Source of the DNA: Aminomonas paucivorans DSM 12260 | Lineage (GTDB): Bacteria > Synergistota > Synergistia > Synergistales > Synergistaceae | Direction: 5' to 3' | Assembly (NCBI RefSeq): GCF_000165795.1 | Contig: NZ_CM001022.1 | Location: 1,116,001 to 1,180,000 of the forward strand | Length of the DNA stretch: 64,000 nucleotides | Shown here: piece after piece, positions 1 through 64,000 of the stretch | Layout: every line of letters begins with the position of its first letter | How positions within the stretch are numbered: position 1 is the first letter of the stretch | The notes under the pieces: model-generated | Database searches by the model: none | Told to the model about the DNA's origin: nothing | Seen by the model: only the letters and a program-made list of their open reading frames with translations | Position numbers and translations under genes: made by a program

Positions 1-1
1 C

Positions 2-832
2 CTCATCGCCATCGGCTACACCATGGTCTACGGCATCCTGCGGCTCATCAACTTCGCCCATGGGGACATCTTCATGCTGGGGGCCTACGGGGTCTTCTGG
101 GCCCTGACCCTGTACAGCCTTCCCTGGTCCGTGGCGGTGGTGCTCTCTGTGGTCCTCACGGCGGGACTGGGCATCCTGGTGGACCGGATCGCCTACCGGC
201 CCCTGCGAAGCGCTCCCCGGATCTCCGCCCTCATCAGCGCCATCGGCGTCTCCTTCTTCATCGAAAACCTGTGCATCGTGGTCTTCTCCGGCATCCCCCG
301 GCCCGTGGAGCGGCCGGAGTGGCTGGTGAACGTCCTGGAGTTCGGAAACATCCGCATCCTTCCCCTGGCCCTGGTGGTGCCCGCCATCTCCCTGGTCCTG
401 GTGGCGGGGCTCTTCTGGGTGGTGTACCGCACCAAGCCGGGGCTGGCCATGCGGGCCATCTCCAAGGACATCGAGACCACCCGCCTCATGGGGGTGAGCG
501 TGGACCACATCATCGCCCTCACCTTCGGCCTGGGGTCCGCCCTGGCGGCGGCGGCGGGGATCATGTGGGCCCTCCGGTACCCCCAGATCCACCCCCTCAT
601 GGGCATCTTCCCGGGCTTCAAGGCCTTCATCGCCGCGGTCCTGGGGGGTATCGGTTCCATCCAGGGGGCCATGATCGGCGGGTTGCTCCTGGGCTTCATC
701 GAAATCATGGTGGTGGCGTTCTTCCCCGCCCTGTCGGGCTACCGGGACGCCTTCGCCTTCGTCCTGCTGATCGTCATCCTGCTCCTGAAGCCCACGGGGC
801 TCATGGGAGAAAAACTGGAGGAGAAGGTCTGA
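2..832 (+). CDS. livH: Branched-chain amino acid ABC transporter permease LivH (5' truncated)
   Basis: Inner-membrane permease of a high-affinity branched-chain amino acid importer (HAAT family). The frame is open from base 2, and the first in-frame ATG (base 23) falls inside the conserved N-terminal motif around GYTMVYG-LRLINFAHGD, so the true start lies upstream of the window. About 277 codons are visible, close to a full-length LivH of about 290 residues. Several hydrophobic segments are evident, with the EAA-like cytoplasmic loop region near RAISKDIETTRLMGV and the Gly-rich stretch AVLGGIGSIQGA typical of LivH. The stop overlaps the livM start (TGATG). A substrate-binding protein (LivK/LivJ) would be expected upstream but is not in view. 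Confidence 0.93.
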   Translation, partial: LIAIGYTMVYGILRLINFAHGDIFMLGAYGVFWALTLYSLPWSVAVVLSVVLTAGLGILVDRIAYRPLRSAPRISALISAIGVSFFIENLCIVVFSGIPRPVERPEWLVNVLEFGNIRILPLALVVPAISLVLVAGLFWVVYRTKPGLAMRAISKDIETTRLMGVSVDHIIALTFGLGSALAAAAGIMWALRYPQIHPLMGIFPGFKAFIAAVLGGIGSIQGAMIGGLLLGFIEIMVVAFFPALSGYRDAFAFVLLIVILLLKPTGLMGEKLEEKV

Positions 833-1889
833 TGGGCAAGCATAGGGATCTCACCCTCAACCTCCTGCTGCTTTCCGCGCTGGGAGCCTTCCTCTGGTGG
901 GCCGAAGGAAACCTGGACGGGTACAAGATCCAGGTGCTGAACCTCATCGCCATCAACGCCATCCTGGCGGTGAGCCTGAACCTCATCTACGGCTTCACGG
1001 GGATGTTCTCCCTGGGACACGCGGGGTTCATGGCCGTGGGGGCCTACACCTGCGCCCTCCTGATCCTGCCCCCCATCCAGAAGGAAATGATCTACATCCT
1101 GGAACCCCTCATCTGGCCCTTCTCGGCCCTCCACGCTCCCTTCTTCGTGGCGGTGCTGGCGGGGGGGATCATGGCGGGGGTGTTCAGCCTCTTCATCGCC
1201 ATGCCGGTGCTCCGACTGGGGGGGGACTATCTGGGCATCGCCTCCCTGGGCTTCGCGGAGATCATCCGGGTGGTGTTCACCAACGCCACTCCCATCACCA
1301 ACGGGGCCCTGGGGATCAAGGGCATCCCGGACTACGCCAACCTCTGGTGGAACTGGGGGTGGTGCGTCCTCACCCTGTACGTCATCGTGCGGCTCCTGAA
1401 GAGCAACTTCGGCAACTGCCTCAAGGCCATCCGGGACGACGAGGTGGCTGCCCGGGCCATGGGCATCGACACCTTCCGCTACCGGGTGATCTCCTTCGTG
1501 GTGGGGGCCTTCTTCGCCGGGGTGGGGGGAGCCCTCATGGGCAGCCTCATCACCACCATCGACCCCAAGATGTTCACCTTCCTCCTCACCTTCAACGTCC
1601 TCATGATCGTGGTGGCGGGAGGGCTGGGCTCCATCACCGGCAGCGTGCTGGGCAGCGTGGTCATCACGGTGCTCCTGGAGTGGCTGCGCTTCGTGGAGAA
1701 CCCCATCGACCTGGGTTCCCTCCACATCCCCGGCATCCCCGGGATGCGCATGGTGATCTTCTCCCTGGCCCTCCTGCTCATCATCCTCTTCCGGCGGGAG
1801 GGCATCATGGGCCAGAGGGAATGGACCTGGAGCGGCCTGGGGCGGCTTCTGTCCCGGGGCCGGGGTTCCGCGGACGGAGGGGATGCCCG

Positions 1890-1893
<4 letters not shown>
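832..1893 (+). CDS. livM: Branched-chain amino acid ABC transporter permease LivM
   Basis: Second membrane permease of the HAAT importer, pairing with LivH to form the channel. The ATG at 832 shares a base with the livH stop, giving 353 residues. The sequence has many hydrophobic helices, the family signature NLIYGFTGMFSLGHAGFMAVGAY near residues 45-65, and the conserved loop AIRDDEVAARAMGID near 200-215. The C-terminal tail (residues about 320-353) is basic and low-complexity, as in other LivM proteins. Translational coupling to both neighbours (TGATG upstream, ATGA downstream) indicates stoichiometric expression. Confidence 0.93.
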
Positions 1894-2670
<777 letters not shown>

Positions 2671-2678
<8 letters not shown>

Positions 2679-3375
2679 GATCCGGGACCTCCACGTCCAC
2701 TACGGGGGCATCCACGCCATCAAGGGCATCTCCCTCCAGGTCCCCCGGGGGAAGATCGTCACCCTCATCGGGGCCAACGGGGCGGGCAAATCCAGCACCC
2801 TCCGGTCCGTGGCGGGGCTGGTGAAGGATCGCAAGGGGCAGATCCGATGGGGGGAGGCGGATCTCATCGGGTGGACCCCGGAGCGCATCGTCCGGGCGGG
2901 GGTGGCCCTCTGCCCCGAGGGACGGCGCATCTTCCCGCAGCTCACGGTGCAGGAGAACCTGATGTTGGGGGCCTACATCCGCTGCGATGTCCCGGGGATC
3001 CAGACCACCCTGGACTGGGTATACGAGCTCTTCCCCCGGCTCAAGGAGCGGTCCTGGCAGAAGGGGGGGACCCTCTCGGGGGGGGAGCAGCAGATGCTCG
3101 CCCTGGGGCGAGCCCTCATGAGCAAGCCCGACGTGATCATGATGGACGAACCCTCCCTGGGGCTGGCGCCCCTGTTGGTGAAGGAGGTCTTCGACATCAT
3201 CGAGACCATCAATGGGCAGGGGAAGACGGTGCTCCTGGTGGAGCAGAACGCCTTCGCCGCCCTCAAGGTGGCCCACTACGCCTACGTGCTGGAGGTGGGG
3301 CAGATCGTCCTGGAAGGCCCGGGACGGCAGCTTCTGGACGATCCCCGGGTGAAGGAAGCCTACCTGGGGGGGTGA
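2671..3375 (+). CDS. livF: Branched-chain amino acid ABC transporter ATP-binding protein LivF
   Basis: Second ATPase of the importer, 234 residues, the normal LivF length. It starts HVHYGGIHAIKGISLQVPRG, followed by Walker A GANGAGKSS, the signature LSGGEQQMLALGRALM, Walker B VIMMDEPSLGLAP and H-loop VEQNA, where LivF characteristically has VEQN rather than LivG's IEHD. Its ATG lies 8 bp inside livG. A GC-rich hairpin 24 bp after the stop closes the liv operon. Confidence 0.94.
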
Positions 3376-3398
3376 GACTCGACACCCCGAAGCATCCG

Positions 3399-3430
3399 CG
3401 GCGGCGTCGTCCTTCGGGGCGACGCCGCCG
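3399..3430 (+). terminator. Hairpin terminator after liv operon
   Basis: Inverted repeat with GGCGGCGTCG (3400-3409) pairing with CGACGCCGCC (3420-3429) around a TTCG-containing loop, followed by a weak T-containing tail (GTTTCCGTT). It sits between livF and the pgsA promoter. Confidence 0.7.
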
Positions 3431-3445
3431 TTTCCGTTCCCTCCC

Positions 3446-3473
3446 TTGCCCCCCCGGAGGGATGTGTTATAAA
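3446..3473 (+). promoter_or_regulatory. Sigma-70 type promoter for pgsA
   Basis: TTGCCC (3446-3451), a 16-bp spacer and TATAAA (3468-3473), directly after the liv terminator and about 42 bp before the pgsA ATG. The -10 stands out against a GC-rich background. Inferred from sequence only. Confidence 0.6.
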
Positions 3474-3514
3474 CGGCTTTAGAGAAACGAGACTATCCTT
3501 TGGAGGCGAAAGCC

Positions 3515-4060
3515 ATGTCGTCCCTGAACCTTCCGAACCTGCTGAGCCTGTCCCGAGTCTTCCTGGCCCCCCTGGTCATGGTGATCCTGACCCTGCGCAC
3601 CCAGTTCGGCAGCTTCTTCGGGGTCCCTCTGGGGGACCTGCTGGCGGGGCTGGTGTTCATCGGGGCCTCCCTCACCGACGCGGCGGACGGGTACATCGCC
3701 CGCAAGCGGGGCATCGTCACCAACCTGGGGAAGTTCATCGACCCCCTGGCGGACAAGATCCTGGTCACCGCCGCCCTGGTCTCCCTGGTGGAGCTGCAGC
3801 GCCTTCCCGCCTGGATCGTCATGGTCATCGTGGCCCGGGAGTTCATCGTCACGGGGCTGCGCATGGTGGCGGCGGCGGAAGGGGTGGTCATCGCCGCGAG
3901 CAAGGGGGGCAAGGCCAAGACGGTGAGCCAGATCGTGGCCATCTGCATGATGATCTTCAACCTTCCCGGGGGGCTGCTCGCCATGTGGGTGGCCATGATC
4001 CTCACAGTGTGGTCCGGCATGGACTACCTCGTCAAGGGGAAGGATCTGCTCAGCAAGTAG
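3515..4060 (+). CDS. pgsA: CDP-diacylglycerol--glycerol-3-phosphate 3-phosphatidyltransferase
   Basis: Integral membrane enzyme that transfers phosphatidyl from CDP-diacylglycerol to glycerol-3-phosphate, the committed step to phosphatidylglycerol. The CDP-alcohol phosphotransferase signature (D-G-x2-A-R-x8-G-x3-D-x3-D) is present as DAADGYIAR...GKFIDPLADK near residues 50-80. It has 181 residues with several hydrophobic helices, the usual size. ATG 3515 is chosen over an in-frame TTG at 3500 because GGAGGCG (3502-3508) is a well-spaced ribosome binding site for 3515. Confidence 0.93.
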   Translation: MSSLNLPNLLSLSRVFLAPLVMVILTLRTQFGSFFGVPLGDLLAGLVFIGASLTDAADGYIARKRGIVTNLGKFIDPLADKILVTAALVSLVELQRLPAWIVMVIVAREFIVTGLRMVAAAEGVVIAASKGGKAKTVSQIVAICMMIFNLPGGLLAMWVAMILTVWSGMDYLVKGKDLLSK

Positions 4061-4091
4061 GGGGTTCACCCCCCTCGAAGGAGGTCTTTTC

Positions 4092-5324
4092 TTGGAAGTG
4101 CGCGAACGGCTGGATCGGCGCATCGCGGAACTGGAACCGGAGATGGTGGGGACCCTCTGCGACCTGGTGGCCCTGCCTGCCGTCTCCCCTCAAGACGGAG
4201 GGCTGGGAGAGGGAGCGAAGGCTGCCTACCTGGAGAAGAAGGTCCTCGACCTGGGGCTGCCTCCCTGCGAGCGCTACGACGCCCCGGATCCGGAGGCCCC
4301 CGGAGGGGTGCGCCCCAACCTGGTGGTCCGGGTTCCCGGGACCGGGGCCGGGCGGCTCTGGTTCTTTTCCCACATGGATGTGGTCCCGGAGGGAGACCGG
4401 AGCCTCTGGACTCAGGACCCCTTCGTCGCCCAGGTCCGGGACGGGCGGGTGTATGGCCGAGGAGCCAACGACAACGGCCAGGAACTGGTGGCGTCCCTCT
4501 ACGCCCTGAAGGCCCTGAGGGATCTGGACCTCCCCCCGGCCTTCGAAATCTGCCTGGCCTTCGTGGCGGACGAGGAACTGGGAAGCCGGTACGGCATCTG
4601 CCACCTCCTGGACCGCCACCCGGAGCTGTTCTCCCCCCAGGACCTGGTCCTGGTGCCCGACGGGGGGAACGAGGAGGGCAGCTTCATCGAGATTGCCGAG
4701 AAGACCCCCTTCTGGCTGGAGGTCACCGTGGAGGGCAAGCAGGTCCACGGCAGTCGCCCCGATCTGGGAAAGAACGCCTGCCGGGGGGCCAACGAACTCT
4801 CCGTGGCCCTGGATCGGGCGCTGCACCGGGCCTTTCCGGAGACGGACCCCCTCTTCGAGCCCCCCGTGTCCACCTTTGAACCCACCCGGAGGCTGCCCAA
4901 CGTGGCCAACGTGAACACCATCCCCGGGCGGGAGGTCTTCTGCTTCGACTGCCGCCTGCTTCCCTCGGTCCATCCCGACGCGGTGGAGGGGGTGGTGCGG
5001 GAGGAGATCCGCCGCCTGGAAGAGACCACGGGGCTGCGGGTCACCTACCGCTTCGTCCAGAAGGGAGACCCCGCGCCTCCCACGGACGCGGTGGCTCCTG
5101 TGGTGGAGCGCCTGAGCCGCGCCGTGAAGGACGTGCTGGGAAAGACCCCCCGGGTCGGGGGGATCGGCGGGGGGACCTGCGCCGCCTTCTTCCGCGTCCA
5201 GGGCATCCCGGCGGCGGTGTGGGCCCAGGAAAGCGACACCGCCCACATGCCCGAGGAGTACACCGACATCTCCCACCTGGTCCACGAGGCTCGGGTCTTC
5301 GCCCGGATGATGCGAGACCTGTAG
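4092..5324 (+). CDS. M20 family metallopeptidase (Sapep/DapE/ArgE-like)
   Basis: Zinc-dependent amidohydrolase/dipeptidase of the M20 family, 410 residues. Metal-binding and catalytic residues are in place: the SHMDVVP motif (H94, D96), GRGANDNG (D127), the catalytic ADEELGS (E161, E162), and the late EESDTAHMPEEY histidine motif near the C terminus. The lid-domain motif VEGKQVHGSRPD is also present. The TTG start at 4092 follows AAGGAGGTC with about 7-nt spacing. It follows pgsA by 31 bp and probably shares its transcript, ending at the hairpin at 5362. The exact substrate (dipeptide, succinyl-diaminopimelate or acetylornithine) cannot be assigned; no arginine or lysine biosynthesis neighbours are present, so a peptidase role in amino acid catabolism fits best. 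Confidence 0.85.
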   Translation: MEVRERLDRRIAELEPEMVGTLCDLVALPAVSPQDGGLGEGAKAAYLEKKVLDLGLPPCERYDAPDPEAPGGVRPNLVVRVPGTGAGRLWFFSHMDVVPEGDRSLWTQDPFVAQVRDGRVYGRGANDNGQELVASLYALKALRDLDLPPAFEICLAFVADEELGSRYGICHLLDRHPELFSPQDLVLVPDGGNEEGSFIEIAEKTPFWLEVTVEGKQVHGSRPDLGKNACRGANELSVALDRALHRAFPETDPLFEPPVSTFEPTRRLPNVANVNTIPGREVFCFDCRLLPSVHPDAVEGVVREEIRRLEETTGLRVTYRFVQKGDPAPPTDAVAPVVERLSRAVKDVLGKTPRVGGIGGGTCAAFFRVQGIPAAVWAQESDTAHMPEEYTDISHLVHEARVFARMMRDL

Positions 5325-5361
5325 CACCTTCGGAAGAGTCTGATCCAGGATCGGTACCCTG

Positions 5362-5395
5362 CGGGGGGCGGCGACGTGCCGTCCCCCGTTTCTCT
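5362..5395 (+). terminator. Intrinsic terminator after the M20 peptidase
   Basis: 11-bp stem (5362-5372 with 5378-5388, one G-T pair), loop GACGT, then the tail TTTCTCTT. Well placed 37 bp after the M20 stop codon. Confidence 0.75.
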
Positions 5396-5435
5396 TGCGC
5401 GCCCGGGGACAAACTGCTAGGCTTGCCTTAGGCAA
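5395..5435 (+). promoter_or_regulatory. Weak promoter and palindrome upstream of the lyase gene
   Basis: TTGCGC (5395-5400), 17-bp spacer, TAGGCT (5418-5423), a poor -10. Immediately downstream is the perfect palindrome TTGCCTTAGGCAA (5423-5435), which overlaps the predicted start-site region and would suit a repressor or activator operator. No regulator gene is adjacent, so this is inference from layout. Confidence 0.3.
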
Positions 5436-5495
5436 CCCAGCCGAGACGAGGCGGTTGTAAGGCGAGCTGAAGACCAGCCCATGGAGGTTTTCGCA

Positions 5496-6887
5496 ATGGT
5501 CCGACGCATCCAACCCGAACCGTTCCGCATCAAGATGGTGGAGCCCGTGTCGATCCCCGACGCGGCGCAGAGGGAAGAGGCCCTGAAGACGGGGCACTTC
5601 AACATGTTCGGTCTCCGGGGAGAGGACGTGTACATCGACCTTCTCACCGATTCCGGGACCGGAGCCATGAGCAAGTACCAGTGGGCCGCCCTCATGAAGG
5701 GGGACGAGGCCTACGCCGGAGCCACCAGTTTCTACGCCCTCAAGGAAGCGGTGAAGGACGTCCTGGGCTTCGACTACGTCATCCCCTGCCATCAGGGCCG
5801 GGCGGCGGAGAACGTCACCTTCGGCTCCCTGGCGAAGCCGGGAGACAAGATCCCCTTCAACATGCCCTTCGACACCACTCGGGCTCACATCTTCAACGTG
5901 GGGGCCGAACCGGTGGACTGCGTCATCGACGAGGCCTTCGACCCGGAGTGCCGCCATCCCTTCAAGGGCAACGTGGACATCCCCAAGCTGGAGAAGGCCA
6001 TCGCCACCTACGGGGACAAGATCCCCCTCATCATGGTCACCATCACCAACAACTCCGGCGGCGGTCAGCCCGTGAGCCTGGAGAACCTGCGTCAGGTCAG
6101 CGCCGTGGCGAGGAAGCACAAGATCCCCCTCTTCCTGGATGCCGCCCGCATGGCGGAGAACGCCTACTTCATCAAGGTGCGGGAAGAGGCCTGCAAGTCC
6201 CTGTCCGTGGGCCAGATTCTCCGGGCCTGCATGGACTGCGCCGACGCCATCACCGTCTCCGCCAAGAAGGACCCCCTGGTGAACATCGGCGGGCTGGTCT
6301 GCACCCGCACCGAGGACCTGTACTACCGCATCCTCCCCCGGGTCATCCTCTGCGAGGGTTTCGCCACCTACGGCGGTCTGGCGGGTCGGGACCTGGAGTG
6401 CCTCGCCCAGGGCTTGAGGGAGATGGTGGACGAGCAGTATCTGGCCCACCGGGTGGCCCAGGTGGCCTACCTCGGCGACCTGCTGGAGGAGGGCGGGGTG
6501 CCCTTCGTGAAGCCCGCGGGGGGGCACGCCATCTTCATCGACGCCGCCGCCTTCCTGCCCCACATCCCCCAGAAGTACTACCCCGCGGATGTGCTGGCGG
6601 TGGAAGTCTACCGGGAGGGAGCCATCCGGGGCATCGGCCTGGGAGCCCTGGCCTTCGCCACCAAGGACGAGGCCACCGGCGAGACGGTCTACCCCAAGCT
6701 GGAGCTGTTCCGCCTGGCCATCAACCGGCGCACCTACACCAACAGCCACATGGAGTACGTGGCCCAGTCCATCGTGGACGTGTACAAGCGTCGGGACCGC
6801 ATCCGCTACGGCCTGGAAGTGGGCTTCGCCCCGGCGGCCAAGGGGCTGCACCACTTCCTGGCGCACCTGCACCCCGTGCAGTTCTAG
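5496..6887 (+). CDS. Tryptophanase-like PLP beta-eliminating lyase
   Basis: Fold-type I PLP enzyme of the tryptophanase/tyrosine phenol-lyase family, which cleaves aromatic or related amino acids to pyruvate, ammonia and a leaving group. It has 463 residues, the family length, and aligns from the N-terminal EPFRIKMVE onward. Visible residues are the PLP lysine in SAKKDPLVNIGG (K258), the pyridine-binding Asp in FLDAAR (D215), and the DEAYAG tyrosine (Y73). The phenol-binding Arg of tyrosine phenol-lyase (MERG motif, R381) is Leu382 here (GIGLG), and FDTT near 125-128 carries the tryptophanase-type Asp, so tyrosine phenol-lyase is unlikely. ATG 5496 is chosen over 5481 because GGAGGT (5483-5488) lies 7 nt upstream. 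It is monocistronic between two terminators, with no tnaB-type permease next door. Confidence 0.85.
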   Translation: MVRRIQPEPFRIKMVEPVSIPDAAQREEALKTGHFNMFGLRGEDVYIDLLTDSGTGAMSKYQWAALMKGDEAYAGATSFYALKEAVKDVLGFDYVIPCHQGRAAENVTFGSLAKPGDKIPFNMPFDTTRAHIFNVGAEPVDCVIDEAFDPECRHPFKGNVDIPKLEKAIATYGDKIPLIMVTITNNSGGGQPVSLENLRQVSAVARKHKIPLFLDAARMAENAYFIKVREEACKSLSVGQILRACMDCADAITVSAKKDPLVNIGGLVCTRTEDLYYRILPRVILCEGFATYGGLAGRDLECLAQGLREMVDEQYLAHRVAQVAYLGDLLEEGGVPFVKPAGGHAIFIDAAAFLPHIPQKYYPADVLAVEVYREGAIRGIGLGALAFATKDEATGETVYPKLELFRLAINRRTYTNSHMEYVAQSIVDVYKRRDRIRYGLEVGFAPAAKGLHHFLAHLHPVQF

Positions 6888-6912
6888 ATCCTCCGACCCT
6901 TCGACGGGTCCG

Positions 6913-6950
6913 CGAGGCCGACCTCCCCGGGGGGTCGGCCTCGTTGTTTT
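6913..6950 (+). terminator. Intrinsic terminator after the lyase gene
   Basis: 11-bp perfect stem CGAGGCCGACC (6913-6923) with GGTCGGCCTCG (6933-6943), followed by TTGTTTT. The last Ts of this tail form the start of the secA -35 element. Confidence 0.88.
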
Positions 6951-6976
6951 GACCCCTCTGGGGACCAAGCTATAAT
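6949..6976 (+). promoter_or_regulatory. Strong sigma-70 promoter for secA
   Basis: TTGACC (6949-6954), 16-bp spacer, perfect TATAAT (6971-6976). The predicted transcript begins near 6983, giving a roughly 90-nt leader before the secA ATG. Confidence 0.85.
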
Positions 6977-7073
6977 GGGGGCCGTCCCCCGTCCCACGAG
7001 GGGAAGAAAAGGCCCCTCCCCGAGGCGTTTGGCCTTGGTTGTGCAAGAGGGACCTGGGAAAGGTGGAAGAACG

Positions 7074-9761
<2,688 letters not shown>

Positions 9762-9780
9762 CCGAAAGGAGCGGCCGGTC

Positions 9781-11628
9781 ATGGTGAGGACGGAGGGAAC
9801 GCGGAAGATGGGACGGATCCGCTGGGCAGCGGGGGCGCTTCTCCTCCTGGCCTTTCTGGCGGGGCCGGGCTCCGCCCGGGGGGAGGAACGCTGGAACGTC
9901 CCCCGGGACCTGGGGCGCCTTGCCTCCGAAGCCCCTTCCCTGGCGGCGTTCCCCGAATCCCCCGGGGTGGTCTGGCTTCGGGAGGCCCGGTACAGCCTCC
10001 TGGCGGACGGCACCCTGGAGCGGGGGGAACGCTGGCTGATCCTGGCGGGGGAGAAGCTCCCCGAGTCCTGGAGTCTCTGGCGGGTACCCGTGCCCCAGGG
10101 CGGGTCCGCCCTGGTGGAGGAGGCGGCCTGGTATAACCCCATGACGGGACAGAAGGAGGGGGCCCTCTCCCCCCGCCGGGTTTCCGGCTCGGGGGTGGAC
10201 CTCCTGGAGGTCCGCATTCCCCCCGAGGCGGCGGGGCGGGTGGTGGCCCTGTCCACGGTGCAGCGCTTTCCCGGCCGCACCAACGTGGAGGGGGTGCTTT
10301 TCCTGGCCCTGGATCTGCCCGTGTGGGAGCAGGTCATTCGGGTGGACGTCCCGGGGGACAAGCTCCTCCACTGGTCCGGCAAGGGGGTGGGGGAACCTCA
10401 GAAGACCTCAGACCGGGGAGCGGACCGCTACGAGTGGACGGTGCGCAACCAGGCCCCCTGGCAGGTGGGCTCCCTGGTGGAGGACCGAAGGCCCACCCTG
10501 GCCTTCAGCCTGCGCAAGGGGCTGGTGGGGGCACTGGCCTCCCTGGGAGACGTGGAGGCGGGGTTTCGGACGATCCCCCTGCCCTCCTCCTGGAGTTCCG
10601 TGGGGCGTTCCCCCAACGTCGCCCAGAGGGGGGACAAGCTGATCCAGCACCTGGCGGGGGTCCCCGCCCTGCCCGGTCTTCCCTGGGACCTGATCCGACC
10701 CGGTCCGCCGGAGCTGGGGCCCTGGACGGAGGGGGAACGGACCCTCCTGGCTGCCTCTTGGCTGCGCAAACTGGGCTGGAACGTCGCGGTGTGGTGGCAG
10801 CCCCTCCTCCCGGTGAAGGAGGACGGCCCCGCCACGGACCGCCTCTGGAGGAGGCCGGTGCTGGAACTTTCCGCTCCGGGAGTCAAGGAGACCTTCTTCT
10901 TCCCCGGACAGGCGGCGGCCCTGGGGCAGTTGGCCCCGAATCTCTACGGCCAGACCCTCTACCGCCTGGAGGGGACGAAGGTCCTCTCCCGGGAGCTGCC
11001 CCGGGGGGACGCCAAGGACCATCGTCTCTCCGTCCGGTGGGACTACGTCCTCTCCGAACTGGGGGTGGGGGAGGGAACCCTGGAGATGACCGTCCGGGGA
11101 GCCTGGGTGGACCTGCTGGCCCCGGAGGGGATTCCGGGCAGGGACGACCTGGACGGGTGGATCGCCCGGAGGCTTCTCCTCTCCGGTCCTCGGCTGAGCT
11201 TCAAGAACTCCTCCGTGGAGACCCTGGCGACGGGCTTTCGGGTCCGCTCCCAGGTCCGGGGTGCCCTGGGCATCGTGCAGGGGGCGGACCAGCTCCTTCG
11301 GCTGCCTACGGCGGTTCCCGCGGCCCTGGAGAACCTGCTGAAGACCCCGGCGCCCTACCACCTTCGGTTTCCCTTCGTGCTGGAGCAGAACGTGAGCCTG
11401 ACCCTTCCCCCGGGGTACGAGATGCTGTCCTCCCCGCCTCTGGCCAAGGGGGAAGGTCCCCTGCAGCAGAAGCTGCTGGTGTGGCCCAAGAAGGGGGCCC
11501 TGGAAGCGGAGAACCGCTGGACCGTGAAGGGCGGAAGCGTGGACGCCTCCCGTGCCCGGTCCCTGGGAGAGCAGCTGGTTCAGGTCCTGCGCACCCTGGA
11601 GCAGGGCATCCCCCTGCGAAGACGATGA
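9781..11628 (+). CDS. Secreted DUF3857-like protein of unknown function
   Basis: 615 residues starting at ATG 9781, 10 nt after AAAGGAG. An N-terminal signal peptide is visible (basic start, hydrophobic run AAGALLLLAFLAG, then a small-residue site near SARG-EE at about residue 35-38), so the protein is exported. The body is beta-rich, with an N-terminal part that resembles the DUF3857 module (reads as a ligand or self-interaction domain in transglutaminase-associated proteins). No catalytic Cys-His-Asp triad of a transglutaminase was recognised in the C-terminal half. It lies between secA and argS, with 19 bp to secA, suggesting co-transcription. Function unassigned; the DUF3857 similarity is by eye and tentative. 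Confidence 0.6.
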   Translation: MVRTEGTRKMGRIRWAAGALLLLAFLAGPGSARGEERWNVPRDLGRLASEAPSLAAFPESPGVVWLREARYSLLADGTLERGERWLILAGEKLPESWSLWRVPVPQGGSALVEEAAWYNPMTGQKEGALSPRRVSGSGVDLLEVRIPPEAAGRVVALSTVQRFPGRTNVEGVLFLALDLPVWEQVIRVDVPGDKLLHWSGKGVGEPQKTSDRGADRYEWTVRNQAPWQVGSLVEDRRPTLAFSLRKGLVGALASLGDVEAGFRTIPLPSSWSSVGRSPNVAQRGDKLIQHLAGVPALPGLPWDLIRPGPPELGPWTEGERTLLAASWLRKLGWNVAVWWQPLLPVKEDGPATDRLWRRPVLELSAPGVKETFFFPGQAAALGQLAPNLYGQTLYRLEGTKVLSRELPRGDAKDHRLSVRWDYVLSELGVGEGTLEMTVRGAWVDLLAPEGIPGRDDLDGWIARRLLLSGPRLSFKNSSVETLATGFRVRSQVRGALGIVQGADQLLRLPTAVPAALENLLKTPAPYHLRFPFVLEQNVSLTLPPGYEMLSSPPLAKGEGPLQQKLLVWPKKGALEAENRWTVKGGSVDASRARSLGEQLVQVLRTLEQGIPLRRR

Positions 11629-11703
11629 CCCGGCCCTAAGGGCGGGTGGCGGGCCCGAGACGCGGGTCCAAGGCGAGATTCCTGTTTGAGGGGGTTCACT
11701 GTG

Positions 11704-13380
11704 ATGGAAGACATGCGCGAGGCGCTGCAGAAGAAGGTGGAGGCCGTCCTGGCCTCCCTGGCCCAGGAGAAGGGAACCGCCCTTCCCGAAGGGTTCCGGG
11801 TGCTCCTGGAGCGTCCCCGACGAAGCGGGCAGGGGGACTGGGCCTGCAACGCCGCCATGCAGCTTGCGAAGACCTTTTCCCTGTCCCCTCGGGACCTGGC
11901 GACCCAGCTGGCGGAACGCCTGGGGAAGGACGACCTCCTGGCAGGAGCGGAGGTGGCGGGTCCCGGGTTCCTGAACCTCACCCTTTCCCCGGTCTGGGTG
12001 AAGGAGCTGGTGGGGCGCATCCTGGACCAGAAGGAGGACTACGGCCGGGTGGACGTGGGCCGGGGCCGGAAGGTGCAGGTGGAGTTCGTCAGCGCCAACC
12101 CCACGGGGCCTCTGCACATGGGCCATGGCCGGGGGGCCGCGGTGGGGGACATCGCCGCCTCCGTCCTGGCCTTCGCGGGGTGGAAGGTGGAGCGGGAATA
12201 CTACATCAACGACGCGGGGCTCCAGATGGAACTTCTGGGCCGCTCCGCCCGGAGCCGCTACTTCGAACTGCTGGGCAGGGGAGACGAGGCGCCCCTGCCG
12301 GAGGACGGCTACCACGGGGAGTACATGACGGACCTGGCGCGGCAGATCCTGGAGGAAGAGGGGCCCGGCTGGGCGGACCTGCCGGAGGAGGAGGCCCTGC
12401 CTCGGTTCTCCGACGCCACGGCCAAGCGGGTTCTGGACTGGATCCGCCGGGACCTGGAGGCCTTCGGGGTGGTCTTCGACGTGTGGTTCTCCGAGAAGAG
12501 CCTCTACCAGGACGATCAGGTCCAGCGAGCCATCGAGGCTCTGAAGGGACGGGGCTACGCCTACGACGCCGACGGGGCGGTGTGGTTCCGCTCCACCGCC
12601 TTCGGGGACGACAAGGACCGGGTGATGATCCGGTCCAACGGGGCCCCCACCTACTTCACCTCCGACGTGGTGTACCACAAGAACAAGTACGACCGGGGCT
12701 TTGACCTGGTGGTGAACGTCTGGGGGGCGGACCACCACGGTTACATCCCCCGGATGAAGTCCGCCGTGTCCGCCATGGGGCGGGATCCGGAGGACCTCCA
12801 GGTGATGCTCATCCAGCTGGTGAACCTGCTCCGGGGGGGCGAGCCCGTGTCCATGTCCAAGAGGGCGGGAACCTTCATCACCCTCCAGGACGTGATGGAC
12901 GAGGTGGGGGTGGACGCCACCCGGTTCTTCTTCGTCATGCGGCGCTGCGACAGCCACCTGGACTTCGACCTGGAGCTGGCGAAGAAGTCCTCCTCCGACA
13001 ACCCGGTGTTCTACGTCCAGTATGCCCACGCCCGGATCTGCAGCATCCTCCGGGAGACCGAGGCCCGAGGTTTGCCCTCCCCGACGCCGGAGGACCTGGA
13101 CCCGAACCTCCTGTCCACCCCGGAGGAGCTGGCCCTGGCCACGGTGCTGGCGCGCTTCCCCGAGGAGATCCGCAAGGCTGCGGAGGGCCTGGAGCCCCAC
13201 CGGGTGGCCTACTACGCCCAGGAGCTGGCGGAGGCCTTCCACGGCTTCTACAACGCCGCCCGCATCCTGGGGGTGGAGGAACCTCTCCGCAAGGCCCGGA
13301 TGCTCCTCCTGGAGGCGACCCGCATCACCCTGGTGAACGCCCTGCGCCTGCTGGGTGTCCGGGCTCCCGAGAGGATGTGA
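11704..13380 (+). CDS. argS: Arginyl-tRNA synthetase
   Basis: Class I aminoacyl-tRNA synthetase charging tRNA-Arg, 558 residues. The HIGH-type motif is PTGPLHMGHGRG (histidine near residue 138) and the KMSKS loop is SMSKRAGTF near 383-390. The N-terminal Add-1 tRNA-recognition domain precedes residue 110, and the C-terminal DALR anticodon-binding domain contains the FYNAARILGV region. ATG 11704 is preferred; the GTG directly before it (11701) is an alternative, both served by GAGGGGG at about 11689-11694. Confidence 0.96.
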   Translation: MEDMREALQKKVEAVLASLAQEKGTALPEGFRVLLERPRRSGQGDWACNAAMQLAKTFSLSPRDLATQLAERLGKDDLLAGAEVAGPGFLNLTLSPVWVKELVGRILDQKEDYGRVDVGRGRKVQVEFVSANPTGPLHMGHGRGAAVGDIAASVLAFAGWKVEREYYINDAGLQMELLGRSARSRYFELLGRGDEAPLPEDGYHGEYMTDLARQILEEEGPGWADLPEEEALPRFSDATAKRVLDWIRRDLEAFGVVFDVWFSEKSLYQDDQVQRAIEALKGRGYAYDADGAVWFRSTAFGDDKDRVMIRSNGAPTYFTSDVVYHKNKYDRGFDLVVNVWGADHHGYIPRMKSAVSAMGRDPEDLQVMLIQLVNLLRGGEPVSMSKRAGTFITLQDVMDEVGVDATRFFFVMRRCDSHLDFDLELAKKSSSDNPVFYVQYAHARICSILRETEARGLPSPTPEDLDPNLLSTPEELALATVLARFPEEIRKAAEGLEPHRVAYYAQELAEAFHGFYNAARILGVEEPLRKARMLLLEATRITLVNALRLLGVRAPERM

Positions 13381-13386
13381 TCCCCC

Positions 13387-13686
13387 GTGCCGCGGCTGCG
13401 CTGGGTCTTTCTCTGTGCCGCCGCGACACTGCTGCTGGCCATCACGGCCACGTCCTTCCTCCTGGAGATGCGTCGGGTGGAACGGCTCACCGCGACCCTG
13501 GACCGGAGGATGGACGAGCTGATCCGCATCACCCGGCAGACCCAGATCCTGGAGGAGCGCATCCGCTACTACCGCACCCCCGAGGGGGTGGGACGCCTCG
13601 CCCGGGAAGAGTTCAACCTCTTCCTGCCCTGGGAGAAGGTCTACCGCATCGAGGTGGTCTCCGCCGATCCCTTGCGGAAACGGTGA
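13387..13686 (+). CDS. Septum formation initiator family protein (FtsB/DivIC-like)
   Basis: 99-residue single-pass membrane protein: N-terminal transmembrane helix (about residues 6-27), then a heptad-rich coiled coil (residues about 30-65, RVERLTATLDRRMDEL...) and the short conserved tail with an ...GVGRLAREEFNLFLPWEKVYRI pattern. This is the layout of FtsB/DivIC, which bridges FtsL and FtsQ/DivIB in the divisome. The GTG start lies 6 bp after argS, so it is translationally linked. The rpsF promoter overlaps its last codons. Confidence 0.82.
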   Translation: MPRLRWVFLCAAATLLLAITATSFLLEMRRVERLTATLDRRMDELIRITRQTQILEERIRYYRTPEGVGRLAREEFNLFLPWEKVYRIEVVSADPLRKR

Positions 13687-13700
13687 CGAAACCCTATAAT
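13672..13700 (+). promoter_or_regulatory. Sigma-70 promoter for rpsF operon
   Basis: TTGCGG (13672-13677), 17-bp spacer, perfect TATAAT (13695-13700). It begins inside the end of the ftsB-like gene and lies about 70 bp before the rpsF start. Confidence 0.8.
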
Positions 13701-13768
13701 GCCTTGCCGTACGTCCCTGCCTCTTCCATCGAGGAGAGGCCTAAGTCCGAGGGGAGGAGGTGAATGTC

Positions 13769-14053
13769 GTGCGACCTTACGAGTTGGTGACCATCCTCAC
13801 GGCGGATCTGGAAGATCCGAAGACCGTGGCGGAGGAGTATGTGGAGGTGCTGCGCGGCTTGGGGGCGGAGGTCGAGAAGTTCGATCTCTGGGGCAAGCGT
13901 CGTCTTGCCTACCCCATCGCGAAGCAGAACGAAGGCGTCTACGTGTTGTACACCTTCAAACACGATCCGGCCCAGATTCGGGAGATGGAGCGGGTCTTGA
14001 GCCTGAAGCCCCAGATCCTGCGGCATCTGGTGATCAGCCGGGACGAGAAGTAG
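13769..14053 (+). CDS. rpsF: 30S ribosomal protein S6
   Basis: Small-subunit protein S6, partner of S18 on the 30S platform. 94 residues beginning MRPYELVTILTADLED and containing the conserved WGKRRLAYPIAKQNEGVYVL segment. GTG 13769 is chosen because GGAGGAGG (13753-13760) is 8 nt upstream and S6 proteins start with M-R-x-YE; the upstream in-frame GTG at 13760 overlaps the ribosome site. First gene of the rpsF-ssb-rpsR block. Confidence 0.95.
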   Translation: MRPYELVTILTADLEDPKTVAEEYVEVLRGLGAEVEKFDLWGKRRLAYPIAKQNEGVYVLYTFKHDPAQIREMERVLSLKPQILRHLVISRDEK

Positions 14054-14070
14054 TCCGAGGAGGGGTCGAC

Positions 14071-14592
14071 GTGTCCCGTGGGTTCAACAAGGTCATCCTG
14101 ATGGGCAACCTGGCCAAGGACCCGGACGTGCGCTATACCCCCAGCAAGCAGAAGGTGGCCCGCATCACCGTGGCGGTGGGCCGCCAGTGGAAGAGCAAGA
14201 CCGGGGAGATCCAGAACCACACCGACTTCATCCAGGTGGTGGCCTGGTCCTTCAGCGCGGACATCTGCGAGAAGTACCTGCGCAAGGGCCGTCCGGTCCT
14301 GGTGGAGGGTCGCCTGTCCGTGCGGGACTTCGACGACGCCCGGACGGGGCAGCATCGTTGGGTCACGGAAGTGGTGGCCGACTCCCTCACCCTGCTTCCC
14401 GGAGGGAAGCGGGACGAGGAGGGGGAACCCTTCCGCGCCTCCGCCCCTTCCTACGGAGCGCCCCGGGCTGCGGCGCCCCAGGAGGACCTGGGAAGCCTTC
14501 GGGATGAGAAGGGCTTCGGCGACGAATTTCCCTTGGATTTCTCCGAAATCCCCGACGAGGGAACTCCCGGGGACGTGGACATCCCCTTCTAG
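14071..14592 (+). CDS. ssb: Single-stranded DNA-binding protein
   Basis: Protects single-stranded DNA and recruits replication and repair partners. 173 residues, GTG start 14071 after GAGGAGGGG. The OB-fold domain (residues about 1-110) carries NKVILMGNLAKDPDVRYTPS and FIQVVAWSFSADICEKYLRKG. A Gly/Pro/Ala linker leads to an acidic C-terminal tip ending DVDIPF, the interaction peptide for SSB partners. Position between rpsF and rpsR is near-universal in bacteria. Confidence 0.96.
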   Translation: MSRGFNKVILMGNLAKDPDVRYTPSKQKVARITVAVGRQWKSKTGEIQNHTDFIQVVAWSFSADICEKYLRKGRPVLVEGRLSVRDFDDARTGQHRWVTEVVADSLTLLPGGKRDEEGEPFRASAPSYGAPRAAAPQEDLGSLRDEKGFGDEFPLDFSEIPDEGTPGDVDIPF

Positions 14593-14610
14593 AAAGGAGT
14601 GGACCGGAAG

Positions 14611-14853
14611 GTGGAAAACCAATACAACAACCGGAAGCGCCGGAAGCGGCGGCCGAAGGTATGCCATTTCTGCGTGGACAAGGTGCAGCGGGTGGACTAC
14701 AAGGAGTTCGAGAAGCTCCGCAAGTACGTCACCGAGCGGGGCAAGATCGTTCCCCGTCGCGTGACCGGGACCTGCGCCAAGCACCAGCGGCAGCTCACCC
14801 GGGCCATCAAGCGGGCTCGCATCCTGGCTCTGCTTCCCTTCACCGCCGATTAG
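14611..14853 (+). CDS. rpsR: 30S ribosomal protein S18
   Basis: Small basic 30S protein that binds S6. About 80 residues from GTG 14611 ([20 protein letters not shown]), with GTG 14599 as an alternative that overlaps the AAAGGAG ribosome site. It carries CHFC near the N terminus and [16 protein letters not shown], so it is the zinc-type (C+) S18 with a Cys-x2-Cys...Cys-x2-His set. A hairpin terminator lies 22 bp after the stop. Confidence 0.95.
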
Positions 14854-14874
14854 CACCACCCCAGTGGACGAACC

Positions 14875-14901
14875 AAGGGGGAGCCGGACGGCTCCCCCTT
14901 T
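14875..14901 (+). terminator. Hairpin terminator after rpsR
   Basis: 11-bp stem AAGGGGGAGCC (14875-14885) with GGCTCCCCCTT (14890-14900), loop GGAC, short T tail. Separates the ribosomal protein genes from the downstream DUF2232-rplI-dnaB set, perhaps partially. Confidence 0.75.
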
Positions 14902-14949
14902 GCAGTATGCGGGGACCGCGACGACGCGGATCCCCAAGGGAGGCGACCC

Positions 14950-15909
14950 ATGACCCCAACCCGTTCCCTCGTCGAGTCGGCCCTGCTGGTGGCCCTGGCG
15001 GTGGTGTTCTTCCTGGCCAGCAACTTCCTGCCCGTGGTGGGACTGGGGATCGCCCTTCTCTGCCCTGCCCCCCTGGTGGTGCTGGGGCTGCGGCAGAACC
15101 TGCGCACCGCCGTCTTGGGCATGGGGGTGGCCACCCTCCTGGTGGCGGCCCTCATGGGGCTTCCCGGGGCTCTCTTCTTCTCCCTGGGCTTCGGCGTCCT
15201 GGGGGTGGGGCTGGGCTACCTGGCCCGCAAGCAGAACCGGGCGGTGGACATCCTCCTCTACGGGGTTCTGGTCTCCCTGGGAAGCAAGCTGCTGCTGATC
15301 CTCCTGGCCACCAAACTCACGGGGGTGAACCCCTTCTCCCTGGACGCGGAGACCATGCAGCGCATGACCGAAAAGGTCTTCGCCTTCTACGCCGCCCACG
15401 GCATGGGGGGCGCGGGGATGGAGGCCATGAAGGAACAGATGACCGCCACCCTGAAGATGATGCCCCTGCTCTTCCCGGCGCTTCTCACCATGGCCTCCGC
15501 CCTGGACTGCTGGCTCTCCTACGTGGTCACGGCCGCGGTGGTGCGGCGGCTGGGGAAGGTGGAGCTGCCGCCCCTGCCCTCCTTCGGGCAGTGGCGGTTT
15601 CCCAAAAGCGTGTTCTGGGCTCTCCTGGTATCCTTTCTCTTGGCCCTCCTGGGAACCCGGCCCGATGCCCCCCGGGTCTTTCTCCAGACGGGGGTGAACC
15701 TGCGCCTGGTGGTGCAGATGCTCTTCTTCCTTCAGGGAAGCGCGGTGGTTTGGGGGCTTCTGGAGGCACGGGGCTGGCGCATCGCCGGCCGCATGACGGT
15801 TTTCATCCTCGGGATGCTGATCCCCCTGCTTTCTCACGGTGCCCTGCTTCTTGGCATCGTGGACATGTGGTGGGACCTGCGGTCCCGTTTCGGGAGGCGG
15901 GAAGCGTGA
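14950..15909 (+). CDS. DUF2232 (YybS-like) membrane protein
   Basis: 319-residue polytopic membrane protein, ATG 14950 after GGGAGGCG. It shows about eight hydrophobic segments, starting with a helix at about residues 8-30, and a loop containing RKQNRAVD. It fits the YybS/DUF2232 family, which in Bacillus lies at the same place, between rpsR and rplI. Molecular function unknown; some relatives look like transporter S-component folds. The stop overlaps the rplI start by 4 bp (GTGA). Confidence 0.8.
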   Translation: MTPTRSLVESALLVALAVVFFLASNFLPVVGLGIALLCPAPLVVLGLRQNLRTAVLGMGVATLLVAALMGLPGALFFSLGFGVLGVGLGYLARKQNRAVDILLYGVLVSLGSKLLLILLATKLTGVNPFSLDAETMQRMTEKVFAFYAAHGMGGAGMEAMKEQMTATLKMMPLLFPALLTMASALDCWLSYVVTAAVVRRLGKVELPPLPSFGQWRFPKSVFWALLVSFLLALLGTRPDAPRVFLQTGVNLRLVVQMLFFLQGSAVVWGLLEARGWRIAGRMTVFILGMLIPLLSHGALLLGIVDMWWDLRSRFGRREA

Positions 15910-16352
15910 AGGTCATTCTGAAACAGGACGTGAGCAAGCTGGGCAAGAAGGGGGACCTCCTGGAGGTCTCCGACGGGTACGCCAGGAACTTCCTCTTCCC
16001 TCGCGGGCTGGCGGACGAGGCCACGGGGGGCAAGGTGCGGGCCCTGGAGGATCACCGCAAGGCCGCCCAGGTGAAGGAGGACCGCTTGGCCGCCCAGGCC
16101 CGGGAACAGGCCAAGGCACTGGGAGGCAAGCGGGTGGCCCTCTCGGTCAACGCGGGGGAGGGGGGACGCCTCTTCGGAAGCGTCACGAACCAGCAGGTGG
16201 CCGACGCGGTGGCCGCCCAGCTGGGGGTGAAGGTGGACAAACGGGAGATCCGCCTGGAGGCGGTGAAGCAGGTGGGAGTCTACCCCCTGAAGATCCGCCT
16301 GCACCCGGGGGTGGAAGCGGAGCTGACGGTGAGCGTGGAGGCTCAGGCTTGA
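15906..16352 (+). CDS. rplI: 50S ribosomal protein L9
   Basis: Large-subunit protein L9, 148 residues, GTG start 15906 overlapping the upstream stop. N-terminal RNA-binding domain MKVILKQDVSKLGKKGDLLEV...GYARNFLFPRGLA, long central helix (about residues 45-75), and a C-terminal domain with GGRLFGSVT. The stop overlaps the dnaB TTG start (TTGA). Confidence 0.96.
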   Translation: MKVILKQDVSKLGKKGDLLEVSDGYARNFLFPRGLADEATGGKVRALEDHRKAAQVKEDRLAAQAREQAKALGGKRVALSVNAGEGGRLFGSVTNQQVADAVAAQLGVKVDKREIRLEAVKQVGVYPLKIRLHPGVEAELTVSVEAQA

Positions 16353-17701
16353 CCGACCCCTCCTTCGACCGGGTTCCCCCTCACAACCTGGAGGCGGAGC
16401 GGGCCGTCCTGGGGGCGTGTCTGCTGGATCGGGACGCCCTGCTGGCGGTGACGGACCTCCTCTCGCCGGGGGACTTCTACGACCAGCGACACCGCATGGC
16501 CTACGAGCTGGTGCAGGAGATGGCCCGGAAGGACCGGGCGGTGGACGCCCTTACCTTCTGGGACGAGGGGGAACGCAAGGGGCTCCTGGAGCGCCTGGGG
16601 GGGCAGCCCTTCATCGCCGGGCTGGTGGACGCGGTGACCACCACCGCCAACGCGGAGCACCACGCCCGACTGGTGCGGGACAAGGCGGTGCACCGTCGCC
16701 TCATCCAGGTGGGGGCGGAGATCGCCCGGCTGGGCTACGCGGAGGAGCGGGACCGGGAGGAGACCCTGGACGAGGCGGAGCGTCTGGTCTTCGACATCGC
16801 CGGCAGCGGCTCCACCTCCACCGTCCGTCCCCTGCGCCAGGTCCTGGGAGTCACCTTCCGGGAGATCGAGGAGCGGTTCCACCAGGGTGCCCTGGTCACG
16901 GGGGTTCCCACGGGGTACGACGACTTCGACCGCCTCACCGGGGGCCTTCAGCCCGGCAGCCTGAACATCCTGGCGGCCCGCCCCTCCATGGGGAAAACCG
17001 CCCTGGCCCTGAACATCGCCCAGAACGCGGCGGTCCGGGGCGGGCTTCCCGTGCTGGTGTTCAGCCTGGAGATGGGGGCGGAACAGCTGGCCCAGCGTCT
17101 TCTGGGCTCGGAGGCGAAGGTGAACATCCACGACCTCCGCACCGGCCGGTTCCACGAGAGCGCCTGGGAGAACCTGGCCGCCGCGGCGGGCACCCTGAGC
17201 GAGGCGCCCCTGTTCATCGACGACAGTTCCCTCCTCTCCACCCTGGAGCTTCGGGCTCGGTGCCGCCGTTTCCTGGCCCAGCAGGGCAGCCTGGGGTTGG
17301 TGGTGGTGGACTACCTCCAGCTCATGAGCCTCTCCCAGAGGGTGGACAGCAAGCAGCAGGAGGTGGCGGAGATCTCCAAGTCCCTCAAGGGGGTGGCCCG
17401 GGAGTTCCGGGTCCCCGTGCTGGCTCTGTCGCAGCTCTCCCGGGCGGTGGAACTGCGCAACGACAAGCGCCCTCAGCTCTCGGATCTGCGGGACAGCGGG
17501 GCCATCGAACAGGACGCGGACCTGGTGGTGCTGCTGTATCGGCCGGGGTACTACGAGCGGGAGCAGGGAGAGGCGAATCCCCAGGCGGAGGCCATCGTGG
17601 CGAAGCACCGTAACGGTCCCACGGGGAAGGTGGACCTGATCTTCCTCCGGGAGTACGCTCGTTTCGAAGGCATGGAACGGAGGTATGCCGGGGTCTCCTA
17701 G
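16349..17701 (+). CDS. dnaB: Replicative DNA helicase DnaB
   Basis: Hexameric fork helicase, 450 residues. N-terminal domain begins RVPPHNLEAERAVLGACLLD. The RecA-like domain has Walker A ARPSMGKTALALNIA near residue 210 and the Walker B region LVVVDYLQLMS near 315-325, followed by RELKALAREL-type SLKGVAREFRVPV and LSQLSR. The start is TTG 16349, overlapping the rplI stop; no other in-frame start fits the conserved N terminus. No intein or insertion was seen. Confidence 0.96.
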   Translation: MTDPSFDRVPPHNLEAERAVLGACLLDRDALLAVTDLLSPGDFYDQRHRMAYELVQEMARKDRAVDALTFWDEGERKGLLERLGGQPFIAGLVDAVTTTANAEHHARLVRDKAVHRRLIQVGAEIARLGYAEERDREETLDEAERLVFDIAGSGSTSTVRPLRQVLGVTFREIEERFHQGALVTGVPTGYDDFDRLTGGLQPGSLNILAARPSMGKTALALNIAQNAAVRGGLPVLVFSLEMGAEQLAQRLLGSEAKVNIHDLRTGRFHESAWENLAAAAGTLSEAPLFIDDSSLLSTLELRARCRRFLAQQGSLGLVVVDYLQLMSLSQRVDSKQQEVAEISKSLKGVAREFRVPVLALSQLSRAVELRNDKRPQLSDLRDSGAIEQDADLVVLLYRPGYYEREQGEANPQAEAIVAKHRNGPTGKVDLIFLREYARFEGMERRYAGVS

Positions 17702-17814
17702 GAGATCCTGTCCCGAAGATCGGGAAAACGGCGGGTTCGAGGCGGATTCCTTTTGGGTAATCTATGGGCCGTGGTGTCGGCGGGTTTCCCGTCGGCGGCA
17801 AAGGAGGTACTCCC

Positions 17815-18936
17815 GTGGCGGTGGACAAGATGTGGGACGTCCTGCGTTTCCTGAAGAGTCCTCAGAGCGAGACCTCCGAGGAACTCCCTGCGGAGTCGAA
17901 GAAGGCGAAACAGCAGATCGACACCCGACTCGTGGAGGCCCTGGAAGCCCTGGAGGCCACCGAGGCGGCGGTGGACCGCAAGATCCTTCAGGAGGAACCG
18001 GCGTCCCCGGGGGTCACCCCCGACGAGACGCAGCTGCTGACCCCTCCCCCGGAGGCCTCTCGGTTCCCCTCCCCCGGAGAGAACGCCGGTTCTCCCGAAC
18101 CTCCCCGGGAAGGGCGCATGAAGGATATCCCCGTGACTCGGGTGCGCCCCAATCCCTACCAGCCTCGCATCCACATGGACGAGGAGGAGATCCGGGAGCT
18201 GGCGGACTCCATCCGGGAGGTGGGAGTGCTTCAGCCCCTTCTGGTGCGTCCCGTGGAGGACGGCTACGAGCTGGTGGCAGGGGAGCGGCGGCTTCGGGCC
18301 GCCAAGGAGGCGGGGCTGGAGACGGTCCCCGCCCTCGTCATGGACGTGGACCCCTTCTCCCAGCAGCTTCTGGCCCTGGTGGAGAATCTCCAGCGCCGAA
18401 ACCTGTCCTCCATCGAGGAAGGCAAGTGTCTGGAGGATCTGATCAACCGGACGGGGTGGAGCCAGACGGAACTGGCCCGACGCCTGGGGCGCTCCCAGGC
18501 TGCCCTGGCGAACAAGATCCGTCTCCTCAAGCTGGACGACGAGGTGCAGCAGCTGGTGGTGGCGGGCCGTCTGGGGGAACGGCAGGCCCGAGCCCTCCTT
18601 CCTCTCGCCCCGGAGCAGCAGCGGGGCCTGGCCTACCGGGCCATCGAGGAGGACCTGAACGTCCGAGACCTGGAACGGCTGGTGGAGGTGGATCGAGAGG
18701 ATCGCCCCGTCTCGGGACGGGGACGCCGGGCCAAGCCCTCGGGGCTGCCCGGTCATCTGGCGGGCCCGGGAGGGCCCACGGGAGAGCTGCTCCAGGATCT
18801 CTCCGCCCTGGTGAACAAGCATCGGGCCCGGGGCATCCCCGCCCAGTGGAAGGTGCGGGAGCTGGCTCAGAACGCTCTGGTGGTGGAGATCATCGTGGAC
18901 CTGAAGGCCCAAGGGGCCTCGTCGAAGGGGGACTAG
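17815..18936 (+). CDS. ParB/Noc family CTP-dependent DNA-binding protein
   Basis: 373-residue nucleoid protein of the ParB/Noc family. After a variable, charged N-terminal region (about 100 residues) comes the ParB N domain (PNPYQPRIHMDEEEIRELADSI), the CTP-binding arginine motif GERRLRAAKEAG near 155-166, the ENLQRRNLSS segment, and a helix-turn-helix WSQTELARRLGRSQAALANKI near 215-235. A C-terminal domain follows a basic linker. GTG 17815 is chosen 7 nt after AGGAGGT. No parA is next to it, which favours a Noc-like role (protecting the nucleoid from septation) or an orphan ParB; sequence alone does not decide. Confidence 0.85.
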   Translation: MAVDKMWDVLRFLKSPQSETSEELPAESKKAKQQIDTRLVEALEALEATEAAVDRKILQEEPASPGVTPDETQLLTPPPEASRFPSPGENAGSPEPPREGRMKDIPVTRVRPNPYQPRIHMDEEEIRELADSIREVGVLQPLLVRPVEDGYELVAGERRLRAAKEAGLETVPALVMDVDPFSQQLLALVENLQRRNLSSIEEGKCLEDLINRTGWSQTELARRLGRSQAALANKIRLLKLDDEVQQLVVAGRLGERQARALLPLAPEQQRGLAYRAIEEDLNVRDLERLVEVDREDRPVSGRGRRAKPSGLPGHLAGPGGPTGELLQDLSALVNKHRARGIPAQWKVRELAQNALVVEIIVDLKAQGASSKGD

Positions 18937-18942
18937 GCCGTC

Positions 18943-20811
18943 GTGGCGGGACGCAAGAGCAAGGAAGCGCACAAGGAAGCGCCGGAACCGCAGCTCCATC
19001 CCCTCACGGGGGAGGTGGTGTCGAACCCCCTGGTTCCGGACTGGATCTTCGAGGGACTGGTCACCCTCTCCCTCACCCTGCCCAACCTGGTCTTCTCGGG
19101 CATGCACTGGTACGACACCCTCCACCTGATGAAGTGGTTCGTCACCCTGGTGCCCGTGGGGGTTCTCTCCGTCCTCGCCGGGGCCCGGCTGGCCCGGTAC
19201 GGCACGGAGCGCACGGGTTTCGTCCTGGACCCCCTGGGAACCCTCTGGGTGGGGGTGCTCCTCTTTCTCTCCCTCCAGCCCTTCTGGGCGCCCCTGACCT
19301 CATCCGTCACCTTCCTCAAGGAATGGCTCACCCTGGGGTCCCTGGTGGCCCTCTACCTGCTCACCTACAACCTCTTCCCCACGGGGAACATGATCCGGGT
19401 GGCCCTGTGGCTGGCGAACCTCAACGCCGCGGTCAACGTGCTCTTCGCGGAACTCCAGATGCGCAGCCTCAACGCCCCCTTTCCGTTCATCATGAACACC
19501 CCGGGGTACTACATCGGCAACACCGCCCAGCAGGAGATGTTCGGCCTGTGGATGGCCATCGCCGTGCTCAACGGGGTGTATCTCCACGTGGCCTACGGGG
19601 GGCAGGAGGCGGCGGGGCGCATCCGACAGGGAGCCCTGCTGCGCTGGGGCAACCTGGTCCTCCTGGCGGTCAACGGCTGGGGCTTGTGGAACTCCACCGC
19701 CCGGGGGGGCATCCTCTCCCTCCTGGTGGGCTTCTCCGTGTTCGCCCTCATGGCCTGGCGGAACTACGACCGGTCCCACCTGCGCCGCCTGGGGGCCATC
19801 GTCCTGGTGCTGGGGGTGGTCCTGGCGGGCAGCTTCGTGGCGGACAAGGCCCTCAACACCGGCCGGGCGACCCTGATGACCCAGAAGACCCTGGACATGA
19901 TCCAGAACCCCGGCTCCGTGGGGCTGCGCATCGGCATCTGGCGAACGAGCTTCCAGATGTTCCTCCAGCACCCCGTGACCGGCGTGGGGCTGGGGCACTT
20001 CAAGTGGAACTACCTCGCCGCCCAGCGGGCCATGTTCGACAAGTACCCCGACGGGGAGTGGCAGTTCACCTACTGGGCCCACAGCGAATACCTCCAGTGG
20101 CTTTGCGAACTGGGGGTCTTCGGCGGGCTGCTTCTGGCGGGTATGGGGCTTTTCTGGCTGGCGGGGTTCGGACGGGCGGTGGCCCGGCGGGAGGCCTTTC
20201 CCCTGGAGATCCTCTGGGCGGCGGGGATGGTCTTCCTCATCGCCACCGACGCGGTCTTCAGCCGTCCTTTCCATCGCGTGGAGATCGCCGTGTGGTTCGC
20301 CGTGGCCCTGGCCCTCTCCGCCCGCTCCTTCCTGCCCTCCCGGCTTTCCTGGACGGAGGTGCGCCACCCGGCGGTCTTCCGGGCCTTCGGGGGGCTGTGG
20401 GCTCTCGTGGCCTTGGGGGGGCTTCTCTTCCTGGGGGACGGCATGCTGGGGGACCGGTACCTCTTCGCCGCCACCCAGAGCCGGGACCCGAACTTCAAGA
20501 TGGGCGCCCTGGACCAGGCGGGCAAGCACTTCATGTCCCGGGAGGAGGCCCTGGAGCAGAAGGGCTATCTGTATCTCATGGTGGCGGAGGCCAACCGGGA
20601 CGGACGGTTCCTCAAGCCCGGCCTGGACCTTCTCTACCAGGCCTTCCGCCAGCGGGCGGAGGCCAAGAAGCTCATGGACCTCATGAAGGGCTACGGCACC
20701 CTGGGGGAGGAGGCCAAGGTCCGTGAGATGACCCGGTTCCTCAAGCCCGGGACCTTCCAGCTCCAGAAGGGCGGTCCCGCCTCGGGGGCTCCCCGAAGCG
20801 CCGCCCCGTGA
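18943..20811 (+). CDS. O-antigen ligase/polymerase-like membrane protein
   Basis: 622-residue membrane protein with about a dozen hydrophobic segments from residue 30 on. The STARGGILSLLVGF motif (near residue 248) and the periplasmic loop with VGLGHFKWNY... and HSEYLQWLCELGVFGG (near 350-395) are the hallmarks of the Wzy_C/O-antigen ligase family. The C-terminal about 110 residues are a soluble helical tail resembling TPR-like repeats. GTG 18943, 6 bp after the noc/parB-like gene; the stop overlaps the next gene (GTGA). Its translational coupling to the type II secretion operon is unusual. It could instead be a polymerase or a glycosyltransferase acting on secreted proteins. Confidence 0.75.
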   Translation: MAGRKSKEAHKEAPEPQLHPLTGEVVSNPLVPDWIFEGLVTLSLTLPNLVFSGMHWYDTLHLMKWFVTLVPVGVLSVLAGARLARYGTERTGFVLDPLGTLWVGVLLFLSLQPFWAPLTSSVTFLKEWLTLGSLVALYLLTYNLFPTGNMIRVALWLANLNAAVNVLFAELQMRSLNAPFPFIMNTPGYYIGNTAQQEMFGLWMAIAVLNGVYLHVAYGGQEAAGRIRQGALLRWGNLVLLAVNGWGLWNSTARGGILSLLVGFSVFALMAWRNYDRSHLRRLGAIVLVLGVVLAGSFVADKALNTGRATLMTQKTLDMIQNPGSVGLRIGIWRTSFQMFLQHPVTGVGLGHFKWNYLAAQRAMFDKYPDGEWQFTYWAHSEYLQWLCELGVFGGLLLAGMGLFWLAGFGRAVARREAFPLEILWAAGMVFLIATDAVFSRPFHRVEIAVWFAVALALSARSFLPSRLSWTEVRHPAVFRAFGGLWALVALGGLLFLGDGMLGDRYLFAATQSRDPNFKMGALDQAGKHFMSREEALEQKGYLYLMVAEANRDGRFLKPGLDLLYQAFRQRAEAKKLMDLMKGYGTLGEEAKVREMTRFLKPGTFQLQKGGPASGAPRSAAP

Positions 20812-21425
20812 GGGCCCCGGGGGGCTCCCGGGGGTTCACCCTGGTGGAGATCCTCCTGGTGGTGGCCCTGGTGGGACTCATCGCCACCTCCGCCCTGGGG
20901 CCCATGATCTTCCTGGTGGAAAAGCTCCGGGCCGTAAGGGACGACTACGGCGCGGAGAGGAAGGTCGTCGCGGCCCTGGAGTCGGTGGTGCAGGACCTTC
21001 GGGACGGCCTGCCCCAGGCGTCCGCCCCCTTTCGTCTGGTGCGCCGGGACGCCCTGGCGGGAGGCCCCGACGATGCCCTCCTGGTGTGGTCCCTGGGTCC
21101 CACCCGGCGGGGAGGCATCCTGGGAACGGTGGTATACACGGTGGTGCGCCAGGACCTGCTCCACCCGGTGGCTACGGGGTTGTACCGGTGGGACCTGAAG
21201 GTCAAGGCCCCGACGGACGTCTCCCTGGAGGGGCTCAAGACGGAGGACGCGCGCCTGGTGCTCCCCGGGGTGGACTCCTTCCGGGTGGAGGCGCGGCAGG
21301 AGAAGGCCTGGGTGCAGGAGGCCGCGGGAAAGCTGCCCCAGGGGGTACGGATCACCGTGACCCGCTGGGGACGCAGCTACCGCCACCAGGACTGGCTCCC
21401 CGTCCAGGAGGAGACCAAGCCGTGA
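20808..21425 (+). CDS. gspJ: Type II secretion minor pseudopilin, GspJ-like
   Basis: 205-residue prepilin-like protein. The leader ends with the prepilin peptidase site SRG-FTLVEILLVVALVGL near residues 8-22 (cleavage after Gly, Glu at +5), then a globular, beta-rich domain of about 170 residues. Size and position before a GspK suggest GspJ, which caps the pseudopilus tip with GspI and GspK. GTG 20808 overlaps the upstream stop. Confidence 0.7.
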   Translation: MRAPGGSRGFTLVEILLVVALVGLIATSALGPMIFLVEKLRAVRDDYGAERKVVAALESVVQDLRDGLPQASAPFRLVRRDALAGGPDDALLVWSLGPTRRGGILGTVVYTVVRQDLLHPVATGLYRWDLKVKAPTDVSLEGLKTEDARLVLPGVDSFRVEARQEKAWVQEAAGKLPQGVRITVTRWGRSYRHQDWLPVQEETKP

Positions 21426-21435
21426 GGCTCCGGGT

Positions 21436-22359
21436 ATGAGGAAACCCGCAAAGGGAGGGTTCATCCTTCTTTCGGTGCTCCTCTCCGTCACGGTGCTCCT
21501 TTCCGCCGCCACGGGCCTGGCCTGGTTCGCCCGGTCGGAGGTGCGGATGACGGAGGAGCGGACCTTCCAGCTTCGGGCGAGGAGCGCCGCCTTCGGGGCC
21601 CTCAAAACGGCGGAGGCGCTCCTGGCGGCGAGGAGCGAAGATTACGACAGCCTCGCCGAGGCCCCCTACCGTCCCGGGTCGGTGAAACCCCTTCCCCCCG
21701 CAGGGGGGCTGACGGTGCGCCTCTCCCTGGTGCCCCTGGACGACCGGATTCCCCTGGGGTCCCTCTTCCTGCCCGACGGCTTCACCGTGAAAAAGGAGTT
21801 CGAAGGCCCCTGGGAGCGCCTTTTCCTGCTCCTGGGCAAGCCGGAGCTGGGGCCGAAGCTGCTGGACTACATGGATGGGGACACGGTGCCTCGCATGGGG
21901 GGCAAGGAGGAAGACGGGTACCTCAACCGTCCCGCCGAGGATCTCTCGCAATTCCTGAACTGCCCCGGGGTGGACCGGAAGCTGCTGTACGGCACCAAGG
22001 CCAAAGCGGGGCTTCGTCGCTTCGTCACCCCCTTCTGCGGGGAGAAGATCAACCTGAACACCGTGGACCCGGGGGTGCTGGCCCTTTTGGACGAGCGTCT
22101 GGGGGATCGGGAGGCGAAGGCCCTGGCGGCGCTTCGGATGACGGCTCCCATCAAGAAGGTGGAGGACCTGAAACGGATTCCCGGTTTTCCGGAGGACGTG
22201 CTCCCCCGGATCACCAACGTGGTGGGAGTGGCGAGCCGGTACGTCTCCGTGCGGATCCAGGTCCGCCAGGGAAGGTTGCAGAGGCGCTTCGAGGCGGTGC
22301 TGGAGCGTTCCGGAACGGGGCCCAAGGCATCCTGCACCCTGGTGCGGTGGGTGGAGTAG
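21436..22359 (+). CDS. gspK: Type II secretion minor pseudopilin GspK
   Basis: 307 residues, the large pseudopilin that sits at the pseudopilus tip. Leader KGG-FILLSVLLSVTVLLSAA near residues 7-24; position +5 is Ser rather than Glu, a known GspK peculiarity. The C-terminal half has the GspK SAM-like region with INLNTVDPGVLALL and VEDLKRIPGF. The start is ATG 21436, 10 bp after gspJ. Confidence 0.85.
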   Translation: MRKPAKGGFILLSVLLSVTVLLSAATGLAWFARSEVRMTEERTFQLRARSAAFGALKTAEALLAARSEDYDSLAEAPYRPGSVKPLPPAGGLTVRLSLVPLDDRIPLGSLFLPDGFTVKKEFEGPWERLFLLLGKPELGPKLLDYMDGDTVPRMGGKEEDGYLNRPAEDLSQFLNCPGVDRKLLYGTKAKAGLRRFVTPFCGEKINLNTVDPGVLALLDERLGDREAKALAALRMTAPIKKVEDLKRIPGFPEDVLPRITNVVGVASRYVSVRIQVRQGRLQRRFEAVLERSGTGPKASCTLVRWVE

Positions 22360-22399
22360 AGTCAGCCCGGCGAGGACAGGCCGGACGAAGGAGGAACGG

Positions 22400-23527
22400 A
22401 TGGAAAGACGGGCGGCGCCTCCGCAGTTTTCGTTGGTAGACGATCCACTCCCGCAGGGAAGGGGGGTCCGGGTGGTGCTGGGCGCTCCCCGGACCCTCTC
22501 GGTGCAGCCCTTCGCCTTCCCCTTCTCCCAGCCGGGAAAGGTGCGGGAGGCCCTGAGGCTTCGCCTCCTCCCCCTGTTGGGAGAGGGGCTTGCCCAGACC
22601 CTGGTGGTCCCCCTGGTGACGGAACGCCGGGGCAAGGGGTGCTCCGGCGTCGCCTGGATCGCCCGCCGGGACGAGCTGGAATCCCTCTCCGCCCGGGTGG
22701 GAGAGGCCCGTTTCTGGCCAGCCCCCCTGGCCCTTCTGGGGGAGGAGCCCGACGGGGTCCTGGGGGTGGTGGAAGACGACGGGGTCGCCGCCCTCTTCGT
22801 GGCCGGCGGGATCCCCCGAGGCTACCGGTGGCAGCGCCTCTCGGGGCAGAGCCCCGAGGACCTTCGGGAAAACCTGCTTGCCCAGGGGGATGCCCTGGGC
22901 TGCCCCGGCCCCTGCCGGGTGGTGGACCTGCGGGACCCCTCCCAGCGGGAACGCTTTCTGCAGGAGGCCCCTCGGGGTTACGGGGCCCTTCCCTTCCTGG
23001 GAGACTTCGACCTGTCCCTCCGCGGGGCCGCCCACGCCGAATCCCGCAGCCGCTCCCTCCACACCCTGCGGCGCCTTTCCTGGATCCTGGGCCTGGGGGG
23101 CGGGCTCTTCTGCCTGGCCGCGGGGTACCAGTGGCTGGACGGATTCCGCACCCAGGAGACGGCGACCCAGGCCCAATACCGGGTCTTCCGGGGAGCCTTC
23201 GGGGAGGAATCCCCCGGGGATCCCCTGATGGAGGCCAAGCGGAGGCTTCGCCGCGCCGGGGCTTCCTCCTCCGGCCTTTCCTTCGGAGACCTGCTCGCCC
23301 TGATGGGACAGGCCTTCAAGGACCAGGGCCAGGGAGTTCGCCTGGAATCCCTCCGCTACGGCCCCGACAAGTCGGAGATCCAGGGTTCCGCCTCCACCAC
23401 CGAGGCCGTCCAGGCCTTCCGCAAGCGGGTGGACGACGGCCCCCTTTCCGCCGCCATGGGGGACCTCCAGCAGATCCCCGGCGGAGGGTTCCGATTCGTT
23501 CTCACCCTGAAGGAGGACCGCCCATGA
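22400..23527 (+). CDS. gspL: Type II secretion inner-membrane protein GspL-like
   Basis: 375 residues with a soluble N-terminal part, one transmembrane helix (about residues 230-250, WILGLGGGLFCLAAGY) and a periplasmic C-terminal ferredoxin-like domain. This is the GspL/PilN-fused layout, linking the GspE ATPase to the periplasmic GspM. Sequence similarity to GspL is weak by eye, so the call leans on architecture and position between gspK and a GspM-like gene. ATG 22400 after GAAGGAGG; the stop overlaps the next ATG. Confidence 0.7.
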   Translation: MERRAAPPQFSLVDDPLPQGRGVRVVLGAPRTLSVQPFAFPFSQPGKVREALRLRLLPLLGEGLAQTLVVPLVTERRGKGCSGVAWIARRDELESLSARVGEARFWPAPLALLGEEPDGVLGVVEDDGVAALFVAGGIPRGYRWQRLSGQSPEDLRENLLAQGDALGCPGPCRVVDLRDPSQRERFLQEAPRGYGALPFLGDFDLSLRGAAHAESRSRSLHTLRRLSWILGLGGGLFCLAAGYQWLDGFRTQETATQAQYRVFRGAFGEESPGDPLMEAKRRLRRAGASSSGLSFGDLLALMGQAFKDQGQGVRLESLRYGPDKSEIQGSASTTEAVQAFRKRVDDGPLSAAMGDLQQIPGGGFRFVLTLKEDRP

Positions 23528-24012
23528 ACGCCAAGGAACTGAGGGAATCCCTCCAGGAGCTTCGCCAGGATCCGGAGGGGCGCAAGGCCGCCACGGCCCT
23601 GCTGTTGGGGGTGCTGCTGTGGTGCTTCGGCGGGGGCATCTGGCTTCAGGCTTCCGCCCAGCAGGCCCAGGCACTGCAGGTCCGGCGAGACCTGCGGGAG
23701 CTGACGGACCTGGCGGCCCAGGCCCTGTGTCTTCCTGTGGGAGGAGCTGCGGCGACGCCGGAGGATCCCCTTTCCGCTCTCACCCAGACGGTGGAGTCCA
23801 TGAAGCTCAAGGACCGGATGGTGCAGCTCGCCTCCAACCCCGCGGGGGCGGTGGTGCAGCTCGACGGTCTCTACGGGGAGGAGTGCACCGCCCTGGCCCA
23901 GGAGCTGATCCGCCGGGGGCTGACGGTGCGCACCGCGGAGCTGAAGGCCCTGCCTTTCCAGAAAGACCGCCTCCTCTCCGTGACCCTGGTGGTGGGGGGG
24001 AACAAGCCATGA
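23524..24012 (+). CDS. gspM: Type II secretion GspM-like protein
   Basis: 162 residues: short cytoplasmic start, a single transmembrane helix (about residues 22-42, TALLLGVLLWCFGGGIWLQ) and a periplasmic ferredoxin-like domain. This matches GspM, which dimerises with GspL. Assigned by size, topology and order; ATG overlaps gspL by 4 bp (ATGA). Confidence 0.65.
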   Translation: MNAKELRESLQELRQDPEGRKAATALLLGVLLWCFGGGIWLQASAQQAQALQVRRDLRELTDLAAQALCLPVGGAAATPEDPLSALTQTVESMKLKDRMVQLASNPAGAVVQLDGLYGEECTALAQELIRRGLTVRTAELKALPFQKDRLLSVTLVVGGNKP

Positions 24013-24632
24013 GGATGCCCGCCCTGTCCGTGGACCTGCGGGCCTGGGTCCGCCCCGCCCTGGGGGGCCTGGGTCTGCTGCTGGTCTTCCTCCTGGGCCT
24101 GTGGGCCTTCTTCCCCTGGGGTGCCGCGGGGGAGCTGCTCTTCGCCCGCCTGTCCCTGAAGGCGGCGGGCTCCGGCGTCGTGGTCTCCGCCGCCGCCCAG
24201 GAGGTGGAGGGCCGCTTCGCCCCCACCCTGACCTACCGGGGGGTACGGCTCAAGACCTCCTTCGTGGAGGGCTTCTGCCGGGAGGCCGCCCTGAAGCTCT
24301 CCCCTGCGGGACTGCTGGGAGGGGCCGCCCGGGCCGTCCTGACCCTGGATCGGGGAGCCCTGGTCCTGCCGGATCGGCAGGAGGCCAAGTGGACCGACGG
24401 GGGTGCGCGGTTCCGGGTGTCCCCGTCGGAGCTGCGCATGGAGGATTTCCGCCTGCGGGGTTCCTTCTCCGCCGACGGCTCCCTGATCCTGGAGCTGCCC
24501 CAGGGGACCCCTCGGGGCTGGGACGTCTCCCTGAAGGTGCCCGACCCCCTGGACCGGACCCTGAACATGGTGCAGTACCTGATGCCCCTGAAGCGCACTG
24601 CCCCCGGGGCCTGGAGGACCCAGGGACCATGA
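24009..24632 (+). CDS. gspN: Type II secretion GspN-like protein
   Basis: 207 residues with one N-terminal transmembrane helix (about residues 17-40) and a periplasmic beta-rich region, consistent with GspN, an accessory protein found in some T2SS operons, often in organisms with a GspC-D pair nearby. ATG 24009 overlaps gspM by 4 bp. Function in the family is poorly defined; assignment rests on order and topology. Confidence 0.55.
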   Translation: MRMPALSVDLRAWVRPALGGLGLLLVFLLGLWAFFPWGAAGELLFARLSLKAAGSGVVVSAAAQEVEGRFAPTLTYRGVRLKTSFVEGFCREAALKLSPAGLLGGAARAVLTLDRGALVLPDRQEAKWTDGGARFRVSPSELRMEDFRLRGSFSADGSLILELPQGTPRGWDVSLKVPDPLDRTLNMVQYLMPLKRTAPGAWRTQGP

Positions 24633-25576
24633 GGCTGCCGGAGAAACTTCGCTCCCTGCGCCTTGCGCCCTTCGGTTCGGGGGACGGGTCCTCCTGGAAG
24701 GACCGCGTCAAGGACCCCGCCCGTTGGCTCGCCTGGGGGGAGGCGGCGGCTCCGTGGCTTGCCGCGGCCCTGGGGGCTCTGGCCCTGGCCTGGGGGGCCT
24801 CGGGGTTCCTGGAGGGCCGCTGGGCCCGCCTGGCCGCCGGCGACCTGGGAGCCCAGATCGAAGCCCTGTCCCAGAATCCGCCCCGCACGGTGGCCCAGGA
24901 CCCCGCCCAGAAACTGGAGGTCTTCAAGGAGGCCAACCCCTTCGCCCTGACCCAAAAGGCCGGGGAGGCGGGGACGCAGACCGCCGCAGACGCCCTGGCC
25001 CTGGCGGGGACCCTGCCCGGCGTGGGGGCGTGGATCCGCGCCGACGGCTCCACCGCCCTGGTCCTGGTGAACCAGGAGTTCCGGGGCTTCAAGCTGGTGC
25101 GGGTGGATGCGGACCGCATCTACCTGGTGCGGGACGAGACGGTCCACAAGGTCTACCTCTACCTGTCCGGCTCCACGGCCGCGGCGACGCCGTCCCCTCC
25201 CGCGGGGACTCCGGGGGGGACCGTTGCGCCCCCCGGGGCCGTACAGGCCCCTGGGGAGGGCAAGGACGGCTCCCTGTCCCGGGAGCTGCTGGACAAGCTC
25301 CTCATGAACCCCTACGACGAACTCTCCAAGGTCCGGCTGATCCCCCAGACTTCCGGGGACGTGCAGGGAATGCAGGTGGCGGCCATCCAGCCCGACAGCC
25401 TGCTGGGGCAGCTGGGGGTGCAGGAGGGGGACACCATCCAGTCTCTCAACGGGGTGCCCATCCGCAACCTGAGCGACGTGTCCAACGCGGTGAACTCCCT
25501 CCTCGGAGGGGCCCGCATGGACGTCACGGTGGTGCGGGAGGGCAAGCCCGTCAACCTGGGGTACGCGGTGAAATGA
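24629..25576 (+). CDS. gspC: Type II secretion GspC with PDZ domain
   Basis: 315-residue inner-membrane protein that contacts the secretin. One transmembrane helix near residues 40-60, a homology region (about 100-190, with GVGAWIRADGSTALVLVNQ...YLVRDETVHKVYL), a Pro/Gly/Ala-rich linker, and a C-terminal PDZ domain (about 225-315) containing GMQVAAIQPDSLLGQLGVQEGDTI and NGVPIRNLSDV. The order HR domain plus PDZ is diagnostic for GspC. ATG overlaps gspN by 4 bp. Confidence 0.87.
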   Translation: MRLPEKLRSLRLAPFGSGDGSSWKDRVKDPARWLAWGEAAAPWLAAALGALALAWGASGFLEGRWARLAAGDLGAQIEALSQNPPRTVAQDPAQKLEVFKEANPFALTQKAGEAGTQTAADALALAGTLPGVGAWIRADGSTALVLVNQEFRGFKLVRVDADRIYLVRDETVHKVYLYLSGSTAAATPSPPAGTPGGTVAPPGAVQAPGEGKDGSLSRELLDKLLMNPYDELSKVRLIPQTSGDVQGMQVAAIQPDSLLGQLGVQEGDTIQSLNGVPIRNLSDVSNAVNSLLGGARMDVTVVREGKPVNLGYAVK

Positions 25577-25920
25577 GCCGAGGTCTCCCCCTTCCCGCAG
25601 GGCGGCGCGGAGGCTTCACCCTCGTGGAGGTGCTGGTGGCGGTGGCCATCCTGGGGCTCTGCGCCGTGGGGGCCCTGCGGTTGGCCCTGGTCTCCCAGCG
25701 GGCGCTGGACGAGGCCCGGACCCGAAGGGCCTTCCTGGAACAGGTGGCGGAGATCCAGATGGGGCTGCGGGACAAGACCCTGTCCGACAACGGCACCAGC
25801 GGCGACCTGGAATGGCGTCAGGCCCAGGCCCCCAGCCAGACGGGGGAAGCGTCCCCCGCGAAGTGGCGGGAGGTGGAGATCCGAGCGCCCGGAAGGACCC
25901 TGAGGGTGGTGGTTCCCTGA
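25573..25920 (+). CDS. gspI: Type II secretion minor pseudopilin, GspI-like
   Basis: 115-residue prepilin-like protein with the cleavage site RRGG-FTLVEVLVAVAILGL near residues 13-28 and a short beta-rich body ending in the REVEIRAPGRTLRVVV pattern. Its size matches GspI; GspH and GspG are less likely because no GspG-type C-terminal calcium-site motif is present. ATG overlaps gspC by 4 bp. Confidence 0.7.
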   Translation: MSRGLPLPAGRRGGFTLVEVLVAVAILGLCAVGALRLALVSQRALDEARTRRAFLEQVAEIQMGLRDKTLSDNGTSGDLEWRQAQAPSQTGEASPAKWREVEIRAPGRTLRVVVP

Positions 25921-26015
25921 CCACCTCCGGCGGAGCAAGGCGAAAGAGCGCCCCCCTTCGGGGAGGGCCGGATCGGTCTCATCCGAAAGTTCGTACCTTT
26001 GAAGGAGGTTCCCCC

Positions 26016-27962
26016 ATGCGCGCAAGGCTTCTTCGTACCCTGGGCCCCCTGGCCCTGATCCTTCTCCTGGCGGCCCCCCTGTGGGCCCAGGACCCCCCGG
26101 CGGATCCCACGGACGAACGCAACCTCGTCCAGGCCGCCCGGGCCATGCGTTCCACCGGCAAGGTGCAGCTCAACTTCAAGGACCTGGAGCTGGCCAAGTT
26201 CATCCGGTTCATGTCCGAGCTTCTGGGGGAGAACCTGGTGGTGGACCCGGGGCTCAAGGGCAACGTCTCCGTGGTCTCCCCCCGGGCCATCTCCTTCAAG
26301 GAGGCTCGGCAGGTGATGCTCTCCATCCTGGAGATGAACTCCCTCACCCTTCAGAACATGGGGGGCTACTCCAAGGTGCTCCCCGCCTCCGCGGGCCCTT
26401 CCCAGGACTTCTCGGTGCGCAAGAGCCCTCGGGGCCCCGGACCGGGGGAGCAGGTGGTCACCCAGGTGGTGCCCCTGGACTACGTCAAGGCGGGGTACGT
26501 GGTGGAACCCGTGAAGGCGGCGGTCCAGGGCATCGGCATCCAGCCCCTCCAGTCCCAGATGGGGGTGCTCCTCACGGGCAAGGCCACCCTGGTGCAGCGG
26601 GCGGTGAGCCTCATCCAGGCCCTGGACGCCTCCGACAGCATCCGGGCCGCCAAGGTCTTCTCCCTCCAGTACGCCTCCCCCAAGCTCCTGGAGGGGCAGT
26701 TCAACGCCCTCTCCAAGGACCCGGGGGCCAAGGTGACGGGCATCCTGGCGGTGGCGGACGAGCCCAGCAAGAAGATCGTCCTGGTGGGCACCCGTCAGGC
26801 CCTCCGGGAGGCCCAGCGCATCATCCAGGCCCTGGACGTGCCCGTGCAGTCCACCAACTTCCGGGTCTACAAACTCCAGAACTCCGACGCCAAGAAGGTG
26901 GCGGAACAGCTTTCCCAGATCCTGGCGGTGGCGGCCCGGATGCAGCCCGACGCCAAGGGGACCATGCCCACCACGGTGGTGCCGGACCTGCCCACCAACA
27001 GCCTGGTGTTCTCCGCCCCGCCGGAGCAGTACGCCGCCATCGAACGGGTTCTGGAACAGCTGGACATCCAGCCCAAGCAGGTGCTCCTCCGGGGGCTGGT
27101 GGCGGAGGTGAACCTCACCAAGCTGGACCAGGCGGGGGTGGACTGGGCCGCCTGGGGGGGCGGTCTCACCGGGGACGGGGTCTTCGCGGGGCAGGTGCAG
27201 ATGGGCAACAGCTCCATCCCCCCCATGTTCCTGGAGTGGTTCCGGGACCTCACCAAACACGACACGGTCACCTACGACCGCTTCGGCAACGCCATCACCA
27301 CCACGGTCTACGACAGCAAGGCCCTGGTGTACGGCTACGTGAAGCTCCTCAACCGCTTCGACGCCATCAACGTGCTGTCCATGCCCCGGATCATGTGCAC
27401 CGACAACCTGGAAAGCTCCCTCCAGGTGGGACAGGTGATCCCCCAGCTCAAGGGCAAGCTCTCGGAGGTGAACAACCCCAGTGCCGTCCAGAGCAGCTAC
27501 GAGTACAAGGACACGGGGCTCATCCTCAAGGTGACCCCCCACATCCGCAGCGGCAACCTGGTGGCCCTGGAGATCGAACAGCGCATCGAAGAGGTCCTCA
27601 CCGCCTCCACCGTGGACACCCCCACCACCACCAAGAGGGAGATCAAGACCAACGTGCTGGTGGAGAACGGCCAGACCATCATCCTGGGAGGCATCATCAA
27701 GGAAGCGGAGAAGTCCATGAAGAGCCGGGTCCCCGGCCTCTCCTACATCCCCCTCCTGGGGAACCTCTTCACCTCCACGGTGAAGCAGCGGGAGAAGGTG
27801 GACCTGATGATCTTCCTCACCCCCTACATCCTGGAGAACCCCCGCCAGGCGGTGGACGTGTCCGTGCAGATCTCCTCGGGGGACCAGGTCCCCAGCGCCG
27901 CGGAGGCCGAGACCACCCTGCGCCTGGACAAACTGTTCAAGGACGCGGTGAGGAAGCAGTGA
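26016..27962 (+). CDS. gspD: Type II secretion secretin GspD
   Basis: Outer-membrane secretin forming the exit pore, 648 residues. Signal peptide LLRTLGPLALILLLAAPLWAQ (cleavage near residue 23). Then the N0 domain (QLNFKDLELAKFIRFMSELLGENLVVDPGLKG), N1/N2/N3 repeats and the secretin domain with VPLLGNLF near residue 580 (IPLLGNLFTSTVKQREKVDLMIFLTP). No C-terminal pilotin-binding lipobox was noted. ATG 26016 follows AAGGAGG. A 95-bp gap separates it from gspI. Presence of a secretin shows a diderm envelope. Confidence 0.95.
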   Translation: MRARLLRTLGPLALILLLAAPLWAQDPPADPTDERNLVQAARAMRSTGKVQLNFKDLELAKFIRFMSELLGENLVVDPGLKGNVSVVSPRAISFKEARQVMLSILEMNSLTLQNMGGYSKVLPASAGPSQDFSVRKSPRGPGPGEQVVTQVVPLDYVKAGYVVEPVKAAVQGIGIQPLQSQMGVLLTGKATLVQRAVSLIQALDASDSIRAAKVFSLQYASPKLLEGQFNALSKDPGAKVTGILAVADEPSKKIVLVGTRQALREAQRIIQALDVPVQSTNFRVYKLQNSDAKKVAEQLSQILAVAARMQPDAKGTMPTTVVPDLPTNSLVFSAPPEQYAAIERVLEQLDIQPKQVLLRGLVAEVNLTKLDQAGVDWAAWGGGLTGDGVFAGQVQMGNSSIPPMFLEWFRDLTKHDTVTYDRFGNAITTTVYDSKALVYGYVKLLNRFDAINVLSMPRIMCTDNLESSLQVGQVIPQLKGKLSEVNNPSAVQSSYEYKDTGLILKVTPHIRSGNLVALEIEQRIEEVLTASTVDTPTTTKREIKTNVLVENGQTIILGGIIKEAEKSMKSRVPGLSYIPLLGNLFTSTVKQREKVDLMIFLTPYILENPRQAVDVSVQISSGDQVPSAAEAETTLRLDKLFKDAVRKQ

Positions 27963-29440
27963 GCGCCCCCTTCCCCGCCCCGGAGCGGGTCCTGCCCCTC
28001 ATCCCGCCCCAGGTGAGCCTGGACGTGCTGCGGGAGCTGCTGCTGGTGCCCCTGCGGCAGGAGGAGGGGGTCCTGGTGGTGGCGGCCCCCTCCCTGGACC
28101 GGCTGGCTCAGGCGCAGCTCCTGGGGGCCGCCCAGGGGTGCGCCGTGGAGCTGGAGATCCACCCGGAACCCCGCATCGGCGAACTGATCCGGGCCCTCTA
28201 CGACCTGAAGACCGGGGTGGCGGAGGAGACGGTGAGCGCCGTGGAGGGCATCGACGACCTCTCGGACCTGGTGCGCCTGGAGGTCTTGAGCGACTCCGTG
28301 GACGCCCCGGTGATCCGGCTGGTGAACGGCCTCATCCTGGAGGCCCTCAAGGTGCGGGCCACGGACATCCACCTGGAGCCCTACGAGGACCGCTTTCTGG
28401 TGCGCTACCGGGTGGACGGGGTGCTCCGGGACGCCTACTCCCTCCCCAAGGGACACCAGGCCCCCCTCACCAGCCGGGTCAAGGTCATGGCCCGCATGGA
28501 CATCGCGGAGCGCTTCGTCCCCCAGGACGGACGCATCGGCATCGCCCTGGCGGACCGGGCGGTGGACATCCGGGTCAGCTCCCTGCCCACCCCCCACGGA
28601 GAGCGGCTGGCCCTGCGCCTCCTGGACAAGGCCCGGGGACTGCTCACCCTGGAGAGCCTGGGCATGGCGGCGGAGGAGCAGCGGGCTCTGGAGCGGCTCA
28701 TCGCCCACCCCTACGGCATGATCCTCTTCACGGGGCCCACGGGCTCCGGGAAGAGCACCACCCTCTACGCCATCCTTCAGTCCCTGCGTCGGCCGGAGGT
28801 GAACCTCCTCTCCGTGGAGGACCCGGTGGAGTACGACCTCCCAGGGATCGGGCAGGTGCAGGTGAACGAAAAGGCCGGGGTCACCTTCGCCTCCGCCCTG
28901 CGCACCATCCTGCGGCAGGACCCGGACATCATCATGATCGGGGAGATGCGAGACTACGAGACCGCCCACATCGGCGTGCAAGCCTCCCTCACGGGGCACC
29001 TGGTGCTCTCCACCCTGCACACCAACGACTCGGTCAGCGCCGTGGGGCGCCTGGCGGACATGGGGGTGGAACCCTACCTCATCGCGGGGTCCCTCCTGGG
29101 GGTGGTGGCCCAGCGGCTGGTGCGCCGTCTCTGCCCCCACTGTCGTCGGGAGATCCCCGTGCCTCCCTTCCTGGCTCGATTGGGTGCGAAAGGGGCCTTC
29201 GGTCCCGGGGGCTGCGAGGCCTGTGGGGGGTCCGGCTATCGGGGGCGACTGGGGCTGTACGAACAGTTCGACGTGGACGGCCCCATCCAGGCGGCGGTGG
29301 CGGAGAACGCCCCCGCAGGAGTCCTGCGGGACCTGGCCCGGGAGCGGGGCCTGCGCACCCTCCTGGAGCTGGGGGTCCTGCGGGTGCAGGAGGGACTCAC
29401 CTCCCCGGAGGAGGTCCTCCGGGTGGTTGGGGAGGCCTAG
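27959..29440 (+). CDS. gspE: Type II secretion ATPase GspE
   Basis: Cytoplasmic hexameric ATPase that drives pseudopilus assembly, 493 residues. N-terminal GspE_N-type domain, then Walker A GPTGSGKSTTLYAIL near residue 255-268, Asp box SVEDPVEYDLPGIGQVQVN, Walker B ALRTILRQDPDIIMIGEMRD, His box TGHLVLSTLHTND, and a tetracysteine zinc module (CPHC...CEACGGSGYRGR). GTG 27959 overlaps the gspD stop. Confidence 0.95.
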   Translation: MSAPFPAPERVLPLIPPQVSLDVLRELLLVPLRQEEGVLVVAAPSLDRLAQAQLLGAAQGCAVELEIHPEPRIGELIRALYDLKTGVAEETVSAVEGIDDLSDLVRLEVLSDSVDAPVIRLVNGLILEALKVRATDIHLEPYEDRFLVRYRVDGVLRDAYSLPKGHQAPLTSRVKVMARMDIAERFVPQDGRIGIALADRAVDIRVSSLPTPHGERLALRLLDKARGLLTLESLGMAAEEQRALERLIAHPYGMILFTGPTGSGKSTTLYAILQSLRRPEVNLLSVEDPVEYDLPGIGQVQVNEKAGVTFASALRTILRQDPDIIMIGEMRDYETAHIGVQASLTGHLVLSTLHTNDSVSAVGRLADMGVEPYLIAGSLLGVVAQRLVRRLCPHCRREIPVPPFLARLGAKGAFGPGGCEACGGSGYRGRLGLYEQFDVDGPIQAAVAENAPAGVLRDLARERGLRTLLELGVLRVQEGLTSPEEVLRVVGEA

Positions 29441-29443
29441 ACG

Positions 29444-30601
29444 GTGCCCTTCTACCGGGTCAGCGCCTCCGATCCGACGGGCCGCACCCGAACCCTTCGG
29501 CGGGAGGCTCCCTCCGAGGGGGTGCTGCTGCGCACCCTGGGAGACCAGGGCTACGTGGTCCTCTCGGTGCGGCAGGAGGCGGCCCGAAGGACCGGGGGGG
29601 GCTCCAGGCCCCTGAACCTGGAGCAGCACGAGCAGTTCTGCGCCGCCCTGGCGGGGTTCCTGAAAAGCGGCTTACCCCTGGCCCAGGTGCTGGGCCTGCT
29701 GGAGCGGACCTCCTCCAAGAACCAGCGGCTGGGGGACCTGTATCGGACCTTGCGGGAATCCGTGGAGTCCGGCCGTTCCCTGGCGGTGGCCCTCAAGGAG
29801 AGCGGTCTCTTCCGGCCGGTGCTCCTGGGGCTGGTGGAATCCGCCGAGGCCTCCTCCAAGCTGCCGGAGATCCTGGACCGGGCGGCTCGACTCTTCGGGG
29901 ACGAGCTGAAACTGCGGCGCAAGATCCAGTCCGCCGTCACCTACCCCCTGGCCATGCTGGTCATCGGGGTGGGGGTGGTGGGGTTCCTGCTGACCTACGT
30001 GGTGCCCCGGCTCACGGGGCTGTTCGCGGAGATCGGGGCGGCGCTGCCCCTGCCCACCCGGGTGCTTCTGGGAGTGGCGGGGGTGGTGAAGGCCCTGGCC
30101 TGGCCGGTCCTCCTGGGGCTCCTTCTGGGGTGGCTGTGGCTGCGCCGTCGCGGAGGGAACGTGAACTGGCCCTTCTTTCGGGGGACCCGGCAGCAGCTCG
30201 CACTGGCGCTGGTGTTCGCCCACCTGTCCACGCTGCTGAAGTCCGGCATCCCCCTGGTCCAGGCCCTGGAGCTCACCGCCCCCATGGATCGGGACCGAAA
30301 TCGCTGGCGGGCAGTGGCGGAATCGGTGCGCATGGGGTATCGTTTCTCCCAGGGTTTGGAACGGCAGGGCGGTTTCCCGGAGGATCTCCTGGCGGTGCTG
30401 CGCATCGCCGAGTTGGGGGGGGACCTGCCGGACTCGCTAGAGAGGCTGGGGGCCACCTGCTGGGAACGATCCCAGGCGAGTCTGCAGCGCTTGGCGGACC
30501 TGGCGGAGCCGGCGATTATTGTCGTTTTAGGTGGGATGGTAGCTTTTGTCGTGGTGGCGGTGCTTCTGCCGGTGTTCGACCTCTCCAGCCTGATCCGGTA
30601 G
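29444..30601 (+). CDS. gspF: Type II secretion inner-membrane protein GspF
   Basis: Polytopic platform protein, 385 residues: two homologous T2SSF domains (about 60-180 and 265-380), each with cytoplasmic four-helix parts (FCAALAGFLKSGLPLAQVL and LALVFAHLSTLLKSGIPLVQALEL) and three transmembrane helices overall. C terminus VAVLLPVFDLSSLI is typical. GTG 29444, 3 bp after gspE. Last gene of the operon; gspG does not follow, which is abnormal since gspG usually sits next to gspF. Confidence 0.93.
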   Translation: MPFYRVSASDPTGRTRTLRREAPSEGVLLRTLGDQGYVVLSVRQEAARRTGGGSRPLNLEQHEQFCAALAGFLKSGLPLAQVLGLLERTSSKNQRLGDLYRTLRESVESGRSLAVALKESGLFRPVLLGLVESAEASSKLPEILDRAARLFGDELKLRRKIQSAVTYPLAMLVIGVGVVGFLLTYVVPRLTGLFAEIGAALPLPTRVLLGVAGVVKALAWPVLLGLLLGWLWLRRRGGNVNWPFFRGTRQQLALALVFAHLSTLLKSGIPLVQALELTAPMDRDRNRWRAVAESVRMGYRFSQGLERQGGFPEDLLAVLRIAELGGDLPDSLERLGATCWERSQASLQRLADLAEPAIIVVLGGMVAFVVVAVLLPVFDLSSLIR

Positions 30602-30631
30602 AAAATCCCTGCGAAGTTGCGAGGAAAGCTC

Positions 30632-30659
30632 TGGACAAGGGGCGGACCCCGTGTTGTAT
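30632..30659 (+). promoter_or_regulatory. Candidate promoter for the Synergist-CTERM gene
   Basis: TGGACA (30632-30637), 16-bp spacer, TTGTAT (30654-30659). Both hexamers are imperfect, but this is the most AT-rich point downstream of gspF. A start near 30667 would give a roughly 250-nt leader. Confidence 0.35.
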
Positions 30660-30917
30660 GTGTTAAAGCCCTTGCCCGGGGCGGCACGTCGGGAAACAGT
30701 GGGAAACCGGCGCCCACCACCCCGCAGGGCAGAGGCTCCCGCCGCCGGACGGCGGCAAGAGGTACGGCGGCTTCGGCCGCAGACATGCGGGGTTTCGTGC
30801 GGTGGCTGATCCTTTCGATGACCTGAATGGAGGTGAGGCAGAGGGTACGAAAGACCTCGGGGCTTGTACCTTTGTGCGGGTGATGGTGAACCTTGAAAAT
30901 TGAAAGGAGTGTGCGAT
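30660..30917 (+). other. Long structured 5' leader, no gene
   Basis: About 258 bases without a convincing reading frame between gspF and the surface-protein gene. It holds compact potential hairpins: GCCGCC-GGAC-GGCGGC (about 30750-30765), GCGGC-TTCG-GCCGC (about 30766-30780) and an alternative CCGCA-GACA-TGCGG partner that competes with the second. The last 60 bases before the ribosome site (AAAGGAG, 30903-30909) turn AT-rich. I could not match a known riboswitch class by eye; it may be a cis-acting RNA or simply a GC-rich leader. Confidence 0.4.
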
Positions 30918-32936
30918 TTGAAGAAAAAGTCTTTGTTTGCACTCGTTGCCATGGTAGTGTTCATGGCAACTGGGATTGCTTTCGCCGTTGCTCGGTTTGT
31001 CGGTCCTGCTGACCTCAGCGCGGCAGGTGATCCGACGGCGTGGTCGATCTATCAGTCCTACGACGCTGCGGTTCCTGTTGCTGGAGCTGGAGAGTATGCC
31101 TTCTCCGGGGTTAACATCAATCTTGGTATCAACAGCGACGACAATGTGAATGACGGGACTACTGCCGCCGGGCAGCGTAGGGCGTTGACTGTCTTCGGAG
31201 ATTTCGGCGTGGCGGACGGTGCATTTCCTGCAGCTGCGCCGCGTATTTTCCGCGGGCTTGTGACCTCGGGAGATAACGGAGCTGCGGCTCCCGCGCTTAC
31301 AAATTATGTGAGCGTCGATAAGTTTGTCTTTAACACGATTTCCACCACGACAATTCGGCCTGTGTTCCGTTTTGATGCGCAGCCGAATGCTGCAGTGCCT
31401 ACCTCCTCTGTCGATATCCGCATTCTCGACAGCAATGGCAACAACGTTCTTGAGCGCGTGGTGCATCTCAACACGAATCCCGCCGTCAACATCGATAAGG
31501 CGACCAGCGTGGATGTTCCCGTGACTCTTAACGTGCCTGCCACTGTGGAGGCGGCCCCGGTTGCCTATACGTTGGAGCTTTCCTGGGCTGCTGGTGTGGC
31601 GGATGGTGGAGTGACCGCAGTCGGAGCTAAGCGGACCATGACCTATCCCATCCTCGTGGATCGGGTTGCCGCTCAGGATGCTGACCTCACCACTTCCGCG
31701 TTTATTAACGTCAATAACGATGCCGATGGCGACTTCAACAATGCCTTGGGGCAGAGAGTTGCGCTTCATCACTTTACCACCCCCCAGACGGCTCCTGTGA
31801 CGACGAATATGGGGCTCGTTCCTAACGTCAATCTGGATGGCACTGCGGCGAATATCGATTTCTTTGTGCGCAATGATGGTCGTACCACGATGAGGAAGAC
31901 CACTGGGTATGATGGCCTTTACTCCTGGACCAACAATGCGGGCACTCTGCGGGCCTACCGGATGCGTACCCTTCTTGGCGTTGGCACGGTCTCTACGGAT
32001 CTGTTTACTGGGTTTGTTGGCCGTGAGCGGATTGCTGTCGCTGCCGGTACCTGGGCTCCTAAGCTTGCTAACGGCTGGGAGACCACGACGTATAACTGGA
32101 CTTCTGCGGCCCTTCCTGCCGTGGCGACGATGGCGTTCGATGCCCGTACCGATGTGGCGAACGTCATGATTCGGAATGCTGTTCTGGCCAACAATGCTGC
32201 TGTGTTTAATCGCACGACCTACTTCCCGAGCATGGATGTGAATGTGACCATGGCTCAGGCTCAGGGCGTGACGGGGCATGTTTCCGCTCCGAGCATTTCC
32301 GCGAAGAACGTGGCTCCCGTCGCCTTTGAGATCCCCGTGCCCAATCCTGCCCGGGACGACGAGGTGTATGTCTATCCGATGCAGGTGACCCTCCGGGTCC
32401 GCGCGGCGGATGTGGACCGGGTGTGGGGCACCACCAGCAACAAGTGGCGGACTATCCAGAACAAGTTTGCGAACCTCAATGCGACTGGCGGACTGAAGGC
32501 GTTCCTTGATGCCATCGGCCCCCAGAAGGTGGTTGGCGGTCAGACCTATGCCCTTGCGAACGTGGCTCCTGCTGCGGATCTGCCCAAGTACTTCCAGGTC
32601 CGGAACAACGCTACGGATTCCGAGTACTACATCAGCTTCTTCATGGTCATCGCCGACATGGCGAAGCCCACGGGTCTGAACGACGTGGTCGCCGTGAACA
32701 ATATGTTCATCGTCTACGACGGCCAGAAGAACAACGTGCTGGTGGATCCCATCTACGCTGGCGAGCCCACCACCACGACCCCGACGCCCACCTCTGGACC
32801 GACCCCCACGGCTGGCCCCACGGCCACCCCGACTCCGGGCAGCTCCAGCAGCAGCGGCGGTTGCTCCGCCTTCGGGTTCGCCCCGATGGCCCTCCTGCTT
32901 CTCGCCCCGCTGGCTCTTCTTCGCAAGCGCGGCTAA
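30918..32936 (+). CDS. Secreted surface protein with Synergist-CTERM sorting domain
   Basis: 672 residues from TTG 30918, 8 nt after AAAGGAG. N-terminal signal peptide KKKSLFALVAMVVFMATGIAFA. The long middle region is beta-type, Ala/Val/Asn/Thr-rich, without a recognised enzyme motif. The C terminus has a Thr/Pro/Gly-rich linker (about residues 615-640), then SSSSSGGCSAFGF, a hydrophobic helix and RKRG: the Synergist-CTERM arrangement of Gly-Cys-Ser motif, transmembrane segment and basic stop. Such domains are thought to be processed by an intramembrane protease and to anchor proteins at the surface. Codons are far richer in T-ending forms than neighbours, consistent with transfer or a strongly expressed surface-layer type protein. 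Position directly after the T2SS operon suggests it is a T2SS cargo. Confidence 0.8.
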   Translation: MKKKSLFALVAMVVFMATGIAFAVARFVGPADLSAAGDPTAWSIYQSYDAAVPVAGAGEYAFSGVNINLGINSDDNVNDGTTAAGQRRALTVFGDFGVADGAFPAAAPRIFRGLVTSGDNGAAAPALTNYVSVDKFVFNTISTTTIRPVFRFDAQPNAAVPTSSVDIRILDSNGNNVLERVVHLNTNPAVNIDKATSVDVPVTLNVPATVEAAPVAYTLELSWAAGVADGGVTAVGAKRTMTYPILVDRVAAQDADLTTSAFINVNNDADGDFNNALGQRVALHHFTTPQTAPVTTNMGLVPNVNLDGTAANIDFFVRNDGRTTMRKTTGYDGLYSWTNNAGTLRAYRMRTLLGVGTVSTDLFTGFVGRERIAVAAGTWAPKLANGWETTTYNWTSAALPAVATMAFDARTDVANVMIRNAVLANNAAVFNRTTYFPSMDVNVTMAQAQGVTGHVSAPSISAKNVAPVAFEIPVPNPARDDEVYVYPMQVTLRVRAADVDRVWGTTSNKWRTIQNKFANLNATGGLKAFLDAIGPQKVVGGQTYALANVAPAADLPKYFQVRNNATDSEYYISFFMVIADMAKPTGLNDVVAVNNMFIVYDGQKNNVLVDPIYAGEPTTTTPTPTSGPTPTAGPTATPTPGSSSSSGGCSAFGFAPMALLLLAPLALLRKRG

Positions 32937-32979
32937 GCAGGTCCGGAAATCCTGGTAACACCTAGCATCTAGCGCCACG

Positions 32980-33014
32980 AACCGGGCGGGCCTTCGGGCC
33001 CGCCCGGTTTTTTT
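32980..33014 (+). terminator. Strong intrinsic terminator
   Basis: 13-bp perfect stem AACCGGGCGGGCC (32980-32992) with its complement (32997-33009), TTCG tetraloop, then seven consecutive Ts. Ends the Synergist-CTERM transcript. Confidence 0.95.
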
Positions 33015-33117
33015 GATCTTCCCTAATGACCCGCTGCCACCAGGGTCAGTTCCTCCCCGCCGTTCCTTGCACGATGCGGGAAGGGGTGATACATTTGTTA
33101 TACAGGGGGTGATGGCC

Positions 33118-33351
33118 ATGTCCGCGCTTACGGCAGTTCGTTTGGGAGAAGCTCTGGAGGATCGACTGGCCCGAACGGCCCGTCGCATGAACCGCCCACG
33201 AAGCGGCCTCATCCGAGAGGCCCTGGAGCGGTACCTGGACGACCTGGAGGACTACGCCCGAGCAGTGGAGGCATGGGAGGTCCATGTGGCCTCGGGAGAG
33301 GAAACCCTTTCCCTGGAGGCCGTCAAGGCCAGCCTTGGCCTGGAGGCTTGA
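33118..33351 (+). CDS. RelB-type ribbon-helix-helix antitoxin
   Basis: 77 residues. N-terminal ribbon-helix-helix DNA-binding fold (TAVRLGEALEDRLARTARRMNRPRSGLIREALERYLDDLEDY) followed by the toxin-neutralising tail EETLSLEAVKASLGLEA, a pattern typical of RelB/StbD-like antitoxins. ATG 33118 is chosen over 33112 because GGGGG at 33105-33109 is well spaced for it. It probably represses its own promoter; an AT-rich stretch with TTATAC (33098-33103) lies just upstream. The stop overlaps the toxin start by 17 bp. Confidence 0.82.
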   Translation: MSALTAVRLGEALEDRLARTARRMNRPRSGLIREALERYLDDLEDYARAVEAWEVHVASGEETLSLEAVKASLGLEA

Positions 33352-33613
33352 GTTCACTCCCCTCTGTGCGAGGATCCTGCACAAACTGGATCCCCCTACC
33401 GCGCGGAGGATTCTGGAGTACCTGGAGGATGCGGTCCGTTTGCCGGACCCTCGTCGGCGGGGGAGGGGGCTGACAGGGCCTCTGGCGGGGTTCTGGCGCT
33501 ATCGGGTGGGAGACTACCGGGTCCTCTGCCGCCTGGAGGATGCGCGCCTGGTGGTCCTGATCCTGGAGATCTGTCGTCGGTCCCAAGGCTATCCTCCGAA
33601 GCCGACGGGTTGA
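33335..33613 (+). CDS. RelE/ParE-superfamily toxin
   Basis: 92 residues from TTG 33335 (MAWRLEFTPLCARILHKLD), overlapping the antitoxin by 17 bp. The C-terminal half has FWRYRVGDYRVLCRLEDARLVVLILEI, the RelE strand pattern, with arginines in VGDYR and CRRSQGY taking the place of the usual catalytic GHR-x-VY ending. RelE toxins cut mRNA at the ribosome; the altered C terminus leaves activity uncertain. Clear type II toxin-antitoxin pairing with the upstream gene. Confidence 0.8.
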   Translation: MAWRLEFTPLCARILHKLDPPTARRILEYLEDAVRLPDPRRRGRGLTGPLAGFWRYRVGDYRVLCRLEDARLVVLILEICRRSQGYPPKPTG

Positions 33614-33624
33614 TGAGGGTGCAG

Positions 33625-33662
33625 GCCCCCCCGCCTCCAAAAGGGTTTTTGGGGGGGCTTTT
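33625..33662 (+). terminator. Terminator after first toxin-antitoxin pair
   Basis: GCCCCCCC (33625-33632) pairs with GGGGGGGC (33651-33658) around an inner CC-AAAA-GG hairpin, followed by TTTT. It lies 12 bp after the toxin stop. Confidence 0.7.
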
Positions 33663-33754
33663 GCCTTGGGGGTTCCCTGTACCGCCGCTTCCGAGCCGAG
33701 GATCCGTCCTTCCGCTCGGGGTTCCATCCATGGGGTCTGGAAGGGGGGTGAGTC

Positions 33755-34069
33755 GTGAATCTGCCGGAGCTGACGCCTGCGCAAAAACGCCTGGTGGAGG
33801 AACTCTGTCGCCGACACTTCGTGCGTCGTCTGGCCCTTTTCGGTTCCTTCGCCCGAGGGGAAGGGCGGGAGGGCAGTGATGTGGACCTTCTCGTCTCGTT
33901 CCTGGAGGACCGGGAGCCGGGGCTTCTGGGCCTCATGGCCCTGCAGGAAGACCTGGGGGAGGCCTTTGGCCGGACCGTGGATCTCCACACCCCGGAGGAT
34001 CTGAGCCGTTTCTTCCGGGACCGGGTGGTTCGAGAGGCGGTGGACCTCTTGGGTCTGGTTCTGCGATGA
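33755..34069 (+). CDS. Minimal nucleotidyltransferase (MNT) domain protein
   Basis: 104 residues with the nucleotidyltransferase core LFGSFARGE...GSDVDLLVSF (residues about 28-50): the GSF helix and the DxD metal-binding pair are intact. MNT proteins act as antitoxins for HEPN toxins by AMPylating or oligo-adenylating them. GTG 33755 follows AAGGGGGGTG. No HEPN gene is adjacent; the downstream pair is of the Phd/RelE type. It may be an orphan partner. Confidence 0.78.
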   Translation: MNLPELTPAQKRLVEELCRRHFVRRLALFGSFARGEGREGSDVDLLVSFLEDREPGLLGLMALQEDLGEAFGRTVDLHTPEDLSRFFRDRVVREAVDLLGLVLR

Positions 34070-34088
34070 GAAGAGGGGGGAGAAAAGA

Positions 34089-34358
34089 ATGAAGAATCTG
34101 TGCTCCCGGCGAAGACCCCGATATGGCATCCCTTTGGAAGCGCTCCGAAGGGCTGCTCGGGGCGAGCGGGTGGTCTTTCGACCTCCCTTGGGTCCCGCGC
34201 TGGCTCTGGTTTCCCTGGAGGATGCGGAGCTGTTGGCGCGACTGGAGGACGAAAGGGATAACCGGCTGGCAGACGAGGCGCTGGCGGAAGATGGGGAGAA
34301 CGTCACTCTAGACGTGATCCTGGCGGACTACGAAGCCAAGTATGGCGTACTCGATTGA
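34089..34358 (+). CDS. Phd/YefM-like antitoxin
   Basis: 89 residues. The segment GIPLEALRRAARGERVVFRPPLGPALALVSLEDAELLARLED follows the Phd/YefM pattern (short DNA-binding N-terminal fold, then V-S-L-E-D-x-E), and the tail DVILADYEAKYGV would wrap the toxin. The N terminus is short and degenerate. It overlaps the following toxin by 17 bp, the same overlap as in the first pair. Confidence 0.7.
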   Translation: MKNLCSRRRPRYGIPLEALRRAARGERVVFRPPLGPALALVSLEDAELLARLEDERDNRLADEALAEDGENVTLDVILADYEAKYGVLD

Positions 34359-34596
34359 GTTTCGTCCCTCCGTGCGGAAGGAACTATCCAGCTTAAGCCG
34401 GGAAATGCACCGTAGGGTTCTCCAGGCTATTCTCTCTCTTGCCCAGGACCCCTGTCCTCCGGGCTGCAAACTTCTTCGGGGAGAGCGGCGGTTTCGGATT
34501 CGGGTTGGGGACTACCGGGTTCTCTATGAGGTTCGCCATGAGGTGTTGCTGATCCTCGTGATCCGGGTGGGGCATCGCAGGGAGGTATACAGGTAG
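34342..34596 (+). CDS. RelE/ParE-superfamily toxin
   Basis: 84 residues, ATG 34342 (MAYSIEFRPSVRKELSSLSREM). All RelE landmarks are present: LLRGERRFRIRVGDYRVLYEV and the catalytic ending LVIRVGHRREVY. Intact and probably active as a ribosome-dependent mRNA interferase; partner of the upstream antitoxin. Confidence 0.88.
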   Translation: MAYSIEFRPSVRKELSSLSREMHRRVLQAILSLAQDPCPPGCKLLRGERRFRIRVGDYRVLYEVRHEVLLILVIRVGHRREVYR

Positions 34597-34602
34597 AGTC
34601 CC

Positions 34603-35895
34603 TTGCTCGATCCGACTGCCTTTCTTCCTTCCCTATCCGCCGTTCCCCCGGTACCAACCCCACCGTTTTGTGGTAGCGTAGCCCCGAAAGGGGGGAGTGT
34701 TCTGTCCGCCATCCTGGCCGATCTGAATTGGGAACTGCTGGCGGTGCTGGTGGCGGTGAGCGCCGTGGTGGCCTACGTGGGTGACGTGGTGGGCATGCGC
34801 ATCGGCAAGAAGCGCATCTCCCTTTTCGGCCTGCGCCCCCGGCACACCTCCTCGGTGGTCACGGCCCTCACGGGTGTGCTGATCACCCTGGCCACGCTGA
34901 TGGTCGTGTCCGCCGCCTCGGAGACGGTGCGCACCGCCCTGTTGGGGATGAAGTTCGTGCAGCGCCAGGTGACGGACCTGACCGGTCAGCTTCAGCAGAA
35001 CCGGCAGGATCTGGAGAGCCTGGAGTTCCGCCTTTTCCAGAGCCAGGAGGAGCTGCAGAAAAAGGCCCGCGCCCTGGGGGAGGTGGAAAAGCGCCTGATC
35101 CAGGAAGGGGCGGCCCTTCGGGAGGCGAAAGACCGCCTTGAGGAGGCCCAGTCTCACACAAAGGACCTGGAGGACCGCCGCGCCCTGCTGGAAGTGCAGC
35201 TTGCGGATCTCCAGTCCCAGAAGACCAACCTGTCCCGCTCCGTGGCGAAGCTCCAGGGGGAGGCGAAGGCCCTTCGGGAGGGGCTCCAGCAGGTGCGGGA
35301 GGGGCGCATCGCCGTCCTGGCGGGGGAGCTGCTGTCCCAGCTTCCCGTGGAGCCCAAAGAGCGTACCCCTCGTCGGTCCCTGGACCTGCTGCTGGATCGG
35401 GCCAGCCAAGGGCTGGCGGCTCGTCTTGCCAAAAGCCCGGAGCAGGTGTCCGTGGCTCTGGACGAGGAGGAGCGGGCCAAGGCTCTGGCGCTCCTCTCCG
35501 GCACGGCGGATCGGCGGGTGCTGCGGCTCATCGCTCGGTCCAACGCGGTGCTGGGCGAGACGGTGTACGGCCAGGTCCAGTCCTTCCGCAGCGTGGTGGT
35601 GGTGAAGGAGGGGGAGGTCCTGGCGGCACGGGAGGTTCCCTCGGGCACGTCCCCGGAGGAGGCGGAACAGATTCTCCACGTCCTCCTGCGGGAGGTGAAC
35701 CAGAAGGTGGTGCGTCGGGGGGTGCTCCCCGACCCCCTGCGGGGCACCGTGGGAAACTTGAGCGCCACGGAGTTCTACGACGGGGTGGAGCGCATCGCCG
35801 AAAGCCGCACGTCCCTGACGGTCTCCGTGCTGGCGCAGAAGGACATCTACACCGAGGGGCCCGTGGCGGTGCGCATCGTCACCAAGGCCCCCTGA
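34603..35895 (+). CDS. DUF3084 membrane-anchored coiled-coil protein
   Basis: 430 residues from TTG 34603. Two transmembrane helices near residues 43-62 and 83-105, with the DUF3084 motif GMRIGKKRISLFGLRPRH between them, then a long coiled coil (about 120-245, with heptads such as LQQNRQDLESLEFRLFQSQEEL) and a globular C-terminal part. The first about 30 codons read as low-complexity, Pro-rich sequence; a good ribosome site (AAAGGGGGGAG, about 34687-34697) lies just before a CTG at 34702, so the true protein may start there with a rare CTG. Role unknown; family members sit in the envelope. Confidence 0.75.
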   Translation: MLDPTAFLPSLSAVPPVPTPPFCGSVAPKGGSVLSAILADLNWELLAVLVAVSAVVAYVGDVVGMRIGKKRISLFGLRPRHTSSVVTALTGVLITLATLMVVSAASETVRTALLGMKFVQRQVTDLTGQLQQNRQDLESLEFRLFQSQEELQKKARALGEVEKRLIQEGAALREAKDRLEEAQSHTKDLEDRRALLEVQLADLQSQKTNLSRSVAKLQGEAKALREGLQQVREGRIAVLAGELLSQLPVEPKERTPRRSLDLLLDRASQGLAARLAKSPEQVSVALDEEERAKALALLSGTADRRVLRLIARSNAVLGETVYGQVQSFRSVVVVKEGEVLAAREVPSGTSPEEAEQILHVLLREVNQKVVRRGVLPDPLRGTVGNLSATEFYDGVERIAESRTSLTVSVLAQKDIYTEGPVAVRIVTKAP

Positions 35896-35912
35896 AGAAG
35901 ACGGAGGAATCC

Positions 35913-36167
35913 ATGCTCATCGTTGGTTGCCAACACTGCGACAAGACTGAGATCCTTCCCGGGACGCCGGACCCCGACGGGGTGGCCCGGACCCGTTGGA
36001 CCTGCCCCCGCTGCGGGGCGGGGCAGGTACTCCAGCTCCCCCTGGCGGCGGATGCCCGGGGGAAGGACCTGCGGCAGATCCTGGGGGGACTGGCCCTCCT
36101 GCCCACGGAGCCGTCGGTTTCCCCCGACGCTCCCGCTGCCCTGGAGTCTCCCCATGGGCTCCCTTGA
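35913..36167 (+). CDS. Small zinc-ribbon protein, function unknown
   Basis: 84 residues, ATG 35913 after ACGGAGGA. It has CQHC at the N terminus and CPRC near residue 30, enough for a zinc ribbon, followed by a low-complexity tail. It is 17 bp after the DUF3084 gene and overlaps the next gene by 14 bp, so it is likely in the same transcript. I do not recognise a family. Confidence 0.6.
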   Translation: MLIVGCQHCDKTEILPGTPDPDGVARTRWTCPRCGAGQVLQLPLAADARGKDLRQILGGLALLPTEPSVSPDAPAALESPHGLP

Positions 36168-36579
36168 GGGCTACCTCACCTACGACAGCAAGGAGGCGGT
36201 GAGGCCCGAGGAGCTTCAGGACCTCTACCGCTTCACCCGCTGGGGGCGCAGCCGTTCCCTGGAGCAGATCGAACGGATGCTGGCGGGCACCAGCATGTGT
36301 TTTTCCATGCGCCGGGAGGGGAAGCTGGTGGCCTTCTGCCGCCTGATGACGGACTTCGTCTTCCGGGGTTCCCTGTGGGACATCCTGGTGCACCCAGACC
36401 ACCAGGGCAAAGGAGTGGGCAGCGCCCTGCTGGATTATGTGCTGGACCACCCGGCGGTGCGCTCCATCCCCCTCCTTTCCACCTACACCAGCGACTTGGT
36501 CCCCTTCCTGGCCCGCAAGGGCTTCGAGCCCCGGGAGGGGGCCCTGGTGCTCCAGCGCCGTCCCATCGAGTACACGTGA
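36154..36579 (+). CDS. GNAT family N-acetyltransferase
   Basis: 141 residues, ATG 36154 inside the preceding gene. The acetyl-CoA-binding motif A is clear: WDILVHPDHQGKGVGSALLDYVL (Q-x2-G-x-G). N-terminal region RWGRSRSLEQIERML precedes it, and strand pattern LLSTYTSDLVPFLARKGFE follows. Substrate (small amine, peptide or protein N terminus) cannot be inferred. Close relatives of this size often sit near metK without known function. Confidence 0.82.
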   Translation: MGSLEGYLTYDSKEAVRPEELQDLYRFTRWGRSRSLEQIERMLAGTSMCFSMRREGKLVAFCRLMTDFVFRGSLWDILVHPDHQGKGVGSALLDYVLDHPAVRSIPLLSTYTSDLVPFLARKGFEPREGALVLQRRPIEYT

Positions 36580-36592
36580 AAGAGCTTCGGGC

Positions 36593-36621
36593 TTGGGTGC
36601 CGAGACCCCTTGTGGTATAAG
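36593..36621 (+). promoter_or_regulatory. Sigma-70 promoter for metK
   Basis: TTGGGT (36593-36598), 17-bp spacer, TATAAG (36616-36621). Predicted start near 36628, about five bases before the leader hairpin. Confidence 0.65.
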
Positions 36622-36632
36622 TGGGGACAGGT

Positions 36633-36663
36633 CGCCGCTTCGCCTTTTCGAGGCGGGGCGGCG
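36633..36663 (+). promoter_or_regulatory. Stable hairpin in the metK leader
   Basis: 12-bp stem (36633-36644 with 36652-36663, two G-T pairs) with a 7-nt loop TTTTCGA, followed by CATTTTATG and the metK ribosome site. At the extreme 5' end of the predicted mRNA it could protect the transcript or act as an attenuator. It is too short to be a SAM-I riboswitch. Confidence 0.5.
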
Positions 36664-36686
36664 CATTTTATGTGGAGGTGTGTTTG

Positions 36687-37895
36687 TTGAGCAAAGAACG
36701 GTTCCTTTTCACGTCCGAATCCGTGACGGAGGGGCACCCCGACAAACTCGCAGACCAGATCTCCGATGGCGTTCTGGACGCCATTCTGGAGCAGGACCCC
36801 ATGGGCCGCGTGGCCTGCGAAACCCTGGTGAGCACCGGTCTGGTGGTGGTGGCGGGGGAGATCACCACGAACTGCTACGTGGACATCCCCAAGGTGGCCC
36901 GGAACATCGTCAAGGACATCGGCTACACCCGGGCGAAGTACGGCTTCGACGGAGACACCTGCGCGGTGATCACCGCCATCGACGAGCAGTCCCCGGACAT
37001 CGCCCAGGGGGTGGACAAGGCCCTGGAGATGCGGGAGTCCCACCTGACGGACGACCAGATCGACGCCATCGGCGCGGGGGACCAGGGGATGATGTTCGGT
37101 TTCGCCTGTGACGAGACGGAAGAGCTCATGCCCGCCCCCATGTCCCTGGCCCACAAACTGGCCCGGCGGCTGGCGGAGGTGCGGCGCCAGAGGGTGCTGC
37201 CCTACCTGCGGCCCGACGGGAAGACCCAGGTGACCCTGGAGTACGTGGACGGTCGCCCGGTGCGGGTGGACACCATCGTGGTGAGCACCCAGCACCACCC
37301 GGCGGTGGATGCGGCGCAGATCGAGGCGGACGTGATCGAGCACGTGGTCCGTCCCGTGGTGCCCCCCCAGTGGGTGGAGCGCAAGCCCCGCATCCTGGTG
37401 AACCCCACGGGGCGTTTCGTCCTGGGAGGTCCCCTGGCGGACACGGGCCTCACGGGGCGCAAGATCATCGTGGACACCTACGGCGGCATGATCCCCCACG
37501 GGGGGGGCGCCTTCTCCGGGAAGGACCCCACCAAGGTGGACCGCTCTGCCGCCTACATGACCCGCTACGCCGCGGTGAACGTGGTGGCCGCGGGCCTGGC
37601 CCGCTCCTGCCAGATTCAGGTGGCCTACGCCATCGGGGTGGCCCATCCCGTGTCGATCATGGTGGACACCTTCGGCACCGGGGTCCTCTCCGACGAGGCC
37701 CTCACGGCCCTGGTGCGGGAACACTTCGACTTCCGCCCCGCCGCCATCCTGCGGGACCTGGAGCTTCGCAAGCCCCAGTACCGGCGTCTTGCGGCCTACG
37801 GACACATGGGGCGCAGGGATCTGTCCCCCCTGCCCGCCTGGGAGCGCACGGACCGGGCGGAGGCCCTTCGCAAGGCCGCCCAGAGCCGGGCGTAG
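36687..37895 (+). CDS. metK: S-adenosylmethionine synthetase
   Basis: Makes S-adenosylmethionine from methionine and ATP. 402 residues with [20 protein letters not shown] at the N terminus, [10 protein letters not shown] near residue 130, and [19 protein letters not shown] near 272-290: all family landmarks. TTG 36687 is chosen with GGAGGT (36674-36679) 7 nt upstream. Supplies the methyl donor needed by, among others, the methylase in the downstream sugar operon. Confidence 0.97.
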
Positions 37896-37900
37896 ACTTC

Positions 37901-37927
37901 GCAGGGGGCGGGTTTCCCGCCCCCTGC
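37901..37927 (+). terminator. GC-rich hairpin after metK
   Basis: 12-bp stem GCAGGGGGCGGG (37901-37912) with its complement (37916-37927), loop TTT, weak tail GTTTC. Lies 5 bp after the stop and only 12 bp before the comF start, so read-through is possible. Confidence 0.6.
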
Positions 37928-37938
37928 CGTTTCACCCC

Positions 37939-38598
37939 GTGCATCCCTGGATCGCCCCCCTGCTGCACCTCCTGTGGCCCTGCTCCTGCCCCGTCTGCGG
38001 ACGGGTGGGGGAGGTGGCCTGCCCACCCTGTCTGGAGTCCCTGGTCCTGCCCCTTGCTCCCCACTGTCTTCTCTGCCAAGGGCCTTTCCCTTGCCCCCGA
38101 CACCCCCGGGCTCCCGGGGTGTTCCCCGGCGTCCTCCACGAGGGCAAGGCCCGGGAGCTGGTCCACCTGTTAAAATATGAAGGGTGGAAGGCACTGGGGG
38201 TTCCCATGGGACGCGCCCTGGCGTCGAAACTGCCCCGCCTCGAAACGGACCTGCTGGTGCCGGTGCCCCTGCACCGGGGCAGCCCCAGAGCTTACAACCA
38301 GGCGGCGGGGCTGGCCCGGGGTCTGGCTTCCCTCTGGGGGACGGAGGTGGCGGAATCCCTGCGCTGGACCCTGCAGCGGCCGCCCCAGGTCGCTTCCGAC
38401 GGGGCGGCGCGGCGCCTTCCCGAGGGGGCCCTGGCGTGGGCCCGTCCCGGCCCCGCGGGGCGGGTGGTGTTGGTGGACGACGTGTCCACCACAGGAGAGA
38501 CCCTGCGGGCCGCGGCTCGGGCCGCCGGGGCTGCGGGATGGAAGGTCGCGGGGGCGGTGGTCTGGACCTGGAGCCCCGGCGGCTGCAAGGAGGGTTGA
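37939..38598 (+). CDS. comF: ComF family protein (phosphoribosyltransferase-like)
   Basis: 219 residues from GTG 37939. N-terminal zinc-type cysteines (CSCPVCGRV...CPPC and HCLLCQGPFPC), then a phosphoribosyltransferase domain with the PRPP motif RVVLVDDVSTTGETLRAAA. ComF proteins support DNA uptake or processing during transformation. No obvious Shine-Dalgarno precedes the GTG. Start of the flagellar block: comF next to yvyF is the Bacillus order. Confidence 0.85.
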   Translation: MHPWIAPLLHLLWPCSCPVCGRVGEVACPPCLESLVLPLAPHCLLCQGPFPCPRHPRAPGVFPGVLHEGKARELVHLLKYEGWKALGVPMGRALASKLPRLETDLLVPVPLHRGSPRAYNQAAGLARGLASLWGTEVAESLRWTLQRPPQVASDGAARRLPEGALAWARPGPAGRVVLVDDVSTTGETLRAAARAAGAAGWKVAGAVVWTWSPGGCKEG

Positions 38599-38603
38599 GA
38601 GCC

Positions 38604-38978
38604 ATGCCCCTGGAACTGGTGGAATGCTGCATCTGCCACAAGGCCTTCGTGCGGACCGGGGGCAGCGGGGTGGCCTGTCCTCGCTGTCAGGGAGAGGCGG
38701 AGGCCCTCTACGGGGCGATCCGGGCCTTGCTTCGGGACCACGGGGACCTGCAGCTCACGGCCCAGGAGGTGGGGGAGCTGTTGGGGATCGAGGAGCGGGT
38801 CGTCCAGGCCCTGGTGAAGGAGGGACGGCTGGAGCTGCAACCCCTTCCGGACGGGTCGCCCCGCACCGCCGGGGTCTGCCCCGGATGCGGGGCCGCGGTG
38901 ACCGGCGGGGGGCTCTGCGAGCGATGCCGCAGCGCCCTTCGGGAGGAATGCCGCGCTCACCGCAGGGGTTTTCTCTAA
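38604..38978 (+). CDS. YvyF-like flagellar operon zinc-ribbon protein
   Basis: 124 residues, ATG 38604, 5 bp after comF. Two zinc ribbons: CCICHKAFVR...CPRC at the N terminus and CPGCGAAV...CERC near the C terminus, with a helical central region containing LTAQEVGELLGIEERVV resembling a helix-turn-helix. This matches the flagellar operon protein of the YvyF family, which in Bacillus stands between comF and flgM. Biochemical role unknown. Confidence 0.78.
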   Translation: MPLELVECCICHKAFVRTGGSGVACPRCQGEAEALYGAIRALLRDHGDLQLTAQEVGELLGIEERVVQALVKEGRLELQPLPDGSPRTAGVCPGCGAAVTGGGLCERCRSALREECRAHRRGFL

Positions 38979-39041
38979 AGGCCTCCCCACCGGATCGTTT
39001 GGGAAGCCACAAATGAGTCCCCAGCCCCATAGGGAGACTGC

Positions 39042-39069
39042 TAAAGCCTCTTGGCTCCGTTCCCGATAC
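39042..39069 (+). promoter_or_regulatory. Candidate sigma-28 (flagellar) promoter for flgM
   Basis: TAAA (39042-39045), 16 bases, CCCGATAC (39062-39069), against the flagellar sigma consensus TAAA-N15-GCCGATAA. It lies 49 bp before the flgM ATG, where a late-class promoter is expected. Confidence 0.5.
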
Positions 39070-39117
39070 ACAAGCAAGGCCGGGATCTGCGGCCGTCGAA
39101 CACGAGGGGAGATCGCC

Positions 39118-39402
39118 ATGATCGATCGCATCCAGAGAGTCTACGGAAACCAACCCATCGAACGCAGCGCCCCCAAGAAGCGCTCCGAAGGGGTGCAGGG
39201 GGGGAGTTCCGACGCGGTGAGCGTCAGCTCCTTCGCCCGGGAGCTGGCCCAGGCCACGGGGGAACTGAAGAAGCTCCCCGAGGCGAGGCAGGACCGGGTG
39301 GACGACCTCCGTCGCCAGGTGGAGGCGGGGACCTATGCCCCGGACCTCAAATCCCTGGCGTCCCGTTTGGTTTGGGCGGGGATTCTGAAGACGGAGGATT
39401 GA
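39118..39402 (+). CDS. flgM: Anti-sigma-28 factor FlgM
   Basis: 94 residues from ATG 39118 after CGAGGGGAG. N-terminal flexible part beginning MIDRIQRVYGNQPIERS, then the sigma-binding helices with VSVSSFARELAQATGELKKLPEARQDRVDDLRRQVEAGTYAPD. FlgM holds sigma-28 inactive until the hook is complete, then is exported. The ATG sits 140 bp after yvyF. First gene of the late-flagellar transcript. Confidence 0.9.
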   Translation: MIDRIQRVYGNQPIERSAPKKRSEGVQGGSSDAVSVSSFARELAQATGELKKLPEARQDRVDDLRRQVEAGTYAPDLKSLASRLVWAGILKTED

Positions 39403-39405
39403 CCC

Positions 39406-39852
39406 TTGAGCTCCGGTGCGCTTTTGGAGACCCTGCGGGTTCAGGAAGGAATCCTCAGGGAGCTTTGGGAAGTGACGATCCGTCAGCGGGAGGCGCTCAA
39501 AGGAGAGCGCCTTTCTGCGTTGCAGGACCAGATGAGGGAGCTTCAGCACCTTTCCGTGCGGGCCCAGGCTGCGGAGGTCAAGCGAGGCCGCCTCTCCCGG
39601 GATCTGGCGGAGGAGCTGGGGTGCGACGCGGTCCTCACGGAGATCTGTGCCCACCTTCCCCAGGAGGAGGCCCGCTCCCTTGAGGAAGCGGGGGCGGACC
39701 TGCTGGGGGCTGTGGGGTTGCTTCGGGCGGAGATGAAGCTTTTGGGGATTCTCATGGAGGAGTCCCGCACCCTCAACGAAATGATGCTGGGGGAGTGGCG
39801 GCGCCTTGCGGAGATCCCCATGGGGTCCGGTGGGTTCGATACCCGCATCTAG
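39406..39852 (+). CDS. flgN: Flagellar export chaperone FlgN
   Basis: 148-residue, mostly helical coiled-coil protein; chaperone for the hook-junction proteins FlgK and FlgL encoded next. TTG 39406 follows GGAGG (39393-39397). Assignment rests on size, all-helical character and position between flgM and flgK, since FlgN sequences are poorly conserved. Confidence 0.82.
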   Translation: MSSGALLETLRVQEGILRELWEVTIRQREALKGERLSALQDQMRELQHLSVRAQAAEVKRGRLSRDLAEELGCDAVLTEICAHLPQEEARSLEEAGADLLGAVGLLRAEMKLLGILMEESRTLNEMMLGEWRRLAEIPMGSGGFDTRI

Positions 39853-39864
39853 GGGGGCATAGGG

Positions 39865-42483
39865 ATGATCAACAGCTTCTTCGGGTTCGAGATGGGACGT
39901 CGGGCCATGGACTACTTCCGCCGGGGCATGGAGACGGCGGGGCACAACATCGCCAACGCGGATGTGGAAGGCTACTCCCGCCAGCGGGTGGAGGCCTCCT
40001 CCACCGACCCCTTCACCGATCCGGGCCTGGCGCGTCCCGCCATCCCCGGACAGATCGGCACGGGGGTCAAGATCGACGCCATCAAGCGCCTGCGCGACCT
40101 CTTCCTCGATTCCCAGTACCGGGAGGAAATCTCCGTCCAGGGGTACTGGGAACAGGTCCAGCAGGCGGTGAACCAGACGGAGATCTACGTCAACGAACCC
40201 GCGGGCAAGGGCTTCCAGTACGCCATCGACCAGTACTGGGAGGCACTTCAGGAAGTGAGCAAGCGCCCCGACGACAGCGCCACCCGGGAGAACCTGGTGC
40301 AGAAGACCAAGTCCACCGTGGCGTTCCTCCATCAGCTGGAGACCAACTACGACCAATACCGCACGGCCCTCAACAAGGAAATCAAGCTCAAGGTGGACCA
40401 GGCCAACGAGTACATCGACCAGATCGCCGGGCTCAACGAGGTCATCTCGGAGATCAAGGGCGTGGGGGGCAACCCCAACGACCTTCTGGACCGCCGGGAC
40501 CTGCTGACGGAGAAGCTCAGCAAGATCATCGACTGCACCGTGGGCAGCCCCTGCATCGACGAGGCGGACGGGGAGTTCAAGATCGACCTGCACGGCAAGC
40601 TGCTGGTACAGGGAACCAAGACCCGTCACCTCGAGACCGTCCCCATGGTGGGAAACCAGGGTTTTTTCGACGTCCAGGTGGAGGACAACACCTTCGACCA
40701 CGTCAGCAACCCCGAGGTGGCGGTGGCGGTGCTGGAACAGCGCATGACCGAGTCCGTGGTGTCCCTCCAGGTCAAGAGGCTGGCCAACGAGGCCAACTGG
40801 GAGGTGGGCAAGGGAAACGGGCGTCTCGCCGTCCAGGATGCCAACGCAGCCCTGGGCCTTCGGGGCAGCTTCGGTATCCAGGTGGGAACCAACGGAGTCC
40901 AGAAGACCACCACGGCGTTTCCGGGAAACCCCCCCGCGGTTCTCGTCGGGACGGTGCTGGAGCCCCCCATCCCTGCCACCACCGAGGTCACCCACCGCTT
41001 CCGCGTCGCTGCGGGAGGGTTCGAAAGTCTGGTGCAGGTTCGCTGGAACAGCGTCACCAACCAGTGGGACATCACGGACAATCAGGGGCATGCCGCCGCC
41101 AGCGCCACGGCCAACCTGAACCTCTCGGACCTGGACAGCTTCTTCGGCGCAAACTACGGCGCGGCCCTGGACTGCTCCGTCAACGGTGCAGGGAACGAGT
41201 GGACCCTGGGGTCGGACAACCGGGAACTCCTTTCCATCACCGACGTTCAGGGCAACCTGGCCTCCCAGCTGGGCCTCAAGAACTCCGGTCCCGCGGTGAC
41301 CATCAACGTGACGGAGGAGGATACCCTCACCACCATCGCCAACAAGATCAACGGGGCCTACGCCAGCGAGTTGGCAAAGAAGACCCCTCCGGAGCTGACC
41401 ACCGACCCGGCGGGAGACCCCCCGGACCGCCCGGAGGAGTGGCTGCGCTGTCTCATCGAACGGGACGGGGCCAACGGGGCCTACTACCTCAAGCTTCAAA
41501 GCGACCTGGCGGGGGAAGGGCAGCGGATCAACGTTCTGGGCGGGGATGACTGCGGCACCGGGCAGGGCGGCAGCCTCTACATGGCCCGCAAGCTGGGTTT
41601 CGTCAACGTGGAGGATCCGGCGACGCCGGAGCTGGAGCTGGACACCACCAGCTTCATCACCCAGGCTCAGGACGCCTACTTCGTCTTCGAGAACAAGGAA
41701 TACCTCTCCGTAAGCAACGCCTTCCGGGACGCAAGGCTCCTCACCCCGGACGACGGGTGGTCCGCCTCCACGGCGGAGGAGCTGTACTCGGGGCTGCGCC
41801 TGGAGCTTCGGGCCGTGGGAGAGACCCAGATCCAGTGCCGCCACCACGTCCAGGGGGGGGCACTCAAGGGCATGCTGGAATCCCGAGACGACTTCATCCT
41901 GGCCCAGATGGACAGCTTCGACGAGATCGTCTTCGGCCTGGTCTCGGAGACCAACGCCCTCCACTTCGCGGGACACGGCACGGGGGACTACCTCATGACT
42001 TCGGGGGTGGAGTTCTTCGACACCGTGGCCGTCCGGTACGGCGCGGCGAAGAGCTTCGAGCTGAACGAAGAGATCGAGAACCATTCGGGGCTCATCGCCG
42101 CCGCCAGCGACGACGGCAAGGGTAAGGCCCAGGGGACCGGGGGCACCTCCTCCGGGGACGGTTCCAACGCCCTGCGCATGGCCCAGCTGAAGCAGACTAA
42201 GGTCCTGAACGACCGCACCGCGGACTTCAACGCCTTCTACGAGAGCTTCATCGCCGAGCTGGGGGCCACGGGGCAGCGCGCCGCCACCATGGGGAAGAAC
42301 CAGACCGCCCTGGTGGGGCAGATCCAGACCCAGCGGCAGGCGGTGATGGGAGTCAACATGGACGAAGAGATGATGGACATCATCAAGTTCCAACAGGCTT
42401 TCAACGGCGCGGCCCGGTACATCACCACCATCGACGAAATGCTGGACAAGATCATCAACGGCATGGGTCGGGTAGGACTCTAG
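39865..42483 (+). CDS. flgK: Flagellar hook-associated protein FlgK (enlarged)
   Basis: First hook-filament junction protein, 872 residues, much longer than the usual 450-650. N-terminal FlgK signature FGFEMGRRAMDYFRRGMETAGHNIANADVEGYSRQRVEA and C-terminal D0 helix NMDEEMMDIIKFQQAFNGAARYITTIDEMLDKII are both intact. The extra length lies in the middle (about residues 300-640), where hook-IN-like segments such as VTINVTEEDTLTTIANKING are seen. ATG 39865. Exported through the flagellar type III apparatus. Confidence 0.93.
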   Translation: MINSFFGFEMGRRAMDYFRRGMETAGHNIANADVEGYSRQRVEASSTDPFTDPGLARPAIPGQIGTGVKIDAIKRLRDLFLDSQYREEISVQGYWEQVQQAVNQTEIYVNEPAGKGFQYAIDQYWEALQEVSKRPDDSATRENLVQKTKSTVAFLHQLETNYDQYRTALNKEIKLKVDQANEYIDQIAGLNEVISEIKGVGGNPNDLLDRRDLLTEKLSKIIDCTVGSPCIDEADGEFKIDLHGKLLVQGTKTRHLETVPMVGNQGFFDVQVEDNTFDHVSNPEVAVAVLEQRMTESVVSLQVKRLANEANWEVGKGNGRLAVQDANAALGLRGSFGIQVGTNGVQKTTTAFPGNPPAVLVGTVLEPPIPATTEVTHRFRVAAGGFESLVQVRWNSVTNQWDITDNQGHAAASATANLNLSDLDSFFGANYGAALDCSVNGAGNEWTLGSDNRELLSITDVQGNLASQLGLKNSGPAVTINVTEEDTLTTIANKINGAYASELAKKTPPELTTDPAGDPPDRPEEWLRCLIERDGANGAYYLKLQSDLAGEGQRINVLGGDDCGTGQGGSLYMARKLGFVNVEDPATPELELDTTSFITQAQDAYFVFENKEYLSVSNAFRDARLLTPDDGWSASTAEELYSGLRLELRAVGETQIQCRHHVQGGALKGMLESRDDFILAQMDSFDEIVFGLVSETNALHFAGHGTGDYLMTSGVEFFDTVAVRYGAAKSFELNEEIENHSGLIAAASDDGKGKAQGTGGTSSGDGSNALRMAQLKQTKVLNDRTADFNAFYESFIAELGATGQRAATMGKNQTALVGQIQTQRQAVMGVNMDEEMMDIIKFQQAFNGAARYITTIDEMLDKIINGMGRVGL

Positions 42484-42505
42484 GCTCTTCTAGGAGGTGT
42501 GGTCC

Positions 42506-45500
42506 ATGCTGCAGCGCGTCAGCAACCCCATGATGCAACAGATGATGCTCACGGACATGCAGAACAACCTGGCCCGGATGCTGGAAATCCAGCATCAGAT
42601 CGCCACGCAGAAGAAGTTCTCCAAGCCCTCGGACAACCCCATCGACGTGACCCGGTCCCTGGCCATGGGGACCACCATCACGGAGAACGTCCAGTACCAG
42701 CGCAACATCGACGACGGGGTCACCTGGCTGAAGAACACCGAGACCTCCTTCAACCAGATCACCAACGTCTACCAGCAGGTGCGTCAGCTGGCCATCTACG
42801 CCGGGGACGGGGGGCTGGCGGACGTGGACATGGGGGCCATCGCGGAGCAGCTGGAACAGCTCCAGGAGGAGATGCGCTGCGCCGCCAACTACGAGGTGGA
42901 GGGACGCTTCCTCCTTTCCGGACTCTCCACGGGGATTCGCCCCTTCGTGCGGGACGCAAGCGGCAAGGTGATCTACCAGGGCAGCCTGGACTCCGTGCAG
43001 TTCGAGATGGAGCGCCAGGAGCTAGGCAAGGTCTCCTTCAACGGACGGGACATCTTCCCTGCGAACGACACCCAGTACACCCTCCGCAGCGTCGAGGTGG
43101 GCATGGACTTTCTCTGGAAAGGGCGGGACGAGATCCTCCAGCTCCAGGTGGGGGACCAGATGGTCAAGGCCCGGCTGCCGGAGAAGTGGCAGGACGAGAA
43201 GTTGGACAACATCGACGACCCCACGGACTTCAACCGGTACCGGGACCCGGGGGAACAGGAAGGCTACACCCTGGACGACATCGCCAAGGCCATCAACGAC
43301 AGCATGGAGATGGGCAACGTCAAGCGCCTCGTCTCCGTGACCGTGGAAAAGGATGAAACCCGGGGGGTCCAGCGTCTGGTGGTCAAAAGCCACAACGGGC
43401 AGCCCGTGCGTCTCACCACCTGGCCCGAGACGGACCAGCAGAAGCTGGCCCAGGGGATCGGGGGAACCCATGTGCCCGCCGGTTTCGTGGCGGATGCGGA
43501 CAGCACCATGACGGTGGACTTTCTCAACGGAGTCACCTACGACGTCAAGGTGGCCGCGGGGGACACCCTGGCGGACATCGCCGCCAAACTGCGGTCCGTC
43601 CCGGGGATCTGGGCCTCCGACAACGCCGACGGGGCAAACCAATGGCTGGAGGTTGTGGCCCGAGCTCCAGGAACCCCGTACCAGATCAAGCTTACGGGTA
43701 ATGTCCGGAACCTCTTCGGCTCTGTAGACACGGTCTCGTCAAATCCCGTGGATAAGAACACCGATCACAGCCACATCGATCTGGGGCGGCTGCTGGGTAT
43801 CGAAACGGCCCTCAAGTCCACGGAGCTCGTCCCGACGTGGAACGTGAACACCACCGCGGCGAACGGGGCCCTCCACTGGAAGTTCCAAAGCGGCGACCGC
43901 AAGGGCGAGATCTTCATCAACAGCGACCCGAACCTCACCTTGCAGGAGTTGGCCACCCAAATCACCGCCGTCATGGGGGACTGGGTGGAGGCGGTGGTGG
44001 AAACCGATGCCCCCGACGGCACCAAACCGACCCCCGATCCCCTGGGCAACAGCGGCGCCAACTTCGAAGCGGCCACCCAGCGGCTGGTGCTTCGTACCAA
44101 GGACGGTGCCCCCCTGGTGGTGTACGACGGCGAAAAGGCGGGAGCCGCCGTCTCCTATGCCCGACAGATGGGAGTGGAGACGGCCCTTCGGGGAGCGGGA
44201 ACGGTGACCTACCCCAGCGACGGGGCCGGGGCCTTCGACGAGAACATGCCCGCCCTGATGAACGTCCAGGTGGGGGACCGATCCTTCACCGTCAAGGTCT
44301 GCCGGAAGGCCGACACAGCGGAGCTGGTATTAGGAGCCATCGCCTCCCAGGTGAACGAGCAGGCGGGGACCAAGCTGTTGGATGTGGACGCCCTCACGGG
44401 TGGACCTGGGGGCTCCGTGGCGCTGCTTTCCCTCACCGGGGAGCCCGTGCGGATCGTCGACCGGGGCTACGGAGACCCCGCCTATGCGGCCTTCACCGGG
44501 GGCGTGGCCCAGCAGCTGGGTATCCAGGCGGGAGTGCGAAGCACCGTCGCCGTGGGCAGCGACCAGGCGGGAGCCACGGGAACCCTGCGGATCCAGACCC
44601 AGGGGCGGTCGGTGGACGTATCGGTGTTGGCCACGGACACCCTGCAGAGCCTGAGCGATCGGATCCGCGGCCTCACCGGGGACTGGCTGGACGTGTCCTA
44701 CTTCGATCAGACCGTGCAGACCCCTCCCGGAGGGGGAGAGGTGCGCCTCGCTCTGGCAGCCAAGGATGGAAGCCCCCTGTCCATCTACGACGTCTCCGGG
44801 GGCGCCGCCGATACCTTCAGACTGAGAACGGCTCTGCGCAGCAATGTCAACGTGTCCGGCTGGACCGCCGCGGCGGGGGACCAGCTTACCCTCTCCGTGA
44901 ACGGGGTCACCCAGACCATCGACCTGTTCGACGAGAATGCCACCCCCCCTCCCCCTCCCCCTGCCTCTGTGGCGGCGAACATCGACGAGCTGGCGGCTCT
45001 CATCAACAGCCGCTTCCAGGCCCAGGACCTGCGGGCCCAGGTGGTGGACGCGGGAGCAGGCGATCGCCGTCTGGTGCTTTCCTCCCCCCGGGGCTACCAG
45101 GTCACGGTGGAAGCGGCGGGGACCACGTTGGCCAACCCCATCGGCATTGCCCCTGGGATCACGTCGCCCAACCGGGGCGGCGAGGGGCCCTTCAACCAGC
45201 AGGTGCAGGTGCGCACCGCCGCCAACCAGAAGGGACAGGACTTCTTCGGCGTCCTGGACGATCTCATCGCGGCGGTGAAGGGCGAGGACCGCCTGGGGAT
45301 CTCCAATTTCCTCCTGGGAAAGGTCACGGCGTGGGGGGACAACCTCCTCAAGTGCCGCACCGAATGCGGCGCCCTGGTGAATCGCTACGAGAACAGCGAG
45401 TCGCGGCTCAAGGAGAACAACCTGAACCTCACGGAGCTCCAGAGCAAGATCTCCGACGTGGACCTGGCGGAGGCGGCTACCCAGTTCCAGATGGCTCAGG

Positions 45501-45571
45501 CGGTCTACCAGGCCAGCCTCGCGGTGATCTCCAAGATCGTCCAGCCCACGCTGGTGGATTTCCTGCGATAG
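42506..45571 (+). CDS. flgL: Flagellar hook-associated protein FlgL (greatly enlarged)
   Basis: Second junction protein, 1021 residues compared with about 300 in most bacteria. N-terminal region (QRVSNPMM...MLEIQHQIATQKKFSKPSDNP) and C-terminal D0 helix (DLAEAATQFQMAQAVYQASLAVISKIVQPTLVDFL) are typical. Between about residues 210 and 870 lie six imperfect repeats, each with a beta strand pair, a DTL-x-x-LA-x-x-I helix and a RLVL-type strand followed by G-x-x-x-x-x, the flagellin hook-IN motif pattern. ATG 42506 follows GGAGGT by 7 nt. Frame is intact over the full length. Confidence 0.9.
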   Translation: MLQRVSNPMMQQMMLTDMQNNLARMLEIQHQIATQKKFSKPSDNPIDVTRSLAMGTTITENVQYQRNIDDGVTWLKNTETSFNQITNVYQQVRQLAIYAGDGGLADVDMGAIAEQLEQLQEEMRCAANYEVEGRFLLSGLSTGIRPFVRDASGKVIYQGSLDSVQFEMERQELGKVSFNGRDIFPANDTQYTLRSVEVGMDFLWKGRDEILQLQVGDQMVKARLPEKWQDEKLDNIDDPTDFNRYRDPGEQEGYTLDDIAKAINDSMEMGNVKRLVSVTVEKDETRGVQRLVVKSHNGQPVRLTTWPETDQQKLAQGIGGTHVPAGFVADADSTMTVDFLNGVTYDVKVAAGDTLADIAAKLRSVPGIWASDNADGANQWLEVVARAPGTPYQIKLTGNVRNLFGSVDTVSSNPVDKNTDHSHIDLGRLLGIETALKSTELVPTWNVNTTAANGALHWKFQSGDRKGEIFINSDPNLTLQELATQITAVMGDWVEAVVETDAPDGTKPTPDPLGNSGANFEAATQRLVLRTKDGAPLVVYDGEKAGAAVSYARQMGVETALRGAGTVTYPSDGAGAFDENMPALMNVQVGDRSFTVKVCRKADTAELVLGAIASQVNEQAGTKLLDVDALTGGPGGSVALLSLTGEPVRIVDRGYGDPAYAAFTGGVAQQLGIQAGVRSTVAVGSDQAGATGTLRIQTQGRSVDVSVLATDTLQSLSDRIRGLTGDWLDVSYFDQTVQTPPGGGEVRLALAAKDGSPLSIYDVSGGAADTFRLRTALRSNVNVSGWTAAAGDQLTLSVNGVTQTIDLFDENATPPPPPPASVAANIDELAALINSRFQAQDLRAQVVDAGAGDRRLVLSSPRGYQVTVEAAGTTLANPIGIAPGITSPNRGGEGPFNQQVQVRTAANQKGQDFFGVLDDLIAAVKGEDRLGISNFLLGKVTAWGDNLLKCRTECGALVNRYENSESRLKENNLNLTELQSKISDVDLAEAATQFQMAQAVYQASLAVISKIVQPTLVDFLR

Positions 45572-45602
45572 AGGCAAGCACGGTGAAAGGTGGTGTTTCC
45601 CC

Positions 45603-46109
45603 GTGAGGACCGTGGAAACCGCTCGTTTCGGCTCCCTTGAGATCCAGGAGGATGCGGTGATTCGGTTCCCCAAAGGGCTTCCGGCCTTCGAAGAGCATCG
45701 GGAATGGGTCTTCGTGGGGGAGGACGACAACCCCTTCAAATGGTTTCAGAGCTTGCTCGACGGCGAAGTGGCGTTGCCCGTGTGCTCTCCCCGGTTCGTA
45801 GACCCGAACTACCAGGTGCGGGTGTCCGCGGAGGGCCTCCCCCTCCCCGGTGGGGCGAAGGAAGAGGACTTCACCTTGGTGGTGGTCCTCACCATCCCTC
45901 CCAATGCCCCCTGGTCCATGACGGCGAACCTGCAGGCTCCCATCCTGGTGGATCACGTGAACCGGACGGGCATACAGGTGCTGCTTCCCGAGGAGGACTA
46001 CGGGGTTCGACACCCCGTCTTCCCCCCCGACCCGGGTGCAGGTGGTCCCGTGTCGCTGCTGCGCCCCGGTCCGGGAGCTTCGTCGGGAAAACAGGGCGAG
46101 GCTCGGTGA
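45603..46109 (+). CDS. fliW: Flagellar assembly factor FliW, copy 1
   Basis: 168 residues from GTG 45603 after AAAGGTGGTG. FliW landmarks: ETARFGSLEIQEDAVIRFPKGLPAFEEHREWVF, then NPFKWFQSLLDGEVALPV and the late MTANLQAPILVDHVNRTGIQVLLP. FliW binds CsrA and relieves repression of flagellin translation, and is itself titrated by free flagellin. It is about half identical to the next gene. Confidence 0.92.
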   Translation: MRTVETARFGSLEIQEDAVIRFPKGLPAFEEHREWVFVGEDDNPFKWFQSLLDGEVALPVCSPRFVDPNYQVRVSAEGLPLPGGAKEEDFTLVVVLTIPPNAPWSMTANLQAPILVDHVNRTGIQVLLPEEDYGVRHPVFPPDPGAGGPVSLLRPGPGASSGKQGEAR

Positions 46110-46185
46110 GGAGCCGTTGCGTTCCCTCCCCTTGGGGAGGGGCTTCTATGGGCAAATCATGGATGCAGACAGGTGGTGTCGTCCT

Positions 46186-46716
46186 TTGAGACAGCTGGAA
46201 ACAGCCCGCTTCGGAACCCTGGAGGTCGCCGAAGAGGATGTGGTTCATTTTCCCCTGGGGATCCCGGCCTTCGAGGATCATCGGGAATGGGTGTTCGTGG
46301 GGGAGGACGAAAGCCCCGTGAAGTGGCTCCAGAGCCTGGCGGACGGGGATGTGGCCCTGCCCGTGTGCCCCCCCGGTTTCGTCCGGGGGGACTACAACGC
46401 CCGCATCCCCGCGGAGGAGCTGGAGGTGCTGGAGTGCGCGGGCAAGGAGGACATGGCCCTCTTCCTGGTGCTGTCCATCCCTGCCTCCTCGCTTTGGGAC
46501 ATGACGGCGAACCTTCGGGCCCCCATCGTCCTGAACCACGTCAAGCGCCTGGGGACCCAGGTCATCGCGGCAAACGAGGACTACGGGGTGCGACACCCCG
46601 TCTTCCCGCCGGAGGCCCGCGCCCGGTTTGGGGGGACGGCGGCAGAGGAACCGGCCCCGGCAGAGCGATCCGGAATCCTTCATCCCGTGGTAGACGGCGA
46701 AGAGGAGGGGGCCTAG
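46186..46716 (+). CDS. fliW: Flagellar assembly factor FliW, copy 2
   Basis: 176 residues from TTG 46186, aligned with copy 1 from residue 1 (MRQLETARFGTLEVAEEDVVHFP). A similar ribosome site, CAGGTGGTG, lies 9 nt upstream. Core motifs SPVKWLQSLADGDVALPV and MTANLRAPIVLNHVKRLGTQVI are intact, so it is not a decaying copy. The TAG stop shares a base with the csrA GTG (TAGTG). An upstream hairpin (about 46124-46141) lies between the two fliW genes. Confidence 0.9.
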   Translation: MRQLETARFGTLEVAEEDVVHFPLGIPAFEDHREWVFVGEDESPVKWLQSLADGDVALPVCPPGFVRGDYNARIPAEELEVLECAGKEDMALFLVLSIPASSLWDMTANLRAPIVLNHVKRLGTQVIAANEDYGVRHPVFPPEARARFGGTAAEEPAPAERSGILHPVVDGEEEGA

Positions 46717-46967
46717 TGCTGGTCCTCTCGCGCAAGCCCGGAGAGTCCATCTCCATCGGTCCGGACATCGAGATCCACTGCGTGGAAATCCGAGGCGACG
46801 TGGTGCGCCTCGGCATCGTGGCCCCCAAGTCCGTGAAGATCTGGCGCAAGGAGCTGCTGGAGGCGGTGGAGCGAGAGAACGCCTCCGCGGCGAAGGGAGC
46901 GTTTCGAGGAGACCTGGGGGATCTGCTGGGCAAGCTGCCCGCAGACCTCAGAGGTGGGAAGCAATAA
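46716..46967 (+). CDS. csrA: Carbon storage regulator CsrA
   Basis: RNA-binding translational regulator, 83 residues, GTG 46716 joined to the fliW2 stop. The N-terminal core MLVLSRKPGESISIG and RLGIVAPKSVKIWRKEL match CsrA, including the C-terminal helix region with an extended tail (about 20 residues). CsrA dimers bind GGA in hairpin loops and in Shine-Dalgarno regions; both flagellin leaders downstream contain such sites. Confidence 0.95.
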   Translation: MLVLSRKPGESISIGPDIEIHCVEIRGDVVRLGIVAPKSVKIWRKELLEAVERENASAAKGAFRGDLGDLLGKLPADLRGGKQ

Positions 46968-47105
46968 CATCTGCCGAGGTCAGCCCCTAGGAAAGCTGTT
47001 TCAGCCTTGTCCTCTTGCACCCGGTCGTGGCAAAAACGCTTCTGTCTCGACCCTGCGGGGGGCACGGCAACCACGAAATCCACGAATGGAAAAGGAGGGC
47101 GCGAG

Positions 47106-49814
47106 GTGGAGCTTCCGGCCCAGTTGAAGAAGAACCTGGATATCCTCACCAAAGTGCAGCCCCGGTTGGCGTCGCGTCTTTCTGCGTACCTGAGGGAAAA
47201 AGGCCTGCCTCCAGAGCCGACCCTGAAGGAAACATCCCAGGGACGCTGGGTGGAAGGGCTTGGGGAAAAGCCCTTCTTCGAACCCCAAGGCACCCCCGGC
47301 CCGCTTCGGTCGACCAAGGGGGTCTTCCTCGTCTACGGGCTGGGATACCCACCCTATCTGATCCAGGTCCTGCGGAGCCTTCCCCCCTCCGCTCTGTCCG
47401 TGGTGGTGGTGGAGCCGTCGTGGGAACTTCTGCTGCACACCCTGGCGAAGTCGTCGGTCTACCAGGCCTTGCCCCGGGGGTGCCGCATCAGCTTTCTGGT
47501 GGACCAGGACCGGGCCCTGCTGGACGAGGCCTTTGCCCACAACGTGGTGCCCCTGGGCATCTTCCCCCTTGGGGACGCGGAGCTGGTGGTCCACCGGGGG
47601 CTGGACGAAACCCGCTCGGACCACCAGCTCTTCGATGCCATCAAAAAGGAAATCCTCTATCGCCTGACCATGCTGGGGAACTCCCCGGAGGACACCCTGC
47701 TGGGGGTGCGCCACGGAGCGCTCAACACCCCGCGCATCCTCGCCAATCCCACCCTGGAGAGCCTCAAGCCCCGCTTCGAGGGCAAGCCCTTCGTCTGCGT
47801 GGCTGCAGGTCCTTCTCTGGACAAGAACGTGGAACAGCTCGTGGGCATGGAGGACCGCTGCGTCATCGTGGCCTGCGACACGGTGCTCCTCCCACTGCTG
47901 CGTCGGGGAATTCGTCCCCACGTGGTGACCTCCATCGAAAGACCTTTCTTGAATTACGAAGTGTATGTCCCTCAGGTCCTGAAGGAATTTCCCCAGGAAG
48001 CCCGAGAAATCCTCTTGGTCTGCCAATCCGTCAGCCATCCCCTTATGGCGGGGCGTTGGCCGGGTCCGTGTATCGTGGTGGGCAAGGCGGAGAGCCCCAC
48101 AGACCGGTGGTTGGTGGGCAAAATCCTGGGTGGAACCATCATGATCTCCGGGATGTCTGTTGCACACATGGCTTTCTCCTTTGCTTCGCTTATGCGGGCG
48201 TCCGCCATAGCCTTTATCGGGCTGGATTTGGCCTTTTCCAAAGAAGGGGATACCCATGCAAAGGGGATTTTGCCTCAGGCTTTGATGAATGACGAAAAAA
48301 CCAGGGATCGTATTTGCGTTCCCGGTTCCCTTGGAGATGAGGTCGAGACAAACGTCATTTGGTTGAGTTTTTTGCAAATGTTTGAGAGGCTTCTTTCGGC
48401 ACTTGGAACGAGGATCGCCGTCTCTGACTGCACGGAAGGTGGGGCCTACATCGAAGGCATGAAAATCGAGCCTTTTGACGATTACATCCGCAGGGAATGT
48501 TCTTGTCTCTCGAACGAGCCGATTTTTTTAATGGAAAATGATTCCCTGGAAGGATTTTTTCCTGCAGTGGACCGAATACAAGAGATCAGGGACCGAATTG
48601 GTCAGGAATTGGACGCCCTCAATAGAGTGGAGACCCTCCTGGAAAAGATCGAGGAGACGGTTTCGCGAGCCGCAGCTCCGGCCCTGACAGCCAAGCGAAG
48701 GCAAGAGCTGGGAGGAGCTGTTGCGGACCTGTTGGACGAGTGCCATCGTTCCAATCCGGTGGTTTCTTTCGTGGGGCAGAGTTATACCCATATGGCAGGA
48801 GCGTCCCTTGCGGAGCTGCGTTTCCTGGAAACCGTGGAACAGGTGGACCAGTGGGTGCAACTTCACCGCGAGATGGTGGAGGCCCATCGCGTGGGTGTAG
48901 CCTTTTTGCGCCAATGGCTGGAGTACCTGCGTCCCGTACTGGAATCCTCGGAAGAGGGGGCGTGGCCGGAAGCAACGGAAATACAGCCCCGTTTTTCCGC
49001 TTTTCTGGGGCAGGAGGTCACGGATCTCAGATCTCCCGAGGCTTGTTTCCTCTCCCGCTATCTTTGCGCCCATGACCTGGAGGAAGGCTGCTGGCCGCCA
49101 CAGCTTCGTTGGGAAGCGGCTCGCTTCTTAGCCTGCCAAGGGCGCTCTTTCGAGGCTCGCCGCATCATGAAGCGGGCCTATGAATCCCTGGAAGGCCTGC
49201 CGGCTCCGAGGGAGTCCATCGCCGCGTTCTTCCTGGATTGGGCCCGTATGCTGGGCTCCCACGACCTCTGCGAGCTCCCTTTGTACGCGGAGGCGTTGGA
49301 AGTTCTGGAAAGCGTGGGGGAGTTTTCCGATTCCCCGGACCAAAGGGTGGAGCTGGAACGACTGCGTCGTCACCTCCTGGAAGAGCAACGGGATTTTCTG
49401 AAGCGCTTCCGCAAGGTGACCCCCTTTCAGGACCGGACTCTTCGTCTCCTGCTGCATCGCAATCGTGCGGAGGAGGCTCTGACGAAACGGAACCTTCCGG
49501 AAGCCCTGCGGTGGGTCCGCAGCATGCTGGATGAGGGACTCGAGTCCTACCCGGGTACCTGTGTGCCCATGGCCCACTGGCTTTTGCGCACTGCCCTGAA
49601 CTGTCGCTTTGCCGCGGATCCAGTCATCGCCAAGGCCTCTCGCGAAGCGTTGGACGATCTTTGGAGCAGGCGCGGCCTGCTGGCGCAGAAGGGCTTTTCC
49701 TGGCCCCCGGAAATGCAGGCCTATCTTGAGGAGCAGGGGCTACAGGTCTTCACCCAGACCGCCGATACCCAACCGGTGGATCTTCAGGAAGGCGAGGTGG
49801 TTCCGGGAGATTGA
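47106..49814 (+). CDS. Maf/DUF115 family flagellin glycosyltransferase
   Basis: 902-residue protein of the motility accessory factor family (DUF115, 6-hydroxymethylpterin pyrophosphokinase-like fold), which transfers nonulosonic acids such as pseudaminic acid to flagellin. The DUF115 core lies around residues 215-460: FVCVAAGPSLDKNVEQL, CVIVACDTVLLPLLRRGI, TSIERPF, then TIMISGMSVAHMAFSFASLMRASAIAFIGLDLAFSKEGDTHA. The rest is helical. GTG 47106 follows AGGAGGG by 6 nt. The segment about 48100-48650 is markedly AT-richer. The location between csrA and flagellin, upstream of a pseudaminic acid operon, supports the role. Confidence 0.88.
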   Translation: MELPAQLKKNLDILTKVQPRLASRLSAYLREKGLPPEPTLKETSQGRWVEGLGEKPFFEPQGTPGPLRSTKGVFLVYGLGYPPYLIQVLRSLPPSALSVVVVEPSWELLLHTLAKSSVYQALPRGCRISFLVDQDRALLDEAFAHNVVPLGIFPLGDAELVVHRGLDETRSDHQLFDAIKKEILYRLTMLGNSPEDTLLGVRHGALNTPRILANPTLESLKPRFEGKPFVCVAAGPSLDKNVEQLVGMEDRCVIVACDTVLLPLLRRGIRPHVVTSIERPFLNYEVYVPQVLKEFPQEAREILLVCQSVSHPLMAGRWPGPCIVVGKAESPTDRWLVGKILGGTIMISGMSVAHMAFSFASLMRASAIAFIGLDLAFSKEGDTHAKGILPQALMNDEKTRDRICVPGSLGDEVETNVIWLSFLQMFERLLSALGTRIAVSDCTEGGAYIEGMKIEPFDDYIRRECSCLSNEPIFLMENDSLEGFFPAVDRIQEIRDRIGQELDALNRVETLLEKIEETVSRAAAPALTAKRRQELGGAVADLLDECHRSNPVVSFVGQSYTHMAGASLAELRFLETVEQVDQWVQLHREMVEAHRVGVAFLRQWLEYLRPVLESSEEGAWPEATEIQPRFSAFLGQEVTDLRSPEACFLSRYLCAHDLEEGCWPPQLRWEAARFLACQGRSFEARRIMKRAYESLEGLPAPRESIAAFFLDWARMLGSHDLCELPLYAEALEVLESVGEFSDSPDQRVELERLRRHLLEEQRDFLKRFRKVTPFQDRTLRLLLHRNRAEEALTKRNLPEALRWVRSMLDEGLESYPGTCVPMAHWLLRTALNCRFAADPVIAKASREALDDLWSRRGLLAQKGFSWPPEMQAYLEEQGLQVFTQTADTQPVDLQEGEVVPGD
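49741..49768 (+). promoter_or_regulatory. Candidate sigma-28 promoter for flagellin
   Basis: TACA (49741-49744), 16 bases, GCCGATAC (49761-49768), inside the end of the Maf gene. The -10 matches the flagellar sigma consensus at seven of eight positions and the spacing equals that of the flgM candidate. The start would lie about 118 nt before the fliC ATG. Confidence 0.45.
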
Positions 49815-49846
49815 CCCAAGAAGTGTGCGCCCGTTTCCCAACCCCT

Positions 49847-49884
49847 TGACGGCACGGAAGCCGTCACGACGACCACAAGGAGGT
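49847..49884 (+). promoter_or_regulatory. CsrA-type binding sites in flagellin 1 leader
   Basis: Hairpin with a 7-bp stem (TGACGGC 49847-49853 with GCCGTCA 49860-49866) and the hexaloop ACGGAA, which contains ANGGA, the CsrA loop motif. Nine bases later ACAAGGAGGT (49875-49884) contains the Shine-Dalgarno and matches the core of the CsrA consensus (ACARGGAUGU) at nine of ten positions. Two sites in one leader allow one CsrA dimer to bridge and block ribosome entry. Confidence 0.7.
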
Positions 49885-49892
49885 CGATAGAC

Positions 49893-52226
49893 ATGAGAGT
49901 TTACCAGAACATTCCCGCCCTGTTCGCCTACAATTCCCTGAGCAGCACGAACACTGCCCTGCAGAAGTCCATCAACAAGCTCTCCACGGGGCTGCGCATC
50001 AACTCCGCCGCCGACGACGCCGCGGGGCTGGCCATCTCCGAGAAGATGCGGGCCCAGATCCGCGGGCTGGACCAGGCGGTGCGCAACAGCCAGGACGGCA
50101 TCTCCATGATCCAGACCGCCGAAGGTGCCCTTAACGAGACCCACTCCATCCTGCAGCGCATGCGGGAGCTGGGGGTCCAGGCTGCCAACGACACCCTCAC
50201 CAGCCAGGACCGCCGGTACATCCAGGACGAAGTGGAGCAGCTGAAGCAGGAAGTGGACCGCATCGCCTCCACCACCCAGTTCAACAAGAAGAAGCTGCTG
50301 GACGGCTCCGCCGCTGCCCTGTGGTCCTCCGACAAGCTCACCACCAAGGCGTTCATCCGGGGCGGCCTGCGCACCATCGACCAGTTCGGCCAGAAGAACG
50401 CCGCCGAGGGGAACTACAAGATCGGCATCATCGCCGACCCTGGGCAGGCGGAGATCCAGAAGACGGACATCTTCAAGATCAAGCACAAGAACGTGATCAT
50501 GAACGTCACGACGGACCAGTCCCATGGGCTGCAGGACATCCGGGTGGACAACCTCCCCGCCGGGACCTACAACGTCACCGTCTCGGGAGCAGCTGCTGCC
50601 GCTGTCCTTACGGCGGCGCAGACCTACGGGACCACCGCTGCGCTGACGGTTGCTGCGGCAGCCGTGACGGCGATCGGTGGCGCCAGCGTCTACCTGGAAG
50701 TGGTGGGGGTGAACACCTCCACGAACCAGGTGACCTTCCGGGCGGTCTCCAACCTTTTGGAAGTGGACGGGGACGTGAACACCCTCACCAACGAGAACCT
50801 GGTGGTGGGTACTGCTGCGGCCACCACCCTCTCCGCCTTGGGCCTGGGCACCGGCAACACTTTGCTGTTGGGTTCCGCCGGGGCAGACGGTTCCGACGCC
50901 TACTCCCTGGGAGACAAGATCGTCCTCCGCTACGCGGGTCCTGCTGAAGGGACCGCCACGGTGAACGTGCTGATCTCCGGCACCACGAACCCCGAGTGGG
51001 AGGGGACCTGGGGCAACACGGCGGGACAGACCCTGGTGGACCGCAACTTCGGCCTGAACGCCACCGCCGTGCAGGGCAAGGACGTGCACTTCCGGGACTT
51101 CTACCTGAATACCGCTAACGGCACCCTCTACGAGTCCGATTTGGTGCTCACGTTCAACACGTCCTTTGCCGTTGCCACGGCGGAGGGGCTGGGGCATTTC
51201 GAGGCGGCCTATGTGGGGCAGGTGGCCAAGGGGGACGTGCAGCTTCGGGATCTGGACAAGTTCTGGGACGCCAACGGCCGCTTCCTCCTGGAGGACGCCC
51301 AGCAGATCGTCCTGACCCAGGGGGACGGCAACCAGGTGAAGGTCACCCTCAACTCCACCGACACCCTGCGGGATGTGGAGAACAAGTTCAACGACGCCAT
51401 CGCCTTCGGTCTCGGCCAGGCGAAGTACCTGGCGGGGAATACCGACCGGTTCGTGGACTTCGTGGAGGACGCCACGGCCAACTCCCCCGAGTCCGTGGAG
51501 GGCACCTTCGTCATCCGCTCCGTCATCGCCGGCAAGGCGGGGACGCTGAACTTCGCGGGGGATGAGGACGTCATCAAGGCCCTCAGCCTGAATGTCATTC
51601 AGGACTCCACGGAGAGCCAGTATCGGGTCACGGTGCAGGACGCCCACAGCGGCAACACCATCGCCAGCAACGTGAAGGTGACGGGGAACATGCTCTACGG
51701 CGTGGTACACCCCAACGTGGACATGGAGTTCGACGCCATGGCCAATGTTGATGTTGCCTGGAGCGACAGCGCCAAGAGCTTCCGCCTCACCCGGGACACG
51801 AACAATTACGAGACCATCCTCCACTTGGCGGACAACACCACGGTCTTCCAGATCGGCGCGAACGAGAAGGAAGACATGGGGGCCAACATCGGCAACATGG
51901 GAGCCCGCGCCCTGGGAGTCCACTCCGTGCTGATGACGGACCGCGAGTCCGCCGCCCGGTCCATCACCATCATCGACAACGCCATCGACCGGGTGTCCAC
52001 CCAGCGCAGCAGCCTGGGGGCCTACCAGAACCGGTTGGAGCACACCATCAACAACCTGACCGTGGCGGGTCAGAACCTCACCGCCGCCGAGAGCCGCATC
52101 CGGGATCTCGACATGGCGAAGGAAATGATGAACTTCACGCGGCTGAACATCCTCATGCAGGCGGGCAACTCCATGCTGGCCCAGGCGAACCAGCTGCCTC
52201 AGGCCGTCCTGAGCCTGCTGCGGTAA
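49893..52226 (+). CDS. fliC: Flagellin, copy 1 (long)
   Basis: Filament subunit, 777 residues. N-terminal D0/D1 ([20 protein letters not shown]...[17 protein letters not shown]) and C-terminal D1/D0 (NMAKEMMNF-type [37 protein letters not shown]) are canonical. The surface region (about residues 205-440) is Ala/Gly/Val/Thr-rich and differs from copy 2; residues about 440-640 form a second, conserved outer domain. Serine/threonine-rich outer loops are likely glycosylation targets of the Maf transferase. A terminator hairpin follows. Confidence 0.96.
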
Positions 52227-52251
52227 AGGTAGAAGGACCAGGCACTTCTTC

Positions 52252-52280
52252 GGGGGGCGGGGTTTCCCCGCCCCCCCTTT
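52252..52280 (+). terminator. Hairpin between flagellin 1 and flaG 1
   Basis: 11-bp stem GGGGGGCGGGG (52252-52262) with CCCCGCCCCCC (52266-52276), loop TTT, short T tail (52278-52280). Probably limits flaG to read-through transcription. Confidence 0.8.
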
Positions 52281-52325
52281 GAAGACCTCCGTGTGACGAG
52301 AAACCAGCGGGGAAGGTGAGGACCG

Positions 52326-52706
52326 ATGCGCATGGATTTCCGCATGAACGCCAGCCCTCTCGCCTCCGCCTCTCCGTCCCAGGGAGCGGGTCCTGAACTC
52401 CTCCTACCCCAAACCAACCCGCTCTCCCCAGACGTGAGGCGGGATGCCCGGGGAAGCTCCACGAAACCCGAAGTATCCTACGGAGCGAAGGAACTGGACG
52501 AACTGTTCCAGAAGGCGGAGGAGATGTCCCGGATCTTCGGACGGGACATCAAGTTCCGCTACAAGAAGGAAGCGGATCTCTACCAGGTCGAGGTGATCGA
52601 CCTGCAGGACCAGAAGGTGATCCGCAAGATCCCCCCGGACGAGATCGTGAGCCTCATTGAGAACATCAACGAGATGCTGGGGGCCCTGTTCGACAAGAAG
52701 TTCTAA
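52326..52706 (+). CDS. flaG: FlaG family protein, copy 1
   Basis: 126 residues. After a variable Pro/Ser-rich half comes the FlaG domain ELDELFQKAEEMSRIFGRDIKFRYKKEADLYQVEVIDLQDQKVIRKIPPDEIVSLIENINEMLGALFDKKF (residues about 57-126). FlaG proteins influence filament length in other bacteria. ATG 52326 follows GGTGAGG. Lies behind the flagellin hairpin, so probably expressed at a lower level. Confidence 0.9.
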   Translation: MRMDFRMNASPLASASPSQGAGPELLLPQTNPLSPDVRRDARGSSTKPEVSYGAKELDELFQKAEEMSRIFGRDIKFRYKKEADLYQVEVIDLQDQKVIRKIPPDEIVSLIENINEMLGALFDKKF

Positions 52707-52758
52707 GGTACGTGCCCTAAGTAGGACCCACGCACGGTGCGCCCGTTTCCCAACCCCT

Positions 52759-52796
52759 TGACGGCACGGAAGCCGTCACGACGACCACAAGGAGGT
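52759..52796 (+). promoter_or_regulatory. CsrA-type binding sites in flagellin 2 leader
   Basis: Same hairpin with ACGGAA loop (52759-52778) and the same ACAAGGAGGT overlapping the Shine-Dalgarno (52787-52796) as in copy 1, unchanged in every base. Confidence 0.7.
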
Positions 52797-52804
52797 CGAT
52801 AGGC

Positions 52805-55132
52805 ATGAGAGTTTACCAGAACATCCCTGCCCTGTTCGCCTACAATTCCCTGAGCAGCACGAACAACGCCCTGCAGAAGTCCATCAACAAGCTCTCCACG
52901 GGGTTGCGCATCAACTCCGCCGCCGACGACGCTGCGGGGCTGGCCATCTCCGAGAAGATGCGGGCCCAGATCCGCGGGCTGGACCAGGCGGTTCGCAACA
53001 GCCAGGACGGCATCTCCATGATCCAGACTGCCGAGGGTGCCCTCAACGAGACTCACTCCATCCTGCAGCGCATGCGGGAGCTGGGGGTCCAGGCGGCCAA
53101 CGACACCCTCACCAGCCAGGACCGCCGGTACATCCAGGACGAAGTGGAGCAGCTGAAGCAGGAAGTGGACCGCATCGCCTCCACCACCCAGTTCAACAAG
53201 AAGAAGCTGCTGGACGGCTCCGCCGCTGCCCTGTGGTCCTCCGACAAGCTCACCACCAAGGCGTTCATCCGGGGCGGCCTGCGCACGGTGGACCAGTTCG
53301 GCCAGAAGAACGCCGCCGAGGGGAACTACAAGATCGGCATCATCGCCGACCCGGGGCAGGCGGAGATCCAGAAGACGGACATCTTCAAGATCAAGCACAA
53401 AAACGTGATCATGGAAGTCACCAAGGACGAGGCCAACGGACTCCAGGACATCCGGGTGGACAACCTCCCTGCGGGGACCTACAACATCTCCGCGACGACG
53501 GCGGCGGCTGCTGGAGCGCTGGCTGCATCGCAACAGTACGGGACGACGGCTGTGCTGGCGTTGGCCGCTAGCGCAGCGGCGGGTATCGGTGGTGCCAGCA
53601 TCTACCTGGAAGTGGTGGCGGTGAACACCTCCACGAACCAGGTGACCTTCCGGGGGGTCTCCAACCTCCTGGAAGTGGACGGAGATGTCAACACCCTCAC
53701 CAACGAGAACCTGGTGGTGGGCACGGCCGCGATCACCTTCTCCTCCCTGGGGCTGGGTGTTGGCAACACCATCGCCATCGGTACTGCTGATGGTACCAAT
53801 GGCGCGTCCCAGTATGCTCTGGGGGACAAGATCGTCGTTTCCTTTGTGGGGACGGCTGGTGCGGATGCGTCCGTGACCATCTCGGGCACCGTGAACCCCG
53901 ATTGGGATGGGGCCTGGGGTGCCGCTACGGGACAGACCTTGGTGGATCGCACCTTCTCTCTCAATGCCGCTGGAGTTCACGGCAAGGACGTGCATTTCCG
54001 GGACTTCTACCTGAACACCGCCAACGGCACCCTCTACGAATCCGACCTGGTGCTCACCCTGGGTACCGCCTTCGGGGCCGCCGCGGCTCCTGGCCTGGGC
54101 CACTTCCAGGCGGCCTACGTGGGCCAGGTGGCCAAGGGAGACGTGCAGCTTCGGGATCTGGACAAGTTCTGGGACGCCAACGGCCGTTTCCTCCTGGAGG
54201 ACGCCCAGCAGATCGTCCTGACCCAGGGGGACGGCAATCAGATCAAGGTCACCCTCAACTCCACCGACACCCTGCGGGATGTGGAGACCAAGTTCAACGA
54301 CGCCATCGCCTTCGGCCTCGGCCAGGCGAAGTACCTGAGCGGCAACACGGACCGGTTCGTGGACTTCGTGGAGAACGCCACGACCAACTCCCCCGAATCC
54401 GTGGAGGGCACCTTCGTCATCCGCTCCGTCATCGCCGGCAAGGCGGGGACGCTGAACTTCGCGGGGGACGAGGACGTCATCAAGGCCCTCAGCCTGAACA
54501 TCATCCAGAACTCCAGCGAGAGCCAGTACCGGGTCACGGTGCAGGACGCCCACAGCGGCAACACCATCGCCAGCAACGTGAAGGTGACGGGGAACATGCT
54601 CTACGGCGTGGTGCACCCCAACGTGGACATGGAGTTCGACGCCATGGCGAACGTGGCGGTGGCCTGGAGCGACAGCGCCAAGAGCTTCCGTCTCACCCGT
54701 GACACGAACAATTACGAGACCATCCTTCACTTGGCGGACAACACCACGGTCTTCCAGATCGGTGCCAACGAGAAGGAAGACATGGGGGCCAACATCGGCA
54801 ACATGGGAGCCCGCGCCCTGGGAGTCCACTCCGTGCTGATGACGGACCGCGAGTCCGCCGCCCGGTCCATCACCATCATCGACAACGCCATCGACCGGGT
54901 GTCCACCCAGCGCAGCAGCCTGGGGGCCTACCAGAACCGGTTGGAGCACACCATCAACAACCTGACCGTGGCAGGCCAGAACCTCACCGCCGCCGAGAGC
55001 CGCATCCGGGACCTCGACATGGCGAAGGAAATGATGAACTTCACGCGGCTGAACATCCTCATGCAGGCGGGCAACTCCATGCTGGCCCAGGCGAACCAGC
55101 TGCCTCAGGCCGTCCTGAGCCTGCTGCGGTAA
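52805..55132 (+). CDS. fliC: Flagellin, copy 2 (long)
   Basis: 775 residues, near-identical to copy 1 over residues 1-200 and about 440 to the end, divergent between (for example [13 protein letters not shown] against [13 protein letters not shown], and different Ala/Thr-rich loops up to about residue 425). Frame and both polymerisation domains are intact, so it should assemble. The second copy gives the filament two surface types. Confidence 0.96.
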
Positions 55133-55157
55133 AGGTAGAAGGGACAGGCGCTTCTTC

Positions 55158-55186
55158 GGGGGGCGGGGTTTCCCCGCCCCCCCTTT
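55158..55186 (+). terminator. Hairpin between flagellin 2 and flaG 2
   Basis: Same 11-bp stem as in copy 1 (55158-55168 with 55172-55182), loop TTT, T tail 55184-55186. Confidence 0.8.
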
Positions 55187-55231
55187 GAAGACCTCCGTGT
55201 GACGAGAAACCAGCGGGGAAGGTGAGGACCG

Positions 55232-55612
55232 ATGCGCATGGATTTCCGCATGAACGCCAGCCCTCTCGCCTCCGCCTCTCCGTCCCAGGGAGCGGGCCCT
55301 GAACTCCTCCTACCCCAAACCAACCCGCTCTCCCCAGACGTGAGGCGGGATGCCCGGGAAAGCTCCACGAAACCCGAAGTATCCTACGGAGCGAAGGAAC
55401 TGGACGAGCTGTTCCAGAAGGCGGAGGAGATGTCCCGGATCTTCGGGCGGGACATCAAGTTCCGCTACAAGAAAGAAGCGGATCTGTACCAAGTCGAGGT
55501 CATCGACCTGCAGGATCAGAGGGTGATCCGCAAGATCCCCCCGGATGAGATCGTGAGCCTCATCGAGAACATCAACGAGATGCTGGGGGCCCTGTTCGAC
55601 AAGAAGTTTTAG
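55232..55612 (+). CDS. flaG: FlaG family protein, copy 2
   Basis: 126 residues differing from copy 1 at only two residues (Gly to Glu in the linker and Lys to Arg in LQDQ-x-VIRKI). The near identity while flagellin middles diverge suggests either recent duplication or gene conversion at the edges. A terminator follows. Confidence 0.9.
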   Translation: MRMDFRMNASPLASASPSQGAGPELLLPQTNPLSPDVRRDARESSTKPEVSYGAKELDELFQKAEEMSRIFGRDIKFRYKKEADLYQVEVIDLQDQRVIRKIPPDEIVSLIENINEMLGALFDKKF

Positions 55613-55629
55613 TTTTTGCTCAGCCCCTA

Positions 55630-55675
55630 GACCAGAGAGGGAGGTCTTCGTGCCTCCTCTCTCTGGTCTTATTTT
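55630..55675 (+). terminator. Terminator closing the flagellar cluster
   Basis: About 14-bp stem ACCAGAGAGGGAGG (55631-55644) with CCTCCTCTCTCTGGT (55653-55667, one bulge), then TTATTTT. Confidence 0.85.
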
Positions 55676-55690
55676 GTCCGCAGAGAAAGG

Positions 55691-55696
55691 TATAAT
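55691..55696 (+). promoter_or_regulatory. Candidate -10 element for the pse operon
   Basis: Perfect TATAAT 26 bp before the pseB ATG and just after the terminator. No good -35 was found (TTATTT at 55669-55674 with 16-bp spacing is poor), so an activator or alternative sigma factor may be involved. Confidence 0.45.
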
Positions 55697-55721
55697 ACCC
55701 GTTGCAGGGGGATGGAAAAGG

Positions 55722-56744
55722 ATGAACAAAAATGCAAGCATTCTCATAACCGGAGGGACCGGTTCCTTCGGTAAAGCCTTTGTGAGGCACCTTCTGGCAG
55801 AAGATAGGCCGGAGCGGGTGATCATCTACTCTCGAGATGAATTCAAGCAGTTCGAAATGGCACAACGGTTCGACGCTCCCTGTATGCGCTACTTCCTCGG
55901 GGACGTCCGAGACCGGGAACGGTTGGCCCTGGCCATGAAGGGGGTGGACTACGTGGTCCACGCCGCCGCCCTCAAGCAGGTTCCCGCAGCGGAATACAAC
56001 CCCATGGAGTGTATCAAGACCAACGTGGAGGGAGCGCATAACGTCATCGCCGCCGCTTTGGAGAACGATGTGCAGGGGGTGGTGGCCCTTTCCACCGACA
56101 AGGCGGCCAATCCCATCAATCTCTACGGGGCCACGAAGCTCTGCTCCGATAAGCTTTTCACTGCGGCAAACAACCTGGTGGGAAAGGGGCGTACCCGCTT
56201 TGCCGCCGTTCGGTACGGCAATGTGCTGGGGTCCCGGGGCTCCGTGGTGCCGTTCTTCCAGCGGCTTTTGTCCCAAGGGGCAGAGGAACTGCCCATCACC
56301 CATCGGGCCATGACCCGCTTTTGGATTACCCTGCAGCAGGGGGTGGAGTTCGTCGAGAAGGCTTTCATGCGGATGCAGGGAGGGGAGCTGTTCATCCCCA
56401 AGATCCCCAGTGCCCTGGTGGTGGACATTGCCGAGGCTCTTGCGCCCGGGATGCCCCTGCGGGACATCGGCATCCGACCCGGAGAGAAGCTTCACGAGAT
56501 CATGTGCCCCAAGGACGATGCCCACAATACCCTGGAGTTTGCGGATCACTATGTGATCCGCCCCACTGTGCCCTTCCGAGGGGACCTGGATTTTGCGCGC
56601 AACCCCCTTGGAGAAGAGGGCCGACCGGTGCCGGAGGGTTTCGAGTACAACTCCGCCAACAACCCCTGCATCCTTTGCGTGGAGGAGATTCGTGCCTTGA
56701 TCCGAAGGCACTGCGAGGAGGAAACATGTCCGTCGTCGCACTGA
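55722..56744 (+). CDS. pseB: UDP-N-acetylglucosamine 4,6-dehydratase (inverting), PseB
   Basis: First step of pseudaminic acid synthesis: dehydrates and C5-epimerises UDP-GlcNAc. 340 residues, short-chain dehydrogenase fold with the nucleotide motif ITGGTGSFGKAF near residues 8-19, a VALSTDKAANPINLYGATK segment carrying the Y-x3-K pair, and NVLGSRGSVVPFF. ATG 55722 rather than upstream in-frame codons because the PseB N terminus begins at MNKNASILITGG. The final 19 bp overlap pseF. Confidence 0.94.
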   Translation: MNKNASILITGGTGSFGKAFVRHLLAEDRPERVIIYSRDEFKQFEMAQRFDAPCMRYFLGDVRDRERLALAMKGVDYVVHAAALKQVPAAEYNPMECIKTNVEGAHNVIAAALENDVQGVVALSTDKAANPINLYGATKLCSDKLFTAANNLVGKGRTRFAAVRYGNVLGSRGSVVPFFQRLLSQGAEELPITHRAMTRFWITLQQGVEFVEKAFMRMQGGELFIPKIPSALVVDIAEALAPGMPLRDIGIRPGEKLHEIMCPKDDAHNTLEFADHYVIRPTVPFRGDLDFARNPLGEEGRPVPEGFEYNSANNPCILCVEEIRALIRRHCEEETCPSSH

Positions 56745-57436
56745 TCCCTGCTCGAGGAGGCAGCAGGAGAATTCCTCGCAAGAATGTCCGTACCTTTGCG
56801 GGGCTCCCCATGATCGGTTACCCCATCCGAGCGGCGATGGAGAGCGGGGTTTTCGATCACATCGTGGTCTCCACGGAGGATGAGGACATCGCTCGGATCG
56901 CGGAAGCCTGTGGGGCGGAGGTCCCCTTCCGCCGCCCCACAGAGTTGGCGGGGGATTTTTCCACCACGGAGGATGTGATCCGTCATTACCTGCGATGGGA
57001 AGCGCGTTTCACCCCCCGCATGCTTTGCTGTATCTACCCGGCAACTCCTTTTCTGACTCCGGCGACCCTGGTTCGCGGGAAGACCCTTCTGGAGGAGCAT
57101 CCCGATGCGAGGTCTGTGGTGACTGTGACTCCCTATCCCCATCCGGTGCAACGAGCTCTTGTGCTGGAGGAGAAGGGAATGCTGCGATGGCTTTTCCCGG
57201 AGCATAGCCTGCGGCGGACTCAGGATGAGCATCTGGTATACCACGATGCGGGACAGGCCTACTGGATGCGTGTGTCTTCTTCATCTGACGGGGCGGAGGA
57301 ACCGCTTCTCTTTCGAGCTGCCCTCCCTCTGCCTCTTGGGGTCTATGAAACGGTGGATCTGGATACACCGGAAGACTGGGCTTTTGCAGAGGAGCTGTAT
57401 TGCTTGAGGAATCGTTTTTCTGGTCTGGAATCCTAG
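56726..57436 (+). CDS. pseF: CMP-pseudaminic acid cytidylyltransferase, PseF-like
   Basis: Activates the finished nonulosonic acid with CTP. 236 residues with the CMP-sugar synthetase motif IPARGGSRRIPRKN at residues 7-20, the substrate region PATPFLTPATLV and YPHPVQRAL. ATG 56726 follows GAGGAGG. In typical pathways PseC stands between PseB and PseF; it is missing here. Confidence 0.9.
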   Translation: MSVVALIPARGGSRRIPRKNVRTFAGLPMIGYPIRAAMESGVFDHIVVSTEDEDIARIAEACGAEVPFRRPTELAGDFSTTEDVIRHYLRWEARFTPRMLCCIYPATPFLTPATLVRGKTLLEEHPDARSVVTVTPYPHPVQRALVLEEKGMLRWLFPEHSLRRTQDEHLVYHDAGQAYWMRVSSSSDGAEEPLLFRAALPLPLGVYETVDLDTPEDWAFAEELYCLRNRFSGLES

Positions 57437-57472
57437 TTGCCCAGCACTTTTCTAGAGAGGGATGTGAAACGG

Positions 57473-58099
57473 ATGGCAGCGTACCGTACGGAACAGGAAA
57501 AGTTTTGGGCTGAGACCTTCGGTGATGGTTATGTGGATCGCAACTGTGACCCCCTCCACTTGGCCCGGTTGCTTCCTTTTTGGGCCCAAGTCCTGAGGGG
57601 GACGGGGCCGTTGGGATCCGTCCTGGAGCTGGGAGCGAACATCGGGCTGAATCTGCGGGCTTTGGATGCTCTTGTGCCAGGCATGGACCTCCATGGAGTG
57701 GAGATCAATGGGCGGGCTGCGGAACTGTTGAAAGAGTGGGGACGGGCAGAGGTTCATGCCCTTTCGATTCTCGATTTTCGCCCTCAGCGGACATGGGATT
57801 TGGTGTTCACGAGAGGAGTTCTGATCCACCTGAACCCTCAGGTGCTGGGGGGGGTTTACGATCTGATGGCCTCCGCATCGGCGAAGTATGTCCTCATGGC
57901 GGAGTACTACAACCCCTGTCCGGTGGAGATTCCCTACCGAGGACAGGAGGGGTTTCTCTTTAAACGGGATTTTGCGGGAGAGTTTTTGGAGGTCCACCAA
58001 GAGTATCGATTGGTTGATTATGGATTTGTCTATCATCGCGATGTTCTTTTCCCACAGGATGACATCAATTGGTTCTTGATGGAAAGAAAGGAGAGGTAA
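57473..58099 (+). CDS. Pseudaminic acid biosynthesis-associated methyltransferase
   Basis: 208 residues, class I SAM-dependent fold with motif I SVLELGANIGLNLRAL near residues 48-62. The N terminus EQEKFWAETFGDGYVDRN matches a methylase family found within pseudaminic acid loci. ATG 57473 is chosen; an in-frame GTG at 57464 is too near the ribosome site. It may O-methylate the sugar. Confidence 0.83.
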   Translation: MAAYRTEQEKFWAETFGDGYVDRNCDPLHLARLLPFWAQVLRGTGPLGSVLELGANIGLNLRALDALVPGMDLHGVEINGRAAELLKEWGRAEVHALSILDFRPQRTWDLVFTRGVLIHLNPQVLGGVYDLMASASAKYVLMAEYYNPCPVEIPYRGQEGFLFKRDFAGEFLEVHQEYRLVDYGFVYHRDVLFPQDDINWFLMERKER

Positions 58100-58103
58100 A
58101 ACA

Positions 58104-59261
58104 ATGAAGTATTGCAAGCGTTGTGTCATGCCGGACACGCGCCCGGACTTGTCCCTGGATGAGGAAGGGGTGTGTAGCGCCTGCCGTAGCTACGAGAGGC
58201 GCACGGAAGTGGACTGGGATGCCCGGAGGAAAGAACTGGAGGAGCTGTTGGAGCGTTATCGTTCCCGCAACGGTACGTCCTGGGATTGCATCGTCCCCGT
58301 AAGCGGCGGGAAGGACAGCACCTACCAGGTGGTGCGGATGCTTCAGATGGGACTCAATCCTCTCTGTGTCACCGCCACGACCTGTGATCTCTCAGACATA
58401 GGGCGACGGAACATTGAGAACCTGAAGAACCTTGGGGTGGATTATGTGGAATTCACTACCAACAGGGAAATCCGCCGTCGCCTAAATCGCATCGGGCTCT
58501 TACGGGTGGGGGATATTTCCTGGCCGGAACATGCCTCGATTTTCACCATCCCCGTAAGGGCGGCGGTCCAGTTTGGTGTCCCCCTCATCGTCTGGGGAGA
58601 GAACTCGCAAAACGAGTATGGAGGTCCCGCCGCAGCATCGGAAAACAACGTGCTCACTCGGAAATGGCTGGAGCGCTTTGGCGGACTGCTGGGGCTTACG
58701 ATTTCCGATCTGATCGGCACGGAGGGGCTGGAGGCCAAACACCTGATTCCCTATACCTACCCGAGCGACGAAGAAATGGCCCGTGTCGGGGTGACGGGTA
58801 TTTTTCTGGGGCATTACATCCCTTGGGACGGATACTCCAATGCCCTCATCTCTCAGGCCCACGGTTTGACGACGTATCCCAGCGCTATCGAAGGATCTTG
58901 TGTGAACTATGAGAACCTGGACAACTATCAGACTGGAGTCCACGATTATTTTAAATTCCTGAAGTTTGGGTTCGGGCGAACTTCTGATCTAACTTCTCTG
59001 CACGTTCGAAGAGGACGCATGACCCGAGAAGATGCCTGCGCCATCGTGCGACGCCTGGACGGAAAATTTCCCTGGAGTTATCTTGGTAAACCCTTGGAGG
59101 CCATTCTTGATCCTCTGGAACTGACGGTGGGCGATTTTATAGAACTATGTGATCGTTACACAAATAAGGAGCTCTTTGTCCTGGATTCAAAGGGAGATCT
59201 GAAGAAAGATAGAAGGGGAAACCTCATCAAGAAATATGACGCGGAGGATGCTTGTCGCTGA
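58104..59261 (+). CDS. pseA: N-acetyl sugar amidotransferase (PseA/WbpG-like)
   Basis: 385 residues. N-terminal cysteine pair (YCKRCVMPDTRP...GVCSAC) followed by a PP-loop ATP pyrophosphatase motif IVPVSGGKDSTYQV near residue 67. This family adds an amidino group to acetamido sugars, such as the C7 acetamidino of pseudaminic acid derivatives. ATG 58104 after GAAAGGAG, 4 bp after the methylase. Confidence 0.88.
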   Translation: MKYCKRCVMPDTRPDLSLDEEGVCSACRSYERRTEVDWDARRKELEELLERYRSRNGTSWDCIVPVSGGKDSTYQVVRMLQMGLNPLCVTATTCDLSDIGRRNIENLKNLGVDYVEFTTNREIRRRLNRIGLLRVGDISWPEHASIFTIPVRAAVQFGVPLIVWGENSQNEYGGPAAASENNVLTRKWLERFGGLLGLTISDLIGTEGLEAKHLIPYTYPSDEEMARVGVTGIFLGHYIPWDGYSNALISQAHGLTTYPSAIEGSCVNYENLDNYQTGVHDYFKFLKFGFGRTSDLTSLHVRRGRMTREDACAIVRRLDGKFPWSYLGKPLEAILDPLELTVGDFIELCDRYTNKELFVLDSKGDLKKDRRGNLIKKYDAEDACR

Positions 59262-59347
59262 TGGAGTGACGGGACTGCTGGAATGAAGCATCACCGGAAT
59301 CCATGCTGCCGGTCCTTTCGTTTGAGGGCAGGGGAGGTGTGTGCGGG

Positions 59348-60373
59348 GTGTGTCTGAAGGAATGGGAAGGTATTCGCGAAGGAGCCCCCTGCTTCATCGT
59401 CGCCGAGGTGGGGGCGAACCACAACCGGTCCCTGAATCTGGCGAAGGAGCTGGTGGACGCGGCGGCGGAGGCCAAGGCCGACGCGGTGAAGTTCCAGATC
59501 TACAGCGCCGAGACGCTCTATTCCCGAAAGACCCCGAAGCATTCGAACTATGCCAAGGATCTCTTCGAGCTGATCCGGGAGATCGAAACCCCTCGGGAGT
59601 GGCTGCCGGAGCTTTCGGCCTACGCGGCGTCGAAGGGGCTGGTCTTCTTCGCCACCCCCTTCGATCGGCAGGCGGTGGACGAGCTGGACCAGGTGAGCGA
59701 TCTGTTCAAGATCGCCTCCTTTGAGCTGGTGGACCTGCCTCTGATCCGGTATTGCGCCTCCAAGGGCAAGCCCCTGATCCTCTCCACGGGGCTGGCGAAC
59801 CTGGAGGAGATCGAGGATGCCTACCTGGCCTGTCGGGAAGCGGGGAACGAGCAGGTGGCCTTTCTCCAGTGCGCCTCCCTGTACCCTGCCCCGGCGTCCA
59901 TCATGAACCTCCGAGCCATGGAGACCCTGCGGCGGGCCTTCGGGGTGCCCGTGGGGTTGTCGGACCACACCCGGGGCATCCACGTCTCCGTGGCCGCCGC
60001 TGCCCTGGGGGCGCGGATTCTGGAGAAGCACTTCACCCTGGACCGGACCCTGGAGGGGCCGGACCACCCCTTCGCCATCGAGCCTCAGGAGCTGGCGGAG
60101 CTGGTGCGACAGGTCCGGGAGGTGGAGGCCGCTTTGGGGGACGGGCGCAAGCTGGGCCCCGCCCCGGAGGAGCGGGAATACTACGAGAAGGCGCGCCGAA
60201 GCCTTCACGCCGCGGTCCCCATCCCCCGGGGAACCGTCATCGCCGAGGACATGCTGGTGTCCAAACGGCCGGGCTACGGCATCCGTCCCAAACACCTTCC
60301 CCTGGTGGTAGGCCGCACGGCGAAGCAGGACATGGAGGCGGATCAGTGGATCACCTGGGTGGACTTGCAATGA
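59348..60373 (+). CDS. pseI: Pseudaminic acid synthase, PseI-like (NeuB family)
   Basis: 341 residues. Condenses phosphoenolpyruvate with a 6-carbon diacetamido sugar. TIM-barrel motifs are FIVAEVGANHNRSL, FFATPFD, GLSDHTRG and EKHFTLDR, and the C-terminal SAF domain (about residues 285-341, RRSLHAAVPIPRGTVIAEDMLVSKRPGYGI). GTG 59348 is chosen because GGGGAGG lies 10 nt upstream; ATG 59303 would add 15 atypical residues. High GC returns in this gene. Confidence 0.88.
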   Translation: MCLKEWEGIREGAPCFIVAEVGANHNRSLNLAKELVDAAAEAKADAVKFQIYSAETLYSRKTPKHSNYAKDLFELIREIETPREWLPELSAYAASKGLVFFATPFDRQAVDELDQVSDLFKIASFELVDLPLIRYCASKGKPLILSTGLANLEEIEDAYLACREAGNEQVAFLQCASLYPAPASIMNLRAMETLRRAFGVPVGLSDHTRGIHVSVAAAALGARILEKHFTLDRTLEGPDHPFAIEPQELAELVRQVREVEAALGDGRKLGPAPEEREYYEKARRSLHAAVPIPRGTVIAEDMLVSKRPGYGIRPKHLPLVVGRTAKQDMEADQWITWVDLQ

Positions 60374-61131
60374 GGAAATTTGTTCTTGCTCTGAATAATA
60401 AGATTGGATATGAGTGCGCAAGAGTTATTCTAAATAAAGGTTATTGCCCAGACGCTGTCATATTGCATCCGCGCAACAAGGGTAATTATGTAGATGAGAT
60501 TTTGAGTATTTTGCCAAATCATGTAAAAATCTGGTTTTGGAGCCATCCGGGTTCGAATGCTTTTTACGAAGAACTATCAGGTGTGAAATGCGAGGTTTTG
60601 TTGTCTGTAAATTTTGGATATTTGTTTTCGGGTGAATTTTTATCAAAGTTTGCTTTCCCCTTGAATTTGCACACAAGCCTGTTGCCCTATAACCGCGGGG
60701 CAAACCCTAATGTTTGGAGTATTTACGAGGGAACACCGGCAGGGGTAACACTCCATAGAATGACTGAGTCCATTGATGATGGAGAAATTTATTCTCAGAT
60801 CGACGTGCCTGTAGACCAATGTGATACGGGAAAATCCTTGTATGAAAAGCTCGGAAATGCCTGCAAGATTCTGATCGACGGCGAGATGGAAAACATCCTT
60901 TTGGGAAAACTAAAGCCTTTGGTGTCGATGGATAACTCCTTGGGGACATACCATTCGAGGGAAGATTTTCGAAATATGCTTGAAATAGATACAAAGAAAA
61001 CAGTTGTGGTGGGCGATTTTATTAAGAAACTACGTGCCTTTACTTTTCCGCCATATAAGAATCTGTATTTTCAAGAGAACGGACGCCGGTATTACGTCGA
61101 AGTTGTGATATCAGAAGAACCTAAAGAGTGA
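60370..61131 (+). CDS. Formyltransferase-like protein (AT-rich)
   Basis: 253 residues, formyl-tetrahydrofolate-type transferase fold: LNLHTSLLPYNRGANPNVWS and TPAGVTLHRMTESIDDGEIY carry the catalytic Asn (N99), His (H101) and Asp (D137). It is far AT-richer than all neighbours, a sign of horizontal transfer. Located where an N-acyltransferase (PseH) would act, so it may place a formyl group on the amino sugar. ATG overlaps pseI by 4 bp and its stop overlaps pseG by 4 bp. Confidence 0.82.
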   Translation: MRKFVLALNNKIGYECARVILNKGYCPDAVILHPRNKGNYVDEILSILPNHVKIWFWSHPGSNAFYEELSGVKCEVLLSVNFGYLFSGEFLSKFAFPLNLHTSLLPYNRGANPNVWSIYEGTPAGVTLHRMTESIDDGEIYSQIDVPVDQCDTGKSLYEKLGNACKILIDGEMENILLGKLKPLVSMDNSLGTYHSREDFRNMLEIDTKKTVVVGDFIKKLRAFTFPPYKNLYFQENGRRYYVEVVISEEPKE

Positions 61132-62093
61132 ATGATTTGAAGGGTTTGTGTGGTGTTTTGTTTTTCTGCGAAGGAGGGCCACGGGTTGGGGGGGGGCACC
61201 TTTCCCGCTGTGCCGCCCTTGCGGCGGGGTTTGCCCGTCGGGGGATCCCCTGTCGGTTTCGGGTCAATCGGGAGGCCCCGGAGGAGTTCGGCGCCCCGCC
61301 TGATACGGTCCAGCGGGTGGAGGACCCGCTGGACCAGTCTGTCTGGCCTGCCTACCCTCCGGGCACCCTGGGGGTGGTGGACAGCTATCGCGTCGATCCT
61401 GGTTGGCTCGAAGGGGCGGAGCGGCGGCTGTCCTTCCTGGTGGTGGACGATTCCCGAGCCTTCCCGGTGGAGCGGCATGTCTGGGGGGTGTTGAACTACA
61501 ACCTCCATGCCTCCGTCCTGGGCTATGAGGAAACGGGAGGCGCACGGCTCCTGGGGCCCCGATATGCCCTCTTGCGTTCCTCCTTCTGGGACCAGGAGAG
61601 CTTCTCGGGACAAGGGGTCCTCCTGGTGGCGGGGGCTGCGGACCCCCTGGGGATCACCCCTTCGATCCTGTCCTGGTGGAAGCCCTCCTGGCCCCGGCTT
61701 CTGGCGGTGGCGGGACCCCTATGGGCGGCGGAACTGCGGAGCCGGTGCCATGCCCAGATTCTCGGGAGGGAGAATCTTGAAGTGGTGGATTCTCCGCCGG
61801 ATCTGCCGGAGCGCATGGCCCGGGCGGGGCGGGTGCTCTGCACCTCCAGCGTCACCTGCTATGAGGCCCTGGCGTTGCGCAAGCCCCTGGGGGTCTTCCA
61901 GGTGGCGGACAACCAGCTGCCCATCGGCGAGGCCGTGCAGGCCCAGGGGCTGGGAACGAACCTGGGTCCCTGGGGCACCTGGGGACCGGAGGAGCTGGAG
62001 GGATGGCTGCGTTCCGATCTTCCCCCTCCCCCCGCCGTGGTGAACCCCCGAGGGGCTCTGGCGGCGGCGGCGGAGCTGGTGAAGGTTCTGTAA
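61128..62093 (+). CDS. pseG: UDP-sugar hydrolase PseG-like
   Basis: 321 residues of a GT-B like fold; removes UDP from the diacetamido sugar before PseI. The N-terminal motif is FFCEGGPRVGGGHLSRCAALA, against G-x-GH-x-x-RC in PseG proteins; a C-terminal nucleotide-site pattern SSVTCYEALALRKPLGVFQVADNQ follows. GTG 61128, overlapping the preceding stop. Last gene of the operon. Confidence 0.85.
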   Translation: MNDLKGLCGVLFFCEGGPRVGGGHLSRCAALAAGFARRGIPCRFRVNREAPEEFGAPPDTVQRVEDPLDQSVWPAYPPGTLGVVDSYRVDPGWLEGAERRLSFLVVDDSRAFPVERHVWGVLNYNLHASVLGYEETGGARLLGPRYALLRSSFWDQESFSGQGVLLVAGAADPLGITPSILSWWKPSWPRLLAVAGPLWAAELRSRCHAQILGRENLEVVDSPPDLPERMARAGRVLCTSSVTCYEALALRKPLGVFQVADNQLPIGEAVQAQGLGTNLGPWGTWGPEELEGWLRSDLPPPPAVVNPRGALAAAAELVKVL

Positions 62094-62127
62094 TGAGTTG
62101 CCAGGGGGAGGCTAAGGAGGGGATTCT

Positions 62128-63195
62128 ATGAAACTACTTGGCTGTTCGCTGAAGAACTTTAAGGGCATCCGAGAAAAGACCATCTCGTTTCGGGGTGATC
62201 CCCAAGGGGATCCTCGTCCGCTGACTGCTTTTCTAGGGGAGAACGGAACAGGTAAAACCACGGTCCTGCAGGCCATAGCGCTGGTCCTTTCTCTAGCTAC
62301 CCGTAAGGGAAGGATCCTGCGCGTGGAGGATTTCCCATGGCATGGTTTTTTGCCTGAGCGCTTATCGAGCCTCGGCCCTACGGAAGTGGAGTTGGATGTG
62401 GCCTTTGGCGAAGACGAGGTGCGGGCGGTTCGGGAGTTGTACGAACTGACCAGGGGACGTCCGGGACTCACGAGGGAAGAGATCCCCGGTTCCCATGAGG
62501 AGGTTCGCTTGGTATTCCGGGAGGGCAAGCTGGAGTCTCCCCAGGGGCCGGATGGGCTGGCGCAGTTTTTGGGACGATATTATATTCAAGTCATGCAGAA
62601 GCAAGATCCGGAGCTTCGTAACTTCTACCGGCGCGTAGGGGGGGTTTTCTGGTTCGACCAGTTCCGAAACCTGGTGACTCGTTCCGGGGGAGAGTGGGGA
62701 GCTGCAGAACCCGGAGGTTGGTCTGCGGGAGTGGAACGCCTTCGTGAGTACTTGGTGGTCTGGTGGAGTTATCACGTTTCGTCGTTTCCCCATGGAGTAG
62801 ATTACATTCCTGATCTGGAAAAGGCGTTTCAGAACGTCTTCCCAGATGTGGAGTTTGCAGGAGTTCAGCCTAGAAATGTGGATAGCGGCGGGGGCATCAA
62901 GGATTCCTTGTTTTTGCTTCGAAAAAAGCAGCGGGTGTACGACATCGCTGAGATGTCCTCTGGGGAGCAAGGTGTGTTCCCGATTCTTTATGAATTCGTT
63001 CGACTGCGCATCGCCAAATCCATCGTTCTCGTGGATGAGTTGGAGATGCATCTGCATCCCTTCCAACAACAGGTTCTTCTTGCTGCCCTGTCTCGTCTAG
63101 GCGAGGATTGCCAGTTCGTCCTGACCACCCATTCGCCCTATCTGGAAGAAGTGATCCCCGATTCCTGCGAGGTGCGTTTTGGGGGGGAGAGTTGA
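62128..63195 (+). CDS. AAA (ABC-type) ATPase, AriA-like
   Basis: 355 residues. N-terminal LLGCSLKNFKGIREKTISF, Walker A GENGTGKTT (residues 37-45), ABC signature MSSGEQG (276-282), Walker B IVLVDELEMHLHP (299-311) and H-loop TTHSP (333-337). This is the RecF/OLD/AAA15 type ATPase used in many defence systems. The frame is complete, about 100 residues shorter than the AriA of PARIS. ATG 62128 after AAGGAGG, a new ribosome site 35 bp after pseG. The next gene, 3 bp later, is DUF4435, the AriB partner. Confidence 0.78.
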   Translation: MKLLGCSLKNFKGIREKTISFRGDPQGDPRPLTAFLGENGTGKTTVLQAIALVLSLATRKGRILRVEDFPWHGFLPERLSSLGPTEVELDVAFGEDEVRAVRELYELTRGRPGLTREEIPGSHEEVRLVFREGKLESPQGPDGLAQFLGRYYIQVMQKQDPELRNFYRRVGGVFWFDQFRNLVTRSGGEWGAAEPGGWSAGVERLREYLVVWWSYHVSSFPHGVDYIPDLEKAFQNVFPDVEFAGVQPRNVDSGGGIKDSLFLLRKKQRVYDIAEMSSGEQGVFPILYEFVRLRIAKSIVLVDELEMHLHPFQQQVLLAALSRLGEDCQFVLTTHSPYLEEVIPDSCEVRFGGES

Positions 63196-63197
63196 GA

Positions 63198-64000
63198 ATG
63201 CAAAGGACTATCCTTTATGTAGAGGGAACGCTGGATGCGGAACTTCTGTTTTTGTTGTTTGATGGGACCCCTCTCGTCTTGAGCGCAGGATCTAAAAATG
63301 CGTTGGCCCCTGTCGTCTTTCGAGAGAGAGAAAAAACGAACTTGCAACATCGAGTCTTTTACCTGCGTGACCGGGATTTTGACTACGATCCCCCAGCGGA
63401 TTTTCCCGACATCCCCCAGGAAGATCGCAAGGATAACAGCGGTCGTGTGTTGGGTTGGCGCTGGTGTCGCCACGAGATGGAAAATTATTTGTTGGACCCG
63501 GTTTTGGCCTGTGCCTCATTGGGAATGGATGCACCAACCTACGAAAGATTCCTGCTCTCTTCGGCGGAGCGGATCCTTTACTACGAAGCTTCCCGATGGG
63601 CGCTTGGGAAAGCCCGACGCTCTCTGCCGCCGTCCTATGAGTTTCGGACCAGACCGGATTCGATTCCCCCGCGAGTGGAGTTTTATCTCCCAGAAGACCT
63701 CTCTGAGGAGATGCAGCGCGGTTGGATGATCGAGCAGACGAACACGTTTTCCGGCAGGATCTTTGAAGCTCTGGACGTGACCCGGATCGAAGAAGACAGG
63801 AAGTGCTACCAGAAGCGGTTGAAGAAAGAGGGATTGAATGGGACGTCCGGAATCCTGCTCTGGTTTTCGGGAAAGGATCTGCTGAAAGCCATGACGCAGG
63901 AACAGTCCTGCGCAAGGGCATGGGCGGGAAGCCCGAAATGTCTGCGGAGATGTCTCTTGGAGGAAGCGCGGAAACGAAAAGATATCCTGAAAGATCTTTT
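63198..64000 (+). CDS. DUF4435/TOPRIM-like protein, AriB-like (3' truncated by window)
   Basis: ATG 63198, 2 bases after the ATPase stop; open to the end of the window (267 codons visible). A TOPRIM-like set of acidic residues is present: ILYVEGTLDAELL (E9), LRDRDFD (D58, D60, D62) and WCRHEMENYLLDP (H92, E93, E95, N96), the DUF4435 pattern. In PARIS, AriB with this domain is a toxic nuclease held by AriA and released on phage infection. The C terminus cannot be seen. Confidence 0.75.
   Translation, partial: MQRTILYVEGTLDAELLFLLFDGTPLVLSAGSKNALAPVVFREREKTNLQHRVFYLRDRDFDYDPPADFPDIPQEDRKDNSGRVLGWRWCRHEMENYLLDPVLACASLGMDAPTYERFLLSSAERILYYEASRWALGKARRSLPPSYEFRTRPDSIPPRVEFYLPEDLSEEMQRGWMIEQTNTFSGRIFEALDVTRIEEDRKCYQKRLKKEGLNGTSGILLWFSGKDLLKAMTQEQSCARAWAGSPKCLRRCLLEEARKRKDILKDL

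Follow-up and report, generated by a model that had tools for sequence, protein, structure and literature searches.

Genomic context of a type II secretion operon in Aminomonas paucivorans suggests a role in the surface display of Synergist-CTERM proteins

The operon described here is probably the general type II secretion system (T2SS) of Aminomonas paucivorans, and one of its main jobs would be to bring proteins carrying the Synergist-CTERM sorting tag to the outer surface, by way of Sec and the protease MrtS. The O-antigen-ligase-like gene (lig) that precedes it is probably only an old neighbour. The operon lies in a stretch of 64,000 nucleotides, hereafter the window, corresponding to bases 1116001-1180000 of a single-contig 2.63-Mb Synergistota genome. 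An earlier note on this DNA had read there a dedicated surface-display pathway combining the T2SS, a tagged protein and the ligase-like protein; we examined each of these parts in the window and across the phylum.

The gene order given in that note, namely lig, gspJ-K-L-M-N-C-I-D-E-F and a tagged gene, proved right, every gene being present (Table 1). The genes had also been described as translationally coupled. This stands for most junctions, with 4-nt overlaps at six of them (lig/J, L/M, M/N, N/C, C/I and D/E), but not for J-K, K-L, I-D and E-F, where the genes are separated by 10, 40, 95 and 3 nt, respectively. Upstream, the parB-like gene ends 6 nt ahead of lig. NCBI models specific to the Synergistota T2SS exist for GspL, GspM, GspN and GspC, and the window proteins exceed all their cut-offs. 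GspK, GspE and GspF score under the NCBIfam cut-offs, yet they are clear by Pfam or E-value. The locus thus carries GspD, GspE, GspF, GspC/L/M and pseudopilins. The major pseudopilin GspG is absent from it, and since this protein is encoded elsewhere in the genome (G000:C1 ~315.8 kb, about 0.8 Mb away), the operon alone does not make a full T2SS.

Table 1. Features of the T2SS locus and its flanks, in window coordinates.
Feature	Position	Strand	Evidence
dnaB, replicative helicase	16349..17701 (start approximate)	+	Pfam DnaB_C 348 bits
parB-like gene	17764..18936	+	Pfam ParB_N 109 bits, HTH_ParB
lig, Wzy_C / WaaL-like membrane protein, 622 aa	18943..20811	+	Pfam Wzy_C 73 bits (cut-off 31.7)
gspJ-like minor pseudopilin	20808..21425	+	N_methyl above cut-off; T2SSJ 20.1 bits, under cut-off 28
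gspK	21436..22359	+	NF037980 97 bits, under cut-off 130; Pfam T2SSK above cut-off
gspL (Synergistota type)	22400..23527	+	NF041617 250 bits (cut-off 150)
gspM (Synergistota type)	23524..24012	+	NF041618 196 bits (cut-off 120)
gspN (Synergistota type)	24009..24632	+	NF041619 243 bits (cut-off 140)
gspC (Synergistota type), C-terminal PDZ	24629..25576	+	NF041616 370 bits (cut-off 200); PDZ_6
Pseudopilin, I-like	25573..25920	+	N_methyl 33.5 bits
gspD secretin	26016..27962	+	Secretin 147 bits, GspD N0, 3x Secretin_N; start ATG
gspE ATPase	27959..29440	+	TIGR02533 574 bits, under cut-off 630
gspF	29444..30601	+	T2SSF 175 bits; TIGR02120 212 bits, under cut-off 424
Signal-peptide protein with Synergist-CTERM, 672 aa	30918..32936	+	TIGR04564 39.5 bits (cut-off 22.5)
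Synergist-CTERM domain (GGCS motif, hydrophobic helix, RKRG tail)	32850..32933	+	TIGR04564
Strong terminator-like hairpin behind the 30918 gene, 14-pair stem and T run	32979..33010	+	

First, we looked at the tag and its protease in the whole genome. MrtS is reportedly the enzyme predicted to act on the Synergist-CTERM tag (said to come from Haft, J Bacteriol, 2024). The tag and its protease are already published; the clustering with the T2SS and the ligase control presented below may be new. A search for a CPBP-type intramembrane protease, as suggested in the earlier note, returned exactly one match in the genome, MrtS (NF040589, 243 bits for a cut-off of 130), which NCBI names the Synerg-CTERM system protease. 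In A. paucivorans, the distance between mrtS and the window exceeds 180 kb, and gspG is in a third place. The companion search for other Synergist-CTERM proteins gave 15 proteins above the TIGR04564 cut-off of 22.5, that is 14 besides the one of the window, and 0 over the cut-off in control genomes. They include at least five peptidases, of families M14, C69, S8 and C10 (two), as well as a VWA protein, an FG-GAP protein and a beta-helix protein. Because the genome holds so many clients, among them these peptidases, the sorting pathway is not dedicated to the protein encoded at 30918, contrary to what had been envisaged, and this neighbour is not conserved at its position.

The 30918 protein itself is, as had been proposed, a signal-peptide protein with a GGCS-type C-terminal sorting domain. 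Indeed, it combines the GGC motif, a transmembrane helix, a basic tail and a TIGR04564 score above cut-off with a signal peptide that was called by eye. Its best start is the TTG at 30918, behind an AAAGGAG, which gives the 672-residue product. The gene has its own ribosome-binding site and begins 316 nt behind gspF; it is therefore not translationally coupled to the operon. A riboswitch or structured leader ahead of the gene was considered and rejected, as Rfam gave nothing up to an E-value of 1 and the fold z was -0.7. The AF2 model of the protein alone reached a pLDDT of 33 and was set aside.

It is quite possible, if somewhat short of probable, that the 30918 gene came to lie there by chance, through recombination or insertion, with no special link to the operon. 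Residues 1 to ~405 have no homologue in the 187 other genomes, homology being limited to residues ~406-672. Codons 1-480 are atypical (GC3 of 0.52-0.68, against 0.83-0.95 in the adjacent genes); this usage is not seen in EF-Tu of A. paucivorans, and high expression was rejected as its source. The final 190 codons have a more native look, and part of them is common to a paralogue. Most relatives have no tagged gene at the equivalent position, and the 30918 neighbour was found there in no other genome examined. These sequence features would be most simply read as those of a surface protein that arose by recombination or was acquired recently. Two points nevertheless speak for a closer tie: a terminator-like hairpin was looked for between gspF and 30918 and none was found, and the flanks of T2SS operons in the phylum hold moderately more tagged genes than expected (see below). 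This question concerns the 30918 gene only and is compatible with a T2SS that exports tagged proteins in general.

To place this locus in the phylum, we scored the T2SS (by GspL), MrtS and the tag in 188 Synergistota genomes. GspL and the tag occur together in 126 genomes, GspL alone in 5, the tag alone in 13 and neither in 44. The corresponding numbers are 124, 4 (MrtS only), 15 (tag only) and 45 for MrtS and the tag, and 119, 12 (GspL only), 9 (MrtS only) and 48 for GspL and MrtS. Fisher's test gives p values of ~1e-24 to 1e-25 for these co-occurrences, treating as independent genomes that are not. All three parts are missing from 38 genomes, whose lineages are spread over families f1, f2, f3, f6, f7, f9 and f10: they comprise all sampled f3 and f9 genomes, nearly all of f10, genera inside f1, f6 and f7, and one f2 genome. 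Since this triple absence is scattered over several lineages, repeated joint loss is suggested, and the T2SS, MrtS and the tag may thus have been lost together more than once. Among near-complete genomes, the pattern is broken by G029 and G101, which have the T2SS and MrtS and no tag at E<=0.001, tag calls being threshold-bound, and by G083, which has the tag and MrtS and no GspL in a fragmented assembly. A stop codon that seemed to interrupt gspL in family f6 is an artefact; in G047, the coordinates show that the match includes the gene's own stop codon.

We then searched the surroundings of the T2SS in these genomes and found mrtS beside the operon in three lineages. In G138 and G139, gspJ is directly preceded by mrtS on the same strand. 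G007, G009 and G010 have a divergent mrtS, then a Synergist-CTERM gene, then gspJ to gspF. In G129, G131 and G132, mrtS and a pseudopilin gene lie near the T2SS operon. With random placement, the chance of at least 3 of 42 genera having mrtS within 11 kb of the T2SS is ~0.009, the number of genera being approximate. Tag genes were seen in the T2SS flanks in 4 clear and 3 weak cases among 41 loci, for 1.0 expected. Together with the co-occurrence across the phylum, this clustering in some lineages supports the idea, already suggested in the earlier note, that tagged proteins are exported by the T2SS.

Another explanation would be that the three parts co-occur only as ancestral Synergistota traits that reduced genomes lost jointly; the T2SS would then secrete soluble proteins, and the tagged proteins would reach the surface otherwise or stay in the inner membrane. 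Many of the T2SS-less genomes are indeed small (1.2-2.0 Mb). We consider this explanation unlikely. Some genomes without all three parts measure 2.4-2.8 Mb (G032, G116-G119), mrtS and tag genes stand beside the T2SS in separate lineages, and the number of tag genes in T2SS flanks is above expectation. Neither co-occurrence nor clustering is proof of transport; taken with the work on MYXO-CTERM and GlyGly-CTERM proteins, they nonetheless make export through the T2SS the best reading.

For this export, we propose the following route. The precursor would cross the inner membrane by Sec, its C-terminal helix holding it in that membrane. The GGC motif probably receives a lipid at its invariant cysteine, and MrtS, the sole CPBP protease of the genome, would cut the helix off, presumably at the Cys motif. 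The T2SS would then take up the folded protein and carry it to the outer surface, the 30918 protein being one client among the 15 tagged proteins. Untagged clients of the T2SS may exist as well.

Two components of the operon could be of particular relevance for such cargo. In Acinetobacter, lipoprotein delivery to the surface needs GspN (PMC12802150), and in Vibrio, secretion of the GlyGly-CTERM protein VesB needs the PDZ domain of GspC (PMC12369372). By analogy, GspN and the GspC PDZ domain could plausibly assist cargo that is lipidated or anchored at the surface. The fold looked for in GspN is an AsmA-like beta-taco with an N-terminal transmembrane helix; the AF2 model (pLDDT 87) consists of an N-terminal transmembrane helix and a curved beta sheet. 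Its best Foldseek matches are to LptA, with a non-significant E-value of 2.3e-3, and no match is at or below 1e-3; its best VIA match has a Z of 9.3, to an unrelated lipoprotein. No AsmA or GspN entries appeared among the PDB matches of this model.

Finally, we asked whether the ligase-like gene belongs to this pathway. With a Wzy_C domain above cut-off and a conserved histidine, its product falls in the WaaL / O-antigen ligase superfamily. The similarity to the WaaL structure 7tpg is weak (E 8e-7), H380 being in the column of a WaaL histidine. The earlier note had raised a possible role of this protein in the pathway, and we consider it very unlikely that the Wzy_C protein takes part in display by adding a sugar or an anchor to Synergist-CTERM proteins exported by the T2SS. 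The 4-nt overlap of lig with gspJ, and the fact that it immediately precedes gspJ in 31 of 40 T2SS loci, make such a role tempting. However, lig belongs to a conserved block, argS-divIC-ssb-DUF2232-rplI-dnaB-(parB)-lig (argS, divIC and ssb being named by eye from sequence), and it stays beside dnaB/parB in 11 loci of genomes where the search for a GspL-SYNERG T2SS found none (G008, G030, G031, G032, G130, G140, G174, G175, G176, G182 and G186; the G130 genome is incomplete). It is also kept in this block in genomes whose T2SS lies elsewhere (G131, G132, G025, G026, G029 and G009). In G174 and G175, the order parB-lig-DUF3084 looks like the layout of the window from which the T2SS, the small toxin-antitoxin-like genes and the tagged gene are missing. 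A tree was built of 71 ligases; in it the window protein groups with those of these two T2SS-less genomes, its nearest sampled relatives, with a support of 100/100. Among 71 relatives, with or without a T2SS, 70 keep H380, and the remaining one has an unread X. Conversely, G017 keeps dnaB-parB and the T2SS with no ligase between them, and the ligase is absent from the loci where mrtS clusters with the T2SS (L073, L084-086 and L095). In family f6, the linkage of lig to the T2SS is kept with dnaB/parB not seen beside it (L058-L066, L071 and L076), and some selective tie may therefore persist there. Altogether, the product of lig would be an envelope polysaccharide ligase or polymerase of the dnaB-parB neighbourhood, which would share a transcription unit with the T2SS and need not act on its clients. 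Very unlikely as well is a sorting-tag display system with its own ligase, in which a T2SS-coupled WaaL-like enzyme would glycosylate or anchor Synergist-CTERM proteins.

These results remove a tempting but probably wrong link to an O-antigen-ligase-like gene, and they point out compact loci in which mrtS, a tagged gene and the T2SS are in one place, in a phylum with little experimental work. They also bring genomic support for Cys-type C-terminal tags and the T2SS forming one surface-display route, as in Myxococcota. The locus adds one more example to a pathway of a known kind, and the genome comparison gives useful new backing to its T2SS step.

Compared with the described Synergist-CTERM / MrtS system (TIGR04564, NF040589), tag and protease are the same here, both above the curated cut-offs, and what is added is the physical clustering with the T2SS in some lineages. 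As for lig, it shares with the WaaL O-antigen ligase (PDB 7tpg) the Wzy_C domain and the aligned histidine, and differs from it by about 200 extra C-terminal residues. GlyGly-CTERM proteins, handled by rhombosortase and the T2SS in Vibrio (PMC6219818, PMC13393428), likewise bear a sorting tag at the C-terminus and are T2SS clients retained at the surface; unlike the Synergist-CTERM system, theirs uses a rhomboid protease and a tag with no invariant cysteine. Also comparable is the MYXO-CTERM / MrtX system of Myxococcota, whose proteins follow a route of myxosortase and T2SS (PMC11980579, and Sah 2020 cited there): both systems have a Cys-containing tripartite tag, a CPBP protease and a T2SS in the same genome. 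They differ in phylum, tag model and protease subfamily, the A. paucivorans enzyme scoring 243 bits with the MrtS model against 66 bits, under cut-off, with that of MrtX. Transport by the T2SS is shown for MYXO-CTERM proteins and predicted for the tagged proteins of Synergistota.

Codons 1-480 of the Synergist-CTERM gene located 3′ of gspF (30918-32350) have a GC3 of about 0.6, while that of the surrounding region is 0.83-0.95, and we found no homologues for most of this stretch in the 187 other Synergistota genomes compared. Judging from sequence, these codons may form a surface module that is mosaic or was recently acquired. Elsewhere on the same contig, a surface-peptidase cluster (contig positions 244500-252200) groups three tagged peptidase genes of families C10, C10 and S8.

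Toxin-antitoxin-like modules separate the tagged gene from the DUF3084 gene that follows it, whereas the corresponding junction is empty in the T2SS-less genomes G174 and G175.

Toxin-antitoxin-like genes 3′ of the tagged gene
Feature	Window position
ParE-type toxin gene 1	33284-33613
ParE-type toxin gene 2	34342-34596
RHH antitoxin-like gene	within 33115-34596
NTP_transf_2 (MNT-like) gene	within 33115-34596
Small ORF, unassigned	within 33115-34596

At locus L093 of genome G017, the order is dnaB-parB-T2SS with no intervening ligase gene, the latter being found at another genome position. Finally, loci L163 (G010), L164 (G007) and L177 (G009) gather a divergent mrtS, a Synergist-CTERM gene and the gsp operon in one compact cluster, offering a natural minimal locus for experiments.
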